NCBI RefSeq assembly: GCF_014696225.1
Contig: NZ_JACJPV010000017.1
Location: 1 to 64,000, forward strand
Length of the DNA: 64,000 nt
From: Anabaena sp. FACHB-1237
Lineage (GTDB): Bacteria; Cyanobacteriota; Cyanobacteriia; Cyanobacteriales; Nostocaceae
Direction: 5' to 3'
Positions 1 to 64,000 of this stretch are shown here, one piece after another. Position numbers and translations under genes: made by a program. Under the pieces are notes generated by a model, which was not told the DNA's origin, did no database searches, and was given only the letters and a program-made list of their open reading frames with translations. How positions within the stretch are numbered: position 1 is the first letter of the stretch; every line of letters begins with the position of its first letter.

Positions 1-1
1 G

Positions 2-382
2 TTGCATTGTGCTGTCGAGAGTTTAGTAATTTCTCTCATTCTCCCATACCGATTACTAGACGACCCTTATTTATCAATGCACTATTTTTTTATTCTGTCA
101 ATGCGTAAGTCCTATTTTAGTAAAGCAGCTTTTGTGAAAAGTTTGCAGAAATTAATTCCTGAAATTCAAGCTAAAGATATCATTCCTACCCATGCAGGAG
201 TTCGCGCTCAAGCATTAATGAATAATGGTTCTTTAGTTGATGATTTTTTAATCATTCAAGGTGAAAATTCCGTTCATGTTTGTAATGCTCCTTCTCCGGC
301 TGCAACTTCTTCTTTAGAAATTGGTAAGGCCATAGTAAATCAAATTCCAGCACCGCATCATTTACAAAGCTTGGTTAGTTAA
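2..382 (+). CDS. C-terminal part of an L-2-hydroxyglutarate oxidase-like protein (5' end outside window or truncated)
   Basis: The reading frame is open from the window edge to a TAA at 380-382. From about position 104 the peptide reads like the C-terminus of the FAD-dependent LhgO/L2HGDH family, with the motifs GVRAQAL, LVDDFLI and [17 protein letters not shown]. In the family this enzyme oxidises L-2-hydroxyglutarate to 2-oxoglutarate. The preceding ~34 residues do not resemble the part of the family expected there, so homology seems to start abruptly. That may mean a truncated gene, a frameshift or a junction with foreign DNA, and the gene may not be functional. The N-terminal FAD-binding domain is not in the window. 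Confidence 0.6.
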
Positions 383-551
383 TTGGTAATGGTTAATTGG
401 TAATTGATGATGGATGATCAACAATAGAAATTAATTACTAGATGAAATTACCAGATTAAAAATTGCTCTTCATTTCTGAATTAATGAGGATAGATTTTTC
501 ATGCAATTTATTCTGCAATTTTAGGAACACAATAAAAAGGACTTGAACAAA

Positions 552-1580
552 ATGAAAATATTAGTTACCGGAACAGAAGGTTATTTAGGTTCTTTATTAC
601 CTCCTTTATTAATGAAAAGATGTCATGAAGTCATAGGAGTAGATACTGGTTTTTATAAAGTTGGTTGGCTATATAATGGCACAGAATTGACTGCTAAAAC
701 TCTCAATAAAGACATTAGAGACATCAATCCTGAAGATTTAGAAGGTGTGGATGCAATAGTCCACATGGCGGAACTTTCTAACGATCCCACTGGACAATTA
801 GCACCGAATATAACTTATGATATTAATCATTTAGGTTCTGTTCGTTTAGCAAATTTAGCTAAAACTATGGGAGTGCGTCGTTTTGTGTATATGTCTTCTT
901 GTAGTGTTTATGGAGTAGCTAGTGAAGGTGATGTAACGGAAGAATCTCCTGTTAATCCCCAAACAGCTTATGCTGAATGTAAAACATTAGTTGAAAGAGA
1001 TGTTAAACCATTAGCTGATGATGATTTTTCGCCTACTTTTATGCGGAATGCTACAGCTTTTGGTGCTTCCCCAAGAATGAGATTTGATATTGTTTTAAAT
1101 AATTTATCGGGGTTAGCTTGGACAACAAAAGAAATTAAAATGACTAGTGATGGTACTCCTTGGCGGCCTTTAGTTCATGCTTTGGATATTTGTAAAGCCA
1201 TTGTTTGTGCGTTAGAAGCACCAAGAGATATTATCCATAATCAAGTTTTTAATGTGGGCGATACTAACAATAATTATCGGGTGAAAGAAATCGCCGAAAT
1301 TATCGCAGAAGTGTTTCCTGGTTGTAAATTATCCTTTGGTAATAATGGCTCAGATAATCGCAGTTATCGCGTTTCTTTTGAGAAAATTAATTCCACTCTT
1401 CCTGGTTTTAAATGTGATTGGAATGCTCAACAAGGAGCAGAACAATTATTTAAGCTGTTCAAACAAATTGACATGACAGAAGATACTTTCTTATTCCGAG
1501 GTTTTACCAGATTAAAACAACTGGAGTATTTAATTAGAACTCAACAAATTGATCAGAATTTTTTTTGGAATAACCGCTAA
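552..1580 (+). CDS. NAD-dependent nucleotide-sugar epimerase/dehydratase (extended SDR), HEP island
   Basis: A 342-residue extended short-chain dehydrogenase/reductase. The N-terminal Rossmann motif TGTEGYLG (residues 6-13) binds NAD(P). The catalytic Tyr/Lys pair is in YAECK (Y140, K144), preceded by the SSCSVYG segment. Such enzymes epimerise, dehydrate or reduce nucleotide-bound sugars in the cytoplasm. I chose ATG 552 because AAAGGA lies about 10 nt upstream; the TTG at 543 would sit too close to it. It opens a + strand run of polysaccharide genes and corresponds, from memory, to alr2827 of the Anabaena PCC 7120 HEP island. The exact substrate cannot be read from the sequence. Confidence 0.88.
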   Translation: MKILVTGTEGYLGSLLPPLLMKRCHEVIGVDTGFYKVGWLYNGTELTAKTLNKDIRDINPEDLEGVDAIVHMAELSNDPTGQLAPNITYDINHLGSVRLANLAKTMGVRRFVYMSSCSVYGVASEGDVTEESPVNPQTAYAECKTLVERDVKPLADDDFSPTFMRNATAFGASPRMRFDIVLNNLSGLAWTTKEIKMTSDGTPWRPLVHALDICKAIVCALEAPRDIIHNQVFNVGDTNNNYRVKEIAEIIAEVFPGCKLSFGNNGSDNRSYRVSFEKINSTLPGFKCDWNAQQGAEQLFKLFKQIDMTEDTFLFRGFTRLKQLEYLIRTQQIDQNFFWNNR

Positions 1581-1664
1581 AGTCCAATTTTAGAAATCAA
1601 TAAAATTCTGTTAATTCATGGTGCATCACAAGATTTAATATTCAATCTTTCAGGAAATTGTGTC

Positions 1665-2498
1665 ATGCTCAATCAGATTAAAGAAAAAGTCGCTCTAGTA
1701 CAAGATGAGTTAATTTATCAAGCTAAACTTCGGCAACACCACAGTCATTTACCTGTATTAGAAAAGAGAGATCGCATCATCGCTGAATCTTTGCAAAACA
1801 ATGGTATTGTCATTACCACACTAGAAGATTTAGGATTACCTTCCACTTCAGAAATGCTCAATGCAGCCCATAGTCTTTTACCACAAATGGGTAAACATAA
1901 TTATCCAGTTTATGCCCAAAACCCTCCAGAAATTTACACAGTTACAGACTTACCTCAATTTTACAATTGGGGTAAAGAACAAAGACTGCTAAATATTTTG
2001 GAAAACTATATTGGTCTTCCTGTAGCTTATCATGGGGTACAAATCCGTAAAGACTTTATCAATAAAAGTCAATTTAGCACTATGCTATGGCATAGAGATT
2101 CAGAAGATCGTCGCATTGTGAAAATAATTATTTATTTGAATGATGTGGAAGAAAAGGAAGGACCTTTTCAATATGTGCCTTCCTCCTTTACTTCTGGAAT
2201 AAATTTTTATCGTCTTTACTATCAACTTTATGAAAAAGGTATAGATGATGAAACACTCAATAAAATTGTCTCCAAATCAGCTTGGAAATCTTGTTGTGGT
2301 CCAGCAGGTACAGTAATTATAGCTGATACAAACCGACTTTTACATCATGGAACTGTCCGCACATCGGAGCGTTCTACATTGTTTTTTGCCTATACAGCTA
2401 ATCCTCCTAAAAGAGCAGAACTTTGTACTCAATATTGGGACAATACTTTTCCCCGATTAGAATTATCTAGTCAAAATTTCCATCTCAAGAATCAGTAA
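1665..2498 (+). CDS. Fe(II)/2-oxoglutarate-dependent oxygenase, phytanoyl-CoA dioxygenase-like (copy 1)
   Basis: A 277-residue protein with the facial triad of the PhyH-like 2-oxoglutarate oxygenases: WHRD supplies H143 and D145, and LLHHGT supplies the distal His (H227/H228), followed by R236 that would bind 2-oxoglutarate. Family members hydroxylate small molecules or lipid/sugar intermediates using O2 and 2-oxoglutarate. AGGAAA precedes the ATG. It is a paralogue of the gene at 3771-4613, with identical spacing of the metal ligands, and a GT2 gene lies between them. The context implies modification of a polysaccharide or lipid-linked intermediate, but the substrate is unknown. Confidence 0.8.
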   Translation: MLNQIKEKVALVQDELIYQAKLRQHHSHLPVLEKRDRIIAESLQNNGIVITTLEDLGLPSTSEMLNAAHSLLPQMGKHNYPVYAQNPPEIYTVTDLPQFYNWGKEQRLLNILENYIGLPVAYHGVQIRKDFINKSQFSTMLWHRDSEDRRIVKIIIYLNDVEEKEGPFQYVPSSFTSGINFYRLYYQLYEKGIDDETLNKIVSKSAWKSCCGPAGTVIIADTNRLLHHGTVRTSERSTLFFAYTANPPKRAELCTQYWDNTFPRLELSSQNFHLKNQ

Positions 2499-2621
2499 TT
2501 AGGATAACTACTTCAGTAAAATTAATTATACATTTTCCTGTCTGCTCCCTTTTCTCTTCCTAAAACGTGTAATTTATTTTGCATAACTACTTATCTAAGA
2601 TTTGAGGATAAATATAGAACC

Positions 2622-3608
2622 ATGAATAAATTACTGAGCATAGCCATCCCTACATATAATCGTGCAGGATTACTGGATAAACAATTAACATGGTTGGCTA
2701 AATCTATCAAAGGTTTTGAATCAGAATGTGAAATCATTGTTTCTGATAACTGTTCTGAAGATGATACCCAAGAAATCATTAAAAAATGGCAATTATTATT
2801 ATCAAATATAACTTTTCACAACAATAGAAATCCTGAAAATATTGGGGTGATGAGAAATATTGCCTACTGTATTAACGCAGCAAAAACTCAGTATGTTTGG
2901 ACAATTAGCGATGATGATAGAATTGGTGATCAAGCCATAGATTATATCGTTAAAACTTTAGTGCAAGAGCCAGATTTATCACTACTCATTTTAAATTTTT
3001 CCTGTCGCCATGAAGTAACAGGTGAGTTATTGTATGAGCGCTGTTATAAGAATGCTACTGGAAAAACTGAAATTAATGGTAAAGCAGTATTTGAAAAATG
3101 TATCCAGGAAAATCGCTCTGGTGTACAGTTAATGTCTGCTGAAGTTTACAAAACAGAATTAGCTCAGTCTGCGCTGAAAAAATGGCCAGATGGGATAAAA
3201 AATTTAGATTATCAAGTTTATTTAACTGGTTTTTGTGCCTTTTATGGTAGTGTCAAAATCAGTCAAGAAACTTATTTAGAAAATGCTTTTGGGACTAGTC
3301 ATTGGATGCTAAAACCTAAAGTATTACTGCAAATGCAATACAGTTATTCGCCACAATTGAATATCAAATTAATAGAAATTGGCTACTCCAAAGCTTTTTG
3401 TCATCAGTTAGTGCGTCAGCATTTTCATGAAAATAACTGGCGAGTTTTCTTTGGTGCTTTAAAAAGATGGCCAATTATCGCGGTGACTACTTTAATTCCT
3501 TATCTGGGGTTAGTGGGTGCATCAGTGTTAGAAAGTGCTGTAGCACAACAGGAAGCAGTAGAAGGTAGAACTTCTCAAGTGCGGAGTACGCGAAATAAGG
3601 ATAACTAA
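2622..3608 (+). CDS. Glycosyltransferase family 2
   Basis: A 328-residue GT-A fold glycosyltransferase. The N-terminus SIAIPTYNRAGLLDKQL and the nucleotide-binding SDNCSEDDTQE are classic GT2, and ISDDDR (D97-D99) gives the DXD metal/UDP-sugar motif. The C-terminal ~60 residues contain a hydrophobic stretch that may touch the membrane. It is flanked by the two oxygenase paralogues at 1665 and 3771. It probably adds one sugar to the lipid-linked HEP repeat unit on the cytoplasmic side. Donor and acceptor cannot be inferred. Confidence 0.88.
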   Translation: MNKLLSIAIPTYNRAGLLDKQLTWLAKSIKGFESECEIIVSDNCSEDDTQEIIKKWQLLLSNITFHNNRNPENIGVMRNIAYCINAAKTQYVWTISDDDRIGDQAIDYIVKTLVQEPDLSLLILNFSCRHEVTGELLYERCYKNATGKTEINGKAVFEKCIQENRSGVQLMSAEVYKTELAQSALKKWPDGIKNLDYQVYLTGFCAFYGSVKISQETYLENAFGTSHWMLKPKVLLQMQYSYSPQLNIKLIEIGYSKAFCHQLVRQHFHENNWRVFFGALKRWPIIAVTTLIPYLGLVGASVLESAVAQQEAVEGRTSQVRSTRNKDN

Positions 3609-3770
3609 TTTTTCATAATTCAGGAGTTATGAATTAATGAAATTTTTGCAGTTATTTGTTGTTAATTAAAAACTTGCTGCCGTGGATTTATATTACACAC
3701 AAATATTCTGAATGCTGACTCCTGAATTTTTACCAAAGTGTCAGTAAATAATTAATGAAGAGTAAATATC

Positions 3771-4613
3771 ATGATCAATACAATCAAGGCTCAAACATCA
3801 GCCCTAGTTTATGAATTAAATTATATGCAGGCATTAGTTAAGCATCGCAAAAATTTACCTAAATTAGCAGCAAGCGATCGCTTAATTCTTAATTCCCTGA
3901 ACCGTGATTGTATTTATATGACAAATCTCACGGATTTAGGTTTTAGCTCAACTTCCACCTTGCTAAATGCTGCCCATTCTCTATTACCAAGTATAGTAAA
4001 AGATAACCATAGTGATTCACTCCGAACTCCACCAAAAATCTACACGGTTACAGATTTACCAGAATTTTCCAACTGGGGAAAAGAAACAAGATTACTCAAT
4101 ATTATCGAAAATTATATTGGTCTTCCTGTTGCCTATCAGGGTGTACATTTACGCAAAGATTTTGCCTGTAAAGATCAGTTTGCCACATTACTATGGCATA
4201 GAGATATAGAAGATAGAAGATTTATCAAAATCATTGTTTATTTGAATGATGTGGAAGAAAAGCATGGTCCTTTTGAATATATCCCATTGTCTTATACTTC
4301 TTTATATCATCCTAATTATTATCGAATTCAATCTAAAATTAATACTTCGGGAGGAATAAACGATGAAACACTAAATCAGATTATTCCCAAATCAGCTTGG
4401 AAGTCTTGTCCAGGTCCTGCTGGTACAGTGATTATTGTTGATACAAGAAGACTTTTACATCATGGTACTCTCCGCACAGAAGAAAGATCAACATTATTTT
4501 TTGCCTACGGTTCTACTTCTCGCAAATACCCAGAACTTTGTAATCATTTTTGGGATGATTCTCATTTCAAACCTGTTTTGTCTAGGCAATATGATCAGGG
4601 TGTAAATAATTAG
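3771..4613 (+). CDS. Fe(II)/2-oxoglutarate-dependent oxygenase, phytanoyl-CoA dioxygenase-like (copy 2)
   Basis: A 280-residue paralogue of the protein at 1665-2498. Both share EDRR, YLNDVEEK and the segment RLLHHGT, and the Fe ligands fall at the same numbers (H143, D145 in LWHRD; distal His in LLHHGT; Arg in ERSTLFFAY). The copies differ most at the N-terminus and in the loop after YIPLSYTS, so they may act on different positions or substrates. The two genes probably arose by duplication around the GT2 gene. Function as for copy 1: an O2-consuming tailoring oxygenase of unknown substrate. Confidence 0.8.
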   Translation: MINTIKAQTSALVYELNYMQALVKHRKNLPKLAASDRLILNSLNRDCIYMTNLTDLGFSSTSTLLNAAHSLLPSIVKDNHSDSLRTPPKIYTVTDLPEFSNWGKETRLLNIIENYIGLPVAYQGVHLRKDFACKDQFATLLWHRDIEDRRFIKIIVYLNDVEEKHGPFEYIPLSYTSLYHPNYYRIQSKINTSGGINDETLNQIIPKSAWKSCPGPAGTVIIVDTRRLLHHGTLRTEERSTLFFAYGSTSRKYPELCNHFWDDSHFKPVLSRQYDQGVNN

Positions 4614-4689
4614 TTTTTTTGTGTTAATAATAAAATTCAGAAAATCCTAATTTTCTGCCAATTACCAATTCTACATAGGATGATGATTC

Positions 4690-5235
4690 ATGATTTTTAC
4701 CTCCACTAAACTAGCAGGTGCTTTCATTATTGACTTAGAAGAAAAACCAGATCATCGTGGTTTTTTTGCTCGGACTTTTTGCGCTGATGAATTTGTAGCT
4801 CATGGTTTAAAACCCACCGTTGCCCAATGCAATCTTTCTTTTAATCATAAAAAAGGCACTTTGCGCGGAATGCACTATCAAATTCTCCCCGCAGCAGAAA
4901 CAAAATTAATTCGCTGCACTAAAGGAGCAATTTATGATGTAATTGTGGATATGCGTCCCGATTCTCCCACTTATTTAACTCATATTGGTGTGGAATTAAC
5001 AGCCGAAAATCGTCGCGCTTTATATGTTCCAGAAATGTTTGCTCATGGTTATCAAGCATTAACAGATAATGCCGAAGTTATTTATCAAGTGGGCGAATTT
5101 TACACTCCTGGATATGAGAGAGGTTTACGTTATGACGATCCCATTTTAGATATTTCCTGGCCAATTCCTGTAACTGAAATTTCTGAAAAAGATCAAAATT
5201 GGGCTTTACTAGAATCTGTATTAATTGGAGTTTAA
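4690..5235 (+). CDS. rfbC: dTDP-4-dehydrorhamnose 3,5-epimerase family protein (RmlC/RfbC-like)
   Basis: A 181-residue cupin epimerase of normal length for RmlC. The catalytic residues sit almost at the usual numbers: H62 in LRGMHYQ, K72 in TKLIRC and Y132 in VIYQVGEFYTP. The family inverts C3 and C5 of a dTDP-4-keto-6-deoxyhexose. No rmlA, rmlB or rmlD lies in the window, so it may act on another NDP-4-keto sugar made with the epimerase/dehydratase at 552. Its stop lies one base before the ATG of the next gene, which indicates an operon. It matches alr2830 of PCC 7120 from memory. Confidence 0.9.
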   Translation: MIFTSTKLAGAFIIDLEEKPDHRGFFARTFCADEFVAHGLKPTVAQCNLSFNHKKGTLRGMHYQILPAAETKLIRCTKGAIYDVIVDMRPDSPTYLTHIGVELTAENRRALYVPEMFAHGYQALTDNAEVIYQVGEFYTPGYERGLRYDDPILDISWPIPVTEISEKDQNWALLESVLIGV

Positions 5236-5236
5236 A

Positions 5237-6550
5237 ATGATTATTGTTGATAAGGCTTTAAAGGCTTGTGCTACTATTGGTAAATCTGTCAAAGTTGGCA
5301 TGATTGGCGCTGGTTTTATGGGGCGAGGAATTGCCAATCAAATCATCAATTCTGTACCAGGAATGGAGTTAGTTGCTATTGCTAACCGCAACATAGATAA
5401 GGCTCAAAGAGCTTATTTAGAAGCAGGAATTGAAGATATTAAAGTTGTTAGTAGTGTCACTGATTTAGAAGATAAAATTGCTCAACATCAGTATGCAATT
5501 ACCGATGATGCCATGTTACTTTGTCAAGCGGAAGGCATAGATGCAATCATTGAGGTGACAGGAACTATTGAATACGCCGCACACTTAGTCATGTCTGCGA
5601 TCGCCTATCAAAAGCATATCGTTTTAATGAACGCCGAACTTGATGGAACAATTGGACCGATCCTCAAAGTACACGCAGACAGAGCAGGTATCATTCTAAC
5701 AGCCTGTGATGGTGATCAACCGGGGGTAGAAATGAACCTCTACCGCTTTGTGCAAAGTATCGGTTTAACACCCCTATTATGCGGCAATATTAAAGGTTTA
5801 CAAGACCCCTACCGCAACCCCACCACTCAAGCAGGTTTTGCCGAACGCTGGGGACAAAATCCCGCCATGGTGACAAGTTTTGCCGATGGTACAAAAATCT
5901 CCTTTGAACAGGCCATAGTCGCTAACGCTACGGGGATGAAAGTAGCTAAACGTGGTATGTTAGGATACAATTACACAGGTCATGTAGATGAAATGACCAA
6001 GATGTATGATATCGAACAACTACAGGAATTGGGTGGTATAGTTGACTATGTTGTAGGTACAAAACCTAGTCCTGGAGTATTTGTTTTTGCTAGTCACCCT
6101 GATCCTAAACAGCGCCACTATCTTAACCTGTATAAATTAGGTGAAGGACCCCTTTATAGTTTTTACACTCCCTATCATTTATGTCATTTTGAAGTGCCAT
6201 TATCCGTAGCGCGAGCGGTACTATTCCATGATGCTGTATTGAGTCCTATTGCTGGTCCAGTGGTGGATGTTGTCACCACAGCTAAAATTAACTTAAAAGC
6301 TGGTGAAATATTGGATGGAATTGGTCAATATATGACCTACGGACAATGTGAAAATTCTGATATTGCGATCAACCAAAATTTATTACCAATGGGAATAGCA
6401 GAAGGTTGTCGTTTAAAGCGAGATATTCCACAAGATCAAGTATTAACTTACGATGATGTGGAAGTACCTAAAGGTAGACTTTGTGATCAATTACGTGCTG
6501 AACAGACAGAATATTTTGCCAGTAGTAAAACCTTAGTCTTAGCTCATTAA
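5237..6550 (+). CDS. NAD(P)-dependent oxidoreductase with C-terminal SAF domain
   Basis: A 437-residue protein. Near the N-terminus VGMIGAGFMGRG (GxGxxG at residues 24-29) is a Rossmann NAD(P)-binding motif like that of Gfo/Idh and homoserine dehydrogenases. The last ~90 residues resemble an SAF (antifreeze-like) domain, containing VLTYDDVEVPKGRL. Enzymes of this build oxidise or reduce sugar-derived acids or aldehydes. ATG 5237 is chosen because GGAG at 5227-5230 is well placed; the TTG at 5225 would overlap the preceding gene. Position next to rfbC suggests a role in making a modified sugar donor for HEP; the reaction is unknown. Confidence 0.75.
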   Translation: MIIVDKALKACATIGKSVKVGMIGAGFMGRGIANQIINSVPGMELVAIANRNIDKAQRAYLEAGIEDIKVVSSVTDLEDKIAQHQYAITDDAMLLCQAEGIDAIIEVTGTIEYAAHLVMSAIAYQKHIVLMNAELDGTIGPILKVHADRAGIILTACDGDQPGVEMNLYRFVQSIGLTPLLCGNIKGLQDPYRNPTTQAGFAERWGQNPAMVTSFADGTKISFEQAIVANATGMKVAKRGMLGYNYTGHVDEMTKMYDIEQLQELGGIVDYVVGTKPSPGVFVFASHPDPKQRHYLNLYKLGEGPLYSFYTPYHLCHFEVPLSVARAVLFHDAVLSPIAGPVVDVVTTAKINLKAGEILDGIGQYMTYGQCENSDIAINQNLLPMGIAEGCRLKRDIPQDQVLTYDDVEVPKGRLCDQLRAEQTEYFASSKTLVLAH

Positions 6551-7089
6551 TTGTATCAGTAAAAATGTTCATCTTGATATAATTTTTTGCACTGAACAAC
6601 ATCATACCCAGTTAATGAACCTCAAGAAAAATGTTCATCATGATAGATTTATTCCTCTGGTATCAGCCATGAATTATTTGCTACAAAATAGCATATTTAT
6701 CAGGGATAATTTAGCAAAAAGTATCATCTAATTTGCCTTAAATACTAAGAATAAATTCAGAGGTTTCCTGATCAGTTTATTTGACCTCTGAATTTATTTA
6801 TATCAAAATATAAATGTTGTAAATCCTAGGATTATTGGTTTAATTACCATTAATGCAATGAGGTATTATTCGGTGCATACTCATAAGAAAAACACAATAA
6901 TATCTCATGTAATTGCCTAAAAGTATAGTCCTTTAGGTATAAAAATAGAAATCAGATTCCCAAATGCTGTTTTCTGTAGTAGATGATTGGATATAATCAA
7001 ATTTTTTACAAATTAGTTAAAGACAATCAACTGCTAAATCAGTTCTATTAATTCATACTCAGTAACTCATTAATCGAGGGTGAAAATTG
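6551..7089. other. Intergenic region with a spaced direct repeat, candidate promoter of the second HEP block
   Basis: About 540 bases without a gene. An 18-bp near-identical direct repeat, AAAATGTTCATCTTGATA at 6562-6579 and its one-mismatch copy at 6628-6645, lies just after the oxidoreductase gene, with the second copy forming part of a short ATGAAC/GTTCAT inverted pair. The rest is AT-rich and shows no NtcA-type GTA-N8-TAC palindrome that I could find. A promoter for the glycosyltransferase-wzc genes most likely lies here. Confidence 0.4.
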
Positions 7090-8190
7090 ATGAAAATTGC
7101 TCTTGTTCATGACTACCTAACCCAGCGTGGAGGCGCAGAGCGCGTATTTGAACTATTGTGTAAACACTATCCTAACGCTGATATTTTCACATCATTATAT
7201 GATGCAGAAAAAACTATTGATCTACAAGAAAGAATCATCAAAACCACATTTTTACAAAACATTCCTGGGGCAAAAAAATACTTTCGGATGTTAGCACCCT
7301 TATACTTTCCTGCATTTCGATCTTTAGACCTACAGGATTACGATTTAATTATTAGTAGTAGTACAAGTTTTGCCAAATCCGTTAGAAAAAAACCTACTGC
7401 CCAACATATTTGTTTTTGTCATAATGTTACCAGATTTCTTTGGGATACACAAACTTATTTACGGGAATATAGCGATTATAAATACTTTGCTCCTATGATT
7501 GAGAAAATATTTGAAATCATGAGAAAAGTAGATTTGCAATATGCCCAAGAACCAGATATTTACATAGCTAATTCTAGTATAGTTGCCCAAAGAATCCAAA
7601 ATATTTATCATAAAAAAGCCCTAGTAATCAACTATCCTATTGATACTAGCAACTTTGTTTTTTCTGAAAATAAAGAAGATTATTATTTAGCATCAGCCAG
7701 AATGATTAGTTATAAACGTCTAGATATTATTATCGAGGCTTTTAACTGGTTAGGAGGTCAATTATTAATTTCAGGAGATGGACCAGAACAGCAAAAATTA
7801 AAAGATCATGCCTTACCAAATATTCATTTTTTAGGGCATATTAGTGATAGTAAACGTAAACAATTATTTGCCAATGCTAAATCAATAATTGTCGCAGCTT
7901 TAGAAGATTATGGTTTAGTACCAGTGGAAGCAAATGCTAGTGGTACACCAGTTATAGCCTATGGTGCAGGTGGAGTATTAGACACACAAATTCCAGGAAA
8001 AACAGGAGTATTTTTCAAAAAACAAACACCATGTTCATTACAAACAGCATTATTAGAAGCAAAAAGAATATCCTGGGATTATTATAAAATCCATCATCAT
8101 GCCATTACAAATTTTTCAGAATCAGCATTTTTTAATAAAGTTAGCAAAATAATTGATCACAACACAGGATTACATCCCTTATATCTTTAA
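7090..8190 (+). CDS. Glycosyltransferase family 4 (GT-B)
   Basis: A 366-residue GT-B enzyme. The N-terminus MKIALVHDYLTQRGGAERV contains the GGAE acceptor-side loop of GT4. The C-terminal donor domain has SARMISYKRLDIIIEAF and ALEDYGLVPVEANASGTPV, the E-x7-E type nucleotide-sugar site. ATG 7090 is preferred because GAGG at about 7077-7080 is correctly spaced; the TTG just before it is less likely. Many relatives are mannosyltransferases, which would suit the mannose-rich backbone of HEP, but that is inference. It follows the 540-bp intergenic region and precedes the wzc-like gene. Confidence 0.87.
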   Translation: MKIALVHDYLTQRGGAERVFELLCKHYPNADIFTSLYDAEKTIDLQERIIKTTFLQNIPGAKKYFRMLAPLYFPAFRSLDLQDYDLIISSSTSFAKSVRKKPTAQHICFCHNVTRFLWDTQTYLREYSDYKYFAPMIEKIFEIMRKVDLQYAQEPDIYIANSSIVAQRIQNIYHKKALVINYPIDTSNFVFSENKEDYYLASARMISYKRLDIIIEAFNWLGGQLLISGDGPEQQKLKDHALPNIHFLGHISDSKRKQLFANAKSIIVAALEDYGLVPVEANASGTPVIAYGAGGVLDTQIPGKTGVFFKKQTPCSLQTALLEAKRISWDYYKIHHHAITNFSESAFFNKVSKIIDHNTGLHPLYL

Positions 8191-8200
8191 CTCCTTGTAG

Positions 8201-8264
8201 GTTGGGTTTACAAACGAAACCCAACATTTTTAAAAGTACGTTTGTTTACAAAGCAAACCCAACA
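8201..8264. repeat. Palindrome GTTGGG/CCCAAC with a second, half copy
   Basis: Positions 8201-8225 form a hairpin with arms GTTGGGTTT and AAACCCAAC. A second half copy follows at 8243-8264 (ending AAACCCAAC). It lies 10 nt after the GT4 stop and could act as a terminator or attenuator before the wzc-like gene. A degenerate relative is at 46334-46364. Confidence 0.6.
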
Positions 8265-8325
8265 TTTTACATAAACTAAATCATCAATTATTTACCTAAC
8301 ATCACAAAAAATAAGGATAATAAAA

Positions 8326-10554
8326 GTGGTTCAAACTAGTCTCCATCCCCAAATTAATCCCGCAGTAGATACAGAACCAGGATATGGGCAAATATTTACT
8401 GTCATCCTTCGTAGATTTCCTTGGTTGTTATTAGTATTAATGTGTTCTACAAGTATTGCTGGTATCATAACTTTAAAAACCGAACCCAGCTACAAAAGTA
8501 GTATGCAGTTATTAATTGAATCCAACTATCAAGGTAAAAAAGAAACTGAAGGTCCAGAAAGTCAATTTACTGAATCTAACGTACAGATAGATACAGCAAC
8601 TCAATTAAACTTAATGCAAAGTTCTGGACTCATCCAAAAAGCAGTAGATAAACTAAAAAAAGATTATCCAGATATCAGTGTATTTCAGATAAAAAGATCC
8701 TTAGTTTTAACACAAATTAAAACTCCAGAAGATAATATAGCCACAAAAATATTTCAAGTAGATTACACAAATAACAACCCTGAAAAAACAGCAAAAGTTC
8801 TCCAAGCCATTCGTCAAGTTTATTTAGAATACAATAAAAAGCAACAAGAATTACGTCTACAAAAAGGGCTACAAGTAATTAAGGAACAATTGAGAAAAGC
8901 TAATGATGAAGTAACAACTTCAGAGGCTAACTTACAAATATTTCGGCGTAATCAAAATTTAATTGATCCGGAAACTCAAGCTAAATCTGTAGAGAATACA
9001 TTAAATACTGTTCAACAAGAAATACAAACCACTCGCTCACAATATGAAGAAGCATTAGCAAAACAGAAAAATTTGCAAATGCAGCTTAATCGTTCTCCAC
9101 AAAATGCTTTAGTTTCTTCTCGATTAAGTCAGTCTACCCGTTATCAGGGGTTACTCAATGAAATTCAAAAAACAGAACTAGCTTTAGCACAAGAAAGACT
9201 ACGTTTTACCGAAGATACTCCCAGTGTCCAAAAACTCAATGAGCAGTTAAAAAGTCAAAAAGAACTATTACAAAAAGAAGTTGGTAGAACTTTAGGAAAT
9301 AAATCTGGCAACGGCTTTAATTCTGGAGAAAATCTGTTGGAGCAAGGGCAACTAGGAGAAATTGACTTGAATCTTACTGGGGAATTAGTAGCAACTCAAA
9401 CTACTATAGTTTCATTAACCGCAAGACATCAAACCTTAGTAGCTAAAGAGAAAGAATTGCAGGCAGAATTGAAACGTTTTCCTGCTTTATTAGCCTATTA
9501 CAATCGCCTTTTACCCCAATTACAATTTAGTCGAGAAAGACTACAACAATTATTAACAGCAGAACAGAAATTACGCCAAGAATTAGCTAAAGGAGGATTC
9601 AATTGGGAAGTAGTGGAACAACCACAACTAGGTGTCCAAACAGGTCCTAATATGAGACAAAATCTCTTATTAGGTGGGGTAATTGGCTTAATGTTAGGAG
9701 GTTTAGTAGCTTTTATTAGAGAAGCATCGGATGATTCTGTACATACCACTGCCCAATTAGAAAAAGAGATCGCTTTACCATTATTAGGAACAACACCGAA
9801 ATTACCACCGGCTAAACCAAAAGAATCAATGATTAAATTGCCTTTTGGTAGACCAGAAGTGCTCGCACCTTGGACAATCCAAGTATTACAATCTACTCCC
9901 CGTTGGGAATCTTTGGATTTAATATTTAAAAATATTGAACTCCTCAATCGCGTCTCTGATTTAAAATCTGTAATGGTGACATCAGCTTTACCAGATGATG
10001 CTAAATCAGCCTTAGCATTAGGCTTGGCCATGAGTGCAGCTAGACTACATAAAAAGGTCTTATTAATTGATGCTAATTTGCGTAGTCCTAGCCTACATAA
10101 ACAATTAAATCTTCCTAATGAACAAGGACTTTCCACGTTATTAGAAAGTGATATTTCTGTTCCTCAGCAAATTGGTGTTTCCTACTCTGGTTCATCTTAT
10201 ATTGATATTTTGACTGCCGGACCTATTCCTAGTGATCCTGCCCATCTTTTAAGTTCCCCTCGGATGATGGAATTGATCAGTACATTTGAAGAAAATTATG
10301 ATTTGGTACTGATAGATGGTTGTTCGGTTTTAGGTATGGTAGATGCTATGTTAACAGCTTCTTCTTGTCGCAGTGTGATTATGATGGCTAGTATTGGTAA
10401 AGTAACTCGTAATCAATTACATCAGGCTACTAATATGTTAAGTAAATTGAATTTAATTGGAGTGGTGGCTAATGGTGTATCTTCTAATGATAGCACCTAT
10501 GTTCCCTATGTTAAACCTCAACAATTTGCCTTAAAACAAGCCTTGGAAGAATAG
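8326..10554 (+). CDS. Wzc-like polysaccharide co-polymerase with C-terminal bacterial tyrosine-kinase domain
   Basis: A 742-residue inner-membrane protein that starts at GTG 8326 (AAGGA eight nt upstream). The order is: Wzz-type N-terminal domain with a membrane helix (about 28-52), a long coiled coil (about 170-440), a second helix (about 446-466), then a BY-kinase ATPase domain. Walker A' is VLLIDANLRSPSLH (D582) and Walker B is DLVLIDG (659-665). The P-loop reads ALPDDAKSA (K560), with Ala where the family has Gly before Lys. The C-terminus has few tyrosines. It would control chain length and export of HEP; from memory alr2833. Confidence 0.88.
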   Translation: MVQTSLHPQINPAVDTEPGYGQIFTVILRRFPWLLLVLMCSTSIAGIITLKTEPSYKSSMQLLIESNYQGKKETEGPESQFTESNVQIDTATQLNLMQSSGLIQKAVDKLKKDYPDISVFQIKRSLVLTQIKTPEDNIATKIFQVDYTNNNPEKTAKVLQAIRQVYLEYNKKQQELRLQKGLQVIKEQLRKANDEVTTSEANLQIFRRNQNLIDPETQAKSVENTLNTVQQEIQTTRSQYEEALAKQKNLQMQLNRSPQNALVSSRLSQSTRYQGLLNEIQKTELALAQERLRFTEDTPSVQKLNEQLKSQKELLQKEVGRTLGNKSGNGFNSGENLLEQGQLGEIDLNLTGELVATQTTIVSLTARHQTLVAKEKELQAELKRFPALLAYYNRLLPQLQFSRERLQQLLTAEQKLRQELAKGGFNWEVVEQPQLGVQTGPNMRQNLLLGGVIGLMLGGLVAFIREASDDSVHTTAQLEKEIALPLLGTTPKLPPAKPKESMIKLPFGRPEVLAPWTIQVLQSTPRWESLDLIFKNIELLNRVSDLKSVMVTSALPDDAKSALALGLAMSAARLHKKVLLIDANLRSPSLHKQLNLPNEQGLSTLLESDISVPQQIGVSYSGSSYIDILTAGPIPSDPAHLLSSPRMMELISTFEENYDLVLIDGCSVLGMVDAMLTASSCRSVIMMASIGKVTRNQLHQATNMLSKLNLIGVVANGVSSNDSTYVPYVKPQQFALKQALEE

Positions 10555-10989
10555 AAAATACCATCTAAAATACTTAACAAAATCCCCGACTTCTCTAAGA
10601 AGTCGGGGATTTGATTATTGATTATGCAATATAATATCTTTTTCATCTTACTTTTTAAATAGATGCAGTAACAATTGATTCTTTTTATTGAAAATTGATA
10701 TTTGCCGATAAACACAACATCTATTTAAAGAGTAAATAAAGAATTGATCTATAAGTGTTCCATTTCTTGTACTTCTTATATCCTAGAGATTAACGGCTAT
10801 AATTAAAATCTTGCAGTTAATTATTGATGCAATTATCTTGCTATTTCTACCTGAATTTATGCTGAACAGGCTATTTTTATAGCTGTGGAATTTTCTGGTA
10901 GTTATTAGCTAAATTTGTGCTGTTTTCGCTGTTGATTTATCACCCTTAGAACTAAGTTATTGCTGCCAAATTATTACTTTCAAAGACCT
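10555..10989. promoter_or_regulatory. hepC upstream region
   Basis: About 430 bases between the wzc-like gene and hepC. It begins with the 33-bp-type palindrome at 10580-10612, then AT-rich DNA with no gene on either strand that I can support. In PCC 7120 expression of hepC and hepA is developmentally controlled through upstream DNA and proteins such as HepK/DevRA, so this stretch is the likely control region. I see no defined operator by eye. Confidence 0.35.
10580..10612. terminator. Gene-end palindrome (family member A)
   Basis: Arms AAATCCCCGACTTCT (10580-10594) and the complementary 10598-10612 around a 3-nt loop, 26 nt after the wzc-like stop. It is one of six copies in the window of a CCCCGACTTCTT/AAGAAGTCGGGG palindrome, all placed 3' of genes. 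No strong T-tract follows, so termination is likely but not certain. Confidence 0.7.
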
Positions 10990-11661
10990 ATGTTTATTTC
11001 AATTGTTCCCAATGTACAGAATGATCAGAGTTTATCACAAAACTATGAAAATTCGGCAAATGTTCCCTATATCTTGCAATGGAAAATGGGAATTTTATTA
11101 GTAAAAAGTGTCAATTATTTACCAGAAATATCGGAAATATCTTTACCTACTTTAGATAATCAAAAATTGTTAGTAGATTGTTTAAAACGTTCTCCCATTA
11201 AATTAGTCAGTATAGATCCAAAATTAGGAATTTCTTATATAAATGCTTGGGCAAATGCTTGTCAAAAGGCTAATAAACCTATATTTTTGAGAATGACAAT
11301 TAATGATCAATCAACTCAAAAACCATTATTTAGGATAATTCAGCGAGTTATAGAAAGTTTTTTAGCCATATTACTGTTGATATTTTTTAGTCCTATGTTT
11401 TTGGTATTGATCACTTTTAATTTTTTTAAATCACCAGTAATTTTATTCAGTTATGATTGGTATGTTGGTGAAAATGGGCAACTTTTTCGTAAGATAAATT
11501 TATCTACAAACATGATATATGATGTTCTCCCCCTTCCATTAAGAATGAGTAAATATTTATTAGACAATCTATTTAGTTTATGGAATGTGATCCGGGGAGA
11601 AATAAAATTAGTCGGTAATCAATATATATCGTTAGAAAATGCGGTTAAAAACATCTTATAG
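10990..11661 (+). CDS. hepC: HepC, heterocyst envelope sugar-transferase-like protein
   Basis: A ~223-residue protein (ATG 10990; an in-frame TTG at 10960 would add ten residues, and neither has a strong RBS). The C-terminal half resembles the membrane anchor and catalytic core of polyprenyl-phosphate sugar transferases: one hydrophobic helix near residues 115-140, then YVGENGQLF and LWNVIRGEIKLVG. The usual KFRSM, DELPQ and GPRP motifs are altered to KINLS, DNLFS and GNQY, so transferase chemistry is doubtful. Position immediately before hepA matches hepC (alr2834) of PCC 7120, which is needed for the heterocyst polysaccharide layer. Confidence 0.8.
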   Translation: MFISIVPNVQNDQSLSQNYENSANVPYILQWKMGILLVKSVNYLPEISEISLPTLDNQKLLVDCLKRSPIKLVSIDPKLGISYINAWANACQKANKPIFLRMTINDQSTQKPLFRIIQRVIESFLAILLLIFFSPMFLVLITFNFFKSPVILFSYDWYVGENGQLFRKINLSTNMIYDVLPLPLRMSKYLLDNLFSLWNVIRGEIKLVGNQYISLENAVKNIL

Positions 11662-11789
11662 AAATCAAACAAGAAGCCTAATTTACTGTAATTTTCGTTC
11701 TTGGAGATGTCTAATGTTAGTTATCAGCCTCTAGGATAATTTAATCTTCTACTAATGATATATAAGCAACAGTCAGTAAGTAGTAAATA

Positions 11790-13643
11790 ATGATGAATAT
11801 ACAACTTTTTAGTCCCGTTGGTAATTTTTTGAAAGCTAGTCAATTTTGGCAGAATAATTATTTAATTCTTCGTGAATTTAAACATTTTAGGAAAATGGCT
11901 ATTTTAGCCTTGATATTTACATTTTTAGCTGCTACTTTTGAAGGTGTAAGTATTGGTTTTTTACTATCTTTTTTACAAAATTTAACTACTCCTGATGCTC
12001 AACCTATGCAAATAGGTATAGGTTGGTTTGATCATTGGATTTTAGGAGTACATACATCAGCAACTAGTCGTTTATATCGGATATCTATACTGATTTTGTT
12101 AAGTGCTTGGATGCGTGCAGCGTTTAATTATTTTGCCCAAGTATATACAGAATTAGCTCAATTACATTTTTGCGATCGCTTACGTAAACAAATTTTTGAA
12201 CAATTACAATCTGTATCCTTGAGTTACTTTACTAAAACCCGTTCTGGAGAGTTAATTAATACCATTACCACAGAAATAGAAAAGGTAAAACAAATTTTTG
12301 GTTCTTTCGCTTTTGTATTTACTAGGGTACTCACAGCTTTTGTTTATTTAACCACTATGTTTGTGCTGTCATGGCAATTAACAATAATCACATTTTTATT
12401 GTTTACACTATTAGCTGTAGGTTTATCAAATTTGAATGCTAGAGTCAGAGAAAGCAGTTTTGACACTTCCATTGCTAATGGTAATTTTACATCCAGAGCC
12501 ATAGAATTTATTAATGGTATTCGCACAATTCACGCTTATGGTACTCAGGAATTTGAACGACAACGTTACTACAAAGCTAGTAATGAAATTGTCAAAAGTT
12601 CTACTAAAGTTGTGATTATTTGGACATTGGTAAAACCCATTGCTGAAACAGTGGCTACTAGTATATTAATTGGCATGATTTTATTAGCTTTCACTCAATT
12701 TGTTTCCCATGGGAGATTACAAGTAGGTTCTCTATTAACCTTTTTCTTCGTATTATTTCGCCTTGTACCTTTCATCCAAGATATTAACGGTACACGAGCA
12801 TTTATTAGTAGTCTTCATGGTTCAGGTGATAATATTAAAAACTTAGTCAGAAGTGATAATAAAAAATACTTTGAAAATGGTTCATTGTTATTTCCTGGGT
12901 TCAAAAGATCCATTGATTTAATATCTGTAGATTTTGGTTATAATGATGAACAACGAATTTTACATGATATTACTTTGTCTATTGAAAAAGGCAAAATGAC
13001 GGCGTTAGTTGGTGCTTCTGGTGCTGGTAAAACCACTCTTGCAGATTTAATTCCTCGTTTTCATGATGCTACGGAAGGTAATATTTATATAGATGAGATT
13101 GATATTAGAAAATTTGATATTAATTCTCTACGCCAAAAGATAGCAGTAGTAAGTCAAGATACATTTATTTTCAATACTTCTATCTGGAGGAATATTGCCT
13201 ATGGTACAGCAAATGCCACAGAGTTAGAAATTAAAGAGGCGGCAAAATTAGCTAATGCTTTAGAATTTATTTTAGAAATGCCAGAGGGTTTTCAAACACA
13301 ATTAGGAGATAGAGGAGTAAGATTATCTGGAGGGCAAAGACAAAGAATTGCTATTGCCCGTGCATTACTAAAAAATCCCGAAATTTTGATTTTAGATGAA
13401 GCTACCAGTGCCTTAGATTCCGTTTCCGAAAGATTGATTCAAGAATCATTAGAAAATCTATCTATGGGTAGAACTGTGATAGCGATCGCTCATCGTCTTT
13501 CTACTATTGCTAAAGCCGATAAAGTCGTAGTATTAGAACAAGGAAGAATCGTAGAACAAGGGAAATATCAAGAACTTTTGGAGCAAAAAGGTAAACTTTG
13601 GCAATATCATCAAATGCAGTATCAAATGGCAGATAACGATTAA
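11790..13643 (+). CDS. hepA: HepA, ABC exporter of heterocyst envelope polysaccharide
   Basis: A 617-residue half-transporter with fused membrane and ATPase domains. Six membrane helices fill roughly residues 35-330. The nucleotide-binding domain has Walker A GASGAGKTT (from 408), the signature LSGGQRQR (from 512) and Walker B ILILDEATSALD (near 536), then an H-loop in IAIAHRLST. It would act as a homodimer in the inner membrane, moving HEP or its lipid-linked unit outward. hepA mutants of PCC 7120 lack the polysaccharide layer and cannot fix N2 in air. ATG 11790 is followed at once by a second ATG; either could be used. Confidence 0.93.
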   Translation: MMNIQLFSPVGNFLKASQFWQNNYLILREFKHFRKMAILALIFTFLAATFEGVSIGFLLSFLQNLTTPDAQPMQIGIGWFDHWILGVHTSATSRLYRISILILLSAWMRAAFNYFAQVYTELAQLHFCDRLRKQIFEQLQSVSLSYFTKTRSGELINTITTEIEKVKQIFGSFAFVFTRVLTAFVYLTTMFVLSWQLTIITFLLFTLLAVGLSNLNARVRESSFDTSIANGNFTSRAIEFINGIRTIHAYGTQEFERQRYYKASNEIVKSSTKVVIIWTLVKPIAETVATSILIGMILLAFTQFVSHGRLQVGSLLTFFFVLFRLVPFIQDINGTRAFISSLHGSGDNIKNLVRSDNKKYFENGSLLFPGFKRSIDLISVDFGYNDEQRILHDITLSIEKGKMTALVGASGAGKTTLADLIPRFHDATEGNIYIDEIDIRKFDINSLRQKIAVVSQDTFIFNTSIWRNIAYGTANATELEIKEAAKLANALEFILEMPEGFQTQLGDRGVRLSGGQRQRIAIARALLKNPEILILDEATSALDSVSERLIQESLENLSMGRTVIAIAHRLSTIAKADKVVVLEQGRIVEQGKYQELLEQKGKLWQYHQMQYQMADND

Positions 13644-13719
13644 ATTTCATTCCGGACAATAGGGAAAGATCAAGGAATTAAATTGGTATTATCTAAAAAT
13701 GTATATGGAGTATAGAGAA

Positions 13720-15144
13720 ATGAATAACTCTTTTTTAGGATTACCATCCTTAACGTTAACTAGAGCAAAACAAGGAGAAAAATCACAAAATCAGCCAAAA
13801 CTTTTTTGCATAGTCCATGATTTACCACCTTTAAAAAGTCCAATTGCCCATAGGGCTAATAAAATATTAGGAGAATTTCAAAAAAGTTGTCAAGTTCACG
13901 CTTTAACAGCCACAAATAATGCTTATTTATCTGAGGAAGTTAATATTCACTATGCAAAAGATTGGTATCCGCAAACTTTAATTACATGGCTAAGAAAACT
14001 CAGACTTGACAAAATCTTAGGATTATTAATTTGGCCAGATCCAGAGATATTCTGGTTTTTACCTGCATTATTCAAAGGTTATCAAGTAATTAAACAACAA
14101 AAACCAGATGCCATTTTTGTGATGATGATGCCCTATTCTGCTGGTTTATTAGGGGTGACACTTAAATTTCTCACTGGGTTACCTCTAGTATTTAGTTTAG
14201 ATGATTCCCTGAGTTGTACTGATATGCACGCAACTTCTGCCAGTTGGTTACATCATCATTTGGAACATTGGTTAGAAAACTTTTATGTTAAACAAGCAGA
14301 TGCCATAGTTTATGTTTCTCAATTCAATTTAGATGTAGTTAAAAATCGCCAACCAGAAGCGCGAAAATCAAAATTTCATTTAATTCGTTGTGGTGCAGAT
14401 CCTTTAGATTTTGCAACTCCTATTAACTCTAAAAATGATCATTCATCTTTTGAGATTATTTATACAGGTGGGATGAATGGTTGGTATGATTTCTATCATT
14501 TACCTCAAGAAAAAACCTTATTAACAAAACTTTATCAGGCTTGGTTAGAATGGGGATATTATCATCGAGTAAAAATTGATTATCGTAGTTCTAGTCCAGT
14601 TTTTGTAGGTCAAGCAATTAAAAAAGCTATCTGTGAAAACCCACAATTGCAAAGTAAAATTAAACTCTCAGTTTATGGCAATAGTTTTCCAGAATTTGTA
14701 GTTAATCGAGTTTTAGAAAATCAAAATATTGCCGATGTAGTCACCGTATCAGGATCATTACCACATTTTCAAGCTATTCAATTAGCTAGACAAGCAGATT
14801 TATTATTAATAACTTTACCAAATCGTCCAGATGGTACACCAGGAGGAAGAATTTCTTGCAAAACTTATGAATACTTAATGACAGATCGGCCAATTTTAGC
14901 AGCAGTACCTTATGGAGAAAACTGGAATTACTTGCAAGATAAACCTGGTGTTTGGTTAGTAGAACCAACTGATATAGAAGCTATGAAGAAAATCATAACT
15001 AACTTAGCTACAGCTAAATTTTCTGGTTCTCCTTTACGATTTGATCGCAGTCATTTAGAAGATCAATTAAGTTATAAAGTTCTTGTCAAAGACTATTTAC
15101 AAATCTTCAATTCTGTTTGTTTAACCTCAATTTTTGCCAATTAA
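13720..15144 (+). CDS. Glycosyltransferase family 4, long N-terminus
   Basis: A ~474-residue GT-B glycosyltransferase. The acceptor domain starts with FCIVHDLPPLKSPIAHRANK. The donor domain carries LPNRPDGTPGGRISCKTYEYL near residues 390-410, where GT4 enzymes usually have their E-x7-E region. I prefer ATG 13720 because GGAG at 13707-13710 lies about nine nt upstream; ATGs at 13699 and 13705 are in frame. It lies 76 nt after hepA and 9 nt before the next GT4, so it is part of the hepA operon (alr2836 by position). Donor sugar unknown. Confidence 0.85.
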   Translation: MNNSFLGLPSLTLTRAKQGEKSQNQPKLFCIVHDLPPLKSPIAHRANKILGEFQKSCQVHALTATNNAYLSEEVNIHYAKDWYPQTLITWLRKLRLDKILGLLIWPDPEIFWFLPALFKGYQVIKQQKPDAIFVMMMPYSAGLLGVTLKFLTGLPLVFSLDDSLSCTDMHATSASWLHHHLEHWLENFYVKQADAIVYVSQFNLDVVKNRQPEARKSKFHLIRCGADPLDFATPINSKNDHSSFEIIYTGGMNGWYDFYHLPQEKTLLTKLYQAWLEWGYYHRVKIDYRSSSPVFVGQAIKKAICENPQLQSKIKLSVYGNSFPEFVVNRVLENQNIADVVTVSGSLPHFQAIQLARQADLLLITLPNRPDGTPGGRISCKTYEYLMTDRPILAAVPYGENWNYLQDKPGVWLVEPTDIEAMKKIITNLATAKFSGSPLRFDRSHLEDQLSYKVLVKDYLQIFNSVCLTSIFAN

Positions 15145-15153
15145 TTATTAATT

Positions 15154-16335
15154 ATGAAAATTACACTGACTTGTAATACCGGTTTAGGTACAGGTGGACA
15201 AGGTGTTTGTTTAGAAAACGCTGCATTAGGATTACATAAACTAGGAGATATTACTGTATTTTGTAGTGGTTTAACTACTCCAAAAACTGATTTTCCTGTA
15301 TATTCTGTTGGTAATTCTCCCTGGAGTAAAAGACTTTTAAATATTCCAATTTTACGTCGTCGTAATGATTTAGCTGTGTTAATCAGTGACTTATATTTTG
15401 ATCAACAAGTAAGCAATAAATTAAAATCATCTCCTTGTGATTTAATTATGGGAGTAGCAGGACAAACTGATTTAGCATTTAAAGTAGCTAAAAGTCAAGG
15501 TGCAACGGCATGGCTATATTGCTTGAATAATTATCTGCCTTTTATGCAGCAGCAAATTCAACAGGAATTAGATTTTTTATCTGATTCAACAGTAGCAACA
15601 ATGAACCCAAAAATGCTACAAAGATTTGCTAGTGAATGTGAACAAGCAGATTTAATTATTGTGCTTTCTCAGGTAGCCAAACAAACTTTTGTACAAGCTG
15701 GATTTACCCCACAGAAAATTAAAGTTATTACTCCTTTTGTTGATACTAATAGATTTCATCCTACTTTAAAAACTGATCAAGTTTTTCGTGTGCTTTATGT
15801 AGGTACAATTGAACCCAGAAAAGGACTTCCTTATCTAGTTCAAGCCTTTTTAAAAGCTAATATTCCTAATTCAGAATTATTAATTATTGGTGGTGTCTCT
15901 ACTCGTGGCTTAAAGAAATTCATGGCGGAAACATTAAGCGAAAATACCAATATTAAACAAGAATTTTGGAACTTTAATCAAGATGATCCTACTAGAGTTT
16001 TTGGTAAATCTTCAGTCTTAGTTTTACCTTCTGTAGAGGATGGTTTTGGTTTAGTTGCATTAGAAGCTATGGCTTGTGGATTACCTGTAATTGTCACTTC
16101 TAATTGCGGAGCGGCGGATGTTGTCAATCATGGCGCAAATGGATTTATTGCTCCTCCTAGAGATGTGGCAAGTATGGCTAAACAATTAAGATTTTTAGCA
16201 GAAAATGAGGCAATTAGAACCACTATGGGAGAGGTTGCTAGAATTGATTCTCAAAAATATCATCAGGCAGCTTATCAACAGCAATTCTCCACGATATTCG
16301 CAGAAAAAGGTTTGATTACACCACTTTTTACTTAA
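15154..16335 (+). CDS. Glycosyltransferase family 4
   Basis: A 393-residue GT-B enzyme. N-terminal MKITLTCNTGLGTGGQGV carries the Gly-rich acceptor loop. The C-terminal half has VLYVGTIEPRKGLPYLVQAF and the E-x7-E donor motif in PSVEDGFGLVALEAMACGLPV. The GT4 family retains anomeric configuration and usually works in the cytoplasm on lipid-linked oligosaccharides. Only 9 nt separate it from the upstream gene and 8 nt from the next, so the three GT4 genes are co-transcribed. Confidence 0.88.
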   Translation: MKITLTCNTGLGTGGQGVCLENAALGLHKLGDITVFCSGLTTPKTDFPVYSVGNSPWSKRLLNIPILRRRNDLAVLISDLYFDQQVSNKLKSSPCDLIMGVAGQTDLAFKVAKSQGATAWLYCLNNYLPFMQQQIQQELDFLSDSTVATMNPKMLQRFASECEQADLIIVLSQVAKQTFVQAGFTPQKIKVITPFVDTNRFHPTLKTDQVFRVLYVGTIEPRKGLPYLVQAFLKANIPNSELLIIGGVSTRGLKKFMAETLSENTNIKQEFWNFNQDDPTRVFGKSSVLVLPSVEDGFGLVALEAMACGLPVIVTSNCGAADVVNHGANGFIAPPRDVASMAKQLRFLAENEAIRTTMGEVARIDSQKYHQAAYQQQFSTIFAEKGLITPLFT

Positions 16336-16343
16336 ACAAAAAA

Positions 16344-17507
16344 ATGTTAACTACAAATGAAACTAAAGTTGACCAAGAGAGAATTTATCACTGTTCTGGT
16401 GCTAATATTCGCGGTGGTGGAGGATTAGAAACTTATATAGCTTCTTTGATCAATTGGCAAAATTATCAACTAATTAATAATGGTGTTCAGCCTGAAGAAT
16501 TATTAATTAGTTCCTTAAAGAATGTCCAACAAAATCAGTTTGAATTATTGCATATTCATGATCCTGATATGTTAGTAGATTTTCGGGAAGAATGTCCAGC
16601 AGTTTTAACCATTCATAATCATTCTAGTTATTGTCCTAGTGGTACAAAATATTTAGCAGATCGTCAACAAAAATGCGATCGCTCAATGCACCCTTTAGGA
16701 TGTACTTGGGGACATTTAATAGATGGTTGTGGCAGTCGTAAACCACAAAATATTTTCCAAGATTGGCAAAATGCTTACTATTTTCTGAAAAACATTAAAA
16801 ATCTGAACATTTCTGTAATTGCTAATAGTAATTATGTGCGAGAAGAGCTAATTTCTCATGGCTTATCACCTAATAAAGTCACTACCTTACATTGTGGTAT
16901 AGAAAGATCAAAACATCCTGTAAGCCCTTTAAATCCAGAAATTCATCAACAGCAACATATTTTATTTGTCGGGCGAATTGTTCCCTATAAAGGATTAGAA
17001 TGGCTGATCAAAGCATTAGCAAAAACTGATTCTCAAATTCATTTAGATATTGCTGGTGATGGTTGGGGTAAAGCCAAAATGATAGAATTAGCCCAAAAAA
17101 TGGGATTAAGCGATCGCATAACTTGGCATGGTTGGTGCAATGGCGATAAATTAGAAATACTTTATCAACAGTGTTTTTCTGTAATTTTTCCCAGTTTGTG
17201 GCCAGAACCCGCCGGTTTAGTCACATTGGAGGCTTATGCCCATTGTCGCCCCATTATTGCCAGTGATATTGGTGGTATTCCTGAATATATTCAAAATCAT
17301 CACACAGGTATTTTAGTGCCTCCGCATGATCTTCAAAAATTAGCCGATGCCATCAATGAATTATCAGAAAATTATCATCAAGCTCGACTCATAGGTGAAA
17401 ATAGTCACGATTTATTTGAGCAAAAATTTGTAATGGATGTTCATATTCAAGAACTAGAAAAAATTTATAATCAAACTATGAATGATTTCTATTCTCGCAA
17501 AAAGTAA
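16344..17507 (+). CDS. Glycosyltransferase family 4 with Cys-rich acceptor loop
   Basis: A 387-residue GT4. The N-terminal half has RGGGGLETYIASL and a Cys-rich segment (YCPSGTKYL, then further Cys in GCTWGHLIDGCG) seen in a subgroup of bacterial GT4 enzymes and possibly metal-binding. The donor domain has FVGRIVPYKGLEWLI and PSLWPEPAGLVTLEAYAHC, with the E-x7-E pair. It is the third of three tightly spaced GT4 genes after hepA. The specific sugar cannot be told. Confidence 0.86.
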   Translation: MLTTNETKVDQERIYHCSGANIRGGGGLETYIASLINWQNYQLINNGVQPEELLISSLKNVQQNQFELLHIHDPDMLVDFREECPAVLTIHNHSSYCPSGTKYLADRQQKCDRSMHPLGCTWGHLIDGCGSRKPQNIFQDWQNAYYFLKNIKNLNISVIANSNYVREELISHGLSPNKVTTLHCGIERSKHPVSPLNPEIHQQQHILFVGRIVPYKGLEWLIKALAKTDSQIHLDIAGDGWGKAKMIELAQKMGLSDRITWHGWCNGDKLEILYQQCFSVIFPSLWPEPAGLVTLEAYAHCRPIIASDIGGIPEYIQNHHTGILVPPHDLQKLADAINELSENYHQARLIGENSHDLFEQKFVMDVHIQELEKIYNQTMNDFYSRKK

Positions 17508-17683
17508 ATATTGATAAATAACTAATAATTCACAAGTCAGAAGTCAGAATTTAGATGCGTTTCCCCTGCCAACTTTCGACATACATTTCTAATTTTTGGA
17601 CACAATAAATAAAAGAAGTCAGGGATCTAAATATCAACGAGTGCTATAGCTGAATACTTACATACTTTATAACCAAATTTACC

Positions 17684-18691
17684 ATGACTACAGAACTACC
17701 GAAAATTGTCGTTATTACACCTGTGAAAAACGAAGTGTGGATTTTAGATCGTTTTTTGTCAGTGACTAGTCAATTTGCAGATTACATTATTATTGCTGAC
17801 CAAAATTCCACTGATGGCAGTCAAGCTATTTGCAAAAAATATCCTAAAGTGATTCTGATCGAAAATAAATCAGAAAAATTTAACGAAGCCGAACGGCAAT
17901 TATTGTTAATTCAGACAGCCAGAGATTTAGTACAAGAACATAAAATACTATTGGCTTTGGATGCTGATGAAATACTAGCTGCTAATGCTACTAAAACAGC
18001 AAGTTGGCAAAAAATGCTGCAAGCCGAACCAGGAACAATAGTATTTTTTGAAAAGCCTGATTTATTTGACACCACTCATAAATGTCTCAGAAGTGGAATT
18101 CTTACCCCACTTGGCTATGTTGATGATGGTGCAGAACATCAGGCACAGAAAATTCATAGTGTCAGAGTTCCTACACCTGAATATGCCACTAGATTACATA
18201 TCCATGATATTAAGATTCTCCACTATGCCTTTGTTCGTTTAGATGCTCATGCTTCAAAAATACGTATGTACAGTGTCATAGAAAATATATTAAAAGATAG
18301 TAATGCCATAAGTAGACGATTTCGCTATCCTTATAAAATTAACTATTTAAGGATTGGTAAATTAGAAGATAGCCCTCATGAGTGGTTTGATAATTGGGAA
18401 GATTTAGGGATTGATATGCACACAATTATTAAACAAAAATATTATTCTTATGACTTTGAAGTGTTGCATTATTTCCATAAATATGGATGTCGCCGCTTTT
18501 GGATGGAAGACATTTGGAAATATGATTGGGAATCTTGCCGCCAATATGCAAAATCGCAGAATATAGCTAATATCCCTGATTATAAAATACCTAAAAGCTC
18601 TAAAATTTTTGACTTATTAATATCTATAATTACTAATTTATATGGGAATATAAGGCAGCTATTAAATAAACTATTAATTAATGTTTTCTAA
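17684..18691 (+). CDS. Glycosyltransferase family 2
   Basis: A 335-residue GT-A glycosyltransferase. VVITPVKNEVWILDRFL and IIADQNSTDGS form the nucleotide-binding half, and LALDADEIL gives the DXD-type motif near residue 95. The C-terminal ~150 residues are rich in Tyr, Trp and His and have no clear membrane segment apart from a hydrophobic tail (about 305-335). A gap of 176 nt separates it from the GT4 block, so it may have its own promoter. Confidence 0.85.
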   Translation: MTTELPKIVVITPVKNEVWILDRFLSVTSQFADYIIIADQNSTDGSQAICKKYPKVILIENKSEKFNEAERQLLLIQTARDLVQEHKILLALDADEILAANATKTASWQKMLQAEPGTIVFFEKPDLFDTTHKCLRSGILTPLGYVDDGAEHQAQKIHSVRVPTPEYATRLHIHDIKILHYAFVRLDAHASKIRMYSVIENILKDSNAISRRFRYPYKINYLRIGKLEDSPHEWFDNWEDLGIDMHTIIKQKYYSYDFEVLHYFHKYGCRRFWMEDIWKYDWESCRQYAKSQNIANIPDYKIPKSSKIFDLLISIITNLYGNIRQLLNKLLINVF

Positions 18692-18829
18692 AACATTAAT
18701 TATCTCACAGATGAACTTCAATATTTAAAAAATTAGGTATCAAATCTTAATTTTTTAAATAAGTCTTTTTAAGATATACTCTTACAAGAGATAACTAATT
18801 ATTTTCAACATTAGTAGTGTTTTGAAAAA

Positions 18830-19828
18830 ATGTCTATCAATAATAAATTCCCAGAACCTTTAGTTAGTATCATTATTCCCACCTATAACCGCATGGAATA
18901 TCTTCAAGAAGCAATTACTAGTGCCATTAACCAAACCTATCAAAATATTGAAATTATCGTTTGTGATAATTGTAGTTCAGAAAATCCTGAATCCTTAATT
19001 GCATCATTTAATGATTCTCGGATTAAATTATGGCGACATTCCCAAAATATTGGAATGTTAGCTAATCAAATGTATGGCTTTAAAATGGCACAGGGAAAAT
19101 ATGTTGCTAGTCTTCATGATGATGATATGTGGAATCACGATTTTTTAACAAAGCTTGTACCCCCTTTAGAAGCAAATGCTAATTTAATTTTGGCATTTTC
19201 TGATCAATATATTATAGATGCCCAAGGTCAAATTAATCAAAAAGGTACAGAAATCAATAGTCGTAGTTATAAAAGACATCAAATTTCTCCAGGAGAACAT
19301 CACAATTTTACAGAAATTACTAAAATTGGTTTAATTGATAAAAGTATTCCCACCGCAGCATCTTGTGTAATTAGAAATGGCGTCATTAATTGGGATAACA
19401 TTCCTTCACAAGTAGGAGGAATGTGGGATTTATATTTAACTTATCTGTGTTGTTTATCGGGTTATGGTATTTATTATGTTCCTGAAAAATTAACTAGATA
19501 CCGCTCTCATGAACAAACGGATACTTTTCTCAGTGGTAGTCGCAATGTCCAAGCCAAAATTCGTAAAGGTAAAAGTGAAATATTCTGCTATCAACTTTTT
19601 ATGGAGGACAAAAATTTACGAGAATTTCATCAATTCTTTAAAAATAAATGGCTAATAGCGAATACAACTTTAGGTATTGGTTTATTACGGGATCAACAAA
19701 TTTCCCTAGCACGTTCTTATTTTTGGCAAGCATTGAGTGAACAAAAATTTAATTTGCGAACTTTAGTAGCTCTAATGCTGAGTTTTGCTCCTCGGATATT
19801 AACTAATAAAATTTTGAGCGCTTCTTAA
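18830..19828 (+). CDS. Glycosyltransferase family 2
   Basis: A 332-residue GT2. VSIIIPTYNRMEYLQEAI, IVCDNCSSENPES and SLHDDDMWN (the DXD-type triad) are all present in the first 105 residues. The remainder is a variable acceptor domain followed by a basic, weakly hydrophobic C-terminus. It lies 35 nt before the next GT4 gene. It would add one residue of the HEP repeat unit; donor not determinable. Confidence 0.88.
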   Translation: MSINNKFPEPLVSIIIPTYNRMEYLQEAITSAINQTYQNIEIIVCDNCSSENPESLIASFNDSRIKLWRHSQNIGMLANQMYGFKMAQGKYVASLHDDDMWNHDFLTKLVPPLEANANLILAFSDQYIIDAQGQINQKGTEINSRSYKRHQISPGEHHNFTEITKIGLIDKSIPTAASCVIRNGVINWDNIPSQVGGMWDLYLTYLCCLSGYGIYYVPEKLTRYRSHEQTDTFLSGSRNVQAKIRKGKSEIFCYQLFMEDKNLREFHQFFKNKWLIANTTLGIGLLRDQQISLARSYFWQALSEQKFNLRTLVALMLSFAPRILTNKILSAS

Positions 19829-19863
19829 CTAATAAAATTAAGAGAAATTAAGAGAGGTTATAA

Positions 19864-21075
19864 ATGAAACTTTGTATTATTACTCACAGATTAAAAAAAG
19901 GTGATGGTCAAGGACGAGTTAATTATGAAGTTGCTAAAGAAGCAATTCATCAAGGACATCATTTAACATTATTAGCTAGTGAAGTTACACCTGAATTAGC
20001 AAACAATCAACAAGTTACTTGGGTTCCTATTCATGTTAAAAATTATCCAACGGAACTACTAAAGAATTTAATATTTGCCCAAAAAAGTAGCAGTTGGTTA
20101 AAGAAAAATCGAGAAAAATTCGATTTAATTAAAGTTAATGGCGCAATTACTAATGTTCCATCTGATGTAAATGCAGTGCATTTTGTTCATAGTTCTTGGT
20201 GGCAATCTCCTGTACATATTTCTCGCCATCGTCACGATTTTTATGGGTTATATCAATGGTTATTTACTGCGGCTAATTCTTATTGGGAAAAACAGGCTTT
20301 TCGTCAAGCTAAAATTATTATTGCCGTCTCAGAAAAAGTTGCCCAAGAATTAGTAAATATTGGTATTCCTCGCCAGAAAATTCGCGTTATTCTCAATGGT
20401 GTAGACTTGGAAGAATTTACACCTGGTGTTACTTCTCGAAAAGAATTAGGACTACCAGAAAATGTCACTTTGGCTTTATTTGCTGGAGATATTCGTACAC
20501 CTAGAAAAAACTTAGATTCTGTATTACAGGCTTTAAAAAAAGTTCCTAACTTACATTTAGCCGTAGTTGGAGACACTAAAGGAAGTCCGTTTTTAGAATT
20601 AGCTAATAACTTAGGAATTAGTGAACGAGTGCATTTTTTAGGATATCGTCGAGATATGGCTAAAATTATGCAAGCCGCAGATTTATTTGTATTTCCTTCC
20701 CGTTATGAAGCCTGCACTCTTGTACTATTAGAAGCATTAGCATCTGGCTTACCTGTAATTACAGCCACTGCTACTGGAGGTGCTGAATTAATAAAAGTAG
20801 AATCAGGAATTGTTTTACCAGAAACAGATAATATTGATAGTTTAGCTACTAGTTTATCTGTTTTAGCCTGCGATCGCTCATTACGTCAACAAATGGGTAA
20901 GGCTGCTCGTATTCTTGCCGAAAACCATAGTTGGACAAATATGGCACAAAAATATATACATATATTTACTGAATTAACCAACCATGAGAAACACAGTTCT
21001 CATTCCCACCTATCGTCGTCCTCAAGACTTATCACGTTGTCTCCAGGCACTACAACAGCAAATCAAACCAGTTGA
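19864..21075 (+). CDS. Glycosyltransferase family 4 with read-through tail overlapping the next gene
   Basis: A 403-residue GT4. LKKGDGQGRVNYEVA is the acceptor loop; LFAGDIRTPRKNLDSVL and PSRYEACTLVLLEALASGLPV form the donor site with the E-x7-E pair. The conserved domain ends near residue 375. The last ~30 residues (Ser/Thr/His-rich, ending TTTANQTS) are translated out of frame across the first 92 nt of the next gene, which suggests that an earlier stop was lost. AGAGAGG lies upstream of the ATG. Confidence 0.87.
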   Translation: MKLCIITHRLKKGDGQGRVNYEVAKEAIHQGHHLTLLASEVTPELANNQQVTWVPIHVKNYPTELLKNLIFAQKSSSWLKKNREKFDLIKVNGAITNVPSDVNAVHFVHSSWWQSPVHISRHRHDFYGLYQWLFTAANSYWEKQAFRQAKIIIAVSEKVAQELVNIGIPRQKIRVILNGVDLEEFTPGVTSRKELGLPENVTLALFAGDIRTPRKNLDSVLQALKKVPNLHLAVVGDTKGSPFLELANNLGISERVHFLGYRRDMAKIMQAADLFVFPSRYEACTLVLLEALASGLPVITATATGGAELIKVESGIVLPETDNIDSLATSLSVLACDRSLRQQMGKAARILAENHSWTNMAQKYIHIFTELTNHEKHSSHSHLSSSSRLITLSPGTTTANQTS

Positions 21076-21928
21076 TCAAGTAATAATTGTTATTCGTAAT
21101 ACGGATACTGAAACTCAACAATTTATCACCCATTTACACCACAACTTACCTCTAGAAACCGTTACCGTCAGTCAACCAGGAGTAGTGGCTGCCCTCAATG
21201 CGGGCCTCATCAGAGTCAATGGTGATATCCTTTCCATCACCGATGACGATGCCGCCCCCCATCCTGATTGGTTAGTTAAAATTAATACCCATTTTCAATC
21301 TGATCCTCAAATTGGTGGTGTTGGTGGTCGTGATTGGATTTATCACGGGGAAAAATTAGAAAATGATTCCCGACCTATTGTTGGTAAATTGCAATGGTTT
21401 GGGCGCGTTATAGGCAATCATCATCTAGGGATTGGCTCACCCCGTGAAGTGGATTTTCTTAAAGGTGTAAACATGAGTTTTCGCACCCAGTCCATTGGTG
21501 AATTACGTTTTGATGAGAGAATGAGAGGAACAGGCGCACAAGTACATTTTGAAATGTCCTTTACTCTCAGCCTGAAAAGAGATGGATGGAAAATGATTTA
21601 TGACCCTAGTATTGCAGTAGATCACTATCCTGCTCAACGTTTTGATGAAGATCAACGTCGAAATTTTAATGAAATTGCCTTAATTAACCTAGTTCATAAC
21701 GAAACAATCATCTTATTAGAACATCTTTCCCCGGTACGTCGCTTTGTATTTTTATTGTGGTCAATTTTAGTAGGTACAAGGGAAAGTTTTGGCATTATCC
21801 AATGTTTACGACTATTACCCCAACAAGGAATAATAGTCATCAAAAAACTGCAAGCATCCTTATATGGACGTTGGTTAGGATGGCAAACATGGCAAAAAAC
21901 ATATTCGAGAAAATTAGTAGAAAATTAG
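20984..21928 (+). CDS. Glycosyltransferase family 2
   Basis: A 314-residue GT2. The N-terminus MRNTVLIPTYRRPQDLSRCL is complete, so the start at 20984 is real although it lies 92 nt inside the upstream GT4 reading frame. SITDDDAAPHPDW carries the DDD motif and FLKGVNMSFR the acceptor-side signature of this subgroup. A hydrophobic segment near residue 250 (VFLLWSILVGT) may be membrane-associated. It is followed 23 nt later by the polymerase gene. Confidence 0.88.
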   Translation: MRNTVLIPTYRRPQDLSRCLQALQQQIKPVDQVIIVIRNTDTETQQFITHLHHNLPLETVTVSQPGVVAALNAGLIRVNGDILSITDDDAAPHPDWLVKINTHFQSDPQIGGVGGRDWIYHGEKLENDSRPIVGKLQWFGRVIGNHHLGIGSPREVDFLKGVNMSFRTQSIGELRFDERMRGTGAQVHFEMSFTLSLKRDGWKMIYDPSIAVDHYPAQRFDEDQRRNFNEIALINLVHNETIILLEHLSPVRRFVFLLWSILVGTRESFGIIQCLRLLPQQGIIVIKKLQASLYGRWLGWQTWQKTYSRKLVEN

Positions 21929-21951
21929 CACATAGTCAATAAATTACAATT

Positions 21952-23385
21952 ATGATGTTATCAAAAGAAATCCTTTATCATAGCTTTTTTAAAAATACAT
22001 ATTCACCCCAAGATCGCTCCGCTATTAGTTGGATAGTTATTGTCACAGCGATTATTTTAAACCTCACTTGTTACTTTGCTAGTGCTGGTAGTTTCCGTTT
22101 AGTTTTTCCCATTACATCCTTAATAGTTGGCATTTTTCTATATATCAGACATCCCATCCATTATATAGGTTTCACTTGGATAATATGGTTTATTACACCC
22201 TTACTTGCTCGTTTAGTTGATTATAAAGTTGGTTGGGACCCTTCCCGACAAATGTTAATTGCACCATACTTAGTGGTATTTATCACCATAGTCACCTTTT
22301 TAAAATATTTACCTAGCACTAGTCATCAAGAAGGGCTACCATTTCTCTTGGGAAGTATAGGAGTTTTCTATGGTTTTTTAGTGGGAGCAATTTATAATCA
22401 ACCACTGCCAGTAATCCGAAGTTTTTTAGATTGGTTAAGTCCGATAATTTTCGGTTTTCATTTATTTTCTAATTGGCGAGATTATCCTAGTTATCGTAAG
22501 AATATTCAACGTATTTTTGTCTGGAGTGTATTATTTCTAGGAGCTTATGGTATTTATCAATATGTAGTTGCTCCTGAATGGGATAAATATTGGCTGATCC
22601 AATCAAAAATGTTTACTAGTGCAGGAAATCCTGTACCTTTTGGCTTGCGTATTTGGAGTACACTGCACTCAGTTGGTCCATTTGGTACGGTTATGCAAGC
22701 TGGCCTGCTATTATTATTTACCAGTTCTAGCCCGTTAATTGTACCTGCTTCTGCTGTGGGCTATTTATCATTTTTATTATCCCAAGTACGTACTAGTTGG
22801 GGTGGTTGGTTATTAGGTATAATCATAATTTTTAGTTCTGTAAAACCGCAACTACAAATGCGGTTAATTACCATTATTTTGGTGATGACAATGTGTGTTG
22901 TTCCCTTGGTAAATATTGAGCCGATGTCCACAGTTATTACCAGTCGTTTAGAAAGTTTTTCTAATTTAGAAAAAGATAGTAGTTTTAAGGATAGATCCGC
23001 TAGTTATGATCGCAATTTGAATTTAGCTCTTTCTAATGTTTTAGGGAATGGGTTTGGTAATATTTGGAAAGTTAATGAAAAAACTGGACAAATAGAAGTA
23101 ATTGTGATTGATAGTGGTATTTTAGATATGTTTTTTACCCTGGGTTGGTTTGGTGCTATCCCTTATATAACTGCATTAATTATCATGATTATTAGTGTAA
23201 TTAAATATACTGAAGGGCGTATAGATAGTTTTATTAGTGCCGCTCGTGCCATAAGTATTGCTACTTTTAGCCAATTAATTATTTATAGTGGGATGTTAAG
23301 TATTTCTGGTATGATTATGTGGGGATTTTTTGCTATGGCTATGGCTGGACATAAATACTATCAATATAATCAAGATCATCATTAA
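21952..23385 (+). CDS. O-antigen ligase/Wzy-like polymerase membrane protein
   Basis: A 477-residue integral membrane protein with about ten hydrophobic helices and a large loop near residues 185-240. SQVRTSWGGWLLG (about 280-292) resembles the R-x-x-W-x-G element of Wzy_C/WaaL proteins. These proteins polymerise or ligate undecaprenyl-linked units on the periplasmic side. As last gene of the colinear + strand run it is the most likely HEP polymerase and matches alr2841 by position. The start is ATG 21952 or the adjacent ATG 21955. A palindrome at 23415-23447 follows. Confidence 0.82.
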   Translation: MMLSKEILYHSFFKNTYSPQDRSAISWIVIVTAIILNLTCYFASAGSFRLVFPITSLIVGIFLYIRHPIHYIGFTWIIWFITPLLARLVDYKVGWDPSRQMLIAPYLVVFITIVTFLKYLPSTSHQEGLPFLLGSIGVFYGFLVGAIYNQPLPVIRSFLDWLSPIIFGFHLFSNWRDYPSYRKNIQRIFVWSVLFLGAYGIYQYVVAPEWDKYWLIQSKMFTSAGNPVPFGLRIWSTLHSVGPFGTVMQAGLLLLFTSSSPLIVPASAVGYLSFLLSQVRTSWGGWLLGIIIIFSSVKPQLQMRLITIILVMTMCVVPLVNIEPMSTVITSRLESFSNLEKDSSFKDRSASYDRNLNLALSNVLGNGFGNIWKVNEKTGQIEVIVIDSGILDMFFTLGWFGAIPYITALIIMIISVIKYTEGRIDSFISAARAISIATFSQLIIYSGMLSISGMIMWGFFAMAMAGHKYYQYNQDHH

Positions 23386-23414
23386 AATTTAAAATTGTAG
23401 TTTTTATCAGAGTT

Positions 23415-23447
23415 AGATCCCCAACTTCTTAGATAAGTCGGGGATTT
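23415..23447. terminator. Gene-end palindrome (family member F)
   Basis: An imperfect copy of the CCCCGACTTCTT-type palindrome with arms 23415-23430 and 23432-23447, 30 nt after the polymerase stop. It marks the likely 3' end of the HEP transcript. Confidence 0.65.
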
Positions 23448-23500
23448 GTTATAAAATACCTACATAAGATTTTTCTAGTTTTTTTAATGAGGTGCTGATA

Positions 23501-24379
23501 ATGTCCATTAATAAAGTAGCTATTGTTGGCGGTAGTCATGGTAATGAATTAACAGGAATTTTTTTAGTTAAAAAATTTCAACAATACCCTAGTCTAATTC
23601 ACAGATCCAGTTTCCAAACTTTACCATTATTAGGCAATATTAAAGCTATTGAACAATGTACAAGATATATTGAAAAAGACCTGAATCGCTGTTTTCACAA
23701 TTCAGATTTACCCAGGGGAGAAAACCCAACTTATGAAGATGTTAGGGCTAAAGAAATACAAGCAGTTCTTACTCCTAAAAATCAACCAGGGGTAGATGCA
23801 ATTATTGATTTACATAGCACTACTGCGAATATGGGATTAAGTGTTATTTTCGGGAGTTACCATCTTTTTTTGCTGAAGTTAGGGGCTTATTTAACTGAAA
23901 TCAATCCTTTGGTGAAAATCTGTATTCATCAACAGAAACAATATAGCGGTTTCTTGCGTTCTTTGTGTGAATTAGGAATTGTCATCGAAGTTGGGGCTGT
24001 AGCCCAAGGTGTTTTAGATGCTAAATTATTTCAAGATACAGAACAAGTAATTTATGGAATTTTAGATTACTTAGAAGCTACTAATCACAATCAATTACCG
24101 CCAATAAATAAGACAATTACTCTCTATAAATCCGTGAGTACCATTGATTATCCCCGCAGTGAAAATGGAGAAATCAAAGCCATAATTCATCCTCAGTTGC
24201 AATTTAAAGATTATCAACCTCTTCATCCCGGAGATCCTCTATTTGTTACGTTTACAGGAGAAGAAATTTATTATGAGGGTGAGAATATTGTTTATCCTAT
24301 TTTCATTAACGAAGCCGCTTATTATGAAAAAGGAATTGCCATGCACTTAACTGAAAAAATTATCCTGGATCTTGTTTAA
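23501..24379 (+). CDS. Aspartoacylase (AspA/AstE family zinc hydrolase)
   Basis: A 292-residue zinc carboxypeptidase-fold hydrolase. The Zn ligands are H13 and E16 in [10 protein letters not shown] and the His in DLHSTT; RCF and [10 protein letters not shown] fit the substrate site and catalytic Glu. The family cleaves N-acetyl-aspartate to acetate and aspartate; cyanobacterial members are annotated as probable aspartoacylases. ATG 23501 is chosen because GAGG at 23489-23492 is correctly spaced; the GTG at 23492 lies inside that RBS. It is convergent with the GT4 at 24412-25539 and probably unrelated to polysaccharide synthesis. Confidence 0.87.
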
Positions 24380-24411
24380 TTCATCTAATTGATGAGATAT
24401 TGATGATATGG

Positions 24412-25539
24412 CTATTTATTCTGATTTACTACTTGGATATTTTTTTGAGGTTTAACATGATTAAACATCTGATATTTTCTGGTTAATTCATAATAAATAT
24501 CTAAGGTTTCTTGATGAACTCTGTTAATATTAAACCTCTCTAAATTTTGTTGGGCGCGATGTTTCCATTCAGTAAGATATTCAGGATTACTGAGTAACTG
24601 TGTTAAGGTTTTTGCTAAGACGTAACTATTTTTAGGAGGTACTAAAAGTCCTGCTTGAGAATTATCTAAAGTTTCAGGAATACCATCAACATTACTAGCT
24701 ACAATGGCACAACCAACTTCTCTAGCTTCTGTGAGAACTAAGCCAAAAGATTCACAATGAGAAGCTAGGACAAAAATATCAGTTTCTAACATATACCGTT
24801 GTGGTTCTGGTTGAAAACCTTCAAAATGAATCCGATCAGCACAGTTTGTATGTTTAGCTATGTTTTCAAAAGTTGGTTTATCTGGTCCATCTCCTACTAA
24901 ATATAAATGGGCTTGGGGAAATTGATGGGCAATTTTTTCAAAGGCTTCAATTAGTTCGATGATTCCTTTGCGTTTATACATTCCTGCTACGGTGGTAATG
25001 GCAGGATGATGTAATTTTAATGGTTGATATTCTGCTATATTTTGATGTCGAGGACTGGATAAAATGCCGTTAGCAACTACTCGCAATTTTTCCGGAGGAA
25101 TACCACGTTTAATCATGGAATTAGCCACTGCATTACTAACAGCAATTACTCGATCTGCTAGTCCCATTAATACAGAATTACGTTGAAATTCATTATGTAC
25201 TGTGGAAACTAAACTATATGAATAGGAAGTTTTTAGTTTAAAAAATTTGGCTAATAAAACTCCTGTCATCATGTGTGTATGAACTATATCCGGTTGAAAT
25301 TTTTCGATAATTTTTTCATAGGATAAAGTGGCTTTAATAATTGTTAATGGTGTGCGAGATTGATCGAGATTAAAATGTTTAATACCATAATTTGTTACCA
25401 GTTCAATGTATTCACCTCCACTAGAAGCGATCGCTACTTCATGACCATTTTTAGCTTGTAAACAAGCTAGATCCACTGCTACATTAACAATGCCATTACC
25501 AATTTTTTTGATATGATTTATAATATGTAAAATTCGCAT
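24412..25539 (-). CDS. Glycosyltransferase family 4
   Basis: A 375-residue GT-B enzyme. MRILHIINHIKKIGNGIVNV and VHTHMMTGVL form the acceptor side; TTVAGMYKRKGIIELIEAF and LASHCESFGLVLTEAREVGC form the donor side with the E-x7-E pair. GGAGA lies eight nt upstream of the ATG. It is downstream of the PIG-L deacetylase and beta-propeller genes on the same strand, so these three may form one unit facing away from the GT genes at 29212 and 30399. Confidence 0.88.
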   Translation of the reverse strand: MRILHIINHIKKIGNGIVNVAVDLACLQAKNGHEVAIASSGGEYIELVTNYGIKHFNLDQSRTPLTIIKATLSYEKIIEKFQPDIVHTHMMTGVLLAKFFKLKTSYSYSLVSTVHNEFQRNSVLMGLADRVIAVSNAVANSMIKRGIPPEKLRVVANGILSSPRHQNIAEYQPLKLHHPAITTVAGMYKRKGIIELIEAFEKIAHQFPQAHLYLVGDGPDKPTFENIAKHTNCADRIHFEGFQPEPQRYMLETDIFVLASHCESFGLVLTEAREVGCAIVASNVDGIPETLDNSQAGLLVPPKNSYVLAKTLTQLLSNPEYLTEWKHRAQQNLERFNINRVHQETLDIYYELTRKYQMFNHVKPQKNIQVVNQNK

Positions 25540-25554
25540 TTAAGCTATCTCCAT

Positions 25555-25594
25555 AGTTATTTTTAGCTATTTTTAGTTATTTTTAGTTATTTTT
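25555..25594. repeat. 10-bp tandem repeat AGTTATTTTT, about four copies
   Basis: Four near-perfect decamers (one has AGCTA) separate the GT4 start from the PIG-L stop. The 10-bp period matches one helical turn, so it would produce phased A/T tracts and bent DNA upstream of the GT4. Confidence 0.7.
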
Positions 25595-25648
25595 GTGGAA
25601 AGTGCGGCAACAAAACTAATGATGAGAGAATAGGATTTATGGAGAAGA

Positions 25649-26449
25649 TCATTGATATTCAGCCGGAAAAAATATTTCTTGGGAGTGAAAAAAACGATTA
25701 ATAAACCCAGGAGGTAAACTGTTAATTTGTGAAGAATAGGCTGCGATCGCTTGACTTTTTTTCTCTTGTACTGAAGCAATAGAATAGCTATAAGCTGTAA
25801 CCAGATCCTGGGGTTTTAAGAGAATAAATAAGGGCGATCGCCAAAATAACCAAATCGGATATTCTAAAAATCTTACTATAATTTTTGCTTCGCGGATCGC
25901 TTCTTTAACTAAGTCATAAGTTGCTTCATGATCTTGATGACAATCTTGATGATGTGGCACATATATTTCCCCTGGTTGATATTGATTGATTAATTTAACA
26001 ATCTGCAAAACTAAATCTTTCCTGTCCTGATGATTTAATTTCTGTAAGTTCCCATCTTCCTGATCTAAAAAATGAATATTTTCTCTAGTTACCCCTAGAA
26101 TATTCAAGGCTGTTAAGGACTCTTCTCGGCGTGTTTTAATAATTTGATCCCGTAAATATTCAGCAGAACTATTTCCACCACTACCATTAGTTAAAAACAC
26201 CACAGAAACCTGTATTCCTTGTTCACATTTTTGAGAGATCATCCCGCCACAACCAAAGGTTTCATCATCTTGATGAGGAGAAAAAACCATCACAGATTTA
26301 TGATTAAATTCTAATGGTTTACTAACCCAATTAATTAGCGATCGCCAAATTAAACTACAATGAATATACTGTAAAAAATTGAGAAAATTAGCAGGAATAA
26401 AGTGTTGTAATTCTTTGAGACTATTTTTCAGACTATTTTTAATGTTCAT
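25649..26449 (-). CDS. PIG-L/LmbE family deacetylase
   Basis: A 266-residue PIG-L fold protein. SPHQDDETFGCGGM (H59, D62 as metal ligands, D61 general base) and the second motif HHQDCHQDHEAT are diagnostic. Family members remove N-acetyl groups from GlcNAc-containing lipids or sugars using Zn. Residues 1-50 form an unrelated N-terminal extension with hydrophobic character. Between two glycosyltransferase groups, it may deacetylate an amino sugar in a surface polysaccharide; the substrate is not known. Confidence 0.87.
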   Translation of the reverse strand: MNIKNSLKNSLKELQHFIPANFLNFLQYIHCSLIWRSLINWVSKPLEFNHKSVMVFSPHQDDETFGCGGMISQKCEQGIQVSVVFLTNGSGGNSSAEYLRDQIIKTRREESLTALNILGVTRENIHFLDQEDGNLQKLNHQDRKDLVLQIVKLINQYQPGEIYVPHHQDCHQDHEATYDLVKEAIREAKIIVRFLEYPIWLFWRSPLFILLKPQDLVTAYSYSIASVQEKKSQAIAAYSSQINSLPPGFINRFFHSQEIFFPAEYQ

Positions 26450-26491
26450 AATTAATCACTTGATGATTTACCTAATTAGTAATCAGTATTA

Positions 26492-26556
26492 GTAGAGTAC
26501 GTCAGACAACATAAATCACGTAAATAAACAAATTATTAATATATGACGCACCCTAC
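26492..26556. repeat. ~64-bp element with GTAGGGTGCGTCA-type terminal inverted repeats (copy 1)
   Basis: The left end is GTAGAGTACGTCA and the right end TGACGCACCCTAC, complementary at 11 of 13 positions, around an AT-rich centre. Two more copies are at 39135-39198 and 44831-44894. It lies between the PIG-L gene and the beta-propeller gene. Confidence 0.75.
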
Positions 26557-26586
26557 ATCTCAGGGCTGACAGCTATCAGCTAACAT

Positions 26587-28821
26587 TTAAAACTGATAAA
26601 CTAACACCTTACCCTTCCAATTTTCTTCCACAAATACTAGATATTTGCCATTACTACGACGGAAAGCGCGAATACCATAGGGAATATCCACCCAACCACT
26701 TTCCTTACCCACTTCCACACCAGGACTAATTTTTTTCACCAATTCCCCAGTACTAGTTTTATAAACATGAACCTCCGCAGTTTTAAAAGTAACGGCAAAT
26801 ACATAATCACCAGCAATACTCATAGCAGCAGTGGCAATTTCTTTCTTACCAGTATTATCATAAGGAATCACGGTTCGCCATTTAGGAGTGCGATTTCCTT
26901 GACTCCAATTATCAAATCTAGCAATTTCTGATCCCACAATTTTAGCATCATCATATAAAGCAGGATGATCAACAGTAAAACCTGATAAATACATGGTATC
27001 ACTATCAGGAAAATACTCAATTCTGCGTAAGTCTGTAAAAAAGCTAGGAGTCTTTTCTTTTCTCATTGACTTATAACTATAAATCAAATTTCCCTGCTGA
27101 TCTATTCCCTGTAAAGGAAAATGTCTAATTCCATCTGCTGTGCGTAATGCTTTCCAAATATCTCCTTTATTATCTACCCACCAACCACCAATATAAGGAT
27201 AATCTTCACTATTATCATATTCATTTTCTTCAAAACTACCATTACCATTAATATCTCGCCAAATCCACTCACCCTTGAATGGTTGATATGGTGGCCAATC
27301 CCCAGAAATTGCTTTTTCTCCTGTACCATTTGTACCTACAAATAAACCTGATGGAATGGCAATTTTTCCATCTGTTTGCGGATTAAATCTATAAATTTGT
27401 AGTTTACTATTGTACATATCTGTCAGGAATAGAAAAGGTTTTCCCTGAATACGTCGGAAAAAAGTTCCATCTGGAGATGTATGTAACCGGGGATCTTGGG
27501 AATATTTAAAAGGATTAATTGTATAGGCTTTATAAGTCCATTGTTGACCAGCAGGTTTACTATAATCCATGAGATATTCTTCCTGTTTAGTAAACACATT
27601 GATACCATCTGTTTTGGGATCTGTATCGGCATTATCTACAAAAATTAACCCTAATAATTGCCATTGTAATTTTCCCGATGGAGAGAATTTTCTTAAATCT
27701 GCTCCTGAATTATTGAAGCCATTATTATTAATATAGATGTTGCCTTTTTCATCTGTTCCTAATCCTGTAATTCCATAAAGTTTAGTATCTTTTATTTCAC
27801 CAGCTACACCAGAAAAAACTCCATATTTATCACCAAAACTGCCTACCTTTACAGGTTGATCTTTAATATCATAAATAAACATTTGTTGTATTTTTCCATT
27901 TTCTGCTACTAATAATCTACCTTGATTATCAATAGCTATCGCAGTGGGATTAACAACATCTGTAATTTGCTTACCTAGATTTTTTCCATCTGGAGAATAA
28001 TTAACAATTTTTGGAGATAGACTGCCTTTTTTATTTTGAATAATCCATAAATTTCCTTGTTTATCAGTAGTCATATTTCCGGGATTATTCACGGTAAAAC
28101 TATTAATTCCTTCCATATTATCTAAATTATAAACATGAATGATATTTTCTCTTGTATTACTCACAAATAATTTATTATCTGCAATGGTTAAGCCAGTAAT
28201 TTCACTATTTTTGCTGACAATTAGCATACTTTTATCCCAACCTGTACCACCATGAAAAGGTGCAGGTTTACCTTTTAAATCATAACGTCTGACACAATGC
28301 CAAATTTCACCTTCTGGTGGATAATCATGTTCAGGATGATTCATTCCTCCTTGAGACATTGCTAAATAAATATATTGATTATTTGCTATGACTGCTTTAC
28401 CTCCGACTCTATTCCAACCATGTGTATCTTCTAAAGTAAAAACTGGTTTACCATCTTGATATATTGCTGCTTCACTTCCAGCTTCGTCCCACACACTATT
28501 AGTGTAAATTGTTCCATCATTCTTAACATACATTCCCTCAATATTATTTTGTACTCGCAATTTTCCCTTGCCAATACTATTACCTAACCAAGAAGTTACA
28601 TAACTTGCTTGTGATGCTGTAGCTATTTTATCTTTCTTGGCTATTTTACTATTATTACTGTTAGCTGATTCCATAGTCATACTCATGAATATCACCATTA
28701 AACCGCAGGTTATTGCTAGTAAAATATTAAAAATTGCTTTTCTATATGTATATAGTTTCCGCAATAATTCCTGAATATATTGATGAAATTTCTGGATTTT
28801 ATTAGACATTTTATTGATCAT
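26587..28821 (-). CDS. Membrane-anchored NHL/SMP-30-type beta-propeller protein
   Basis: A 744-residue protein. A basic N-terminus is followed by one hydrophobic helix (about residues 30-50), then a large region of repeated blades with the form G-x-L/I-W/Y-V-x-N, e.g. DEKGNIYINNNGF and DNQGRLLVAENGK. This predicts two adjacent propellers outside the membrane. No catalytic motif was recognised; EF-hand-like DINGNGSFEENEYD (near 515-530) could bind Ca. AGAGAT lies before the ATG. It is first gene of the - strand unit with PIG-L and GT4, so it may recognise or modify an extracellular glycan. Function unknown. Confidence 0.65.
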   Translation of the reverse strand: MINKMSNKIQKFHQYIQELLRKLYTYRKAIFNILLAITCGLMVIFMSMTMESANSNNSKIAKKDKIATASQASYVTSWLGNSIGKGKLRVQNNIEGMYVKNDGTIYTNSVWDEAGSEAAIYQDGKPVFTLEDTHGWNRVGGKAVIANNQYIYLAMSQGGMNHPEHDYPPEGEIWHCVRRYDLKGKPAPFHGGTGWDKSMLIVSKNSEITGLTIADNKLFVSNTRENIIHVYNLDNMEGINSFTVNNPGNMTTDKQGNLWIIQNKKGSLSPKIVNYSPDGKNLGKQITDVVNPTAIAIDNQGRLLVAENGKIQQMFIYDIKDQPVKVGSFGDKYGVFSGVAGEIKDTKLYGITGLGTDEKGNIYINNNGFNNSGADLRKFSPSGKLQWQLLGLIFVDNADTDPKTDGINVFTKQEEYLMDYSKPAGQQWTYKAYTINPFKYSQDPRLHTSPDGTFFRRIQGKPFLFLTDMYNSKLQIYRFNPQTDGKIAIPSGLFVGTNGTGEKAISGDWPPYQPFKGEWIWRDINGNGSFEENEYDNSEDYPYIGGWWVDNKGDIWKALRTADGIRHFPLQGIDQQGNLIYSYKSMRKEKTPSFFTDLRRIEYFPDSDTMYLSGFTVDHPALYDDAKIVGSEIARFDNWSQGNRTPKWRTVIPYDNTGKKEIATAAMSIAGDYVFAVTFKTAEVHVYKTSTGELVKKISPGVEVGKESGWVDIPYGIRAFRRSNGKYLVFVEENWKGKVLVYQF

Positions 28822-29211
28822 AAATCTCTTTACTCTATGTTTACTGTAAATGTTCGTTACTAATATGGTTTTTTTTCAAGATAATCTGTATAATAAATAA
28901 CAAATTTTATAGACAAGAAAACTATAATTATTGTTATATAAATTACATGATTATCTGATATATCAGATAGATATCTATAAAGTAACAAATCAATATAAAA
29001 AAGACAGAGGGTTTTATAAAAGATTCATCAATAAAATACATATTTTTTAATTAAATTTTAAGTAAATTCTGATTAATTTTCCTGTTGATGGTTGTTTATA
29101 GTAACGATTATATATTGATAATCTTATATTGACAGATAAATCATAATCGTCTATAAATAAATTCATTATATTCAAAATTATCAACTATTATCTATTCTAG
29201 GAGATGAGTAA
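28822..29211. promoter_or_regulatory. Divergent promoter region with an 18-bp perfect palindrome
   Basis: 390 bases of very AT-rich DNA between the divergently transcribed beta-propeller and GT4 genes. TATCTGATATATCAGATA at 28952-28969 is a perfect palindrome, followed at once by AGATATCT. It is a good candidate operator that could control both directions; no known regulator motif was recognised. Confidence 0.5.
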
Positions 29212-30390
29212 GTGGATAGTAAAAATATCAGTTACAATACACAATCTGCATCTATTTTAACATTAGGTACAGGTTGGTTTCCTACACATCCTGGAGGTTT
29301 AGAACGGTATGTTTATGAGTTAATTCATCAGTTAGCTACACATCAAGATCAAGTAGAATTATGTGGTGTTGGCCTACCATCTGATGCAAATTATCCCCAG
29401 ATAAAACTAACTAATTTAGCTGATCCTGATAGTAATATAGTGCATAGATTATGGTCAGTTCGCAAAAACTTTAAAAAAACAAGATTTGATAAATATTTTG
29501 ATAAGATTGATGCGATTAATTTACATTTTGCATTATATAGTTTTCCAATTTTAGATATTTTACCGCAAGATATCCCCATTACTTTTAATTTTCATGGACC
29601 TTGGGCAGCAGAAAGTCAAGAGGAAGTAAATAAAAAGTTCAGTGTGTATATTAAAAGAAGATTTATAGAACAACATACTTATAACCGATGCGATCGCTTT
29701 ATAGTTCTTAGTCAAGCCTTTGGTAATATTCTTCATCAAGAATATAATATTCCTTGGTCAAAAATTTATATAATCCCCGGAGGAGTTGATCTAAAACATT
29801 TTCAAAATAATCTCTCTCGTGAAACTGCTAAAAAACAACTGAATTGGCCTACAAATGTCCCCATATTATTTACATCTCGTCGTTTAGTACACCGCGTAGG
29901 AATTGATAAACTACTCATAGCATTATCTATCATAAAACCCATAATTCCTGATATTTGGTTAGCTATTGCTGGTAGAGGATCTATGCAAAATTTATTACAA
30001 AAACAAGTACAAGAATTAGGCTTAGAAAATAATGTTAAATTCCTGGGTTTTCTTGCAGATCAAAATTTACCTATTGCCTATCAAGCAGCAGATTTAACTA
30101 TTATGCCTAGTCAATCTTTTGAAGGGTTTGGATTAGCTATTGTGGAATCTTTAGCCTGTGGAACTCCTGTTTTATGTACTCCAGTGGGTGGTATGCCAGA
30201 GATTTTACAAGGTTTTTCTCCTGATTTAATTACTGATGATATTTCTGAAAAAAGTCTTGCGAATAAATTAGTAGATGCTATCTTAGGGAAAATTACTTTA
30301 CCTACTAGAGAAGAATGTCGTCATTACACCATCAAAAATTATGATTGGTGTCATATTGCCCAAAAAGTTCGTAACGTTATCTTAGGTTAG
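29212..30390 (+). CDS. Glycosyltransferase family 4
   Basis: A 392-residue GT4. It starts at GTG 29212 with AGGAG about ten nt upstream. GTGWFPTHPGGLERYVYEL is the acceptor loop; FTSRRLVHRVGIDKLL and PSQSFEGFGLAIVESLACGTPV give the donor site and E-x7-E motif. It is divergent from the propeller gene and 8 nt ahead of the next GT4, with which it forms a pair. Confidence 0.88.
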   Translation: MDSKNISYNTQSASILTLGTGWFPTHPGGLERYVYELIHQLATHQDQVELCGVGLPSDANYPQIKLTNLADPDSNIVHRLWSVRKNFKKTRFDKYFDKIDAINLHFALYSFPILDILPQDIPITFNFHGPWAAESQEEVNKKFSVYIKRRFIEQHTYNRCDRFIVLSQAFGNILHQEYNIPWSKIYIIPGGVDLKHFQNNLSRETAKKQLNWPTNVPILFTSRRLVHRVGIDKLLIALSIIKPIIPDIWLAIAGRGSMQNLLQKQVQELGLENNVKFLGFLADQNLPIAYQAADLTIMPSQSFEGFGLAIVESLACGTPVLCTPVGGMPEILQGFSPDLITDDISEKSLANKLVDAILGKITLPTREECRHYTIKNYDWCHIAQKVRNVILG

Positions 30391-30398
30391 TGATAATT

Positions 30399-31547
30399 AT
30401 GAAAATCCTATTTTTAGATCAAAGTGGTAAATTGGGAGGGGCAGAATTATGTTTAGTAGATATTGCTAAACTATATGGTAAAAATGCCCTGGTTGGTTTA
30501 TTTGCTGATGGCGATTTTAGAAAGTTACTAGAAACAAATCATATTCCTGTAAAAGTTTTCAAAAATCCAGGAATTAATGTTAATAAAGATAGTAATTTAT
30601 TCACAGCGTTAGCAAGTTTGGGAACAGTGGTAAATTTAATTCAACAAATTGTCAATCTTGCTCAAGATTATGATATGATTTATGCTAATACTCAAAAGGC
30701 TTTAGTTGTGGGAGCGATCGCTAGTTTATTAACTCACAAACCCTTAGTTTATCATCTCCATGATATTCTCTCTTTAGACCATTTTAGTAAAACTAATTTA
30801 CAAGTTGCTATCACATTAATCAATAAATTTGCATCTTTAGTAATTGCTAACTCTCAAGCTAGTAAAAATGCCTTCATAGCAGCAGGAGGAAAAGCAAATA
30901 TTGAAGTAGTTTATAATGGTTTTAATGTAAATAACTATCAAGTTTCTGAAAATAACATTACAGAATTAAAACAACAATTACAACTAACAAATAAATTTAT
31001 CATTGGCCATTTTAGTCGTTTATCTCCCTGGAAAGGACAACATATTTTAATAGATGCCTTAGTAAAATGTCCTGAAAATGTCATAGTTATATTAGTAGGA
31101 GATGCTTTATTTGGTGAAGATGAATATGTGAACCAATTACATCAAAAAGTTGCCACATTAGGAATAGAAAGCCGCGTCAAATTCTTAGGTTTTCGTAATG
31201 ATATACCCCAACTAATGACAATGTGTGATTTAGTAGTACATACTTCCACTGCCCCTGAACCTTTTGGTAGAGTAATTGTAGAAGGTATGTTATGTGGAAA
31301 ACCCGTCATTGCGGCTAAAGCTGGTGGTGCAATAGAATTAGTAGAAGATGGTATAAATGGTTTTTTAGTCACACCAAATAACCCTCAAGAATTAGCACAA
31401 ACCATAAATTATTGTCTTCAAGAAACAGAAATAGTAAAAAATATCGCTAAAAATGCTCAAATTAATGCTAGTCAACGTTTTGATGTAAATGTTATTAATC
31501 AGCAAATTCAAGCAATAATTAAATCCCCAACATCTGCGGCTTTTTAA
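30399..31547 (+). CDS. Glycosyltransferase family 4
   Basis: A 382-residue GT4. MKILFLDQSGKLGGAELCL carries the GGAE loop; GHFSRLSPWKGQHILIDAL and STAPEPFGRVIVEGMLCGKPV the donor domain. ATG 30399 is preferred to the GTG at 30390, which would overlap the upstream stop. The last codons lie in DNA that looks like a degenerate piece of the gene-end palindrome, and a triplicated repeat follows, so the C-terminus may have been reshaped by the repeat. Confidence 0.88.
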   Translation: MKILFLDQSGKLGGAELCLVDIAKLYGKNALVGLFADGDFRKLLETNHIPVKVFKNPGINVNKDSNLFTALASLGTVVNLIQQIVNLAQDYDMIYANTQKALVVGAIASLLTHKPLVYHLHDILSLDHFSKTNLQVAITLINKFASLVIANSQASKNAFIAAGGKANIEVVYNGFNVNNYQVSENNITELKQQLQLTNKFIIGHFSRLSPWKGQHILIDALVKCPENVIVILVGDALFGEDEYVNQLHQKVATLGIESRVKFLGFRNDIPQLMTMCDLVVHTSTAPEPFGRVIVEGMLCGKPVIAAKAGGAIELVEDGINGFLVTPNNPQELAQTINYCLQETEIVKNIAKNAQINASQRFDVNVINQQIQAIIKSPTSAAF

Positions 31548-31564
31548 TAAGTGGGGTATCTGAT

Positions 31565-31664
31565 TTCTTAAATACTACAAGATCCCGGACTTCTTAAATA
31601 CTACAAGATCCCGGACTTCTTAAATACTACAAGATCCCGGACTTCTTTAAGAAGTCCGGGATCT
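31565..31664. repeat. Triplicated 26-bp unit ending in a gene-end palindrome (family member B)
   Basis: Three exact 26-bp units start at 31565, 31591 and 31617; each contains the left arm of the palindrome (GATCCCGGACTTCTT). Only the last is completed by a right arm: arms 31632-31647 and 31649-31664. The left half has therefore been amplified while the hairpin stays single. It lies 18 nt after the GT4 stop. Confidence 0.85.
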
Positions 31665-31709
31665 GACTATAGTATAATATTGCTTAACAAATTATCAGGT
31701 AATAACTAA

Positions 31710-32948
31710 ATGACTCCCGTAGATATTCTTATTCTTTCCAATGGACCTGGAGAAGTGACTACTTGGGTACGTCCAGTTGTTCAAGCATTAAGAGAACAAC
31801 TAGGAAATGATATTTCTCAAGTGAGAATTTCTGTAGTTTTATCACCTTGTCCTCATGCAACTGGTAAAGAAACAGATATAGTTAAATCCTATTTACAAGT
31901 AAATAGGGTACAATCTCCTGAATATTTTTGGCAGTTTTTAATATTAGGAAAAACAGCAGAAAATTGGGATTGGAGAAATAAAGGAATAATCATTTTTCTA
32001 GGTGGAGATCAAATTTTTCCAGTAATTATTGGTAAAAGATTAGGATATAAAACCTTAACTTATGCAGAATGGGAAGCACGTTGGCATGGTTTTATAGATA
32101 AATTTGCCATTATGAAAGCTGAAGTTGCTAAAAATGTTGCTCCTCAATATGCTGATAAATTTACCGTTGTTGGTGATTTAATGTTAGAAGCAACCAAAGA
32201 TGAAATAATATCGCCAATTGCAAATCAAAAACCACAAACTCATATAATTGGACTGTTACCAGGATCAAAGTCTGCAAAATTAACTCAAGGTGTACCTTTA
32301 GAATTAGCTATTGCTGAATATATTCATAGTAAAAAACCAGAAACTCAATTTTTTATTCCCGTTGCACCAACTTTAAACCTTTCTACTTTAGCCAGTTTTG
32401 CTAATCCTGAAAATAACACATTTGCTAAAGTATTTAACTTTCAAGGTGCTACTTTAATAGATAATAATTTGGTGACATCCACAGGTTTAAAAGTGGAATT
32501 AAAACAAGAAAATCCTCCCTATCATCTATTAGCAGGATGTAGTTTATGTTTAACTACAGTTGGTGCAAATACGGCTGAATTAGGGGCTTTAGGAATACCC
32601 ATGATCATCTTATTACCCACTCAACAATTAGATGCTATGCGTTCTTGGGATGGTATTCCGGGAATATTAGCAAATTTACCAATTTTAGGGACAACTTTTG
32701 CTAAGTTAATTAATTGGTGGTTTCTCAGAAATAAGGGTTTATTAGCTTGGCCAAATATTTGGGCGCAGGCGGAAATTGTTCCTGAATTAGTGGGTAAATT
32801 ACAACCGCAAGAAGTGGGAGAAATGGTTTTAAACTTATTAGAAAATCCTGAGCAATTAGCCGCTATTAAAGATAAATTACGCAGTGTCAGGGGTGAAAGT
32901 GGGGCTGCGGAAAAATTGGCAACATTGGTTAAAATGGAGTTATACTAG
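31710..32948 (+). CDS. LpxB (lipid-A-disaccharide synthase)-like glycosyltransferase
   Basis: A 412-residue GT-B protein. DILILSNGPGEVTTWVRPVV, IIGLLPGSKSAKL and TTVGANTAELGALGIPMIILLPT follow the LpxB/GT19 layout (N-terminal Gly loop, central GSR-like loop, C-terminal nucleotide-binding turn). It is diverged from true LpxB; most cyanobacteria do not make standard lipid A, so the acceptor is probably different. It appears as a stand-alone gene with palindromes on both sides. Confidence 0.7.
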   Translation: MTPVDILILSNGPGEVTTWVRPVVQALREQLGNDISQVRISVVLSPCPHATGKETDIVKSYLQVNRVQSPEYFWQFLILGKTAENWDWRNKGIIIFLGGDQIFPVIIGKRLGYKTLTYAEWEARWHGFIDKFAIMKAEVAKNVAPQYADKFTVVGDLMLEATKDEIISPIANQKPQTHIIGLLPGSKSAKLTQGVPLELAIAEYIHSKKPETQFFIPVAPTLNLSTLASFANPENNTFAKVFNFQGATLIDNNLVTSTGLKVELKQENPPYHLLAGCSLCLTTVGANTAELGALGIPMIILLPTQQLDAMRSWDGIPGILANLPILGTTFAKLINWWFLRNKGLLAWPNIWAQAEIVPELVGKLQPQEVGEMVLNLLENPEQLAAIKDKLRSVRGESGAAEKLATLVKMELY

Positions 32949-32966
32949 GTATGCATTGCAAAATTC

Positions 32967-32999
32967 AGATCCCCGACTTCTTTAAGAAGTCGGGGATCT
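32967..32999. terminator. Gene-end palindrome (family member C), perfect
   Basis: Perfect 16-bp arms AGATCCCCGACTTCTT and complement around a single T, 19 nt after the LpxB-like stop. Confidence 0.75.
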
Positions 33000-33065
33000 T
33001 AGGAATAAGTTGTCACTTGAGAAAATCAGTGATAAAATCACCGTCTATGTATATGAGGAGTGGAC

Positions 33066-33680
33066 ATGAATAATATTATTCTTCGTAAAAGTTTTGTAAC
33101 CTTGTCAAGTTTAGCAGCGATCGCTATTCTCAATAGTGGTGGATCGGTAAATGCTCAAACCACCCCACCAGAAACAGCTATCCCTAATAACCAAGAAATA
33201 TCCACTAACACACCTAGTAATCAAATAGCACAGTCAGATATTGGTGTTGCTACAACCACTAGAGGCGGTAGTAGTTATTTAGGTGTAGGTTATAACATTG
33301 GAGTCTCCGGTGCATCTTCTGACTTAGCCGATGGTAATATTACTGTAATCAGTAAAGTAGGATTTAGTAGCAGTTTATCTACTAGACCATCAGCAATTAT
33401 AGGCGATAACACAACTATTTTAGTACCTATTACCTACGACTTCTCCTTTCAAAACCTTGCAGGTCCTTTGAGTGAACCGTTACCAATTGCGCCTTACTTG
33501 GGAATAGGCGCAGCTTTCAAAACTGGGAACAAATCAGAAACCGCTTTTTTAGTTACTGGTGGTGTTGATTTTCCTTTAAGCAAGAAACTAACCGCCACAG
33601 CCGCCGTAAATGCAGGATTTTTTGGACAAACAGATGTTGGAGTATTATTTGGAGTTGGTTATAACTTCTCTGGTTTTTAG
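33066..33680 (+). CDS. Secreted outer-membrane beta-barrel protein
   Basis: A 204-residue protein with a signal peptide (basic start, hydrophobic core to about residue 28, cleavage near VNAQ). The mature part begins with a Thr/Pro/Gln-rich linker and then alternating beta strands (YLGVGYNIGVSG, APYLGIGAAF, VGVLFGVGYNFSGF) ending in Phe, as in OmpA/Opa-like small barrels inserted by the BAM machinery. ATG 33066 is chosen because GAGGAG lies six nt upstream; GTG 33060 overlaps that site. Function unknown. Confidence 0.75.
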   Translation: MNNIILRKSFVTLSSLAAIAILNSGGSVNAQTTPPETAIPNNQEISTNTPSNQIAQSDIGVATTTRGGSSYLGVGYNIGVSGASSDLADGNITVISKVGFSSSLSTRPSAIIGDNTTILVPITYDFSFQNLAGPLSEPLPIAPYLGIGAAFKTGNKSETAFLVTGGVDFPLSKKLTATAAVNAGFFGQTDVGVLFGVGYNFSGF

Positions 33681-33782
33681 AACTCGGTTATAGAAGTTTG
33701 GTTTCAGTTACAGTTCTATATCTGGTAAAAAAGAAAGAATGTAGAGATGTTGCCTATAGCTTCTCTACATTATCTTTAACAT

Positions 33783-34796
33783 CTATTTTGATTTAACAAG
33801 GTGCATTCCTGCATTTGCAAATCTTTGAAAAGTATTTTCAGCTAATTCTGTATAGTCAACAATTCCTGGAACAACCACAGGAGAAGTACAATCTTCTAAC
33901 AGATAAATTTTATCAGTTAAACTAGGATCAATTTGCTGAATTTCTGTTAATAAATCATCAACAGTCCAAGCTACACAATGACTTTTTGCTTGTCCAGCAA
34001 TGATCACTTGATCATATTCTAACAGTTGTTTAATTAACGATTCATTTTTCCTAGCAATGGGTTTTTCATCAAAACCTAATAATACTTCTGGACGTAAAAT
34101 AGAGTAATTTTCAGTAAACGGGTTTTCTCCTTTCAATTCAAATTGAGTTGGGGTATAACGCGCAATACTATGAAAAAATATTGCTTCTTCTACCAAGGAA
34201 ACCAAAGCATGACCAATTCCTCCTAACATAGAATGATAAGGCCAAATAGTCAAAGGATATTTACCATCTTGGGTGAGTTTTTTTACATAATGAAAAGCCT
34301 GTTTTTCTAATAATTCATAATTACCATTAGTAATATCAACCACAGCTTTATTAACTTGCCAAGTACCGTTTTCTATATCACTTTGTGTAATATTTGTAGC
34401 TGAGGGTATGGGATGTTCACCATTTTTATTAATCCAAAAAATGGGATGGAAAATTTGCATAGCTGTGTGAGTATCTAAAGTAGAAATAATTTTAGTGATT
34501 TTTCCCAAATGACTATAGATAAACTCACATAATCTGATATTATCATCAATTGCCCCAGTACCACTTTTTCCACCTACATATAACTCAAAATTAGGTAAAC
34601 AAAAAGTGTTTTGCACGTCTATTAATAACAAACATACACGATTTTGATCATTAGCTGCTGGAGAAATATGATATTCTTTTGCCCAATTTTCTGCTAATAG
34701 TGCAATTTGTTGATAAGCCACAGGCCAAACTTGGCTGGCTTTTTCTGGTTGAAAATGGGGAGGAATAGGTAAATAATTAATATTTTGGGTATTCAT
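33783..34796 (-). CDS. Isochorismatase-like cysteine hydrolase (nicotinamidase-related)
   Basis: A 337-residue member of the isochorismatase fold. LLLIDVQNTF supplies the catalytic Asp (D60) and AGQAKSHCVAW the nucleophilic Cys (about 273); a Lys in between completes the usual triad. It is longer than the ~200-residue standard because of an N-terminal extension and an insert before the Cys. Members hydrolyse nicotinamide, N-carbamoyl compounds or isochorismate; the substrate here is not evident. It is divergent from glcE. Confidence 0.8.
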   Translation of the reverse strand: MNTQNINYLPIPPHFQPEKASQVWPVAYQQIALLAENWAKEYHISPAANDQNRVCLLLIDVQNTFCLPNFELYVGGKSGTGAIDDNIRLCEFIYSHLGKITKIISTLDTHTAMQIFHPIFWINKNGEHPIPSATNITQSDIENGTWQVNKAVVDITNGNYELLEKQAFHYVKKLTQDGKYPLTIWPYHSMLGGIGHALVSLVEEAIFFHSIARYTPTQFELKGENPFTENYSILRPEVLLGFDEKPIARKNESLIKQLLEYDQVIIAGQAKSHCVAWTVDDLLTEIQQIDPSLTDKIYLLEDCTSPVVVPGIVDYTELAENTFQRFANAGMHLVKSK

Positions 34797-35007
34797 AGAC
34801 TAACAATTTAACAGAAGAAATATATTCGATAATGGAGGTTCAATTTGTTGAGATTTATTAATTATAAGTTACATTATAAATTGATGGTATCATTTTGTCA
34901 CCCACAACCTATAAAAATCAATATCAAATAAAATTTTTTTTGTTCCCTATTAGGTAATAATAAGAAGATTATGCTACAACATGAAAAATTAGACTTTTAA
35001 TAGACTT

Positions 35008-36306
35008 ATGAATGCGATCGCTACCACTATCCAATCTATGCTTAACATAGATAACACCGTTATCCCTTGGGAAAATATTCTCACACATCAGCAGCAACAT
35101 ATACATCAATGTAGTAATAATACTAAAAATCCTAGTTGTATTGTCTATCCAGAAACACAAAAGCAACTAGCAAATATCATGCAAATAGCTAGGCAACATC
35201 AATGGCGTGTACTTCCCTGTGGTAGTGGTAGTAAAATTAACTGGGGTGGTTTAATAACAGATGTTGATATTGTCGTTAGCACAGAACGCATAAATCAATT
35301 AATAGAACACGCAGTGGGTGATTTAACCATCACAGTCGAAGCAGGTAGAAAATTTAGTGATATTCAAGAAATATTAGCTAAACATCAACAAACCCTAGCC
35401 TTAGATCCCACATTTCCCGATTATGCCACTATCGGTGGTATTGTAGCCACTGCCGATACAGGTTCATTAAGACAACGTTATGGTAGTGTACGGGATCAAC
35501 TTTTAGGTATAACATTTATCCGTGCAGATGGAGAAATTGCTAAAGCCGGAGGAAGAGTAGTTAAAAATGTTGCTGGTTATGATTTAATGAAATTATTTAC
35601 TGGTTCTTACGGTACTTTAGGAATAATTAGCCAAGTTACCTTCCGAGTATATCCATTACCAGAAACATCATCAACTATAATTTTAACAGGTAATAAATCA
35701 AACATTTCTCAAGCTATTAAAAATTTACAAGCATCGGAATTAACCCCAACCAAAGCAGACTTATTATCACATCAAATAGTTACTAATTTAGGATTAGGTA
35801 ATATATCAGAAGATAAATTGGGTTTAATTTGTCAGTTTGCTAGTATTCATGAAAGTGTACAAGAACAAATCAAAAGACTATCATTAGTAGCGGACAAATT
35901 AGAATTAAATAGAGAACTCTACAGTGATCATCACGAACTTAACCTATGGAAACAATTATCAGAATCAATATATCAACCTCAGCAAAATTCCTTAATTACC
36001 TGCAAAATAGGAGTATTATCTACTGCGGCAATTGATATCATCAATAACATAGAATTTGGCTTAATTCATTTAAGTAGTGGATTAGGTGTAGTCAGGCTAG
36101 AAAATGAAACTCAGGTAGTAAAATTACGGAAAATATGTCAAGAGAATTACGGATTTTTAACAATTTTATCTGCACCAGTAGAATTAAAAACAAAAGTTGA
36201 TATTTGGGGATATAATGGAAATGCCTTAGCCCTCATGCAACGAATTAAAAATCAATTTGATAGTGATCATATTTTGAATCCTGGTAGATTTTTAGGAGGA
36301 ATATAA
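35008..36306 (+). CDS. glcE: Glycolate oxidase/dehydrogenase subunit GlcE (FAD-binding)
   Basis: A 432-residue FAD-linked oxidase of the PCMH fold. SCIVYPETQKQLANIMQIA and LPCGSGSKINWGG are FAD-contact segments; GGRVVKNVAGYDLMKLFTGSYGTLGI is the hallmark of GlcD/GlcE proteins. With GlcD and GlcF it oxidises photorespiratory glycolate to glyoxylate and passes electrons to the quinone pool. A HIP1 octamer lies in codons 2-5. It is followed 79 nt later by glcF; glcD is not in the window. Confidence 0.9.
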   Translation: MNAIATTIQSMLNIDNTVIPWENILTHQQQHIHQCSNNTKNPSCIVYPETQKQLANIMQIARQHQWRVLPCGSGSKINWGGLITDVDIVVSTERINQLIEHAVGDLTITVEAGRKFSDIQEILAKHQQTLALDPTFPDYATIGGIVATADTGSLRQRYGSVRDQLLGITFIRADGEIAKAGGRVVKNVAGYDLMKLFTGSYGTLGIISQVTFRVYPLPETSSTIILTGNKSNISQAIKNLQASELTPTKADLLSHQIVTNLGLGNISEDKLGLICQFASIHESVQEQIKRLSLVADKLELNRELYSDHHELNLWKQLSESIYQPQQNSLITCKIGVLSTAAIDIINNIEFGLIHLSSGLGVVRLENETQVVKLRKICQENYGFLTILSAPVELKTKVDIWGYNGNALALMQRIKNQFDSDHILNPGRFLGGI

Positions 36307-36385
36307 CTTAAATAATATCAAATCATGTTCCATAATCTGACATTTTTGTAAATAAGAAAACCAACACAAAAAAGGAAAATTGAAA

Positions 36386-37774
36386 ATGCAAATATCAGAA
36401 GGTGCTGTGAACACTACCAAGGTTAATAATAGTGTGAGTAATATCAAAAATCTCCAAGGATTTGATCAAAACCATCCACCAGATGCTAAATTAATAGATA
36501 GTTGTGTACATTGTGGATTTTGTCTTTCTACTTGTCCCAGTTATCGAGTAATTGGCAAAGAAATGGACTCTCCTCGTGGACGTATTTATTTAATGGATGC
36601 TATTAATGAGGGAGAAATTGCCTTAAATAAAGCTACTATTGAACATTTTGATTCTTGTTTAGGTTGTTTAGCTTGTGTGACAACTTGTCCATCAGGAGTG
36701 CAATATGATAAATTAATTTCTGCTACTCGTCATCAAGTAGAAAGAAATTACAACCGCAATTTTTCTGATAAATTATTGCGTCAATTAATATTTTCTTTAT
36801 TTCCTAATCCTGATATTTTAAGAATATTGTTAGTTCCCTTATTCTTGTATCAGAAATTAGGCATTGCTAAATTAGTACGTGCTACTGGTTTAATTGACAA
36901 TTTTGTGAAAAAAATATCTCCTCAATTAGCAGCAATGGAGTCTATTTTACCAGACATTACTGTTAAATCTTTTCAGGATAATTTACCAGATATTATTCCC
37001 GCAAAAGGTGAAAAAAGATATCGTGTAGGAGTAATTTTAGGATGTGTCCAAAGACTATTTTTCTCTCCAGTAAATGAAGCAACAGTGAGAGTTTTAACTG
37101 CTAACAATTGTGAAGTTGTCATTCCTAAATCTCAAGGTTGTTGTGCAGCACTTCCAGAACATCAGGGACAAGCAGAACAAGCAAAATCTTTAGCAAGACA
37201 AATGATAGATAGTTTTGCAGATAAAAATGTGGATTTTGTAATTATTAATGCTGCTGGTTGTGGACATACTTTGAAAGAATATGGACATATTTTAGCAGAT
37301 GATCCAGAATATGCCCAAAAAGCCAAACAATTTGCGGCAAAAGTAAGAGACGCACAGGAATTTTTAGCTACCGTAGGTTTAACAGCTAAATTATTACCCA
37401 TAAGTGATCAACCTCTGAATTTAGTGTATCAGGATGCTTGTCATTTATTACATGGTCAAAAAATTAGTGTCCAACCTCGTCAATTATTAAAACAAATTCC
37501 TGGAGTAACTTTAAGAGAACCAATTGATGCTGCTTTATGTTGTGGAAGTGCAGGAGTTTATAATCTCTTACAACCAGAAATTGCTGAGGAATTAGGAAAA
37601 CAAAAAGCCCAAAATTTGTTAAATACTGGTGCTAATGTAATTGCATCTCCTAACCCTGGTTGTAGTTTACAAATTAGTAAATATTTACCAGGTTTATCAG
37701 ATAGCAATATTACCATTATGCACCCTATGGAATTGTTAGATTATGCCATTCGCGGAGAAAAATTGAAGATATAA
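36386..37774 (+). CDS. glcF: Glycolate oxidase/dehydrogenase iron-sulfur subunit GlcF
   Basis: A 462-residue protein with two ferredoxin-type 4Fe-4S motifs, CVHCGFCLSTCP (C40, C43, C46, C50) and CLGCLACVTTCP (C91, C94, C97, C101), then two CCG domains (GCCAALPEHQG and CCGSAGVYNLL) as in heterodisulfide-reductase-like subunits. It carries electrons from the flavin subunit. ATG 36386 is chosen because AAAGGA ends ten nt upstream; TTG 36380 would be too close. It forms an operon with glcE. Confidence 0.92.
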   Translation: MQISEGAVNTTKVNNSVSNIKNLQGFDQNHPPDAKLIDSCVHCGFCLSTCPSYRVIGKEMDSPRGRIYLMDAINEGEIALNKATIEHFDSCLGCLACVTTCPSGVQYDKLISATRHQVERNYNRNFSDKLLRQLIFSLFPNPDILRILLVPLFLYQKLGIAKLVRATGLIDNFVKKISPQLAAMESILPDITVKSFQDNLPDIIPAKGEKRYRVGVILGCVQRLFFSPVNEATVRVLTANNCEVVIPKSQGCCAALPEHQGQAEQAKSLARQMIDSFADKNVDFVIINAAGCGHTLKEYGHILADDPEYAQKAKQFAAKVRDAQEFLATVGLTAKLLPISDQPLNLVYQDACHLLHGQKISVQPRQLLKQIPGVTLREPIDAALCCGSAGVYNLLQPEIAEELGKQKAQNLLNTGANVIASPNPGCSLQISKYLPGLSDSNITIMHPMELLDYAIRGEKLKI

Positions 37775-37790
37775 AATAGGGGATAGGGAA

Positions 37791-37826
37791 CATTTGTAAA
37801 CATTTGTAAACATTTGTAAACATTTA
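37791..37826. repeat. 10-bp tandem repeat CATTTGTAAA, three copies plus partial
   Basis: Three exact decamers at 37791-37820 and a partial fourth, 16 nt after glcF stop. A second decamer array of different sequence is at 25555. Confidence 0.85.
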
Positions 37827-37915
37827 TTTTGTTATTTTTCGCAAATGTTCCCTAGACATGGCCTACAACTTTGCTAAAATAGATATTTTTATCTATTTCT
37901 TATCTGATTGCAGTT

Positions 37916-38605
37916 ATGTCTGAATCTAATCATTACCAAACCCTTAATGTTACCCATAATGCTACTCAAGCAGAAATTAAACAAGCATATCGTCGCTTGG
38001 TAAAAATTTTTCATCCTGACACTAATCAAGATACGGCAAATCATGATAAAATTATTTTGATTAATGCGGCCTATGAAGTTTTAAGTGATACGCAACGTCG
38101 CATTAATTATGATCAGGAATTACGTTTAAGTAGTCAAAAATTCCATTATTCCCGTCAAGAAAGAACGGTTTCTGCGCAACAAAGTTATCATAAGAAACGT
38201 AAAATTGCTAAAGATACTGATGAAAAAGTAGAAGAATGGATGAGAGTAATTTATAAACCTGTAAATCGCATACTTTGTGTTATTCTTAATTCTTTAGAAG
38301 AAGAAATTGAAGACTTAGCAGCAGATCCTTTTGATGATGAGTTAATTGAGGAATTTCAAGAGTATTTAACAGCTTGTAGAGATGATTTAAAAAAAGCCCA
38401 AAATATATTTCGTTCTTTACCTAACCCTCCCAGTTTAGCTAAAGCAGCAGCACATCTTTATTATAGTTTAGGTCAGGTAGCAGATGGTTTACAAGAGTTG
38501 GAATATTTCCCTTTAAATTATGATGATCGTTATTTACATACTGGTCAAGAAATGTTTAGAATTGCTATGAGGTTACATTGTGAAGCACAAGAATCTGTGA
38601 GTTGA
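37916..38605 (+). CDS. J-domain (DnaJ-like) protein
   Basis: A 229-residue protein. Residues 5-70 form a J domain with HPD at 33-35 and INAAYEVLSDTQRRINYD at the end; this stimulates the ATPase of DnaK-type Hsp70. The C-terminal 150 residues lack the G/F region and zinc fingers of DnaJ proper and are largely helical with many acidic residues. This layout is seen in cyanobacterial J proteins of unknown client. Confidence 0.85.
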   Translation: MSESNHYQTLNVTHNATQAEIKQAYRRLVKIFHPDTNQDTANHDKIILINAAYEVLSDTQRRINYDQELRLSSQKFHYSRQERTVSAQQSYHKKRKIAKDTDEKVEEWMRVIYKPVNRILCVILNSLEEEIEDLAADPFDDELIEEFQEYLTACRDDLKKAQNIFRSLPNPPSLAKAAAHLYYSLGQVADGLQELEYFPLNYDDRYLHTGQEMFRIAMRLHCEAQESVS

Positions 38606-38670
38606 GAAATACTTAAAAGTAGGATTTATAAGGTTTTCAAGTTACTAAATTAGTAATTGATAAGTGACAG

Positions 38671-39007
38671 CTATGAGAAAAATTTACTAACAATACATTG
38701 AAATCCTGGTAATAAAGGACTAGTTAATTCATCTTCAGGAAATAAAGTGACCACTAATATTACATTAGCTTGTTGATGACGATAAACTTCTACTTTGATA
38801 AGATTATAATCACCAATTCAATATTCTTTATCCTGTTGTTGATTTGTTTTCCCTGGCGATAAAATCTCAATTACTAATTCTGTTGTGCCAGTTAAATGTC
38901 CACTTTCATCTAATAGATGAACTAAAGATTTATTACTTACCCAAACTACATCAGGAATCACATTATCTGACTCTGAAAATATAACTCCAGCAGCGATCGC
39001 TACCTGT
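38671..39007 (-). pseudogene. Remnant of a Uma2-family (DUF820) endonuclease-like gene
   Basis: Reading the - strand from 39000 gives AIAAGVIFSESDNVIPDVVW, then ELVIEILSPGK, matching the core of Uma2 proteins, then an in-frame TGA at 38818-38820, then a continuing homologous tail to TAG at 38671-38673. The N-terminus is missing: a ~104-bp mobile element (39021-39123) begins 14 bp upstream of the remnant. The Uma2 segment with the usual Tyr-rich linker after the TGA is shortened. The gene is certainly dead. Confidence 0.75.
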
Positions 39008-39020
39008 CATAAAATACTTA

Positions 39021-39123
39021 TAAACTGTTGTGCTTTAACTTGAATAATTAATACAAGCAAGATGCTTGTGCTACTGTAACTTCAGGTTTTTTAATTATAC
39101 AGTGAGTGCTGCACATTAGCTTA
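39021..39123 (+). mobile_element. ~104-bp MITE-like element, copy 1
   Basis: It starts TAAACTGTTGTGC and ends GCACATTAGCTTA, imperfect terminal inverted repeats. It contains the core hairpin ACAAGCAAGATGCTTGT (39053-39069) and a conserved right half with TATACAGTGAGTGCTGCACA. Copies 2 and 3 are at 40905-41008 and, reversed, at 63218-63321. It carries no gene and abuts a broken Uma2 gene. Confidence 0.85.
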
Positions 39124-39134
39124 TTACAACATTA

Positions 39135-39198
39135 GTAAGGTGCGCCAGACATATTAATCCTATTAATAGATAGATTGTTTATAGTTGACACACCCTAC
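39135..39198. repeat. ~64-bp element with terminal inverted repeats (copy 2)
   Basis: Ends GTAAGGTGCGCCAGAC and GACACACCCTAC, imperfectly complementary; internal AATCCTATTAATAGATAGATTG matches the copy at 44831-44894. It is 11 bp from MITE copy 1, so the 602-bp gap between the J-protein gene and purT is filled by a pseudogene and two small elements. Confidence 0.7.
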
Positions 39199-39207
39199 AA
39201 ATATAAA

Positions 39208-40374
39208 TTACACCAATTTAACCTTACTAGCGGCTGTAGTGGCTTTTTTTCTAGCTGCTTCCGCATCCACAGCTTTAGCTAAAGCTACCCCCATACGACG
39301 ATAAGGATGGGCGCTAGGTTTACCAAATAAACGAATATCTACATCTGGTTCTGTTAAGGCTTCATCTACACCAATAAAACGCACATCCTCCGATTTTTCA
39401 GAAGCTAAAATAACCGCACTAGCTGAAGGAGATAATAATTCAATTTTGGGAATAGGTAAACCTAAAACTGCCCGTAAATGTAACTCAAATTCATTCAAAT
39501 TTTGGGATATTAATGTTACCATTCCTGTATCATGGGGACGGGGAGAAAGTTCAGAAAAAATCACTTCATCCTGAGTAATGAAAAATTCAACTCCAAAAAT
39601 TCCCGCACCTCCTAAAGCATCAGTAACCTTTTTAGCGATTTCTTGAGATGCCAATATTTTATCTTCAGAAATATTTGCTGGTTGCCAAGATTCTTGATAA
39701 TCTCCTCTTTCTTGTCTGTGGCCAATGGGAGTACAGAAAATAGTCGGTTTATCCCATTGTTTAATCGTTAATAAAGTAATTTCAATATCAAAATTGATAA
39801 ATTCTTCCACAATCACTTTTTGACTATCACCACGAGAATTACTAATAGCATAATTCCAGGCTTTTTCCACTTCGTCACGATTATTAACTACAGATTGACC
39901 TTTTCCTGATGATGACATTACGGGTTTAACCACATTAGGAAAGCCGATTTTTTCAGAAACGTTAATTAACTCTTCCAAGCTAACTGCGTAACCATATTTA
40001 GCCGTTCTAATGCCTAATTCTTGATGAGCTAATTCTCTAATTCTATCACGGTTCATCGTGTAATTAGTAGCTTTAGCTGTGGGAATAACAGTAATTCCTC
40101 GCTCGGCAAATTCCTGTAATTTCTCAGTTCTAATAGCTTCAATTTCCGGGATAATAAAATCAGGTTGATGTTTGTTGACAACTGTTTCTAAATCTTCTCC
40201 ACTTAACATAGAAATGACTTCGCAACAGTCGGCAACTTGCATTGCTGGGGCGTTAGCATATCTATCTACAGCAATCACGTAATTGCCTAATCTTTGGGCA
40301 GCAATTACAAATTCTTTTCCTAGTTCTCCAGCACCTAGTAACATTAATTTTTGCGGAAGTTGACGGGTTTTCAT
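39208..40374 (-). CDS. purT: Formate-dependent phosphoribosylglycinamide formyltransferase (GAR transformylase 2)
   Basis: A 388-residue ATP-grasp enzyme of the purine pathway that makes formyl-GAR from GAR, formate and [22 protein letters not shown] is the N-terminal dinucleotide-like loop, [16 protein letters not shown] and [12 protein letters not shown] the ATP-grasp lid and P-loop, and [12 protein letters not shown] the Mg/ATP-binding end. Length matches the family (about 390). It is single-copy and monocistronic here. Confidence 0.93.
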
Positions 40375-40487
40375 ATTGGGAATATCTCTCTTATTAAATA
40401 AAGAATGTCAAATTACAAAGTCTTGTTAAAACTGTTGTATTTTAATCTTTTGTTAATTTACCATACTTTATGCATACTTCAACAATC

Positions 40488-40520
40488 AGATCCCTGACTT
40501 CTTTAAGAAGTCGGGGATCT
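40488..40520. terminator. Gene-end palindrome (family member D)
   Basis: Arms 40488-40503 and 40505-40520 with a single mismatch (T opposite G). It is 69 nt 3' of the DUF167 gene on the - strand and upstream of purT. Confidence 0.7.
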
Positions 40521-40588
40521 GGCTGTAAAAGTCTCCTGGTTCCCCTAGGGGGTATCTCTAAATGTCTAAAGTGACTATTAGTATCAAT

Positions 40589-40819
40589 TCAAATATCAGA
40601 AGTTAAAATTTCCACAACTTTATGACGAGAAGATAAACCTAATTTGATGATCACATCAGACTTTTTTACTTGATATTTCTGGGAAATTAATGTTATTAAT
40701 TCTGCGTTAGCTTTACCATCTATAGGTGGTGATTTTAAATGTACAATTAAACTACCATCTTCTAATTCTTCGATTCTTTGTTGTTTAGAACTAGGTTTAA
40801 CTTTGACTTTTTTCTGCAT
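40589..40819 (-). CDS. DUF167 (YggU) family protein
   Basis: A 76-residue protein with the family core [28 protein letters not shown] and [12 protein letters not shown]. The fold is known but the function is not. Length is normal for the family. The gene is alone between a palindrome and MITE copy 2. Confidence 0.87.
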
Positions 40820-40904
40820 TTTTGTTTTTTATATTGATATTCTTTTAGGTTGATATGTTATATTTATCTTGACAACCAATAACTCTCAATTATCAATTGT
40901 CAAT

Positions 40905-41008
40905 TAACCTGTTGTGCTTTTAATTTGGACAATAGATGCAAGCAAGATGCTTGCACTACACTAATTTTAGGTTTTTTAGTTATACAGTGAGTGCTGCACA
41001 TCAGCTTA
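40905..41008 (+). mobile_element. ~104-bp MITE-like element, copy 2, bordered by a 16-bp direct duplication
   Basis: It starts TAACCTGTTGTGC and ends GCACATCAGCTTA; the core hairpin is GCAAGCAAGATGCTTGC (40938-40954), in which the outermost pair differs from copy 1 but still pairs. TATCAATTGTCAATTA is present at both borders (40891-40906 and 41007-41022). It sits just 3' of the NGN-like gene. Confidence 0.85.
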
Positions 41009-41015
41009 TCAATTG

Positions 41016-41327
41016 TCAATTACTCAACATTCTCTTAACCTGTGCTGGTTGTAATGGTTTACGTTCAATATTTTGAAAACATTCAATTTCTTTGAGATGA
41101 CTATAGGCATTTTTAAAATTACTCAGATTTAATAATACAATATCTTGATATACTGCATCCGCAGGAGATTTGATATCTATAATTATTTCCTGTAATTGAT
41201 TTTTAGCGATCGCAATATGCAAATATTTTAAAAACACTTCTCGTTTTTTAGAACGTACAGTTAATAAATACCAATTACTCTGATTATTATTACTTACTGG
41301 AGATTCTACAGGTTCAATAGTGGACAT
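41016..41327 (-). CDS. Small protein resembling a NusG N-terminal (NGN) domain
   Basis: A 103-residue protein. NWYLLTVRSKKREVFLKYL followed by a helix and AVYQDIVLLNLSNFKNAYSHL resembles the NGN fold of NusG/RfaH; there is no KOW domain. Conserved small proteins of this type occur in cyanobacteria with unknown function. The stop codon lies inside the right copy of the duplication that borders MITE copy 2, so the C-terminus ends exactly at the insertion site. Confidence 0.6.
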   Translation of the reverse strand: MSTIEPVESPVSNNNQSNWYLLTVRSKKREVFLKYLHIAIAKNQLQEIIIDIKSPADAVYQDIVLLNLSNFKNAYSHLKEIECFQNIERKPLQPAQVKRMLSN

Positions 41328-41517
41328 AATTTGTATTTTGCTATTACTTGTTAATTAAAGAAATTGATTATTCCATAACATCTTACAGCAAATTGTCCAT
41401 CAGATGTTTAGGTAATATAATTTTTTTTCTAGGAATTTTTCTTGGAAACCGTTAATTAACCCTTGTAGAGACGTTAAATGAAACATCTCTACATTTATCA
41501 TTTATCAATTACCAACT

Positions 41518-42696
41518 TTATTTCCTTGACCAATATTTATATGCTGCACAACTTAATGTGATTACACCTGTCACAATAGCAGATTCATCTACTTCAAACT
41601 GGGGGTGATGAAGAGGATAATTATCTCTATCAGGATAACCTACACCTAAACGAAACATAGCACCAGGAGCGTGTTCTAAATATACAGAAAAATCCTCTGC
41701 ACCTAAAGAGGGTTCTGGTAAAATCTGGATGTGATCATTAGTTAAAGCCTCTTCAGCCACAGACTGTAATAACTGTGTTAAACTATAGTCATTTTGGACA
41801 CTAGGCACACCAGGCACATATTGAATCTCATATTTAGCATTATAACAATTACAAACATTAGCTACTATATTTTCAATCCATTGAGGTAATTCAGTCCGGG
41901 TATCGGGATGTAGCGATCGCACAGTACCCGATAATTCTACCTGATCAGCGATAATATTTGCTGCCCTACCACCGCTAATTTTACCAATACTCAATACAAC
42001 AGGATGTAACGGATTTTGAGTGCGGCTAATAGCTTGTTGTAAAGCTGTAATCACTTGAGAACTAATCCAAATCGCATCAATAGCTTCATGAGGACGCGCA
42101 CCATGTCCAGACTCACCAAATATATTAATTTTTAGATTATCTGCTGCGGCTGTTAATGCACCATAACGAATACCCACAGTACCCGCAGGAATAGAGGGGA
42201 AAACGTGCAACCCTAAAATTGCACCGACATTATTCATAACCCCATCAGCTATCATCCAAGAAGCACCTTGAGCAATTTCTTCTGCCGGTTGGAATAAAAA
42301 TCTGATCTTACCACCTATTTCTGGCGCAATTTGGGAAAGTACCATCGCAGTTCCCAAACCTACAGTAGTATGAATATCATGGCCACAAGCGTGCATCACT
42401 CCTGAAATACGAGAAGCATAATCTAAACCAGTACGCTCTTGAATAGGTAAAGCATCCATATCAGTGCGAATAGCTAATATATGATCACTATCCTGCGTCC
42501 CTTGTAATTCTGCTAATACGCCAGTTTTACCAACTCCTTCTTGAGCGTGGAGCCCACTAGATGATAGCACACCGGCAACAAAAGCGGCGGTTTGATATTC
42601 CTGACCACTCAACTCTGGATGTGCGTGAAGATGACGACGAATTTCTACTAGTCTGGGGGCTAAGGTTGTTGTTAAGTGCTTGATTTGAGTTAGCAT
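41518..42696 (-). CDS. M20 family amidohydrolase (N-acyl-amino-acid/IAA-conjugate type)
   Basis: A 392-residue metallopeptidase-fold hydrolase. DMDALPIQE, HACGHDIHT and FQPAEEIAQGA give the metal ligands, and SLGAEDFS closes the site; ESGHGARPHEAIDA marks the dimerisation/substrate domain. Family members release amino acids from N-acyl or hippurate-like substrates. Two likely promoter features, an inverted repeat TTTGCAA/TTGCAAA at 42833-42849 and AT-rich DNA, lie upstream on the - strand. Confidence 0.88.
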   Translation of the reverse strand: MLTQIKHLTTTLAPRLVEIRRHLHAHPELSGQEYQTAAFVAGVLSSSGLHAQEGVGKTGVLAELQGTQDSDHILAIRTDMDALPIQERTGLDYASRISGVMHACGHDIHTTVGLGTAMVLSQIAPEIGGKIRFLFQPAEEIAQGASWMIADGVMNNVGAILGLHVFPSIPAGTVGIRYGALTAAADNLKINIFGESGHGARPHEAIDAIWISSQVITALQQAISRTQNPLHPVVLSIGKISGGRAANIIADQVELSGTVRSLHPDTRTELPQWIENIVANVCNCYNAKYEIQYVPGVPSVQNDYSLTQLLQSVAEEALTNDHIQILPEPSLGAEDFSVYLEHAPGAMFRLGVGYPDRDNYPLHHPQFEVDESAIVTGVITLSCAAYKYWSRK

Positions 42697-42907
42697 AGCA
42701 ATAATTTATGATATTCCCGATCATCTTCTTTATACATTATAAACAACTGTAAACAGGTTAAATAAGGAAATAGGATGCAAAAAACAGGATCATCAAGAAA
42801 TCTAAAAAAAATATAAACTTTTGTAAAAAACCTTTGCAATTTTTGCAAAAAAGTGTATATTAAATGGGACTGAATATACTGAAAGATTTATAGTCTACTA
42901 AATATGT

Positions 42908-42944
42908 AGATGCCCCTAATTTTTTTGATAAATTAGGGGTATCT
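42908..42944. terminator. Hairpin 3' of the kinase gene
   Basis: Arms AGATGCCCCTAATTT and AAATTAGGGGTATCT, 79 nt downstream of the - strand kinase stop. It has the same AGAT-x-CCCC layout as the gene-end palindromes but a different inner sequence. Confidence 0.6.
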
Positions 42945-42954
42945 TTGTTTATAA

Positions 42955-42982
42955 GGAGTCAGGAGTCGGGAGTCAGGAGTCA
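42955..42982. repeat. Heptamer tandem repeat GGAGTCA, four copies
   Basis: Four contiguous heptamers, the second with a G at position 7. A similar array of the same unit is at 63322-63354. Confidence 0.8.
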
Positions 42983-43022
42983 CAATGAAAAAATCTTGAC
43001 TTTTGAATGCATGACTTTTTTC

Positions 43023-44717
43023 CTACCTCCATCCTAACCAGCGTAAAAATGGAACTATTAAGTAATAGTTAATACTTAAACATAAACTCAAAGCAATACT
43101 AACTAAAGTAAAAAAAGCTACAGGCTGGAAAAACTCTAAACTGTGGGGTTGACTGGTAAAGTGGAATAAACTTACCTTTAATCCTATTTTGTATAATAAA
43201 GCGATTATATTAGTAATTAACAAAGGAGTCAGAATAGCATAAGCTATTTTATGACTGCGTAAACCCAAACCAACAATCAAAATAAATAATGATGTTAAAA
43301 TCCATATAGTGATAGCTTCTGCCGCATCTAAAGGACTAATAAATAGAGACGCTATCCAACCCAAAGCATAACCAATACAACCTAGTAAAGCGGATAATAT
43401 AAAACGTCTTTTTTGTCCAAAACAACCGGATAGAGTAATTCCCCAGGAAGTTCCCAAGCCAGATAAAGCATACATAATAAATTCTAATAGTAAATAATCA
43501 GGTTTATTGTTGAGCAAAGTTGGCAATTGAGAAGATAAAGATGAGAATAGTTCTAACCAGCGATCGCCCAAATGAGTATGATAAGCTAAGAAAAAACCAA
43601 TTACAGTACCACCAATGGTACAAATACTAGTAATGAATATAGTCCAAATAGTAGCTAGACAAGCGAAAACAACCTGCCAAATTAACTTAATAATAGATAA
43701 ACTGACATTACCCAGAGTGTGAGCAACATTAGTAGCAGCTTGAACAATTATAGCACCGATACTATTAAATAAATCCGATTTGGGGGCAGGAGAAGCAATT
43801 TTGAGTAATCTTTTATAAATAATAGCAGCATGAGGAGGACGGGATGGAACATCCTCCGCAATCATTTCATCAAGTAAATCAGCCAAATCAGAATTTATTT
43901 GACAATAACCACGCCATTTTAACTTACCAGTGACAGCATCTTCTAATTCTGGGGGATATTTACCAGTAAGTAACTGAATCATAGTACGTCCGAGAGCATA
44001 AAAATCTGCTGCAGGTCCTACATTACCACCGCGAACTTGTTCTTGGGGACTATAACCAGAAGAATACAGTCGAGTAGAAGAAGGTTGAGATTGGAGAATG
44101 GAACCAGTGAACTGTTTAGCACCGCCGAAGTCAATTAACACCAATTGATCATCATCCCCAGGGACATTCCGCAACATCAAATTAGAAGGTTTAATATCCC
44201 GATGAATAATTTGTTTTTTATGTAACTCCTGTAAAATCAGTATAGCTTGAATAAACCATTGTAAAACCTGATCCTCTGGACAACCTTGGAGAGAATTTTG
44301 CAACACAGACTCCAAAGTTTGTCCATTGATTTTTTCCATCACCAAACATGGTAACTGTAAAGGTTGAGGACTATTGATAGTAACTTGAAAATAGCCATCA
44401 GCATCAACTTTTGGCACACCAGAATAACGGAAATTACTTAAAACTTCCGCTTCTTGAATAAACAACTCCAAGGCTTTAGGTGTAGTATCTATTAACACCT
44501 TTAAAACCTTTTCGGATTGAGTTTTAGTATCCCAAAGCGTGTAGATATGGGAAAAACCTCCTAAACCAAGACGGTGAAGAGGGACATAACGGTTCAATAG
44601 CTGTAAAGGAGAGCCGCAGCTATGACAGAATTTATTACCCCAGGGTTGGGGATAAGGACGTTGACAATGGGGATTTATGCAGTGAACCGCACTCTGAGTT
44701 ATCTGGGTCAAAACCAC
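43023..44717 (-). CDS. Membrane Ser/Thr protein kinase with N-terminal zinc ribbon
   Basis: A 564-residue protein beginning at GTG 44717. A zinc ribbon has Cys pairs at 13/18 and 31/34. The kinase domain follows: GLGGFS glycine loop (51-56), VAIK-equivalent K73, catalytic HRDIKPSN (HRD 172-174) and DFGG (196-199), with the YSPQEQVRGG segment of Pkn2-type kinases. After residue 335 come about six membrane helices, so a cytoplasmic kinase is tethered to the membrane; no extracellular sensor domain is visible. The layout is common in filamentous cyanobacteria. Confidence 0.88.
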   Translation of the reverse strand: MVLTQITQSAVHCINPHCQRPYPQPWGNKFCHSCGSPLQLLNRYVPLHRLGLGGFSHIYTLWDTKTQSEKVLKVLIDTTPKALELFIQEAEVLSNFRYSGVPKVDADGYFQVTINSPQPLQLPCLVMEKINGQTLESVLQNSLQGCPEDQVLQWFIQAILILQELHKKQIIHRDIKPSNLMLRNVPGDDDQLVLIDFGGAKQFTGSILQSQPSSTRLYSSGYSPQEQVRGGNVGPAADFYALGRTMIQLLTGKYPPELEDAVTGKLKWRGYCQINSDLADLLDEMIAEDVPSRPPHAAIIYKRLLKIASPAPKSDLFNSIGAIIVQAATNVAHTLGNVSLSIIKLIWQVVFACLATIWTIFITSICTIGGTVIGFFLAYHTHLGDRWLELFSSLSSQLPTLLNNKPDYLLLEFIMYALSGLGTSWGITLSGCFGQKRRFILSALLGCIGYALGWIASLFISPLDAAEAITIWILTSLFILIVGLGLRSHKIAYAILTPLLITNIIALLYKIGLKVSLFHFTSQPHSLEFFQPVAFFTLVSIALSLCLSINYYLIVPFLRWLGWR

Positions 44718-44830
44718 GAAATTACAAAGGCTGGATTGATTTTAGCGCCTATTTAGCGTCTATTCCACAAAGATAGATCATACCTTAGCCAGAAAATCCC
44801 GGAATTATTGAGCAGATGTTTTAAAAATTT

Positions 44831-44894
44831 TAGGGTGCGTCAGACTGTATCAATCCTGTAAATAAATAGATTGTTGATATCTGACGCACCCTAC
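44831..44894. repeat. ~64-bp element with terminal inverted repeats (copy 3)
   Basis: The best copy: TAGGGTGCGTCAGA at the left and TCTGACGCACCCTA at the right are perfect inverted repeats of 14 bp. Confidence 0.85.
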
Positions 44895-44915
44895 CATGTA
44901 GGATGTGTAGTAAAT

Positions 44916-44932
44916 GCAAGCATCTTGCTTGC
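44916..44932. repeat. Free-standing 17-bp MITE core hairpin
   Basis: GCAAGCATCTTGCTTGC: a 6-bp stem around ATCTT, identical to the core of MITE copy 2, without the rest of the element. Confidence 0.75.
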
Positions 44933-45107
44933 ATTGCTGATAAATTATTCAGCTATCAGTAATCAGTTAATACCAGTAATAAAAGGAATTGAGAAATTTT
45001 AATTTCACTATTATCTACATCTGGTTCTTGTCATTGTTCCTATTAAAATATTTGATGATGGCTGATAACTGACGGATGAATACTTACAAAATTATTGAGC
45101 AAAATAC

Positions 45108-45380
45108 CTAAATTAACGTACTGATGAATTGTAGGAAAACATAAAGAAATATTAATAGGTTGGTAGTTATCACAAGAATAATAGTTAAATAATTTTGGGA
45201 GCAATAAAAATGTAGCTTGCTCTTGAGAATAAAAACCAGGAATAGTAGATAGGTAAAAGTAGATAAGTACAAATAGGGGAAAAAATACTCTTCATTCCTA
45301 ATTATGCCTATCATACCTAAAATTACTAATGAAGAAATGGGTAAATCTACCAAAAATTGCTGCACATCAAAAATAATCAT
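45108..45380 (-). CDS. Possible small membrane protein (doubtful)
   Basis: A 90-residue frame made almost wholly of hydrophobic residues with two or three possible membrane helices. It starts 27 nt from the divergent heme oxygenase gene. No RBS and no family were recognised; AT-rich DNA readily yields such frames by chance. It may be spurious. Confidence 0.2.
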   Translation of the reverse strand: MIIFDVQQFLVDLPISSLVILGMIGIIRNEEYFFPYLYLSTFTYLLFLVFILKSKLHFYCSQNYLTIILVITTNLLIFLYVFLQFISTLI

Positions 45381-45406
45381 CTGTACTCAACGACATAGGA
45401 AAAAAA

Positions 45407-46126
45407 ATGAGTAATAACTTAGCGATGGAATTACGGTTAGGAACAAGACAAGCCCATACAGATGCAGAAAACGTAGGTTTTATGAAATGTTTTCTCAAAG
45501 GAGTAGTAGTTAAAGATGCCTTTGCGAAATTTCTGAGTAACTTGTATTTTGTTTATAGTGAACTAGAGACGGCAATACAGCAACATCAACAACATCCTGT
45601 GATTAAATTAATTTACTTTCCTGAACTTAACCGTCAATCATATTTAGCTAAAGACATGGCATTTTATTATGGAGAAACATGGCCACAACAAATAATTCCT
45701 TCTCCTGCTGCTCAAACTTATATAGCCAGAATTAGACAACTATCAGAACATGAACCAGCATTATTATTAGGACATAGTTACACTCGTTACATGGGTGATC
45801 TTTCTGGTGGACAAATGTTACAAAAAGTTGCCCAGTCAGCTTTAAAACTTTCAGGTTATGAAGGTACATCTTTTTACAACTTTGAGCAAATTACTGATAA
45901 AAAAGCCTTCAAAGATAAATATCGTCAAGCGTTAGATGCTGTACCAACAGATGAAATTATGGTCAAGAAAATTGTGGCAGAAGCTAATTATGCTTTTAAA
46001 TTAAATATGCAGATTGTTCAAGAATTAGAAGCTAGTTTAATTTTAGCTTTAGGAGCAGAGACTTATCAGCAGTTGACTGTTTCTAAAAACCCTGGAAGTA
46101 CAGAAGTTCGTGCTGTTCATTCTTAG
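45407..46126 (+). CDS. Heme oxygenase (biliverdin-producing)
   Basis: A 239-residue ferredoxin-dependent heme oxygenase. LGTRQAHTDAEN has the proximal heme ligand H17 and YTRYMGDLSGGQ is the distal helix. It cleaves heme to biliverdin IXa, CO and Fe, the first step to phycobilins. AGGA lies upstream. Its neighbour is hemN; in some cyanobacteria a second heme oxygenase (ho2) is grouped with hemN and acsF2 for low-O2 growth, so this could be the microoxic isoform, though 333 nt separate the genes and no acsF is present. Confidence 0.93.
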   Translation: MSNNLAMELRLGTRQAHTDAENVGFMKCFLKGVVVKDAFAKFLSNLYFVYSELETAIQQHQQHPVIKLIYFPELNRQSYLAKDMAFYYGETWPQQIIPSPAAQTYIARIRQLSEHEPALLLGHSYTRYMGDLSGGQMLQKVAQSALKLSGYEGTSFYNFEQITDKKAFKDKYRQALDAVPTDEIMVKKIVAEANYAFKLNMQIVQELEASLILALGAETYQQLTVSKNPGSTEVRAVHS

Positions 46127-46459
46127 GTTTATGTAGTCAATAATTCTATTTACTTTGATTTTTTATAGTATTGTAATTTTAACCGGGTTTCTTTACGTAA
46201 GTCTTTGTTGGTTGTAATTTAACGTGAAAATACAATACTATCAATGTTGGTTTTTCGATTAATTCAAGTTACAAGAAATAACCAAGATTTTAGGTTTTGT
46301 TCTCTGAACTCAAGCAACAGAAAATAAATACAATGTTGGGCTTCCCTACGTCAACCCAACCTACAAAAATTACCAGAATTATTGCCAGAATTATGTTATT
46401 TGTGTAAATCCTAAAATACAAATTTCCACTTCTATCATTGTAGTTACTCGGAGGCTTTA
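46127..46459. other. Intergenic region between heme oxygenase and hemN
   Basis: 333 bases. It has a degenerate GTTGGG/CCCAAC palindrome at 46334-46364 and a direct repeat CCAGAATTAT (46373-46382 and 46385-46394) about 65 nt before hemN, a possible regulator site. No gene. Confidence 0.45.
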
Positions 46460-47842
46460 ATGGTTTTTCTATTACCTGGGGTTAAGTTTGATCTCGACTT
46501 AATTCAAAAGTATGATACTCGCGCTCCTCGATATACTAGTTATCCACCAGCTACAGAATTAACAGAAACATTTACTGTGGATGATTTCCAATGTGCAATT
46601 AATGCTTCTAATCGTAGAGAAACTCCACTTTCTTTATATTTTCATATTCCGTTTTGTCAAAGTGCTTGTTATTTTTGCGGTTGTAATACCGTAATTACTA
46701 ATAATAAGAATATGGCTAAACCTTATTTAGAAAATTTAGTACAAGAAATTAGACATACTGCTGATTGGATTGATACCCAAAGACAGGTATTACAAATTCA
46801 TTGGGGTGGAGGTACTCCCAATTATTTAGAACCTGATCAGGTAGAATTTTTATGGAATAAGATTAATCGTTATTTCCATGTTGCTAAAAATGCAGAGGTT
46901 TCTATTGAAATTAATCCCCGTTATATCAATAGAGACTATATCCAATTATTGCGAGATGTGGGTTTTAATCGCATTAGTTTTGGCATTCAAGACTTCGATC
47001 CTCAAGTACAAAAAGCTGTCAATCGTATCCAACCAGAAGCAATGTTATATAATGCTATGAGTTGGATTAAAGAAGCTAAATTTGATAGTGTAAATGTAGA
47101 TTTAATTTATGGTCTCCCTCATCAGAATTTACAAACTTTCCGAGAGACATTACACAAAACAATGGCTTTAGAACCTGATAGAATTGTGGTCTTTAATTTT
47201 GCTTATGTACCTTGGATGAAACCTGTACAAAAACGTATTTCTGAAGTTGATTTACCAGGGGCTAGAGAAAAATTAGATATCCTGAAAATGACCATTGAGG
47301 AATTAACTACTAACGACTATTTATTTATCGGTATGGATCATTTCGCTAAGAAAAATGATGAGTTAGCGATCGCTCAACGTCATGGTACTCTCAAACGCAA
47401 CTTTCAAGGTTACACTACCCACGCAGAAACAGAACTTTTTGGTTTTGGTGCTACTTCTATTAGTATGTTAGAGGATGCTTATGCCCAAAATTTCAAGGAA
47501 TTAAAGGACTATTATCAAGCTGTAGCTGCTGGAGTAATTCCTACTAGTAAAGGCATTAAATTAACCAAGGATGACATGATTAGAAGAGATGTCATTATGT
47601 CTATCATGTCTCATTTCCAATTAAGTAAAACAGCCATAGAACGGAAATATCACATCAATTTTGATGAATATTTCTATCAGGAACTTCAGGAGTTAATTCC
47701 CTTGGAATTAGATGGTTTAGTTAATGTGTTTTCTGAAGCTATTCATGTTACTGATACTGGTAGATTATTAGTGAGAAATATCGCTGTTCTTTTTGATAGT
47801 CATACCAGAAATAGACAGAGACAATTTTCTCGTTCTATTTAA
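46460..47842 (+). CDS. hemN: Oxygen-independent coproporphyrinogen III dehydrogenase
   Basis: A 460-residue radical SAM enzyme. HIPFCQSACYFCGCN holds the cluster Cys C66, C70 and C73, followed by WGGGTPNYL and EINPRY for SAM binding and the C-terminal HemN domain. It decarboxylates coproporphyrinogen III to protoporphyrinogen IX without O2. GGAGG lies seven nt before the ATG. A heterocyst-forming strain would use it in microoxic cells or under dark anoxia. Confidence 0.94.
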   Translation: MVFLLPGVKFDLDLIQKYDTRAPRYTSYPPATELTETFTVDDFQCAINASNRRETPLSLYFHIPFCQSACYFCGCNTVITNNKNMAKPYLENLVQEIRHTADWIDTQRQVLQIHWGGGTPNYLEPDQVEFLWNKINRYFHVAKNAEVSIEINPRYINRDYIQLLRDVGFNRISFGIQDFDPQVQKAVNRIQPEAMLYNAMSWIKEAKFDSVNVDLIYGLPHQNLQTFRETLHKTMALEPDRIVVFNFAYVPWMKPVQKRISEVDLPGAREKLDILKMTIEELTTNDYLFIGMDHFAKKNDELAIAQRHGTLKRNFQGYTTHAETELFGFGATSISMLEDAYAQNFKELKDYYQAVAAGVIPTSKGIKLTKDDMIRRDVIMSIMSHFQLSKTAIERKYHINFDEYFYQELQELIPLELDGLVNVFSEAIHVTDTGRLLVRNIAVLFDSHTRNRQRQFSRSI

Positions 47843-47871
47843 TGCAAACGTGACAAGACTTTTCAATACTT

Positions 47872-47900
47872 GTAGGGTTTTAGCAATGTTAAATCCCTAC
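47872..47900. repeat. GTAGGGTTT/AAATCCCTAC hairpin
   Basis: Thirty nt after hemN stop; its relative with compensating bases (TAGGGGTTTAGCATTGCTAA) is at 59700-59727. Both share the loop AGCA(A/T)TG. Confidence 0.65.
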
Positions 47901-48237
47901 TTTGCCTAAGCCAAACTAGCAAAAATCCTGATTTGTACCTCCTTGTTACCTTAATTAATAAGTAAATATTATTAATATTGTTGAAATAGTTTAAATATTT
48001 CTAATTTACAAAAATTCATAAAACTTCAATTTAATATTTTCTTAATAATTAATTGAGAAATATTACTATTTATGAACGATCTTGCAATAGTTTCGGCGAT
48101 TTGGTAAAATTTCATAATCTAGGCGTAGTATGTCAATTTGTAAAATTAAGAAGATAGAATATTCTCAAACCCTTTATTGGTAATAGTTTGAGAGATAGGG
48201 AAAACCAGCAAAGAGAGAATTTTAACCACTGTCTGAA

Positions 48238-48288
48238 AATTTTTGATCAAAAATTGAACTTTTTTTGATGTACTTTTGTAAAGTTCAA
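48238..48288. terminator. Overlapping palindrome and stem-loop at the end of the accessory operon
   Basis: AATTTTTGATCAAAAATT (18 bp, perfect) overlaps by two bases a 9-bp stem TTGAACTTT/AAAGTTCAA. It is ~90 nt past the last - strand ORF stop and is placed to end transcription from either side. Confidence 0.45.
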
Positions 48289-48378
48289 AAATCTGCATTT
48301 GACAAAATAGGCAATATATGGTATTGGGGAATATTTAATAAACCAGGAAGATATGAAGGAAATGATAGGAGTTCTGGT

Positions 48379-48570
48379 TTAAATTTCCCTATTATCCCTT
48401 CTTACAAATTGTTGAAAATCTTCTATGGTTGGTTCTTCTAATTGATATTTTTCAGTAGTGTAATCTCCATAACCTACTTCAAATTGTTGAATAAAGCGTA
48501 ACATTCCTACAACTCCCAAGGATTCAATTAATGCTTTATATCCTTGTTGTCTAATTTCCGTTATTTTCAT
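48379..48570 (-). CDS. Small conserved hypothetical protein
   Basis: A 63-residue soluble protein, MKITEIRQQGYKALIESLG with LRFIQQF and acidic C-terminus. ATG 48570 is chosen because GAGG lies eight nt upstream; an ATG at 48582 contains that RBS. Similar small proteins are common in cyanobacteria and often sit beside toxin genes; the role is unknown. It is 67 nt downstream of the PIN gene on the same strand. Confidence 0.6.
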   Translation of the reverse strand: MKITEIRQQGYKALIESLGVVGMLRFIQQFEVGYGDYTTEKYQLEEPTIEDFQQFVRRDNREI

Positions 48571-48637
48571 AGGTTTCCTCATAAATTAAGTAGTTTTTAC
48601 TCATCGTTTTACACTTTCTTCAACATTAAAATAAAAA

Positions 48638-49051
48638 TCATGGCAAGATTTCTAGATATTTAACTTGTTCTGATTGAATTGAGTTAAAATGTCTTCTGTC
48701 TAAAGTTAAAATTCTTTTTATTTGATGACTTTCTGCTAAAATGACTAAACTAGCATCAACAAAACCCAGAGGTAAATCTTTATACTTTTCCATAAGTTTT
48801 GTAATTTTATTAATATCATCTAACTCCATAGTAAGATAATTAAAATATTCATCACCTAAGTCTTCTATAAAACTTCTAGCGACTGTTTCTCCTAGATATT
48901 TAATAGCTAAATAATCAACTTCTGGTAAAACGGTTATAGGGATATAAATTTGATAATTGGTGATAATATTAACTGCTAGGTGATGGTAGTGGTCATCCCT
49001 ATCTAAAAAAGCAATAATTCCACTGGTATCTGCTATTATTCTTCTGTCTAT
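48638..49051 (-). CDS. PIN-domain ribonuclease (VapC-type toxin) lacking a standard start codon
   Basis: The frame encodes RIIADTSGIIAFLDRDDHYH, with the PIN acidic residue in ADTS, then ITVLPEVDY with the second acid, and FVDASLVILAE plus TLDRRHF for the third acidic site, so all PIN motifs are intact over ~137 codons. However the expected start codon reads ATA (49051-49049, followed by GACAGAAGA), and no ATG, GTG or TTG occurs before the ATG at 48829, which would leave only the C-terminal half. The ATA shares bases with the antitoxin TAG stop (ATAG). VapC toxins cut tRNA or rRNA. The toxin may be silent or started from ATA. Confidence 0.7.
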   Translation of the reverse strand: MDRRIIADTSGIIAFLDRDDHYHHLAVNIITNYQIYIPITVLPEVDYLAIKYLGETVARSFIEDLGDEYFNYLTMELDDINKITKLMEKYKDLPLGFVDASLVILAESHQIKRILTLDRRHFNSIQSEQVKYLEILP

Positions 49052-49290
49052 AGTAGTTGTTCTGCTTTAGAGGATAAGTCGGATCTTCCACTTGTACCCA
49101 TTCCTACAGATTTGGGTAATTTTTGCGGTTTTTTAGTCAGATAATCGGTGATTAGTTCTTGGATAATTTCAGGAATAGATTTTCCTGTTTGAGTTGCTAA
49201 TTGTTGTAGGTTAGCTTCTGTTTCTTCTGGTAAATAAATTGTTGTTGGTTTCATTGGTTTCATAAGACAGATAGTTTGATTATAGATCAT
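49048..49290 (-). CDS. Ribbon-helix-helix antitoxin (VapB-type)
   Basis: An 80-residue protein; the RHH DNA-binding fold is in KPTTIYLPEETEANLQQLA and SIPEIIQELITDYL, and the Ser/Lys-rich tail would wrap the toxin. The ATG at 49290 overlaps the methyltransferase stop by four bases (ATGA), but the RHH domain starts at internal Met 10 or 13 (49263, 49254), so the start is uncertain. It directly precedes the PIN frame and pairs with it. Confidence 0.75.
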   Translation of the reverse strand: MIYNQTICLMKPMKPTTIYLPEETEANLQQLATQTGKSIPEIIQELITDYLTKKPQKLPKSVGMGTSGRSDLSSKAEQLL

Positions 49291-52200
49291 CGTTTTCCAC
49301 TTTCTTCTATTATCTGAATCTCTTCTGCTGTTAACCCATATAATTTATACACTATCTCATCTATTTCTCTTTCTAATTTTGTTGTATCTGCTTTCGGGTT
49401 TTGGCGTTTTATTTCTAGGATTTTATCTACAATTCTTGTAACACACGCATCCTGCGTGTCTGTAGGTTTGGGAATGGGAATTTGTGAAACATATTGAGCA
49501 ATAAATCTATAAAAATCGCCTCTAATACTGGGACTTATTTGTGTATAATACCAGTAAGTTGTTTGACTATTTAGTATACCTAAAATATATTTATTTGATG
49601 TTGGCATTAAATATAGAGTATTCACTAAGTAATAATTATTTGCATCCCAGGAAAATTCAGAATATTTTGCTATATCAGGATACACAATTTTAGTTTCTTC
49701 AAACTCATTCCAATATTTGCAACTTCTCAACTCCCAAAAGTATTTACCTTGATCATATCGTTTAATTAATTGTTCTCGATATTGATTCAAATATTGATAA
49801 ATAGCAGGGTAGGTTTGAGAAAATATCTTCTCAGCTTCTTTCTCAGGTTTATCACTCCAAGGATGTTTTTTATTTTCTGATGATTCAATCTTGATTAAAT
49901 ATTGTTCAGCAAAATTAACCACCCATCTTTTAACATCCTTACCCCGTAAAAATGGTTTCAAAACTTCTTCTGATGAAGGATGTTCATTAATTAATCTATC
50001 TCTGGTTGCTCTATCAACAATAAACGCCTCATTAAACCCTGTTAAAACACCACGATAAAACCTGCCATTAACATATTCTCCTAATGGTGTTCCTGTTTTT
50101 CTTAACTTTTCTAATAAGTGTAAAACAGTATTATCTTCTAATTGCCATCCTTGAGGTTTTAGTGCTTTTTGTTCAATGTAAAAACTGTCTGTATTCAAAA
50201 CTTCGATAAAATTATCAATGGGTTTACCGATTTGCCAATTTAATACTTTTATTTTAGTATCAATATTTTGTTTTGGTGACACGCTAGAAGCGTGTGTTAC
50301 TTTATCCATCTTTTGTGTTTGTGACACGCTAGAAGCGTGTGTTACTTTATCCATCTTTTGTGTTTGTGACACGCTAGAAGCGTGTGTTACTTTATCAATA
50401 TTTTGTGTTTGTGACACGCTAGAAGCGTGTGTTACAGTGATGATGATGCTAGGATAGGCTATAGCTGTAAATACAGGTGCATCTCCAAAGTCTATTAATT
50501 GCTTTAATTGTGTTTTCTTAACTAAAAATTCTCGTAACTTTTCTCCATACCCTGAACGAAAATATTTATTAGAGGTAATATAGGTTAAAATTCCTCTCTC
50601 TTTTAAGAGTTTTATTGCTTGTTCAAAAAAGTAAACATATAAATCAGCTACTCCTGTAAAACAGCTATATTGTTGTTTTAAAATTGGTTTTAGTTCCTTA
50701 ATTTTCTCTTGTCTAACATAAGGAGGATTACCAATACAAATATCAAAAGCATCAACCCCAAACATCCAACTAGGATCAAAGAAATCAGCACAGGTATTCA
50801 AATCATAAGGATTCCATCTGGCTAAAGTATCAGCAGTAGCAGTATCTAACCCCGTTGACTTCAATAACTGACTAATTTCTGTCCGTAAAATATGATCCTT
50901 CTCTCGACATTTTTTCTTAGTTTTCGGTGTCCTAGCTTGAAAATGTTGTTGACGGACTTGCTTTAACTCCCCCTCTTTTTTAATTACCTCTGGACTTCTT
51001 AAACTTAACTGAGTTCCTAAGCCAATTAAAGAATTAGCAGCCACAAATTTAGTCTCCAGGTTAGGTAAAGGTAAAATCCCCCGATTAGCTTGATTATTAT
51101 TCACCCTTTGGTCAACAATTAAGGATATAAAAAAGCGTAACTTAGAAATTTGTACCGCTATCGGTTGAATATCTACCCCAAAAATACAATTTTCAATCAA
51201 GAATAACTTCCGGGGATAGTCCATCTCATTATTCTCAAACTCATCTTCTATTTCTGCTAACCTTTCCTGTAACTTCTGTATCGCTTCTTCCCTTGCTTGT
51301 TCATAACTAATCTGTTTTACTACCTGAATATCCTTTAAAATAGGTGCTATGGTTTTTTCTTTCTGTTGCTGTTTCCATTTACTATTATTAGGGTCAAGTT
51401 TCCCTAAAATAAACACCAATTTCTGTAAAATACCCATCGGAAACGCACCCGAACCACAAGCAATATCAATAATTTTTAGGTTATCAATGGCATTAATTAA
51501 ACAGTCAACTTCATCATCATTAAATTGATGGGAGTCATCAGTATATGATAATAAATGAGTGAGGCGCGTAACACAATCATCTTGATTGTTAGCTTGTGCT
51601 ACAGGGAGGGAGTTTTGTAAATAAGCAATTAAGGACTCATCTACCATATAATTAACAATTTCTCTAGGAGTATAAAAAGACCCCGTTTGCTTCCTAGCTG
51701 TAGTTTCCGTTTCTGGATTATATTCTGCTAATAAATTCTCAAATACTTTACCTAACAATTCCGGATCTAATGCTATTTCTTCCTCAATGGGAGTATTTTC
51801 ATCAATGGTAAATTTATAACGATTAAATATATTAATTAACCCCTGGACTTTATACTTTTTATTTTTAGTTCCATAGGTTTGGTTTAAATCAACATCTGTT
51901 GCTTCTCCAAAAAAGAGAACATTAGGAACATTTAACACATTATCTTCTCTATCGGAAAAACCATCAATCCTAATTTTTGTTTTCTCTTTTCCTTTTGGAG
52001 TAGGTGCAGAATCACTATCTTTATCTCTATCTAAACATTCAAATAATCCCCCATTCAAAAAAGGGATATTACTACATAACCTTAAAAACTCATCAGCATT
52101 AGTAAAATAATCTTGGTAACGATAAACATTAGCTATACCATAATGTCCATCTCTCCCACCCTTTTGCTGATTTTTACCCCTAAACTTGCGGTTATCAGGC

Positions 52201-53159
52201 TTTTCATCGGTGTTCATTTCTGTATTTAGGGTCGCAAAAAAGAGATTCTGTAAGATAGCTTGATAATAGCTACTTTCCTTTGGTGATAAAGATTTCAGTA
52301 AATTTGTTAGCTGGTTTTCATCAAATAAAGCATCAGGAACTAACCCCTTTTCTTTTAAGAACCAAACAAAAATCAACCGCGTAATTAATCTAATTACACT
52401 GGTAGCATTACGGATAGATTCATCCGCTTCTCCTCCATCTGGAAATGTAACGGTTTGAGTTGCCCAAAAGTACCAATTAGATACTTCTTGAAAGAATTTA
52501 TTATTCAGTTCCGAAGTATTGAGAACTTTTTGCCAAGCTGTATGTAGTTTGTCAAAATTCTGGACATCTGGGAGAGATGGTAAAGCTAAATCTGCTAATA
52601 TTTCAATATGCGCCCGATGGGGAGAGTTAATATTAATATCTTTAATTAAGGTAATCTTTTCTAAAACATCTTTATCCCTATCTAACTTATTAGGACGACG
52701 ATTAATTATTGACAAGGTAACATAATTACCATAGCAAAATAACACCATAATGGGAATATCTGACTGACGGTTAATTTCACGAGTAATTTTTGCTAAATCA
52801 CTACGAGAATAAGCAGATTTTTGTAAGGTTAAGCCCAGAAATATATAAGATTTTAAATAATCTGTGTCAAAGGAAGGCTGAAATAATTTACCCTGTCCAT
52901 TTTGGGTAATCTCATCTTCCGTCACCTGAAATAAACAATTAACCGACTCCCACTCCTTTAATAACCCCTTATCTTCCCGAAAATTCTCCCATGCAAATAC
53001 TTTTAGCACTTCATCAGGGGTTTGGTTATCTAACAAGACTTCCCGTTGAGTCGAATAACCCAAAGTTTCAAACAGATGTTTAATACCATCAGAAGTAGAA
53101 ACTTGATGGAACTCTTGTAATGCTTGTGTAATAGCGGATTTAAGGGTGTGTTGTATCAT
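49287..53159 (-). CDS. Large Eco57I-type N6-adenine DNA methyltransferase with in-frame repeat insertions
   Basis: A 1290-residue protein. RKQTGSFYTPREIVNYMV and IDIACGSGAFPMGIL (motif I, about 565) bind SAM; IGNPPYVRQ (motif IV, about 811) is catalytic for N6-adenine. C-terminal IPIPKPT with long helices resembles a target-recognition domain. The ~530 N-terminal residues carry no nuclease motif I recognise. Three sites encode palindrome-derived peptides, one four times over (residues about 906-961). ATG 53159 lies 2 nt after the helicase stop; TTG 53165 overlaps it. Together with the PLD-helicase it forms a restriction-modification-like pair. Confidence 0.85.
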   Translation of the reverse strand: MIQHTLKSAITQALQEFHQVSTSDGIKHLFETLGYSTQREVLLDNQTPDEVLKVFAWENFREDKGLLKEWESVNCLFQVTEDEITQNGQGKLFQPSFDTDYLKSYIFLGLTLQKSAYSRSDLAKITREINRQSDIPIMVLFCYGNYVTLSIINRRPNKLDRDKDVLEKITLIKDININSPHRAHIEILADLALPSLPDVQNFDKLHTAWQKVLNTSELNNKFFQEVSNWYFWATQTVTFPDGGEADESIRNATSVIRLITRLIFVWFLKEKGLVPDALFDENQLTNLLKSLSPKESSYYQAILQNLFFATLNTEMNTDEKPDNRKFRGKNQQKGGRDGHYGIANVYRYQDYFTNADEFLRLCSNIPFLNGGLFECLDRDKDSDSAPTPKGKEKTKIRIDGFSDREDNVLNVPNVLFFGEATDVDLNQTYGTKNKKYKVQGLINIFNRYKFTIDENTPIEEEIALDPELLGKVFENLLAEYNPETETTARKQTGSFYTPREIVNYMVDESLIAYLQNSLPVAQANNQDDCVTRLTHLLSYTDDSHQFNDDEVDCLINAIDNLKIIDIACGSGAFPMGILQKLVFILGKLDPNNSKWKQQQKEKTIAPILKDIQVVKQISYEQAREEAIQKLQERLAEIEDEFENNEMDYPRKLFLIENCIFGVDIQPIAVQISKLRFFISLIVDQRVNNNQANRGILPLPNLETKFVAANSLIGLGTQLSLRSPEVIKKEGELKQVRQQHFQARTPKTKKKCREKDHILRTEISQLLKSTGLDTATADTLARWNPYDLNTCADFFDPSWMFGVDAFDICIGNPPYVRQEKIKELKPILKQQYSCFTGVADLYVYFFEQAIKLLKERGILTYITSNKYFRSGYGEKLREFLVKKTQLKQLIDFGDAPVFTAIAYPSIIITVTHASSVSQTQNIDKVTHASSVSQTQKMDKVTHASSVSQTQKMDKVTHASSVSPKQNIDTKIKVLNWQIGKPIDNFIEVLNTDSFYIEQKALKPQGWQLEDNTVLHLLEKLRKTGTPLGEYVNGRFYRGVLTGFNEAFIVDRATRDRLINEHPSSEEVLKPFLRGKDVKRWVVNFAEQYLIKIESSENKKHPWSDKPEKEAEKIFSQTYPAIYQYLNQYREQLIKRYDQGKYFWELRSCKYWNEFEETKIVYPDIAKYSEFSWDANNYYLVNTLYLMPTSNKYILGILNSQTTYWYYTQISPSIRGDFYRFIAQYVSQIPIPKPTDTQDACVTRIVDKILEIKRQNPKADTTKLEREIDEIVYKLYGLTAEEIQIIEESGKR
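49443..49459. repeat. Core hairpin inside the methyltransferase gene (C-terminal site)
   Basis: ACACGCATCCTGCGTGT has the MITE-core architecture with a changed stem that still pairs. On the coding strand it gives the peptide QDACVTRI. Confidence 0.75.
50276..50435. repeat. Four 25-bp palindromes with an exact 45-bp period inside the methyltransferase gene
   Basis: Copies start at 50276, 50321, 50366 and 50411; each contains ACACGCTAGAAGCGTGT, with 20-bp spacers of nearly identical sequence. 45 is a multiple of three, so the array encodes 15-residue repeats starting VTHASSVS. It lies after motif IV, just before the presumed target-recognition domain. Confidence 0.9.
51573..51589. repeat. Core hairpin inside the methyltransferase gene (central site)
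   Basis: ACAATCATCTTGATTGT, another stem variant of the same module, preceded by GTAAC like the other coding copies. It encodes QDDCVTRL, near-identical to the peptide from 49443-49459. Confidence 0.7.
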
Positions 53160-53161
53160 CT

Positions 53162-56100
53162 TCAATAATTAACCAAGATTAACCAAGTTATCAATTCAAA
53201 GTCTGTAGTTTTTGTCACTTGTTGCTGCTTGGGAGGAATAATACCCCCTTTCCCTGAATTAAAAAGATTTTTAGTGATACGGTTAGTAAATGTACGGGTA
53301 ATAGAATCAACTGCTTTATTTAGTAGTTCGGTTTCTTTACCTATATTAGATCCATGACTGGTGCGCTGGTTAAATAACTGACACAAATCTTTATATGGTT
53401 GGGTTTTTCCCGCACATAAAAGACGGTATATCTCTAAAATTTGTTTAGGTTGGGCAAAGGTATAGCGAACATTACCATCATCCCTGATATAAACCAAAAA
53501 ATAAGGTTGTAGGGCGTTAACTTGTTCATTTCCTAATGTATTCTCTATCTGTTGCAGACAGAAAATAATCCCAGGTTTAATCACCTCATACTCTTTTTGG
53601 GTAGGGGTAGGAACAATTCCATATAATCCTAAGGCAGCATTTTCTAACAGTTGCCTGTTTTTTTGCAAGTAATTTAATAAATCTATACGAAAATCATCTA
53701 AGCTAAATTCTGTTAAAGAAATGCTGTCATTAAAATCTTCAATGTCTAATACTTCATCTTTTAACCGTAGTAATTGTTCGTCTCGATAACTCATTTCTTC
53801 GGTGAATAATTCTTGTAGTTCATCTACATTTAAAAGATTATCTTCTCCAGTGGCTGTAATATCAACTAAAGCCATTCTCGCCTCCACTCGATTTTTGAGA
53901 TTAATATATCTATTTAAGTCTTCCGTTGGCCAAAAATTAACTAATTGCACTGTATGATTTAAACTACCAATTCTATCAATACGTCCAAATCTTTGCATAA
54001 TTCTTACAGGATTCCAATGAATGTCATAATTAACTAAATAATCACAATCCTGTAAATTTTGTCCTTCAGAAATACAGTCAGTGGCAATTAATATATCAAT
54101 TTCTCCTTTTTGGGACATTGATTTTATCTTATCTCGTTGCTTGGCCAGAGGAGAAAAGTTTGTCAGAATTTCCTCAAACCGGGAACTACCAAAGGTGGTT
54201 TTATTACCACTATTACCTCCAGTTACTAAGGCTATATTGATATTTAATTCTGTTTTTACCCACGCTGCCAAAGCATCATATAAATATCTAGCTGTATCAG
54301 CAAAAGCTGTAAAGATGATGACTTTTTTATTTTCCTTATCCTGTTTATTAAAAGTGGGATGAGTAACTTTTTTATCAATACATTCTTTTAATTTTGCTAA
54401 TTTAGCATCTCTAGAAATATCTACATCTTTGGCTTGAATATATAACTTATGCAGTTGTCTTCTATCCCTAGCTAAATCAACTAACCATCTGTCAATATCT
54501 AAATGTTTTAATTGATATTTTAGTTCTCTACCTACTTCAAAGGCAGCTTGTAATTCTTCATCATCACCATCTTCTATTTCATAATCTTCACTTTTGAGTA
54601 GTTCTGTTTGATACTGGTCAATTTTTTTAATTTTTGACTCTAACTTCTTAATTTTCTCAATGGTTCTCTCTAGGGTGATTCTAAAGGAATAAACGGAACT
54701 TTCTAAACGTTTGAGAAAGTTGACTTTCATCATACCAATTAAGTAATTTTCTCGATTATTTTGAGTAAAGTTATTTTGGATAACTTTCCCTTCATATAAA
54801 TCTTGATATTGTTCTAGCACATAATTGGAAGGTTTAAACAAAGATAATTGATAGTCAGAAATTTGCTCATTAATATCATCATAATCTAAGAAATTATCTT
54901 CCAAATCAATATGAGAAAATAAAGAAATAGGTTTCAGTCTCTCTGGAAAACCTCCTAATTCTTTAATTGCTTCTTGATAATACTTTTGAATATGTTTACG
55001 AGAACGAGCGATCGTTAACCTATCTAATAATGTAAAAAAGCTAGAATTTAAGTTTTCTAATAACTCATTACTATGATGTTGCTTTTTCTTTGACCAGAGT
55101 GTAAATTCTTTTTGGGCAGTGGTTAAAGTTTGTTTGATACTATCAATCCCCAATGTTTGACTAAAGGCATTATCTTTATCTTCCACGATAAAATTAATCT
55201 GATTTCTTAAATCTTTTAAGTCTGTATTCACAGGGGTAGCAGATAGTAATAAGACCTTAGTAGGAATCCCTTTTTTAATTACATCTTCCATGAGACGTTC
55301 ATAGCGACTTTTTTTAATCACATTTCCATCTTCATCTCGTTTGCCTTTGGTATTATTCCGAAAGTTATGAGATTCATCAATCACCACTAAATCATAATTA
55401 CTCCAATTTAATGTTTCTAAATTAAGATCCCCTGAATATCCCGTATCTCTACTCAAATCTGTATGAGACAAGACTGTATAGTTAAATCTATCTTCCACTA
55501 AAATGTTTAAGTCACTATTATTAGCAGCATGGTAAATTGTCCAATTATTTCTTAATTTTTTAGGACATAATACTAAGACTTTATAATTCAATAACTCAAA
55601 ATATTTAATGATGGCTAAAGCCTCAAAGGTTTTTCCTAAACCCACACTATCAGCAATAATACAGCCATTATATTCCATGATTTTATTAATCGCACCTTTG
55701 ACACCATCTTTCTGAAAATCAAATAATAAGTTCCAAATTTTTGTATCAGTTAAGTGACGTTGTTTAGTGAGTAAATCACTGGCTGCTTGTTGGTCTAAGA
55801 ATCGTTTAAATAAATGAAACAGTGTTTTATAATAAATAAATTCAGGGGCATTATCCTGATAAAGTTGATTGAGATAAGTAATTACTTGATTCTTGACATC
55901 TTGTACCAGGGTTTGATTATTCCATAACTCTGCAAACCATAACTGTAAATCTTGTCTGTCCCTTTCACTATCAACGATTAAATTTAACTCAATATTACTA
56001 TTGACCTTAGCTAATCCTAATCCCTTTAAGGTAAAATTCGAGCTACCTAAAATGGCAGTTTTTACCCCATTATTATCAATGTGGTACATTTTGCCATGGA

Positions 56101-56470
56101 GTAAGTCAATTTGTTTAATTGACCGAATATTGACCTTTTTTTGGATCCATTCTTGACATTCCCTAGCTAATTTACTCTGTTTGAGGCGATCGCTTAGTTG
56201 AATACCAGTATCTTCAATTTTAAAAGCTTTTTGATCAGTATTAGTGCCGATGGCTTGAATAAACCGAGGTTCTCCAAATAAGAAATCTAAGTTATCAATA
56301 GATGATAATTCCTGTTTTAACGCTTCAAAGGCATAAATCGTAAAATAAGCTGAGACGATAGATAATTTAGAACCTAGTTCAATCTTATCTTTGAGAAAAT
56401 CTCCAACTGTACCCCGGTTGCGGTTGTCTCGAATACCAGATTGAAACACAGAAAGCTGATGATCTGACAT
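53162..56470 (-). CDS. PLD-nuclease/SNF2 helicase fusion protein
   Basis: A 1102-residue protein. The N-terminus is a phospholipase-D-like nuclease with one HKD motif, HGKMYHID (near residue 125), followed by GSSNFT. Then a superfamily-2 SNF2-type motor: Walker A in DSVGLGKTF (about 278), DESHNF (about 364), LLSATPVN, and motifs V/VI in CISEGQN and QRFGRIDRIGS (about 830). Single HKD nucleases usually dimerise to form one site. With the downstream methyltransferase it suggests an ATP-driven restriction enzyme that cuts unmodified DNA; partner and target site are unproven. Confidence 0.85.
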   Translation of the reverse strand: MSDHQLSVFQSGIRDNRNRGTVGDFLKDKIELGSKLSIVSAYFTIYAFEALKQELSSIDNLDFLFGEPRFIQAIGTNTDQKAFKIEDTGIQLSDRLKQSKLARECQEWIQKKVNIRSIKQIDLLHGKMYHIDNNGVKTAILGSSNFTLKGLGLAKVNSNIELNLIVDSERDRQDLQLWFAELWNNQTLVQDVKNQVITYLNQLYQDNAPEFIYYKTLFHLFKRFLDQQAASDLLTKQRHLTDTKIWNLLFDFQKDGVKGAINKIMEYNGCIIADSVGLGKTFEALAIIKYFELLNYKVLVLCPKKLRNNWTIYHAANNSDLNILVEDRFNYTVLSHTDLSRDTGYSGDLNLETLNWSNYDLVVIDESHNFRNNTKGKRDEDGNVIKKSRYERLMEDVIKKGIPTKVLLLSATPVNTDLKDLRNQINFIVEDKDNAFSQTLGIDSIKQTLTTAQKEFTLWSKKKQHHSNELLENLNSSFFTLLDRLTIARSRKHIQKYYQEAIKELGGFPERLKPISLFSHIDLEDNFLDYDDINEQISDYQLSLFKPSNYVLEQYQDLYEGKVIQNNFTQNNRENYLIGMMKVNFLKRLESSVYSFRITLERTIEKIKKLESKIKKIDQYQTELLKSEDYEIEDGDDEELQAAFEVGRELKYQLKHLDIDRWLVDLARDRRQLHKLYIQAKDVDISRDAKLAKLKECIDKKVTHPTFNKQDKENKKVIIFTAFADTARYLYDALAAWVKTELNINIALVTGGNSGNKTTFGSSRFEEILTNFSPLAKQRDKIKSMSQKGEIDILIATDCISEGQNLQDCDYLVNYDIHWNPVRIMQRFGRIDRIGSLNHTVQLVNFWPTEDLNRYINLKNRVEARMALVDITATGEDNLLNVDELQELFTEEMSYRDEQLLRLKDEVLDIEDFNDSISLTEFSLDDFRIDLLNYLQKNRQLLENAALGLYGIVPTPTQKEYEVIKPGIIFCLQQIENTLGNEQVNALQPYFLVYIRDDGNVRYTFAQPKQILEIYRLLCAGKTQPYKDLCQLFNQRTSHGSNIGKETELLNKAVDSITRTFTNRITKNLFNSGKGGIIPPKQQQVTKTTDFELITWLILVNY

Positions 56471-56827
56471 ATTGGTTGAGAAAAGTTGAGAAAAAATTGC
56501 TTTTCTCTTAGTATTCCCTAATTGAACCTTTAACTTTCAATGAAAATAGAAAATGTAAATGAGAATAAATACTCACCATTATCAGTACCCAAACCGTTAG
56601 TTATCACCTATATCAGCGTATTTTATGCCTATTTTATCTTTTTAAAGATATTAAATAAAATTCAAACGAAATACAACTAGAATAAATTAGCTGATATTAT
56701 ATTAGTTCGGAATTAATTCAAACCCTACTGACTGCTGTTTGCCTAGCGTAAGCCATAAGCTGACTGCTCAAGGCTGACCACTGACAGCTATAATAGTAAT
56801 TGTTGTGATATTACTAAGTTTAGTAAA
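56471..56827. other. Intergenic region, divergent promoters
   Basis: 357 bases between the PLD-helicase and TPR genes, both transcribed away from it. It contains AT-rich DNA and degenerate CTGACTGCT repeats (near 56727-56785), with TATAAT at about 56790, a plausible -10 for the TPR gene. Nothing else was recognised. Confidence 0.4.
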
Positions 56828-58666
56828 ATGCCAGAAATTTCTTTACGTGATCAATATTTAGAGTTAATTGATAACATTATTGAAACTACTCTCAAGGGTA
56901 AAATTAGCTCTGTAGAACAGGTTTATCAAATGTTGGTAAAAGGTATTACTTCTGGTACAGGAGAAATATTTGAATTAGCGTTAAGTGAAAGATTAACAAA
57001 TTTAGAAACTCAAGTAGCACAAGAGAAAGATGATTTAAAAAAAGCCAAAATTACTCGCAGTTTACGCGCTATCAAAACTATAGAAACTCAATGGCAAAGA
57101 TGGCAGGAACAAAATAAAATTACAGAAGTTATTTCTGGATATATTAAAGAAATTACTACCGTGAAACCAGAGGAATATTTAACAGTATTATGTCGCATAA
57201 TTGATCCTAATCAAAAATATCCTCTCAACTTATCTCAACTACAACAATTAGCTAAAAACTTACAACAATTTGCCATAGATAAACAAGAATTAAGGGAAAT
57301 CTCTCAAGGGATAATTCAAGGAATAACATCTTGGCAACGCATTCAAGAAAATCTATTAAGTTGGATGTATGAACAAAAAGGTTCTCTAGGTTTTGGAGGA
57401 GTAGCATCAGAAAAAGGACCTTGGACAAGTTGGAGTAAATTAGTCAAAAGTGAAATACCAGAAATATTTTTTAAAACCTTAGCACAAGAAAAATCTGTAA
57501 TCGAATTTACTGAAGAAAACCCAAATATTAGTATTAGCAATTGGGTAGAATTAACCATAGTCCTGCAATTTTTACAAAGAGGTTTAATTAACTGGTTTGA
57601 TCAGCAAGTGTATGATATTCAAGCAGGTCCTAAATTATCCATATCCACATTTTTAACCTTTGCAGTTATTTGGAGTCAACTAGCAAATGGTTGGCAAAAT
57701 AAACAATCACAATATAGTGAAAATGCTAGTCAAATTATGTTGCAAATTTTAAGAACATTTGCCCAATGTCCCTATTTTCCTTTGCATGGAGGGATTTTCG
57801 CTTCATTTTCTGGTAGTTATTTACGCGATGCCATAAATTATTTAGATGCACCTTTAAAAACAGTGGAAGGTACACAAGAAAAAGCAAGGATATTAACATT
57901 ATTGGGGTATTCCCAAAGGGCTTTAGGTAATTATGAGCGATCGCTAAATTTCCATCAAGAAGCGGTAAAAATAGCCAATTTTGCTAAAGATGAACCTTGT
58001 GAAATTGCTAATCTTAATCATTTAAGTCGTACCTATGTCCAGCAAAAGAATTATAGTCAAGCCATTAACTATAGTCAAAGGGCATTAATATTAAGTAGAC
58101 AAACAGGTAATAGAATTGGTGAAGCTAATGCTTTGGTTAATTTAGGTTATGCAGAAGTTATGCAAGCGAAGGAAACAAATATCAGAGAAACAGAAGTTTA
58201 TGAAACAGCAATTAATTATTTACAGCAAGGTTTAAAACTCACAGAAAAATTAGGAGATATGCAAAGTCAAGCCTTATGTGTGAGTAGTTTAGGTATTGCT
58301 TATTTAATTACTGCTGAATATTCTCAAGCTATTAAGTTTTTGGAAACTGCTTTTAATATGTCCCAAATTGCTGGAGATTTATATTTACAAGGTAGAAGTT
58401 TAGCATATTTAGCCGAAGCAAATTATCATCTGGGTAATTATGAAAGGACAATTTATACAGGTTGTTTAGGAATGTATTTATTAGAACAAATTGCAGCTAA
58501 TGAATGGAGACAACCGGGAGGTTTATTGACAATCTTAAAAGGACAAATTGGCGTAGATAAATTTCATTTATATCTACAACAACATCGTCCTAAATTAATT
58601 GCCATTATTGGTGTTGATGGTTATGATTATTTGCCTAAATTATTGATTAAATATCAAGAGGAATAA
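56828..58666 (+). CDS. TPR-containing protein
   Basis: A 612-residue soluble protein. Residues 1-330 are helical and unrecognised (e.g. a DQYLELIDNIIETTLKGKI segment). Residues about 345-560 contain four or five tetratricopeptide units, with the pattern A-L-x4-G-x2-Y/A in GNYERSLNFHQEAVKIA, KNYSQAINYSQRALIL and AEYSQAIKFLETAF. TPRs bind partner proteins; no enzyme domain is visible. Several filamentous cyanobacteria have similar proteins of unknown role. Confidence 0.82.
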   Translation: MPEISLRDQYLELIDNIIETTLKGKISSVEQVYQMLVKGITSGTGEIFELALSERLTNLETQVAQEKDDLKKAKITRSLRAIKTIETQWQRWQEQNKITEVISGYIKEITTVKPEEYLTVLCRIIDPNQKYPLNLSQLQQLAKNLQQFAIDKQELREISQGIIQGITSWQRIQENLLSWMYEQKGSLGFGGVASEKGPWTSWSKLVKSEIPEIFFKTLAQEKSVIEFTEENPNISISNWVELTIVLQFLQRGLINWFDQQVYDIQAGPKLSISTFLTFAVIWSQLANGWQNKQSQYSENASQIMLQILRTFAQCPYFPLHGGIFASFSGSYLRDAINYLDAPLKTVEGTQEKARILTLLGYSQRALGNYERSLNFHQEAVKIANFAKDEPCEIANLNHLSRTYVQQKNYSQAINYSQRALILSRQTGNRIGEANALVNLGYAEVMQAKETNIRETEVYETAINYLQQGLKLTEKLGDMQSQALCVSSLGIAYLITAEYSQAIKFLETAFNMSQIAGDLYLQGRSLAYLAEANYHLGNYERTIYTGCLGMYLLEQIAANEWRQPGGLLTILKGQIGVDKFHLYLQQHRPKLIAIIGVDGYDYLPKLLIKYQEE

Positions 58667-58699
58667 AGATACCGGACTTCTTCAAGAAGTCCGGTATCT
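58667..58699. terminator. Gene-end palindrome (family member E)
   Basis: AGATACCGGACTTCTT and its perfect complement around a single C. It begins at the base right after the TPR stop codon and lies between two convergent genes. Confidence 0.8.
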
Positions 58700-58751
58700 G
58701 CACAAATACAATCATTTATCATATAATCGAGAATAAACCTTTTAGTAATTA

Positions 58752-59636
58752 TCAATTATCAATTACCTTTGTTAATAACTCCACAATTTCATGAGGGTTT
58801 TTAGCAATAGGAACATCTGCCGTAGCAAAAGCAGCTAATTTACTTTCAATAGTGCCAAAATTGGTATCATTACGAATTACAGAAACTAAATTTCCCATGT
58901 TTTGCCAAGTTTGACTAATGGGTGCATTTCTACCAGCAAGATAAGCAATTACAGGTTTATCAATTGCTTCACTAATGTATTTAGCTGCTGCTTCTTCACT
59001 TCCTCCTCCTGGTTGACCAATTAATACTATCACTGAGGTAGAATCATCTTCATCGAGAATTTGTAACCATTGGGAAAAGGAAGAACCAACAATAGCATCA
59101 CTACCAATACTCACACTTAAAGACTGTCCTAAACCTACTTTAGTTAATTCCCAGGCGACTTCATAAGTTAGGGTACTACTACGACTGACAATACCCACAG
59201 AACCAGGAGTGTAAAATTCACTTGGTTGTGTGCCTAATAATATTTTTCCAGGTACAATAATTCCTGGACTATTAGGGCCAATAATTAAAGTTTCTCCATG
59301 TTCTGTTTTTCTGAGTAACTGCACCATATCCAAGGGAGGCACACCAGCAGAAGTAATAATAATTTGGGGAATATGGGACGCTATGGCTTCTAATGCTGCA
59401 TCTAAAACTTGATAGGGAGGAACACAAATGATCGTAGTATCTATTGTGCCAAAATTATTGACCACTTCTTCTACTAAGTCAAATACTGGAAGATCATACA
59501 TTTTTTGTCCTCCTTTACCAGTATTTACTCCAGCAACTAAGTTTGTACCATAGGCTTTCATTTGGGCAATATCACTGGCTGATATAAATTCTGAAAACCC
59601 TTGAATTAAGACTTTACTCTCTGGTGTTAAGTTCAT
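58752..59636 (-). CDS. Divergent succinyl-CoA synthetase alpha-like protein without the catalytic His
   Basis: A 294-residue homologue of SucD. LIQGFSEFISASDIAQMKAYG matches the CoA-binding Rossmann region, and GPNSPGIIVPG, IVSRSSTLTYEVAWEL and SIGSDAIVGSSFSQWL follow the family. In SucD the phosphorylated His lies in M-G-H-A-G-A; here the region reads NAPISQTWQNMGNLVS with no His, so the ligase cycle should not work. It pairs with the beta-like gene at 59749, on the same strand and upstream of it. Confidence 0.8.
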   Translation of the reverse strand: MNLTPESKVLIQGFSEFISASDIAQMKAYGTNLVAGVNTGKGGQKMYDLPVFDLVEEVVNNFGTIDTTIICVPPYQVLDAALEAIASHIPQIIITSAGVPPLDMVQLLRKTEHGETLIIGPNSPGIIVPGKILLGTQPSEFYTPGSVGIVSRSSTLTYEVAWELTKVGLGQSLSVSIGSDAIVGSSFSQWLQILDEDDSTSVIVLIGQPGGGSEEAAAKYISEAIDKPVIAYLAGRNAPISQTWQNMGNLVSVIRNDTNFGTIESKLAAFATADVPIAKNPHEIVELLTKVIDN

Positions 59637-59642
59637 ACTTTT

Positions 59643-59676
59643 AATTGGTAATTGGTAATTGGTAATTGGTAATTGG
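59643..59676. repeat. Heptamer tandem repeat AATTGGT, four copies plus partial
   Basis: Between the alpha-like start and beta-like stop; a related, degenerate array is at 380-408. Confidence 0.8.
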
Positions 59677-59699
59677 ATAAAATATAACTTTCCTGACTC

Positions 59700-59727
59700 T
59701 AGGGGTTTAGCATTGCTAAACCCCTAC
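59700..59727. repeat. TAGGGGTTT/AAACCCCTA hairpin
   Basis: A perfect 9-bp stem with loop AGCATTGCT, 22 nt 3' of the beta-like gene stop on the - strand; related to 47872-47900. Confidence 0.7.
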
Positions 59728-59748
59728 AGCAATTCTGATAGCTGACTC

Positions 59749-60984
59749 CTAAATCGTAAAACGTACTGCTTGTGATACTGCCATATCTAAATCTTCCACA
59801 ACTATCAAAAACGGTTCACTCTTAGCAAGAGTAAGTAAGGATTTTCTGACATGATTTAATTCTGAACCTGCTAATCTAATTACTAAATAGGGTAAACCCT
59901 CGGAATAATTTTTTGTACCATGAGATCCAGAATTATATTTATTATTAGTATTATTGGTATTGTTAGTGTTTTTCTTAGCATTGTCAGCTTGTAAAAATTT
60001 ACTAATAATTGTGGGCAGTTGATAAGATTGAGGAATATTCCCTAAAAAGTTGATTAAAATAACTTGAATATTGCTATTTTTTGCTAGACTTTTTAAACTA
60101 CTTTCCAGGCGATCGCTAAAATTTGTTAATGTGGTATCATTCAAAAAAGAATGTCTTAAATTAATACATCTACCTGGTTTTCCACCTGCATCCACCACTG
60201 CATCTAAAGTAGTTAATACTGAACCTCTACCATTACCTAAAATACCAATTTTCCCCAACATTTCTAATTTGTCACTTTGATCCTCCAATAAGATACTTTT
60301 CCTTTTATTCACCTGATTTTTAACTATTTTACCCGCAATTTCTGATATTTCTGGATGACGTTTAATAGCTCTGTCATTTACTCTAACTTTACCATTAAGA
60401 GCCATAACCTGATTAAAGGAATTAATACCTAAAGGATTGATTTCAATAAAGTCTAAATCCTTTTCTATAAACAAGTGATACATTTTCTCTACCACATTGC
60501 TCACAGACTGTATCAATTCTCCTTGTAAACCCATCTGTAAAGCCAAGCGTCGGGCATAAAATGGAGAAAAGTCTTGCTGTACTATCACATAGTAAATCTT
60601 TTCCTGGGGCGATTCCCAATCAAAATCTGCCGATTTACAACCTAATAATACTGGACGACAAACAGTGGTATCCAGAACTACGGCCAAAGAAAACTCCTCT
60701 TGGGCATCATATTTAGATTCTGCCAGTAAAACCTCTGGTAATTGTCCCCAAATAGGCAAATTAAATATATTTTGGGCAGCAGCGATCGCATCTATGGTAG
60801 TTTCTACAATTCTCACACCACCTGCTTTTTCTCTTTCTCCTCCTTGCACCTGAGATTTAAGTACAATAGGATAGGGGATTTTTAATCCTTTTAAATCTGT
60901 AGGCTGATCAATTCTCTGTGATGGTAACACAGGAATTCCGACTTCAGCAAACCATTCTTTAACTTGGTACTCCAATAAATCCAT
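59749..60984 (-). CDS. Divergent succinyl-CoA synthetase beta-like (ATP-grasp) protein
   Basis: A 411-residue SucC-like protein. MDLLEYQVKEWFAEVGIPV starts the ATP-grasp domain, with KSQVQGGEREKAGGV and FIEINPLG for nucleotide/Mg binding; the C-terminal ligase domain has LGNGRGSVLTTLDAVVDAGG, where Gly-Asn-Gly is followed by Arg rather than the usual Ala. A low-complexity Asn/Thr insert (NTNNTNNTNN) lies near residue 345. ATG 60984 is chosen; AAGG lies about nine nt upstream. Together with the alpha-like gene it resembles the TCA enzyme but is probably non-standard. Confidence 0.78.
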   Translation of the reverse strand: MDLLEYQVKEWFAEVGIPVLPSQRIDQPTDLKGLKIPYPIVLKSQVQGGEREKAGGVRIVETTIDAIAAAQNIFNLPIWGQLPEVLLAESKYDAQEEFSLAVVLDTTVCRPVLLGCKSADFDWESPQEKIYYVIVQQDFSPFYARRLALQMGLQGELIQSVSNVVEKMYHLFIEKDLDFIEINPLGINSFNQVMALNGKVRVNDRAIKRHPEISEIAGKIVKNQVNKRKSILLEDQSDKLEMLGKIGILGNGRGSVLTTLDAVVDAGGKPGRCINLRHSFLNDTTLTNFSDRLESSLKSLAKNSNIQVILINFLGNIPQSYQLPTIISKFLQADNAKKNTNNTNNTNNKYNSGSHGTKNYSEGLPYLVIRLAGSELNHVRKSLLTLAKSEPFLIVVEDLDMAVSQAVRFTI

Positions 60985-61297
60985 TAAGACACACCTTATT
61001 AACAAGTAGTAATTAATTAACCATCTTGATTCTGATGCTATCTGATTTTTGGCTAATTATAGATCGTCAACTTCTAATACAAGTTACCTACTTATTGCCA
61101 AAGGTGATTGTCTAATTCCTAATCTAGCTGTATAAAAAAAGTAACCATCTCAAAATATTCATCTTTGAGTCTATTTTACTTTACGTAATGAACTTAATTT
61201 TGTGCTACTGTGTGCTAGAAAGCGACTCTAAGATATTTATTTCCGAAAACCCCCTTAGCAAAATAATCAAAACTATAGAAAGTGACTGCAACGCTTT

Positions 61298-63217
61298 ATG
61301 GAAACAATACAAAACAAAGAACTACGACTTCTAAGTGAGATATTAAAAGAAAGACTAGTAGCTGAAATTCCTGATAGTCAGAAATTTGACGTTAAGTGTG
61401 GTATAAAAAATGACGAGCTAGTAATTTTAACTACTCATCCTACCCATGTCACTGTCAACACTAAGCAGGTGTTTTCAGTGTTAGAACAAGCATTACAGTG
61501 GCAATTTCATTATCAAACAGAAAGAGTACTGTTTTTTATTCGTTCTATGGCCAATAAACGCCCCTATGATAAATACATAGCATATTTTCGACATCAGCAT
61601 ACAAAAAATATAGCAGAAATACAACTTTTAGATGAACCACTTCCAGAAGATCAAGAACTAGTAAGAAAATATCAATCAGCAGCACAACCGGAAATTGTAC
61701 CACCTAGTGATTTAAATAATAATTTAATATTAGATAGTCAAAGACCTATTAGTGATTCTTCCTCTGCTAGTTCAGAAACACCACTATTTGTTAATGCATT
61801 TGCAGACAATATAGAAGATGATGGTGGAGAGGCTGAGAATAACGATATATTATATACTCCTGATGCTGAATATGAACACGAAAGTATAGATAACAGTGTG
61901 GAAAAGGACAAATTTGATCCTTTTGCGAAGATTCCAAATAAAAGGCGAAAACAACGGTTAGCATTATCATTTCCTCCTCTACCTGTAATTTTTGGTAGTC
62001 TTTTAGTAGTAGCCATAATTTCTACTGGTGGGATGTTTGTTTTGTATCGTGGTTGTGCTATTTCTGAATGTCAAGAATTGCAAAATGCCCAACAATTAAA
62101 AAATGATTATCTGCAAAAAATTAAAAGTGTAAAATCGGAGAAAGATTTACCAGCAATACAACAAAAATTAGCCACTAGTATTACACAATTAAAAATGATT
62201 CCTGGATGGTCTCCAAAATATGCACAGTCTCAGGAATTAATTACTAGTTTTACCAAAAAGTTAGCTAAAATCACCCAGGCTGCTACCGCTTTAGGAACTG
62301 CATCCGCAGCTGAAAAAACTAGTACTACTCCTGTAAAAAGTTTAGATGAGTTGCGAAATAGACAAAAGCAATGGCAACAAGCTATTACACGATTACAAGC
62401 TATCCAACCTAATAATGAAATATACCAATTAGTTATGAAAAAGTTAGGTAGGTATCAAAATAGATTAATGTCTGTCAATCAGCAAATAGTCAGAGAAGAA
62501 ATATGGTTAAGCAAACTAAGGAATGCCCAAAAAGTGGCAGAAGCAGCTATTACCCTACAAACCACTGCTAAATCAGCACCAGAATGGCAAAGAGTAGAAT
62601 CAGGTTTACAAGGGGCAATTAGCCAATTAAAAACTATTCCAGTGGATAGTTTAAGCCATCAAGAAACTCAAAAGCTATTAAATGAATATCAACCTAAATG
62701 GATATTTATCCGCGATCGCGCTAAAAAGGAAAAAAATGCAGCTACAGCCTATCAAGTAGCGATCAAAACTGCAAACTTAGCTAAAGGACTAGGGACTCAA
62801 AATGAGTATAAAGCAGCAGTAAACGCTTGGCAACAAGCAATATATAATGCAAGAAAAGTTACTGAGGGTAGTTTTTATCATGAACAAGCTGCGATACTAA
62901 TACAGTCTTATTCATCATCGTTAAAGGATGCTAAACAGCAGTTAGAAATGTCCGTTGATAATTTAACAAAAACTAAAACAGAATTAAATACTACTTGTAC
63001 AAGTAGTATTAAAATTTGTACCTTTGCAGTTAATAATCAAGGTATTAATGTACGTTTAACTGCGGAATATGATCAAAAATTACAAGCTAATAACCAAGAA
63101 ATGGAAAATCATTTCCGCAGTTTACAACAAGCATTGTCTGTAATTAGTAAAAATGCTAATTTACCAGTGGTATTGACTAATTCCAAAGGAGAAGAAAAGT
63201 ATATGAAAAAACCAGAG

Positions 63218-63220
<3 letters not shown>
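61298..63220 (+). CDS. Cyanobacterial coiled-coil membrane protein of unknown function
   Basis: A 640-residue protein. The first ~115 residues form a compact domain (VFSVLEQALQWQFHYQTERV), then an acidic disordered linker, a basic stretch, one membrane helix (about 229-252, PVIFGSLLVVAIISTGGMFV) and a periplasmic helical/coiled-coil region with repeated WQ-x2-I/A-x2-L patterns. No catalytic motif was recognised. The TAA stop is the first three bases of the inverted MITE copy 3, so the last residues may differ from those of relatives. Confidence 0.75.
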
Positions 63221-63354
<134 letters not shown>

Positions 63355-63362
63355 TTATTTTA

Positions 63363-63415
63363 CCAATCACCAATCACCAATCACCAATCACCAATCACCA
63401 ATCACCAATCACCAA
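63363..63415. repeat. Heptamer tandem repeat CCAATCA, seven copies
   Basis: Seven exact heptamers (63363-63411) ending three bases before the aroE stop. Such short tandemly repeated repetitive (STRR) heptamers are typical of Nostocales. Confidence 0.92.
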
Positions 63416-63417
63416 TT

Positions 63418-64000
63418 CTAAAATCCTAAATGATGTTGTAGTGCTTGACGCATTTCATGTATGGGAATATCTTCCCGTTGTAACCAAATTTTTAATGCTG
63501 CTGCACCTTGTTGTACTAACATTTCCAAACCATCAATCGCAATTATACCTCGCGCTTCTGCCTTGTGTAAGAACTTCGTTGGTTTAGGAATATAAATTAA
63601 ATCATAGGCGATCGCACCATCAGGTAAATAACCTATTTCCTGCTCACTCAATGGTGATTCATTCATTTTTGGATACATCCCGATGGGAGTAGTATTTACT
63701 AATAACCTAGTATCAGGAAGTAACTGGGGTAATTTGTCCCATTCATGCCATTGAAAACGACCAGGAAAGGGTGTATTTTCCCAGCTGTGAGAAAACGCCC
63801 TCAACTTATCAACATTGCGCCCTACAACGTGAATTTCTGCCATTTCCAGTTTCATACAACCTGCCACCACAGCCCTAGCAGCACCTCCATTACCTAAAAT
63901 CACAGCTTTGGTTTGACTCCAATCTCGATGATAAGTAGTTTTTAAAGGTGCGATAAATCCTTCTACATCGGTATTTGTTCCTATCCACTGGTTCCCTTGA
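63418..64000 (-). CDS. aroE: Shikimate dehydrogenase, C-terminal part (5' end beyond window)
   Basis: The frame is open to the window end. GTNTDVEGF is the shikimate-binding Thr-Asp motif, ILGNGGAARAVV the NADP Gly loop, VVGRN the 2'-phosphate-binding turn, and NTTPIGMYP and DLIYIPKPT the C-terminal family motifs; it ends MRQALQHHLGF. It reduces 3-dehydroshikimate in aromatic amino-acid synthesis. A GTG at 63903 is an internal Val, not the start. Confidence 0.92.
   Translation of the reverse strand, partial: QGNQWIGTNTDVEGFIAPLKTTYHRDWSQTKAVILGNGGAARAVVAGCMKLEMAEIHVVGRNVDKLRAFSHSWENTPFPGRFQWHEWDKLPQLLPDTRLLVNTTPIGMYPKMNESPLSEQEIGYLPDGAIAYDLIYIPKPTKFLHKAEARGIIAIDGLEMLVQQGAAALKIWLQREDIPIHEMRQALQHHLGF

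Follow-up and report, generated by a model that had tools for sequence, protein, structure and literature searches.

Two PhyH-like oxygenase genes beside a predicted 2-oxoglutarate-recycled dehydrogenase in the HEP island of Anabaena sp. FACHB-1237

Several described systems resemble parts of the locus analysed here. In the capsule heptose pathway of Campylobacter jejuni, the C4-dehydrogenase Cj1427 or a 4,6-dehydratase is followed by a C3/C5 epimerase and a C4 reductase. Cj1427 oxidizes C4 of the nucleotide sugar and passes the electrons to 2-oxoglutarate (2OG), yielding L-2-hydroxyglutarate. In Anabaena sp. PCC 7120, the genes alr2825-alr2841 respond to the loss of sigC, and three of them (alr2826, alr2828 and alr2829) are annotated as hypothetical or unknown proteins.

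Genes for the heterocyst envelope polysaccharide (HEP) are known through mutant phenotypes, and the HEP compositions found in publications list common sugars only. In the open-licence literature, we found by title nothing relevant joining heterocyst with phytanoyl-CoA dioxygenase or with CDP-glucose, and a paper joining heterocyst with 2-hydroxyglutarate proved irrelevant.

The HEP island and its described relatives

The window is the whole stretch analysed, that is, the first 64,000 nucleotides of contig NZ_JACJPV010000017.1. Its setting fits the alr2825-alr2841 order and the downstream Pfam matches (table 1). The order runs from a cytidylyltransferase to HepA, together with glycosyltransferases, in an island split over the contigs C41 and C9, with the cytidylyltransferase gene and the 5' part of lhgO on the contig other than that of the window. 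The first-pass annotation had placed the oxygenase genes at the start of the HEP island, in an oxygen-barrier cluster. The position was nearly right, with those two elements lying outside the window, and the HEP island itself was correctly recognized; the heterocyst oxygen barrier, however, is mainly the glycolipid layer, with HEP as its outer support.

Table 1. Features at the beginning of the window
Feature	Position	Strand	Remarks
Insertion sequence, right end, interrupting lhgO	1..114	.	19-bp inverted terminal repeat at 96-114
lhgO (L-2-hydroxyglutarate oxidase), 3' part, residues 315-402	113..382	+	alr2826 position; 5' part on contig C41
SDR, predicted 2OG-recycled nucleotide-sugar C4-dehydrogenase, Cj1427-like	543..1580	+	alr2827 position; Pfam, PDB match, motifs
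PhyH-like 2OG/Fe(II) oxygenase A (putative)	1665..2498	+	277 aa; ORF, Pfam, ligand conservation, selection
GT2 family glycosyltransferase	2622..3608	+	alr2828 position; Pfam Glycos_transf_2, E 2.5e-16
PhyH-like 2OG/Fe(II) oxygenase B (putative)	3771..4613	+	280 aa; alr2829 position; ORF, Pfam, ligands, selection
RmlC-type 3,5-epimerase	4690..5235	+	alr2830, rfbC
DRL-type oxidoreductase	5225..6550	+	alr2831 position; may actually begin at the in-frame ATG 5237
GT4 glycosyltransferase	7087..8190	+	alr2832 position
Wzz/Wzc-like protein	8326..10554	+	alr2833 position
Sugar transferase	10960..11661	+	HepC-like position
ABC transporter	11790..13643	+	HepA-like position

Gene order and annotations are shared with PCC 7120, where the unknown protein alr2829 occupies the position of oxygenase B. 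The spacing from alr2828 to alr2832 in that strain (~3264 nt) leaves room for one oxygenase, whereas the window has two. HEP islands face the same choice as the C. jejuni pathway between a C4-dehydrogenase and a 4,6-dehydratase, with an RmlC-type epimerase coming next. They differ from it in carrying genes for CDP-glucose instead of GDP-heptose and, next to these, one for an L-2-hydroxyglutarate oxidase, as well as a DRL protein in place of the C4 reductase, and extra oxygenases. The DRL protein of the window matches PDB entry 3upl, the DXR-like oxidoreductase DRL of Brucella, over nearly its full length (E 7.5e-62), and its gene was present in 191 of 192 family genomes.

In the genome of the window, lhgO is split by an insertion sequence, whose terminal repeat is directly followed by a 5-bp target duplication (TTTTA, 115-119). 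Because of this interruption, either the oxidase is not strictly essential in this genome or the island is decaying.

Two PhyH-like oxygenases around a glycosyltransferase gene

Oxygenases A and B are about 59% identical and enclose the GT2 gene, with all three on the same strand, in agreement with the earlier description of two paralogues around such a gene. A search of their own genome recovered A and B as its only homologues of this kind, and the scan of the single named genome gave one locus. Both match the Pfam family PhyH (PF05721) at E 6.1e-4 (A, 20.6 bits) and 3.1e-3 (B, 18.3 bits), below the gathering score of 22 bits, and therefore we call them PhyH-like only; of the 23 members of the oxygenase family, 13 reach E<=0.01 against PhyH. 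The best PDB profile match was ectoine hydroxylase (EctD, 4mhr; E 0.0033 over 124 positions), a member of the PhyH superfamily that shares with A and B the pattern of HxD...H and a distal Arg. Overall similarity to EctD is nevertheless very low, A and B have an N-terminal region of their own, and they belong to a polysaccharide cluster instead of lying among ectoine genes.

Six residues (H143, D145, H227, H228, R232 and R236, numbered as in A) are identical in all of the 96 island copies with a length of 230 aa or more, and H143, D145, H227 and R236 are also invariant in the wider set of 23 oxygenases. The first three are the putative Fe ligands of a 2-His-1-carboxylate facial triad, which upholds the earlier remark that the ligands are intact, and R236, by analogy with the superfamily, may be the distal Arg that binds the 2OG carboxylate. 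Moreover, both genes are under purifying selection, with Nei-Gojobori dN/dS values of ~0.33 when B is compared with L097, and of ~0.22 (L033) and ~0.23 (L032) for A. A structure prediction of B from a 4-row alignment reached a pLDDT of only 30 and was set aside. The conserved residues support the view that A and B are catalytically intact relatives of 2OG/Fe(II) oxygenases, and it is very probable, judging from their sequences, that they have oxygenase activity.

Oxygenase copies vary from none to three per HEP island, and their presence requires at least 13 changes on the island tree. Islands with SDR (n = 84) have no copy in 22 cases, one in 42, two in 14 and three in six, and those with a dehydratase (n = 15) have none in five and one in ten. 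In mapped islands with a copy, the oxygenases sit between the SDR or dehydratase gene and the DRL or GT4 gene, mostly directly 5' of rmlC. Among the copies from multi-copy islands, 43 of 44 are nearer to a copy in another island; A and B are ancient paralogues. That they have been kept side by side makes it probable that each has a target position or residue of its own.

A predicted dehydrogenase and oxidase replaced together by a dehydratase

The best PDB match of the SDR was 6vo6 (E 6.5e-29; runner-up 9e-19). We take this entry to be Cj1427, which is, by profile comparison, the closest solved relative of the SDR. What we read as SDR motifs were present (GTEGYLG, MSSCSVYG and SPRMRFD in 84/84, YAECK in 81/84), and the acidic pair of 4,6-dehydratases was absent. 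The oxidase was identified by NCBIfam NF008726, with 627 bits against a cut-off of 299 for the intact orthologue of L032; the cytidylyltransferase reached 461 bits, with 300 as the cut-off. Across 192 genomes, SDR and oxidase occurred together in 175, were both missing in 14, and three had the oxidase alone; none had the SDR alone. Outside the family, the oxidase was also found in nine of the 11 clusters whose SDR is 40% or more identical.

We mapped 99 distinct islands, in 84 of which the oxidase and SDR genes were found, with a CDP-glucose 4,6-dehydratase instead in 15 (X382 of L035, for example, scored 518 bits, with the cut-off at 278) and no mixed case. The swap needs four changes on the island tree, all on supported branches, and the oxidase moves with the SDR every time; with only four swaps, a sign test cannot reach 0.05. 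The islands came from hit lists with, without and with weak oxygenase matches and were thus not randomly drawn, so that the prevalence of oxygenases among them is no population estimate. The count fell from 100 to 99 when L116 was left out as the same genome stretch as L032 (oxidase 100% identical), and an oxygenase copy of L034 broken by one TAG was counted as a single copy. Seven loci that have no DRL gene were left unmapped (L053, L060, L080, L086, L130, L137 and L145), L057-L059 and L061-L070 are non-island loci, and the genomes G342 and G417, which have no SDR, are not among the mapped islands.

By analogy with Cj1427, the cytidylyltransferase would form CDP-glucose, the SDR would oxidize its C4 and hand the electrons to 2OG, the oxidase would return L-2-hydroxyglutarate to 2OG, and the RmlC epimerase and the DRL oxidoreductase would complete the sugar. 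Such a 2OG cycle between SDR and oxidase is rather probable, and the coupling of the two genes suggests, only indirectly, that the NADH bound to the SDR is reoxidized by 2OG to L-2-hydroxyglutarate. It is likely that the stronger tie of the cluster to 2OG is formed by this dehydrogenase and oxidase, not by the oxygenases. The first-pass annotation did not mention either gene.

The annotations we examined leave the sugar chemistry of the early HEP island genes without assignment. With the swap, alr2825-alr2827 can be given a specific reaction, and the genes that go together become apparent. The swap additionally sets the oxygenases apart from the 2OG cycle, and therefore single knock-outs in a standard laboratory strain can address each of them.

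Possible roles of the oxygenases

The oxygenases lie in a cluster of sugar-precursor and glycosyltransferase genes, which makes the tailoring of the envelope glycan, as formerly suggested, our best guess. We are moderately inclined to see A and B as accessory enzymes of this kind within a CDP-hexose pathway, to judge from their sequences and setting. With O2 and 2OG they would hydroxylate a C-H position of a HEP-island sugar or short glycan, releasing succinate and CO2, and would be tailoring enzymes rather than sensors. That the substrate is a sugar or glycan seems somewhat favoured. CDP-4-ketohexose itself is argued against by the finding that oxygenases of the same clade accompany the dehydratase in some islands and the SDR in others. 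A lipid carrier or some further non-sugar, for instance an acyl group attached to the glycan, is an unlikely though not negligible alternative: the PhyH superfamily includes acyl-CoA hydroxylases, and relatives of A and B adjoin FAD monooxygenase or lipase genes in some other genomes, but the island neighbours are sugar-nucleotide and glycosyltransferase genes. Around non-island relatives we saw mixed settings and no common theme, with polysaccharide clusters only in some.

The earlier suggestion went further and linked tailoring to the levels of 2OG and O2, making the oxygenases a control on envelope building. Active enzymes would require both metabolites, and the sigC response of alr2825-alr2841 could be read in the same way. 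This link found no support, as the oxygenases are optional and variable in copy number (absent from 27 of the 99 non-randomly sampled islands), Pfam revealed no regulatory domain in A or B, and nothing observed would make sensors of them; to our knowledge, ordinary 2OG oxygenases do not act as such controls on nucleotide-sugar pathways. We regard this role as very improbable. Likewise very improbable is a functional pair in which the oxygenase would make L-2-hydroxyglutarate and the oxidase consume it, like CsiD (GlaH) and LhgO. Here too a 2OG oxygenase gene and lhgO share one cluster, for which the csiD-lhgO pair of E. coli is the precedent. Unlike that pair, however, neither A nor B has a CsiD Pfam match at E<=1, and oxygenase and lhgO are inherited independently in HEP islands: 22 of 84 islands with the oxidase have no oxygenase, and the ten of 15 dehydratase islands that keep an oxygenase are all in genomes that have no oxidase (E<=1e-20). 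We rejected a pair relation on this pattern of losses. Finally, the genes might be decaying passengers devoid of function in this strain, considering the interrupted lhgO and the in-frame stops counted within the match in other genomes, namely G128, G181, G331 and G440. This is improbable, given that A and B are open and keep all ligands, with dN/dS of ~0.2-0.33.

Accessory tailoring may be part of a wider scheme, which we put forward as a tentative and rather doubtful one. Wall building would use 2OG, the nitrogen-starvation signal, in two roles of different chemistry: as terminal oxidant in the C4 oxidation of CDP-glucose, with a dedicated oxidase recycling the L-2-hydroxyglutarate, and as the co-substrate that the paralogous glycan hydroxylases consume. 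DRL would lead to a CDP-sugar of an unusual and possibly rearranged kind, overlooked in HEP, and whole lineages would have rewired the first step by exchanging both oxidase and dehydrogenase for the CDP-glucose 4,6-dehydratase, for which no external oxidant is needed.

A shared specificity of the oxygenases and the GT2 protein was also considered and rejected: their co-inheritance (partial r 0.45) is close to that with rmlC (0.42), and linkage suffices to account for it.

The predicted 2-oxoglutarate-linked module and its exchange

The predicted nucleotide-sugar C4-dehydrogenase gene (SDR) lies directly before the two PhyH-like 2-oxoglutarate (2OG)/Fe(II) oxygenase genes, A and B, and its top solved match was 6vo6 (E 6.5e-29, ten orders beyond the next), which we take to be Cj1427. 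The preceding gene, lhgO, encodes L-2-hydroxyglutarate oxidase, as judged from the intact orthologue of island L032 (curated model, 627 bits vs 299); it also matched a solved insect homologue (E 4.6e-95), presumably L-2-hydroxyglutarate dehydrogenase, and is itself preceded by a glucose-1-phosphate cytidylyltransferase gene. According to PMC10680097, the C4-dehydrogenase of Campylobacter heptose pathways binds NADH tightly, this NADH is reoxidised by 2OG, giving L-2-hydroxyglutarate, and a C3/C5 epimerase and then a C4 reductase follow. We consider this 2OG-linked module adjoining the oxygenases a more informative result than the oxygenases themselves.

Across 192 family genomes, SDR and oxidase were both found in 175, neither in 14, the oxidase alone in three (a strong match in one, G311, and weak or fragmentary ones in the other two) and SDR alone in none. 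The DXR-like oxidoreductase gene (DRL) was present in 191 of the 192, indicating that the heterocyst envelope polysaccharide island itself persists. Among 99 distinct mapped islands, which are a non-random sample, 84 carried oxidase and SDR, 15 had a single CDP-glucose 4,6-dehydratase-like gene instead, and none was mixed. The dehydratase of L035 reached 518 bits against a cut-off of 278 for the CDP-glucose 4,6-dehydratase model, the only member scanned, the others being assigned by similarity to it. Of the 84 SDR islands, 83 had an oxidase longer than 350 aa; the window counts among the 84 by gene order only, because its lhgO is probably interrupted. No oxidase was found genome-wide (E ≤ 1e-20) in 14 of the 15 dehydratase-island genomes.

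Four changes, each on a supported branch, are needed to explain this exchange on the island tree. Oxidase and SDR changed together in 4/4 independent pairs, too few for sign-test significance. A 4,6-dehydratase is redox-neutral and requires no oxidant, whereas a C4-dehydrogenase has electrons to dispose of. If the SDR enzyme uses 2OG, it would require the oxidase, which would account for the exchange of the two genes as one unit. Electron disposal via 2OG and the oxidase would be the simplest reading of the joint swap.

Outside the family, SDR identity reached 40% or more in 11 clusters, and nine of these (L181-L185, L187 and L189-L191, some with a different gene order) also contained an oxidase, at 67-79% identity; L188 and L192 had none in the cluster, and none was found near L186, a second SDR of a family member. 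Among clusters with a distant SDR (32-36%), 4/8 had an oxidase-like gene (30-34%). Four clusters from other cyanobacterial families (L187, L189, L190 and L191) combine a cytidylyltransferase, a 45-49% SDR, a C-methyltransferase and L-2-hydroxyglutarate oxidase in a different cluster, with no oxygenase or DRL matches. A sugar C-methyltransferase gene follows SDR in islands L038, L039, L051, L087, L111, L118, L122, L140 and L146, and an extra glycosyltransferase near DRL occurred in 8/9 methyltransferase islands vs 9/91 without (the latter count including L116, the same genome stretch as L032).

Identity and history of the oxygenases

The first-pass annotation had described paralogous oxygenase genes with intact ligands around a GT2 gene, and both ORFs indeed lie at precisely the positions given. 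They are about 59% identical, and a search of their own genome returned no further homologues. Their nearest Pfam family was PhyH, with scores under its cut-off, and a profile built from 23 relatives had ectoine hydroxylase as its top solved relative (E 0.0033). The putative Fe ligands H143, D145 and H227 (gene A numbering) are constant, as are H228, R232 and R236, in all 96 island copies that reach 230 aa, and H143, D145, H227 and R236 were also invariant in the 23 relatives, which include non-island ones. An aspartate in the ligand set argues against the usual halogenase type. The conserved residues and the profile match are those expected of an intact 2OG/Fe(II) hydroxylase. For gene B dN/dS was ~0.33, and for gene A 0.22-0.23.

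Features and their coordinates
Feature	Location	Strand	Length	Remarks
Insertion sequence ends in lhgO	window 1-119; L208 (contig C41) 1-127			19-bp inverted ends + 5-bp target duplication
SDR	window 543-1580			predicted C4-dehydrogenase
Oxygenase A	window 1665-2498	+	277 aa	GT2 gene between A and B
Oxygenase B	window 3771-4613	+	280 aa
FAD-binding and Fe-S cysteine-rich proteins	window 35008-37774			side by side
nifH matches	contig C22 8857-9267 (L211); 21033-21455 (L209)			two pieces ~11.8 kb apart

Downstream follow an RmlC epimerase, DRL, GT4, a Wzz/Wzc-like protein, a sugar transferase, an ABC transporter, further glycosyltransferases and a Wzy-like protein, the gene order being that given for alr2825-alr2841 in Anabaena 7120. 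There, B occupies the position of alr2829, annotated as 'unknown protein', and alr2828 is listed among glycosyltransferases; by these coordinates some 3264 nt separate it from alr2832, enough to hold a single oxygenase gene together with rmlC and DRL. In island L082, GT2 and rmlC are separated by about six opposite-strand genes, of which one is HepA-like. The window's adjacent FAD-binding and Fe-S proteins look like glycolate oxidase subunits.

An oxygenase homologue (E ≤ 1e-20) occurred in 183 of the 192 family genomes, many of these being a more distant non-island paralogue. Copies numbered zero, one, two and three in 22, 42, 14 and six SDR islands (n=84), and zero and one in five and 10 dehydratase islands (n=15). 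For 43 of 44 copies from multi-copy islands the nearest relative was in another island rather than the neighbouring copy, so A and B are old paralogues and not a recent duplication; A is nearest to the first copies of L033, L098, L032 and L147, and B shares 92% identity with the only copy in L097. A GT4+Wzc tree covering 96 islands requires at least 13 changes in presence and at least 26 in copy number, and copies with in-frame stops exist in other genomes, which argues for tailoring enzymes gained and lost. Such stops were counted in L034, L044 and genomes G331 and G440, pointing to recent decay in certain lineages.

The oxygenases did not follow the swap, being present in 10/15 dehydratase islands and absent from 22/84 SDR islands, and same-clade copies occurred with either module (that of L078 groups with B). 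Together these patterns indicate that they neither feed the oxidase nor depend on a 6-hydroxyl or 6-deoxy state; their substrate is probably another residue or a later intermediate. With a partial r of 0.45, covariation with GT2 exceeded the background of the island but reflects linkage, since rmlC covaried to a similar degree (0.42). The proposed sensory link to 2OG and O2 levels found no support, and we rather favour a role as accessory glycan hydroxylases, the most likely one in our judgement.

Probable interruption of lhgO

In the window's genome, lhgO is split over contigs C41 and C9. A perfect 19-bp inverted terminal repeat and a 5-bp duplication (TTTTA) are shared by the two broken ends, and the joined flanks stay open as far as the native stop codon of lhgO. 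The genome contains 41 occurrences of this repeat, which often lies 109-127 bases from the start of a contig. The gene is therefore likely interrupted by an insertion sequence, fixed or not, which either weakens any claim of oxidase essentiality or suggests that the island is decaying. The nifH pieces on contig C22 correspond to positions 1-141 and 136-272 of the model, which would fit a gene divided by a large element, perhaps of a kind that heterocysts excise.
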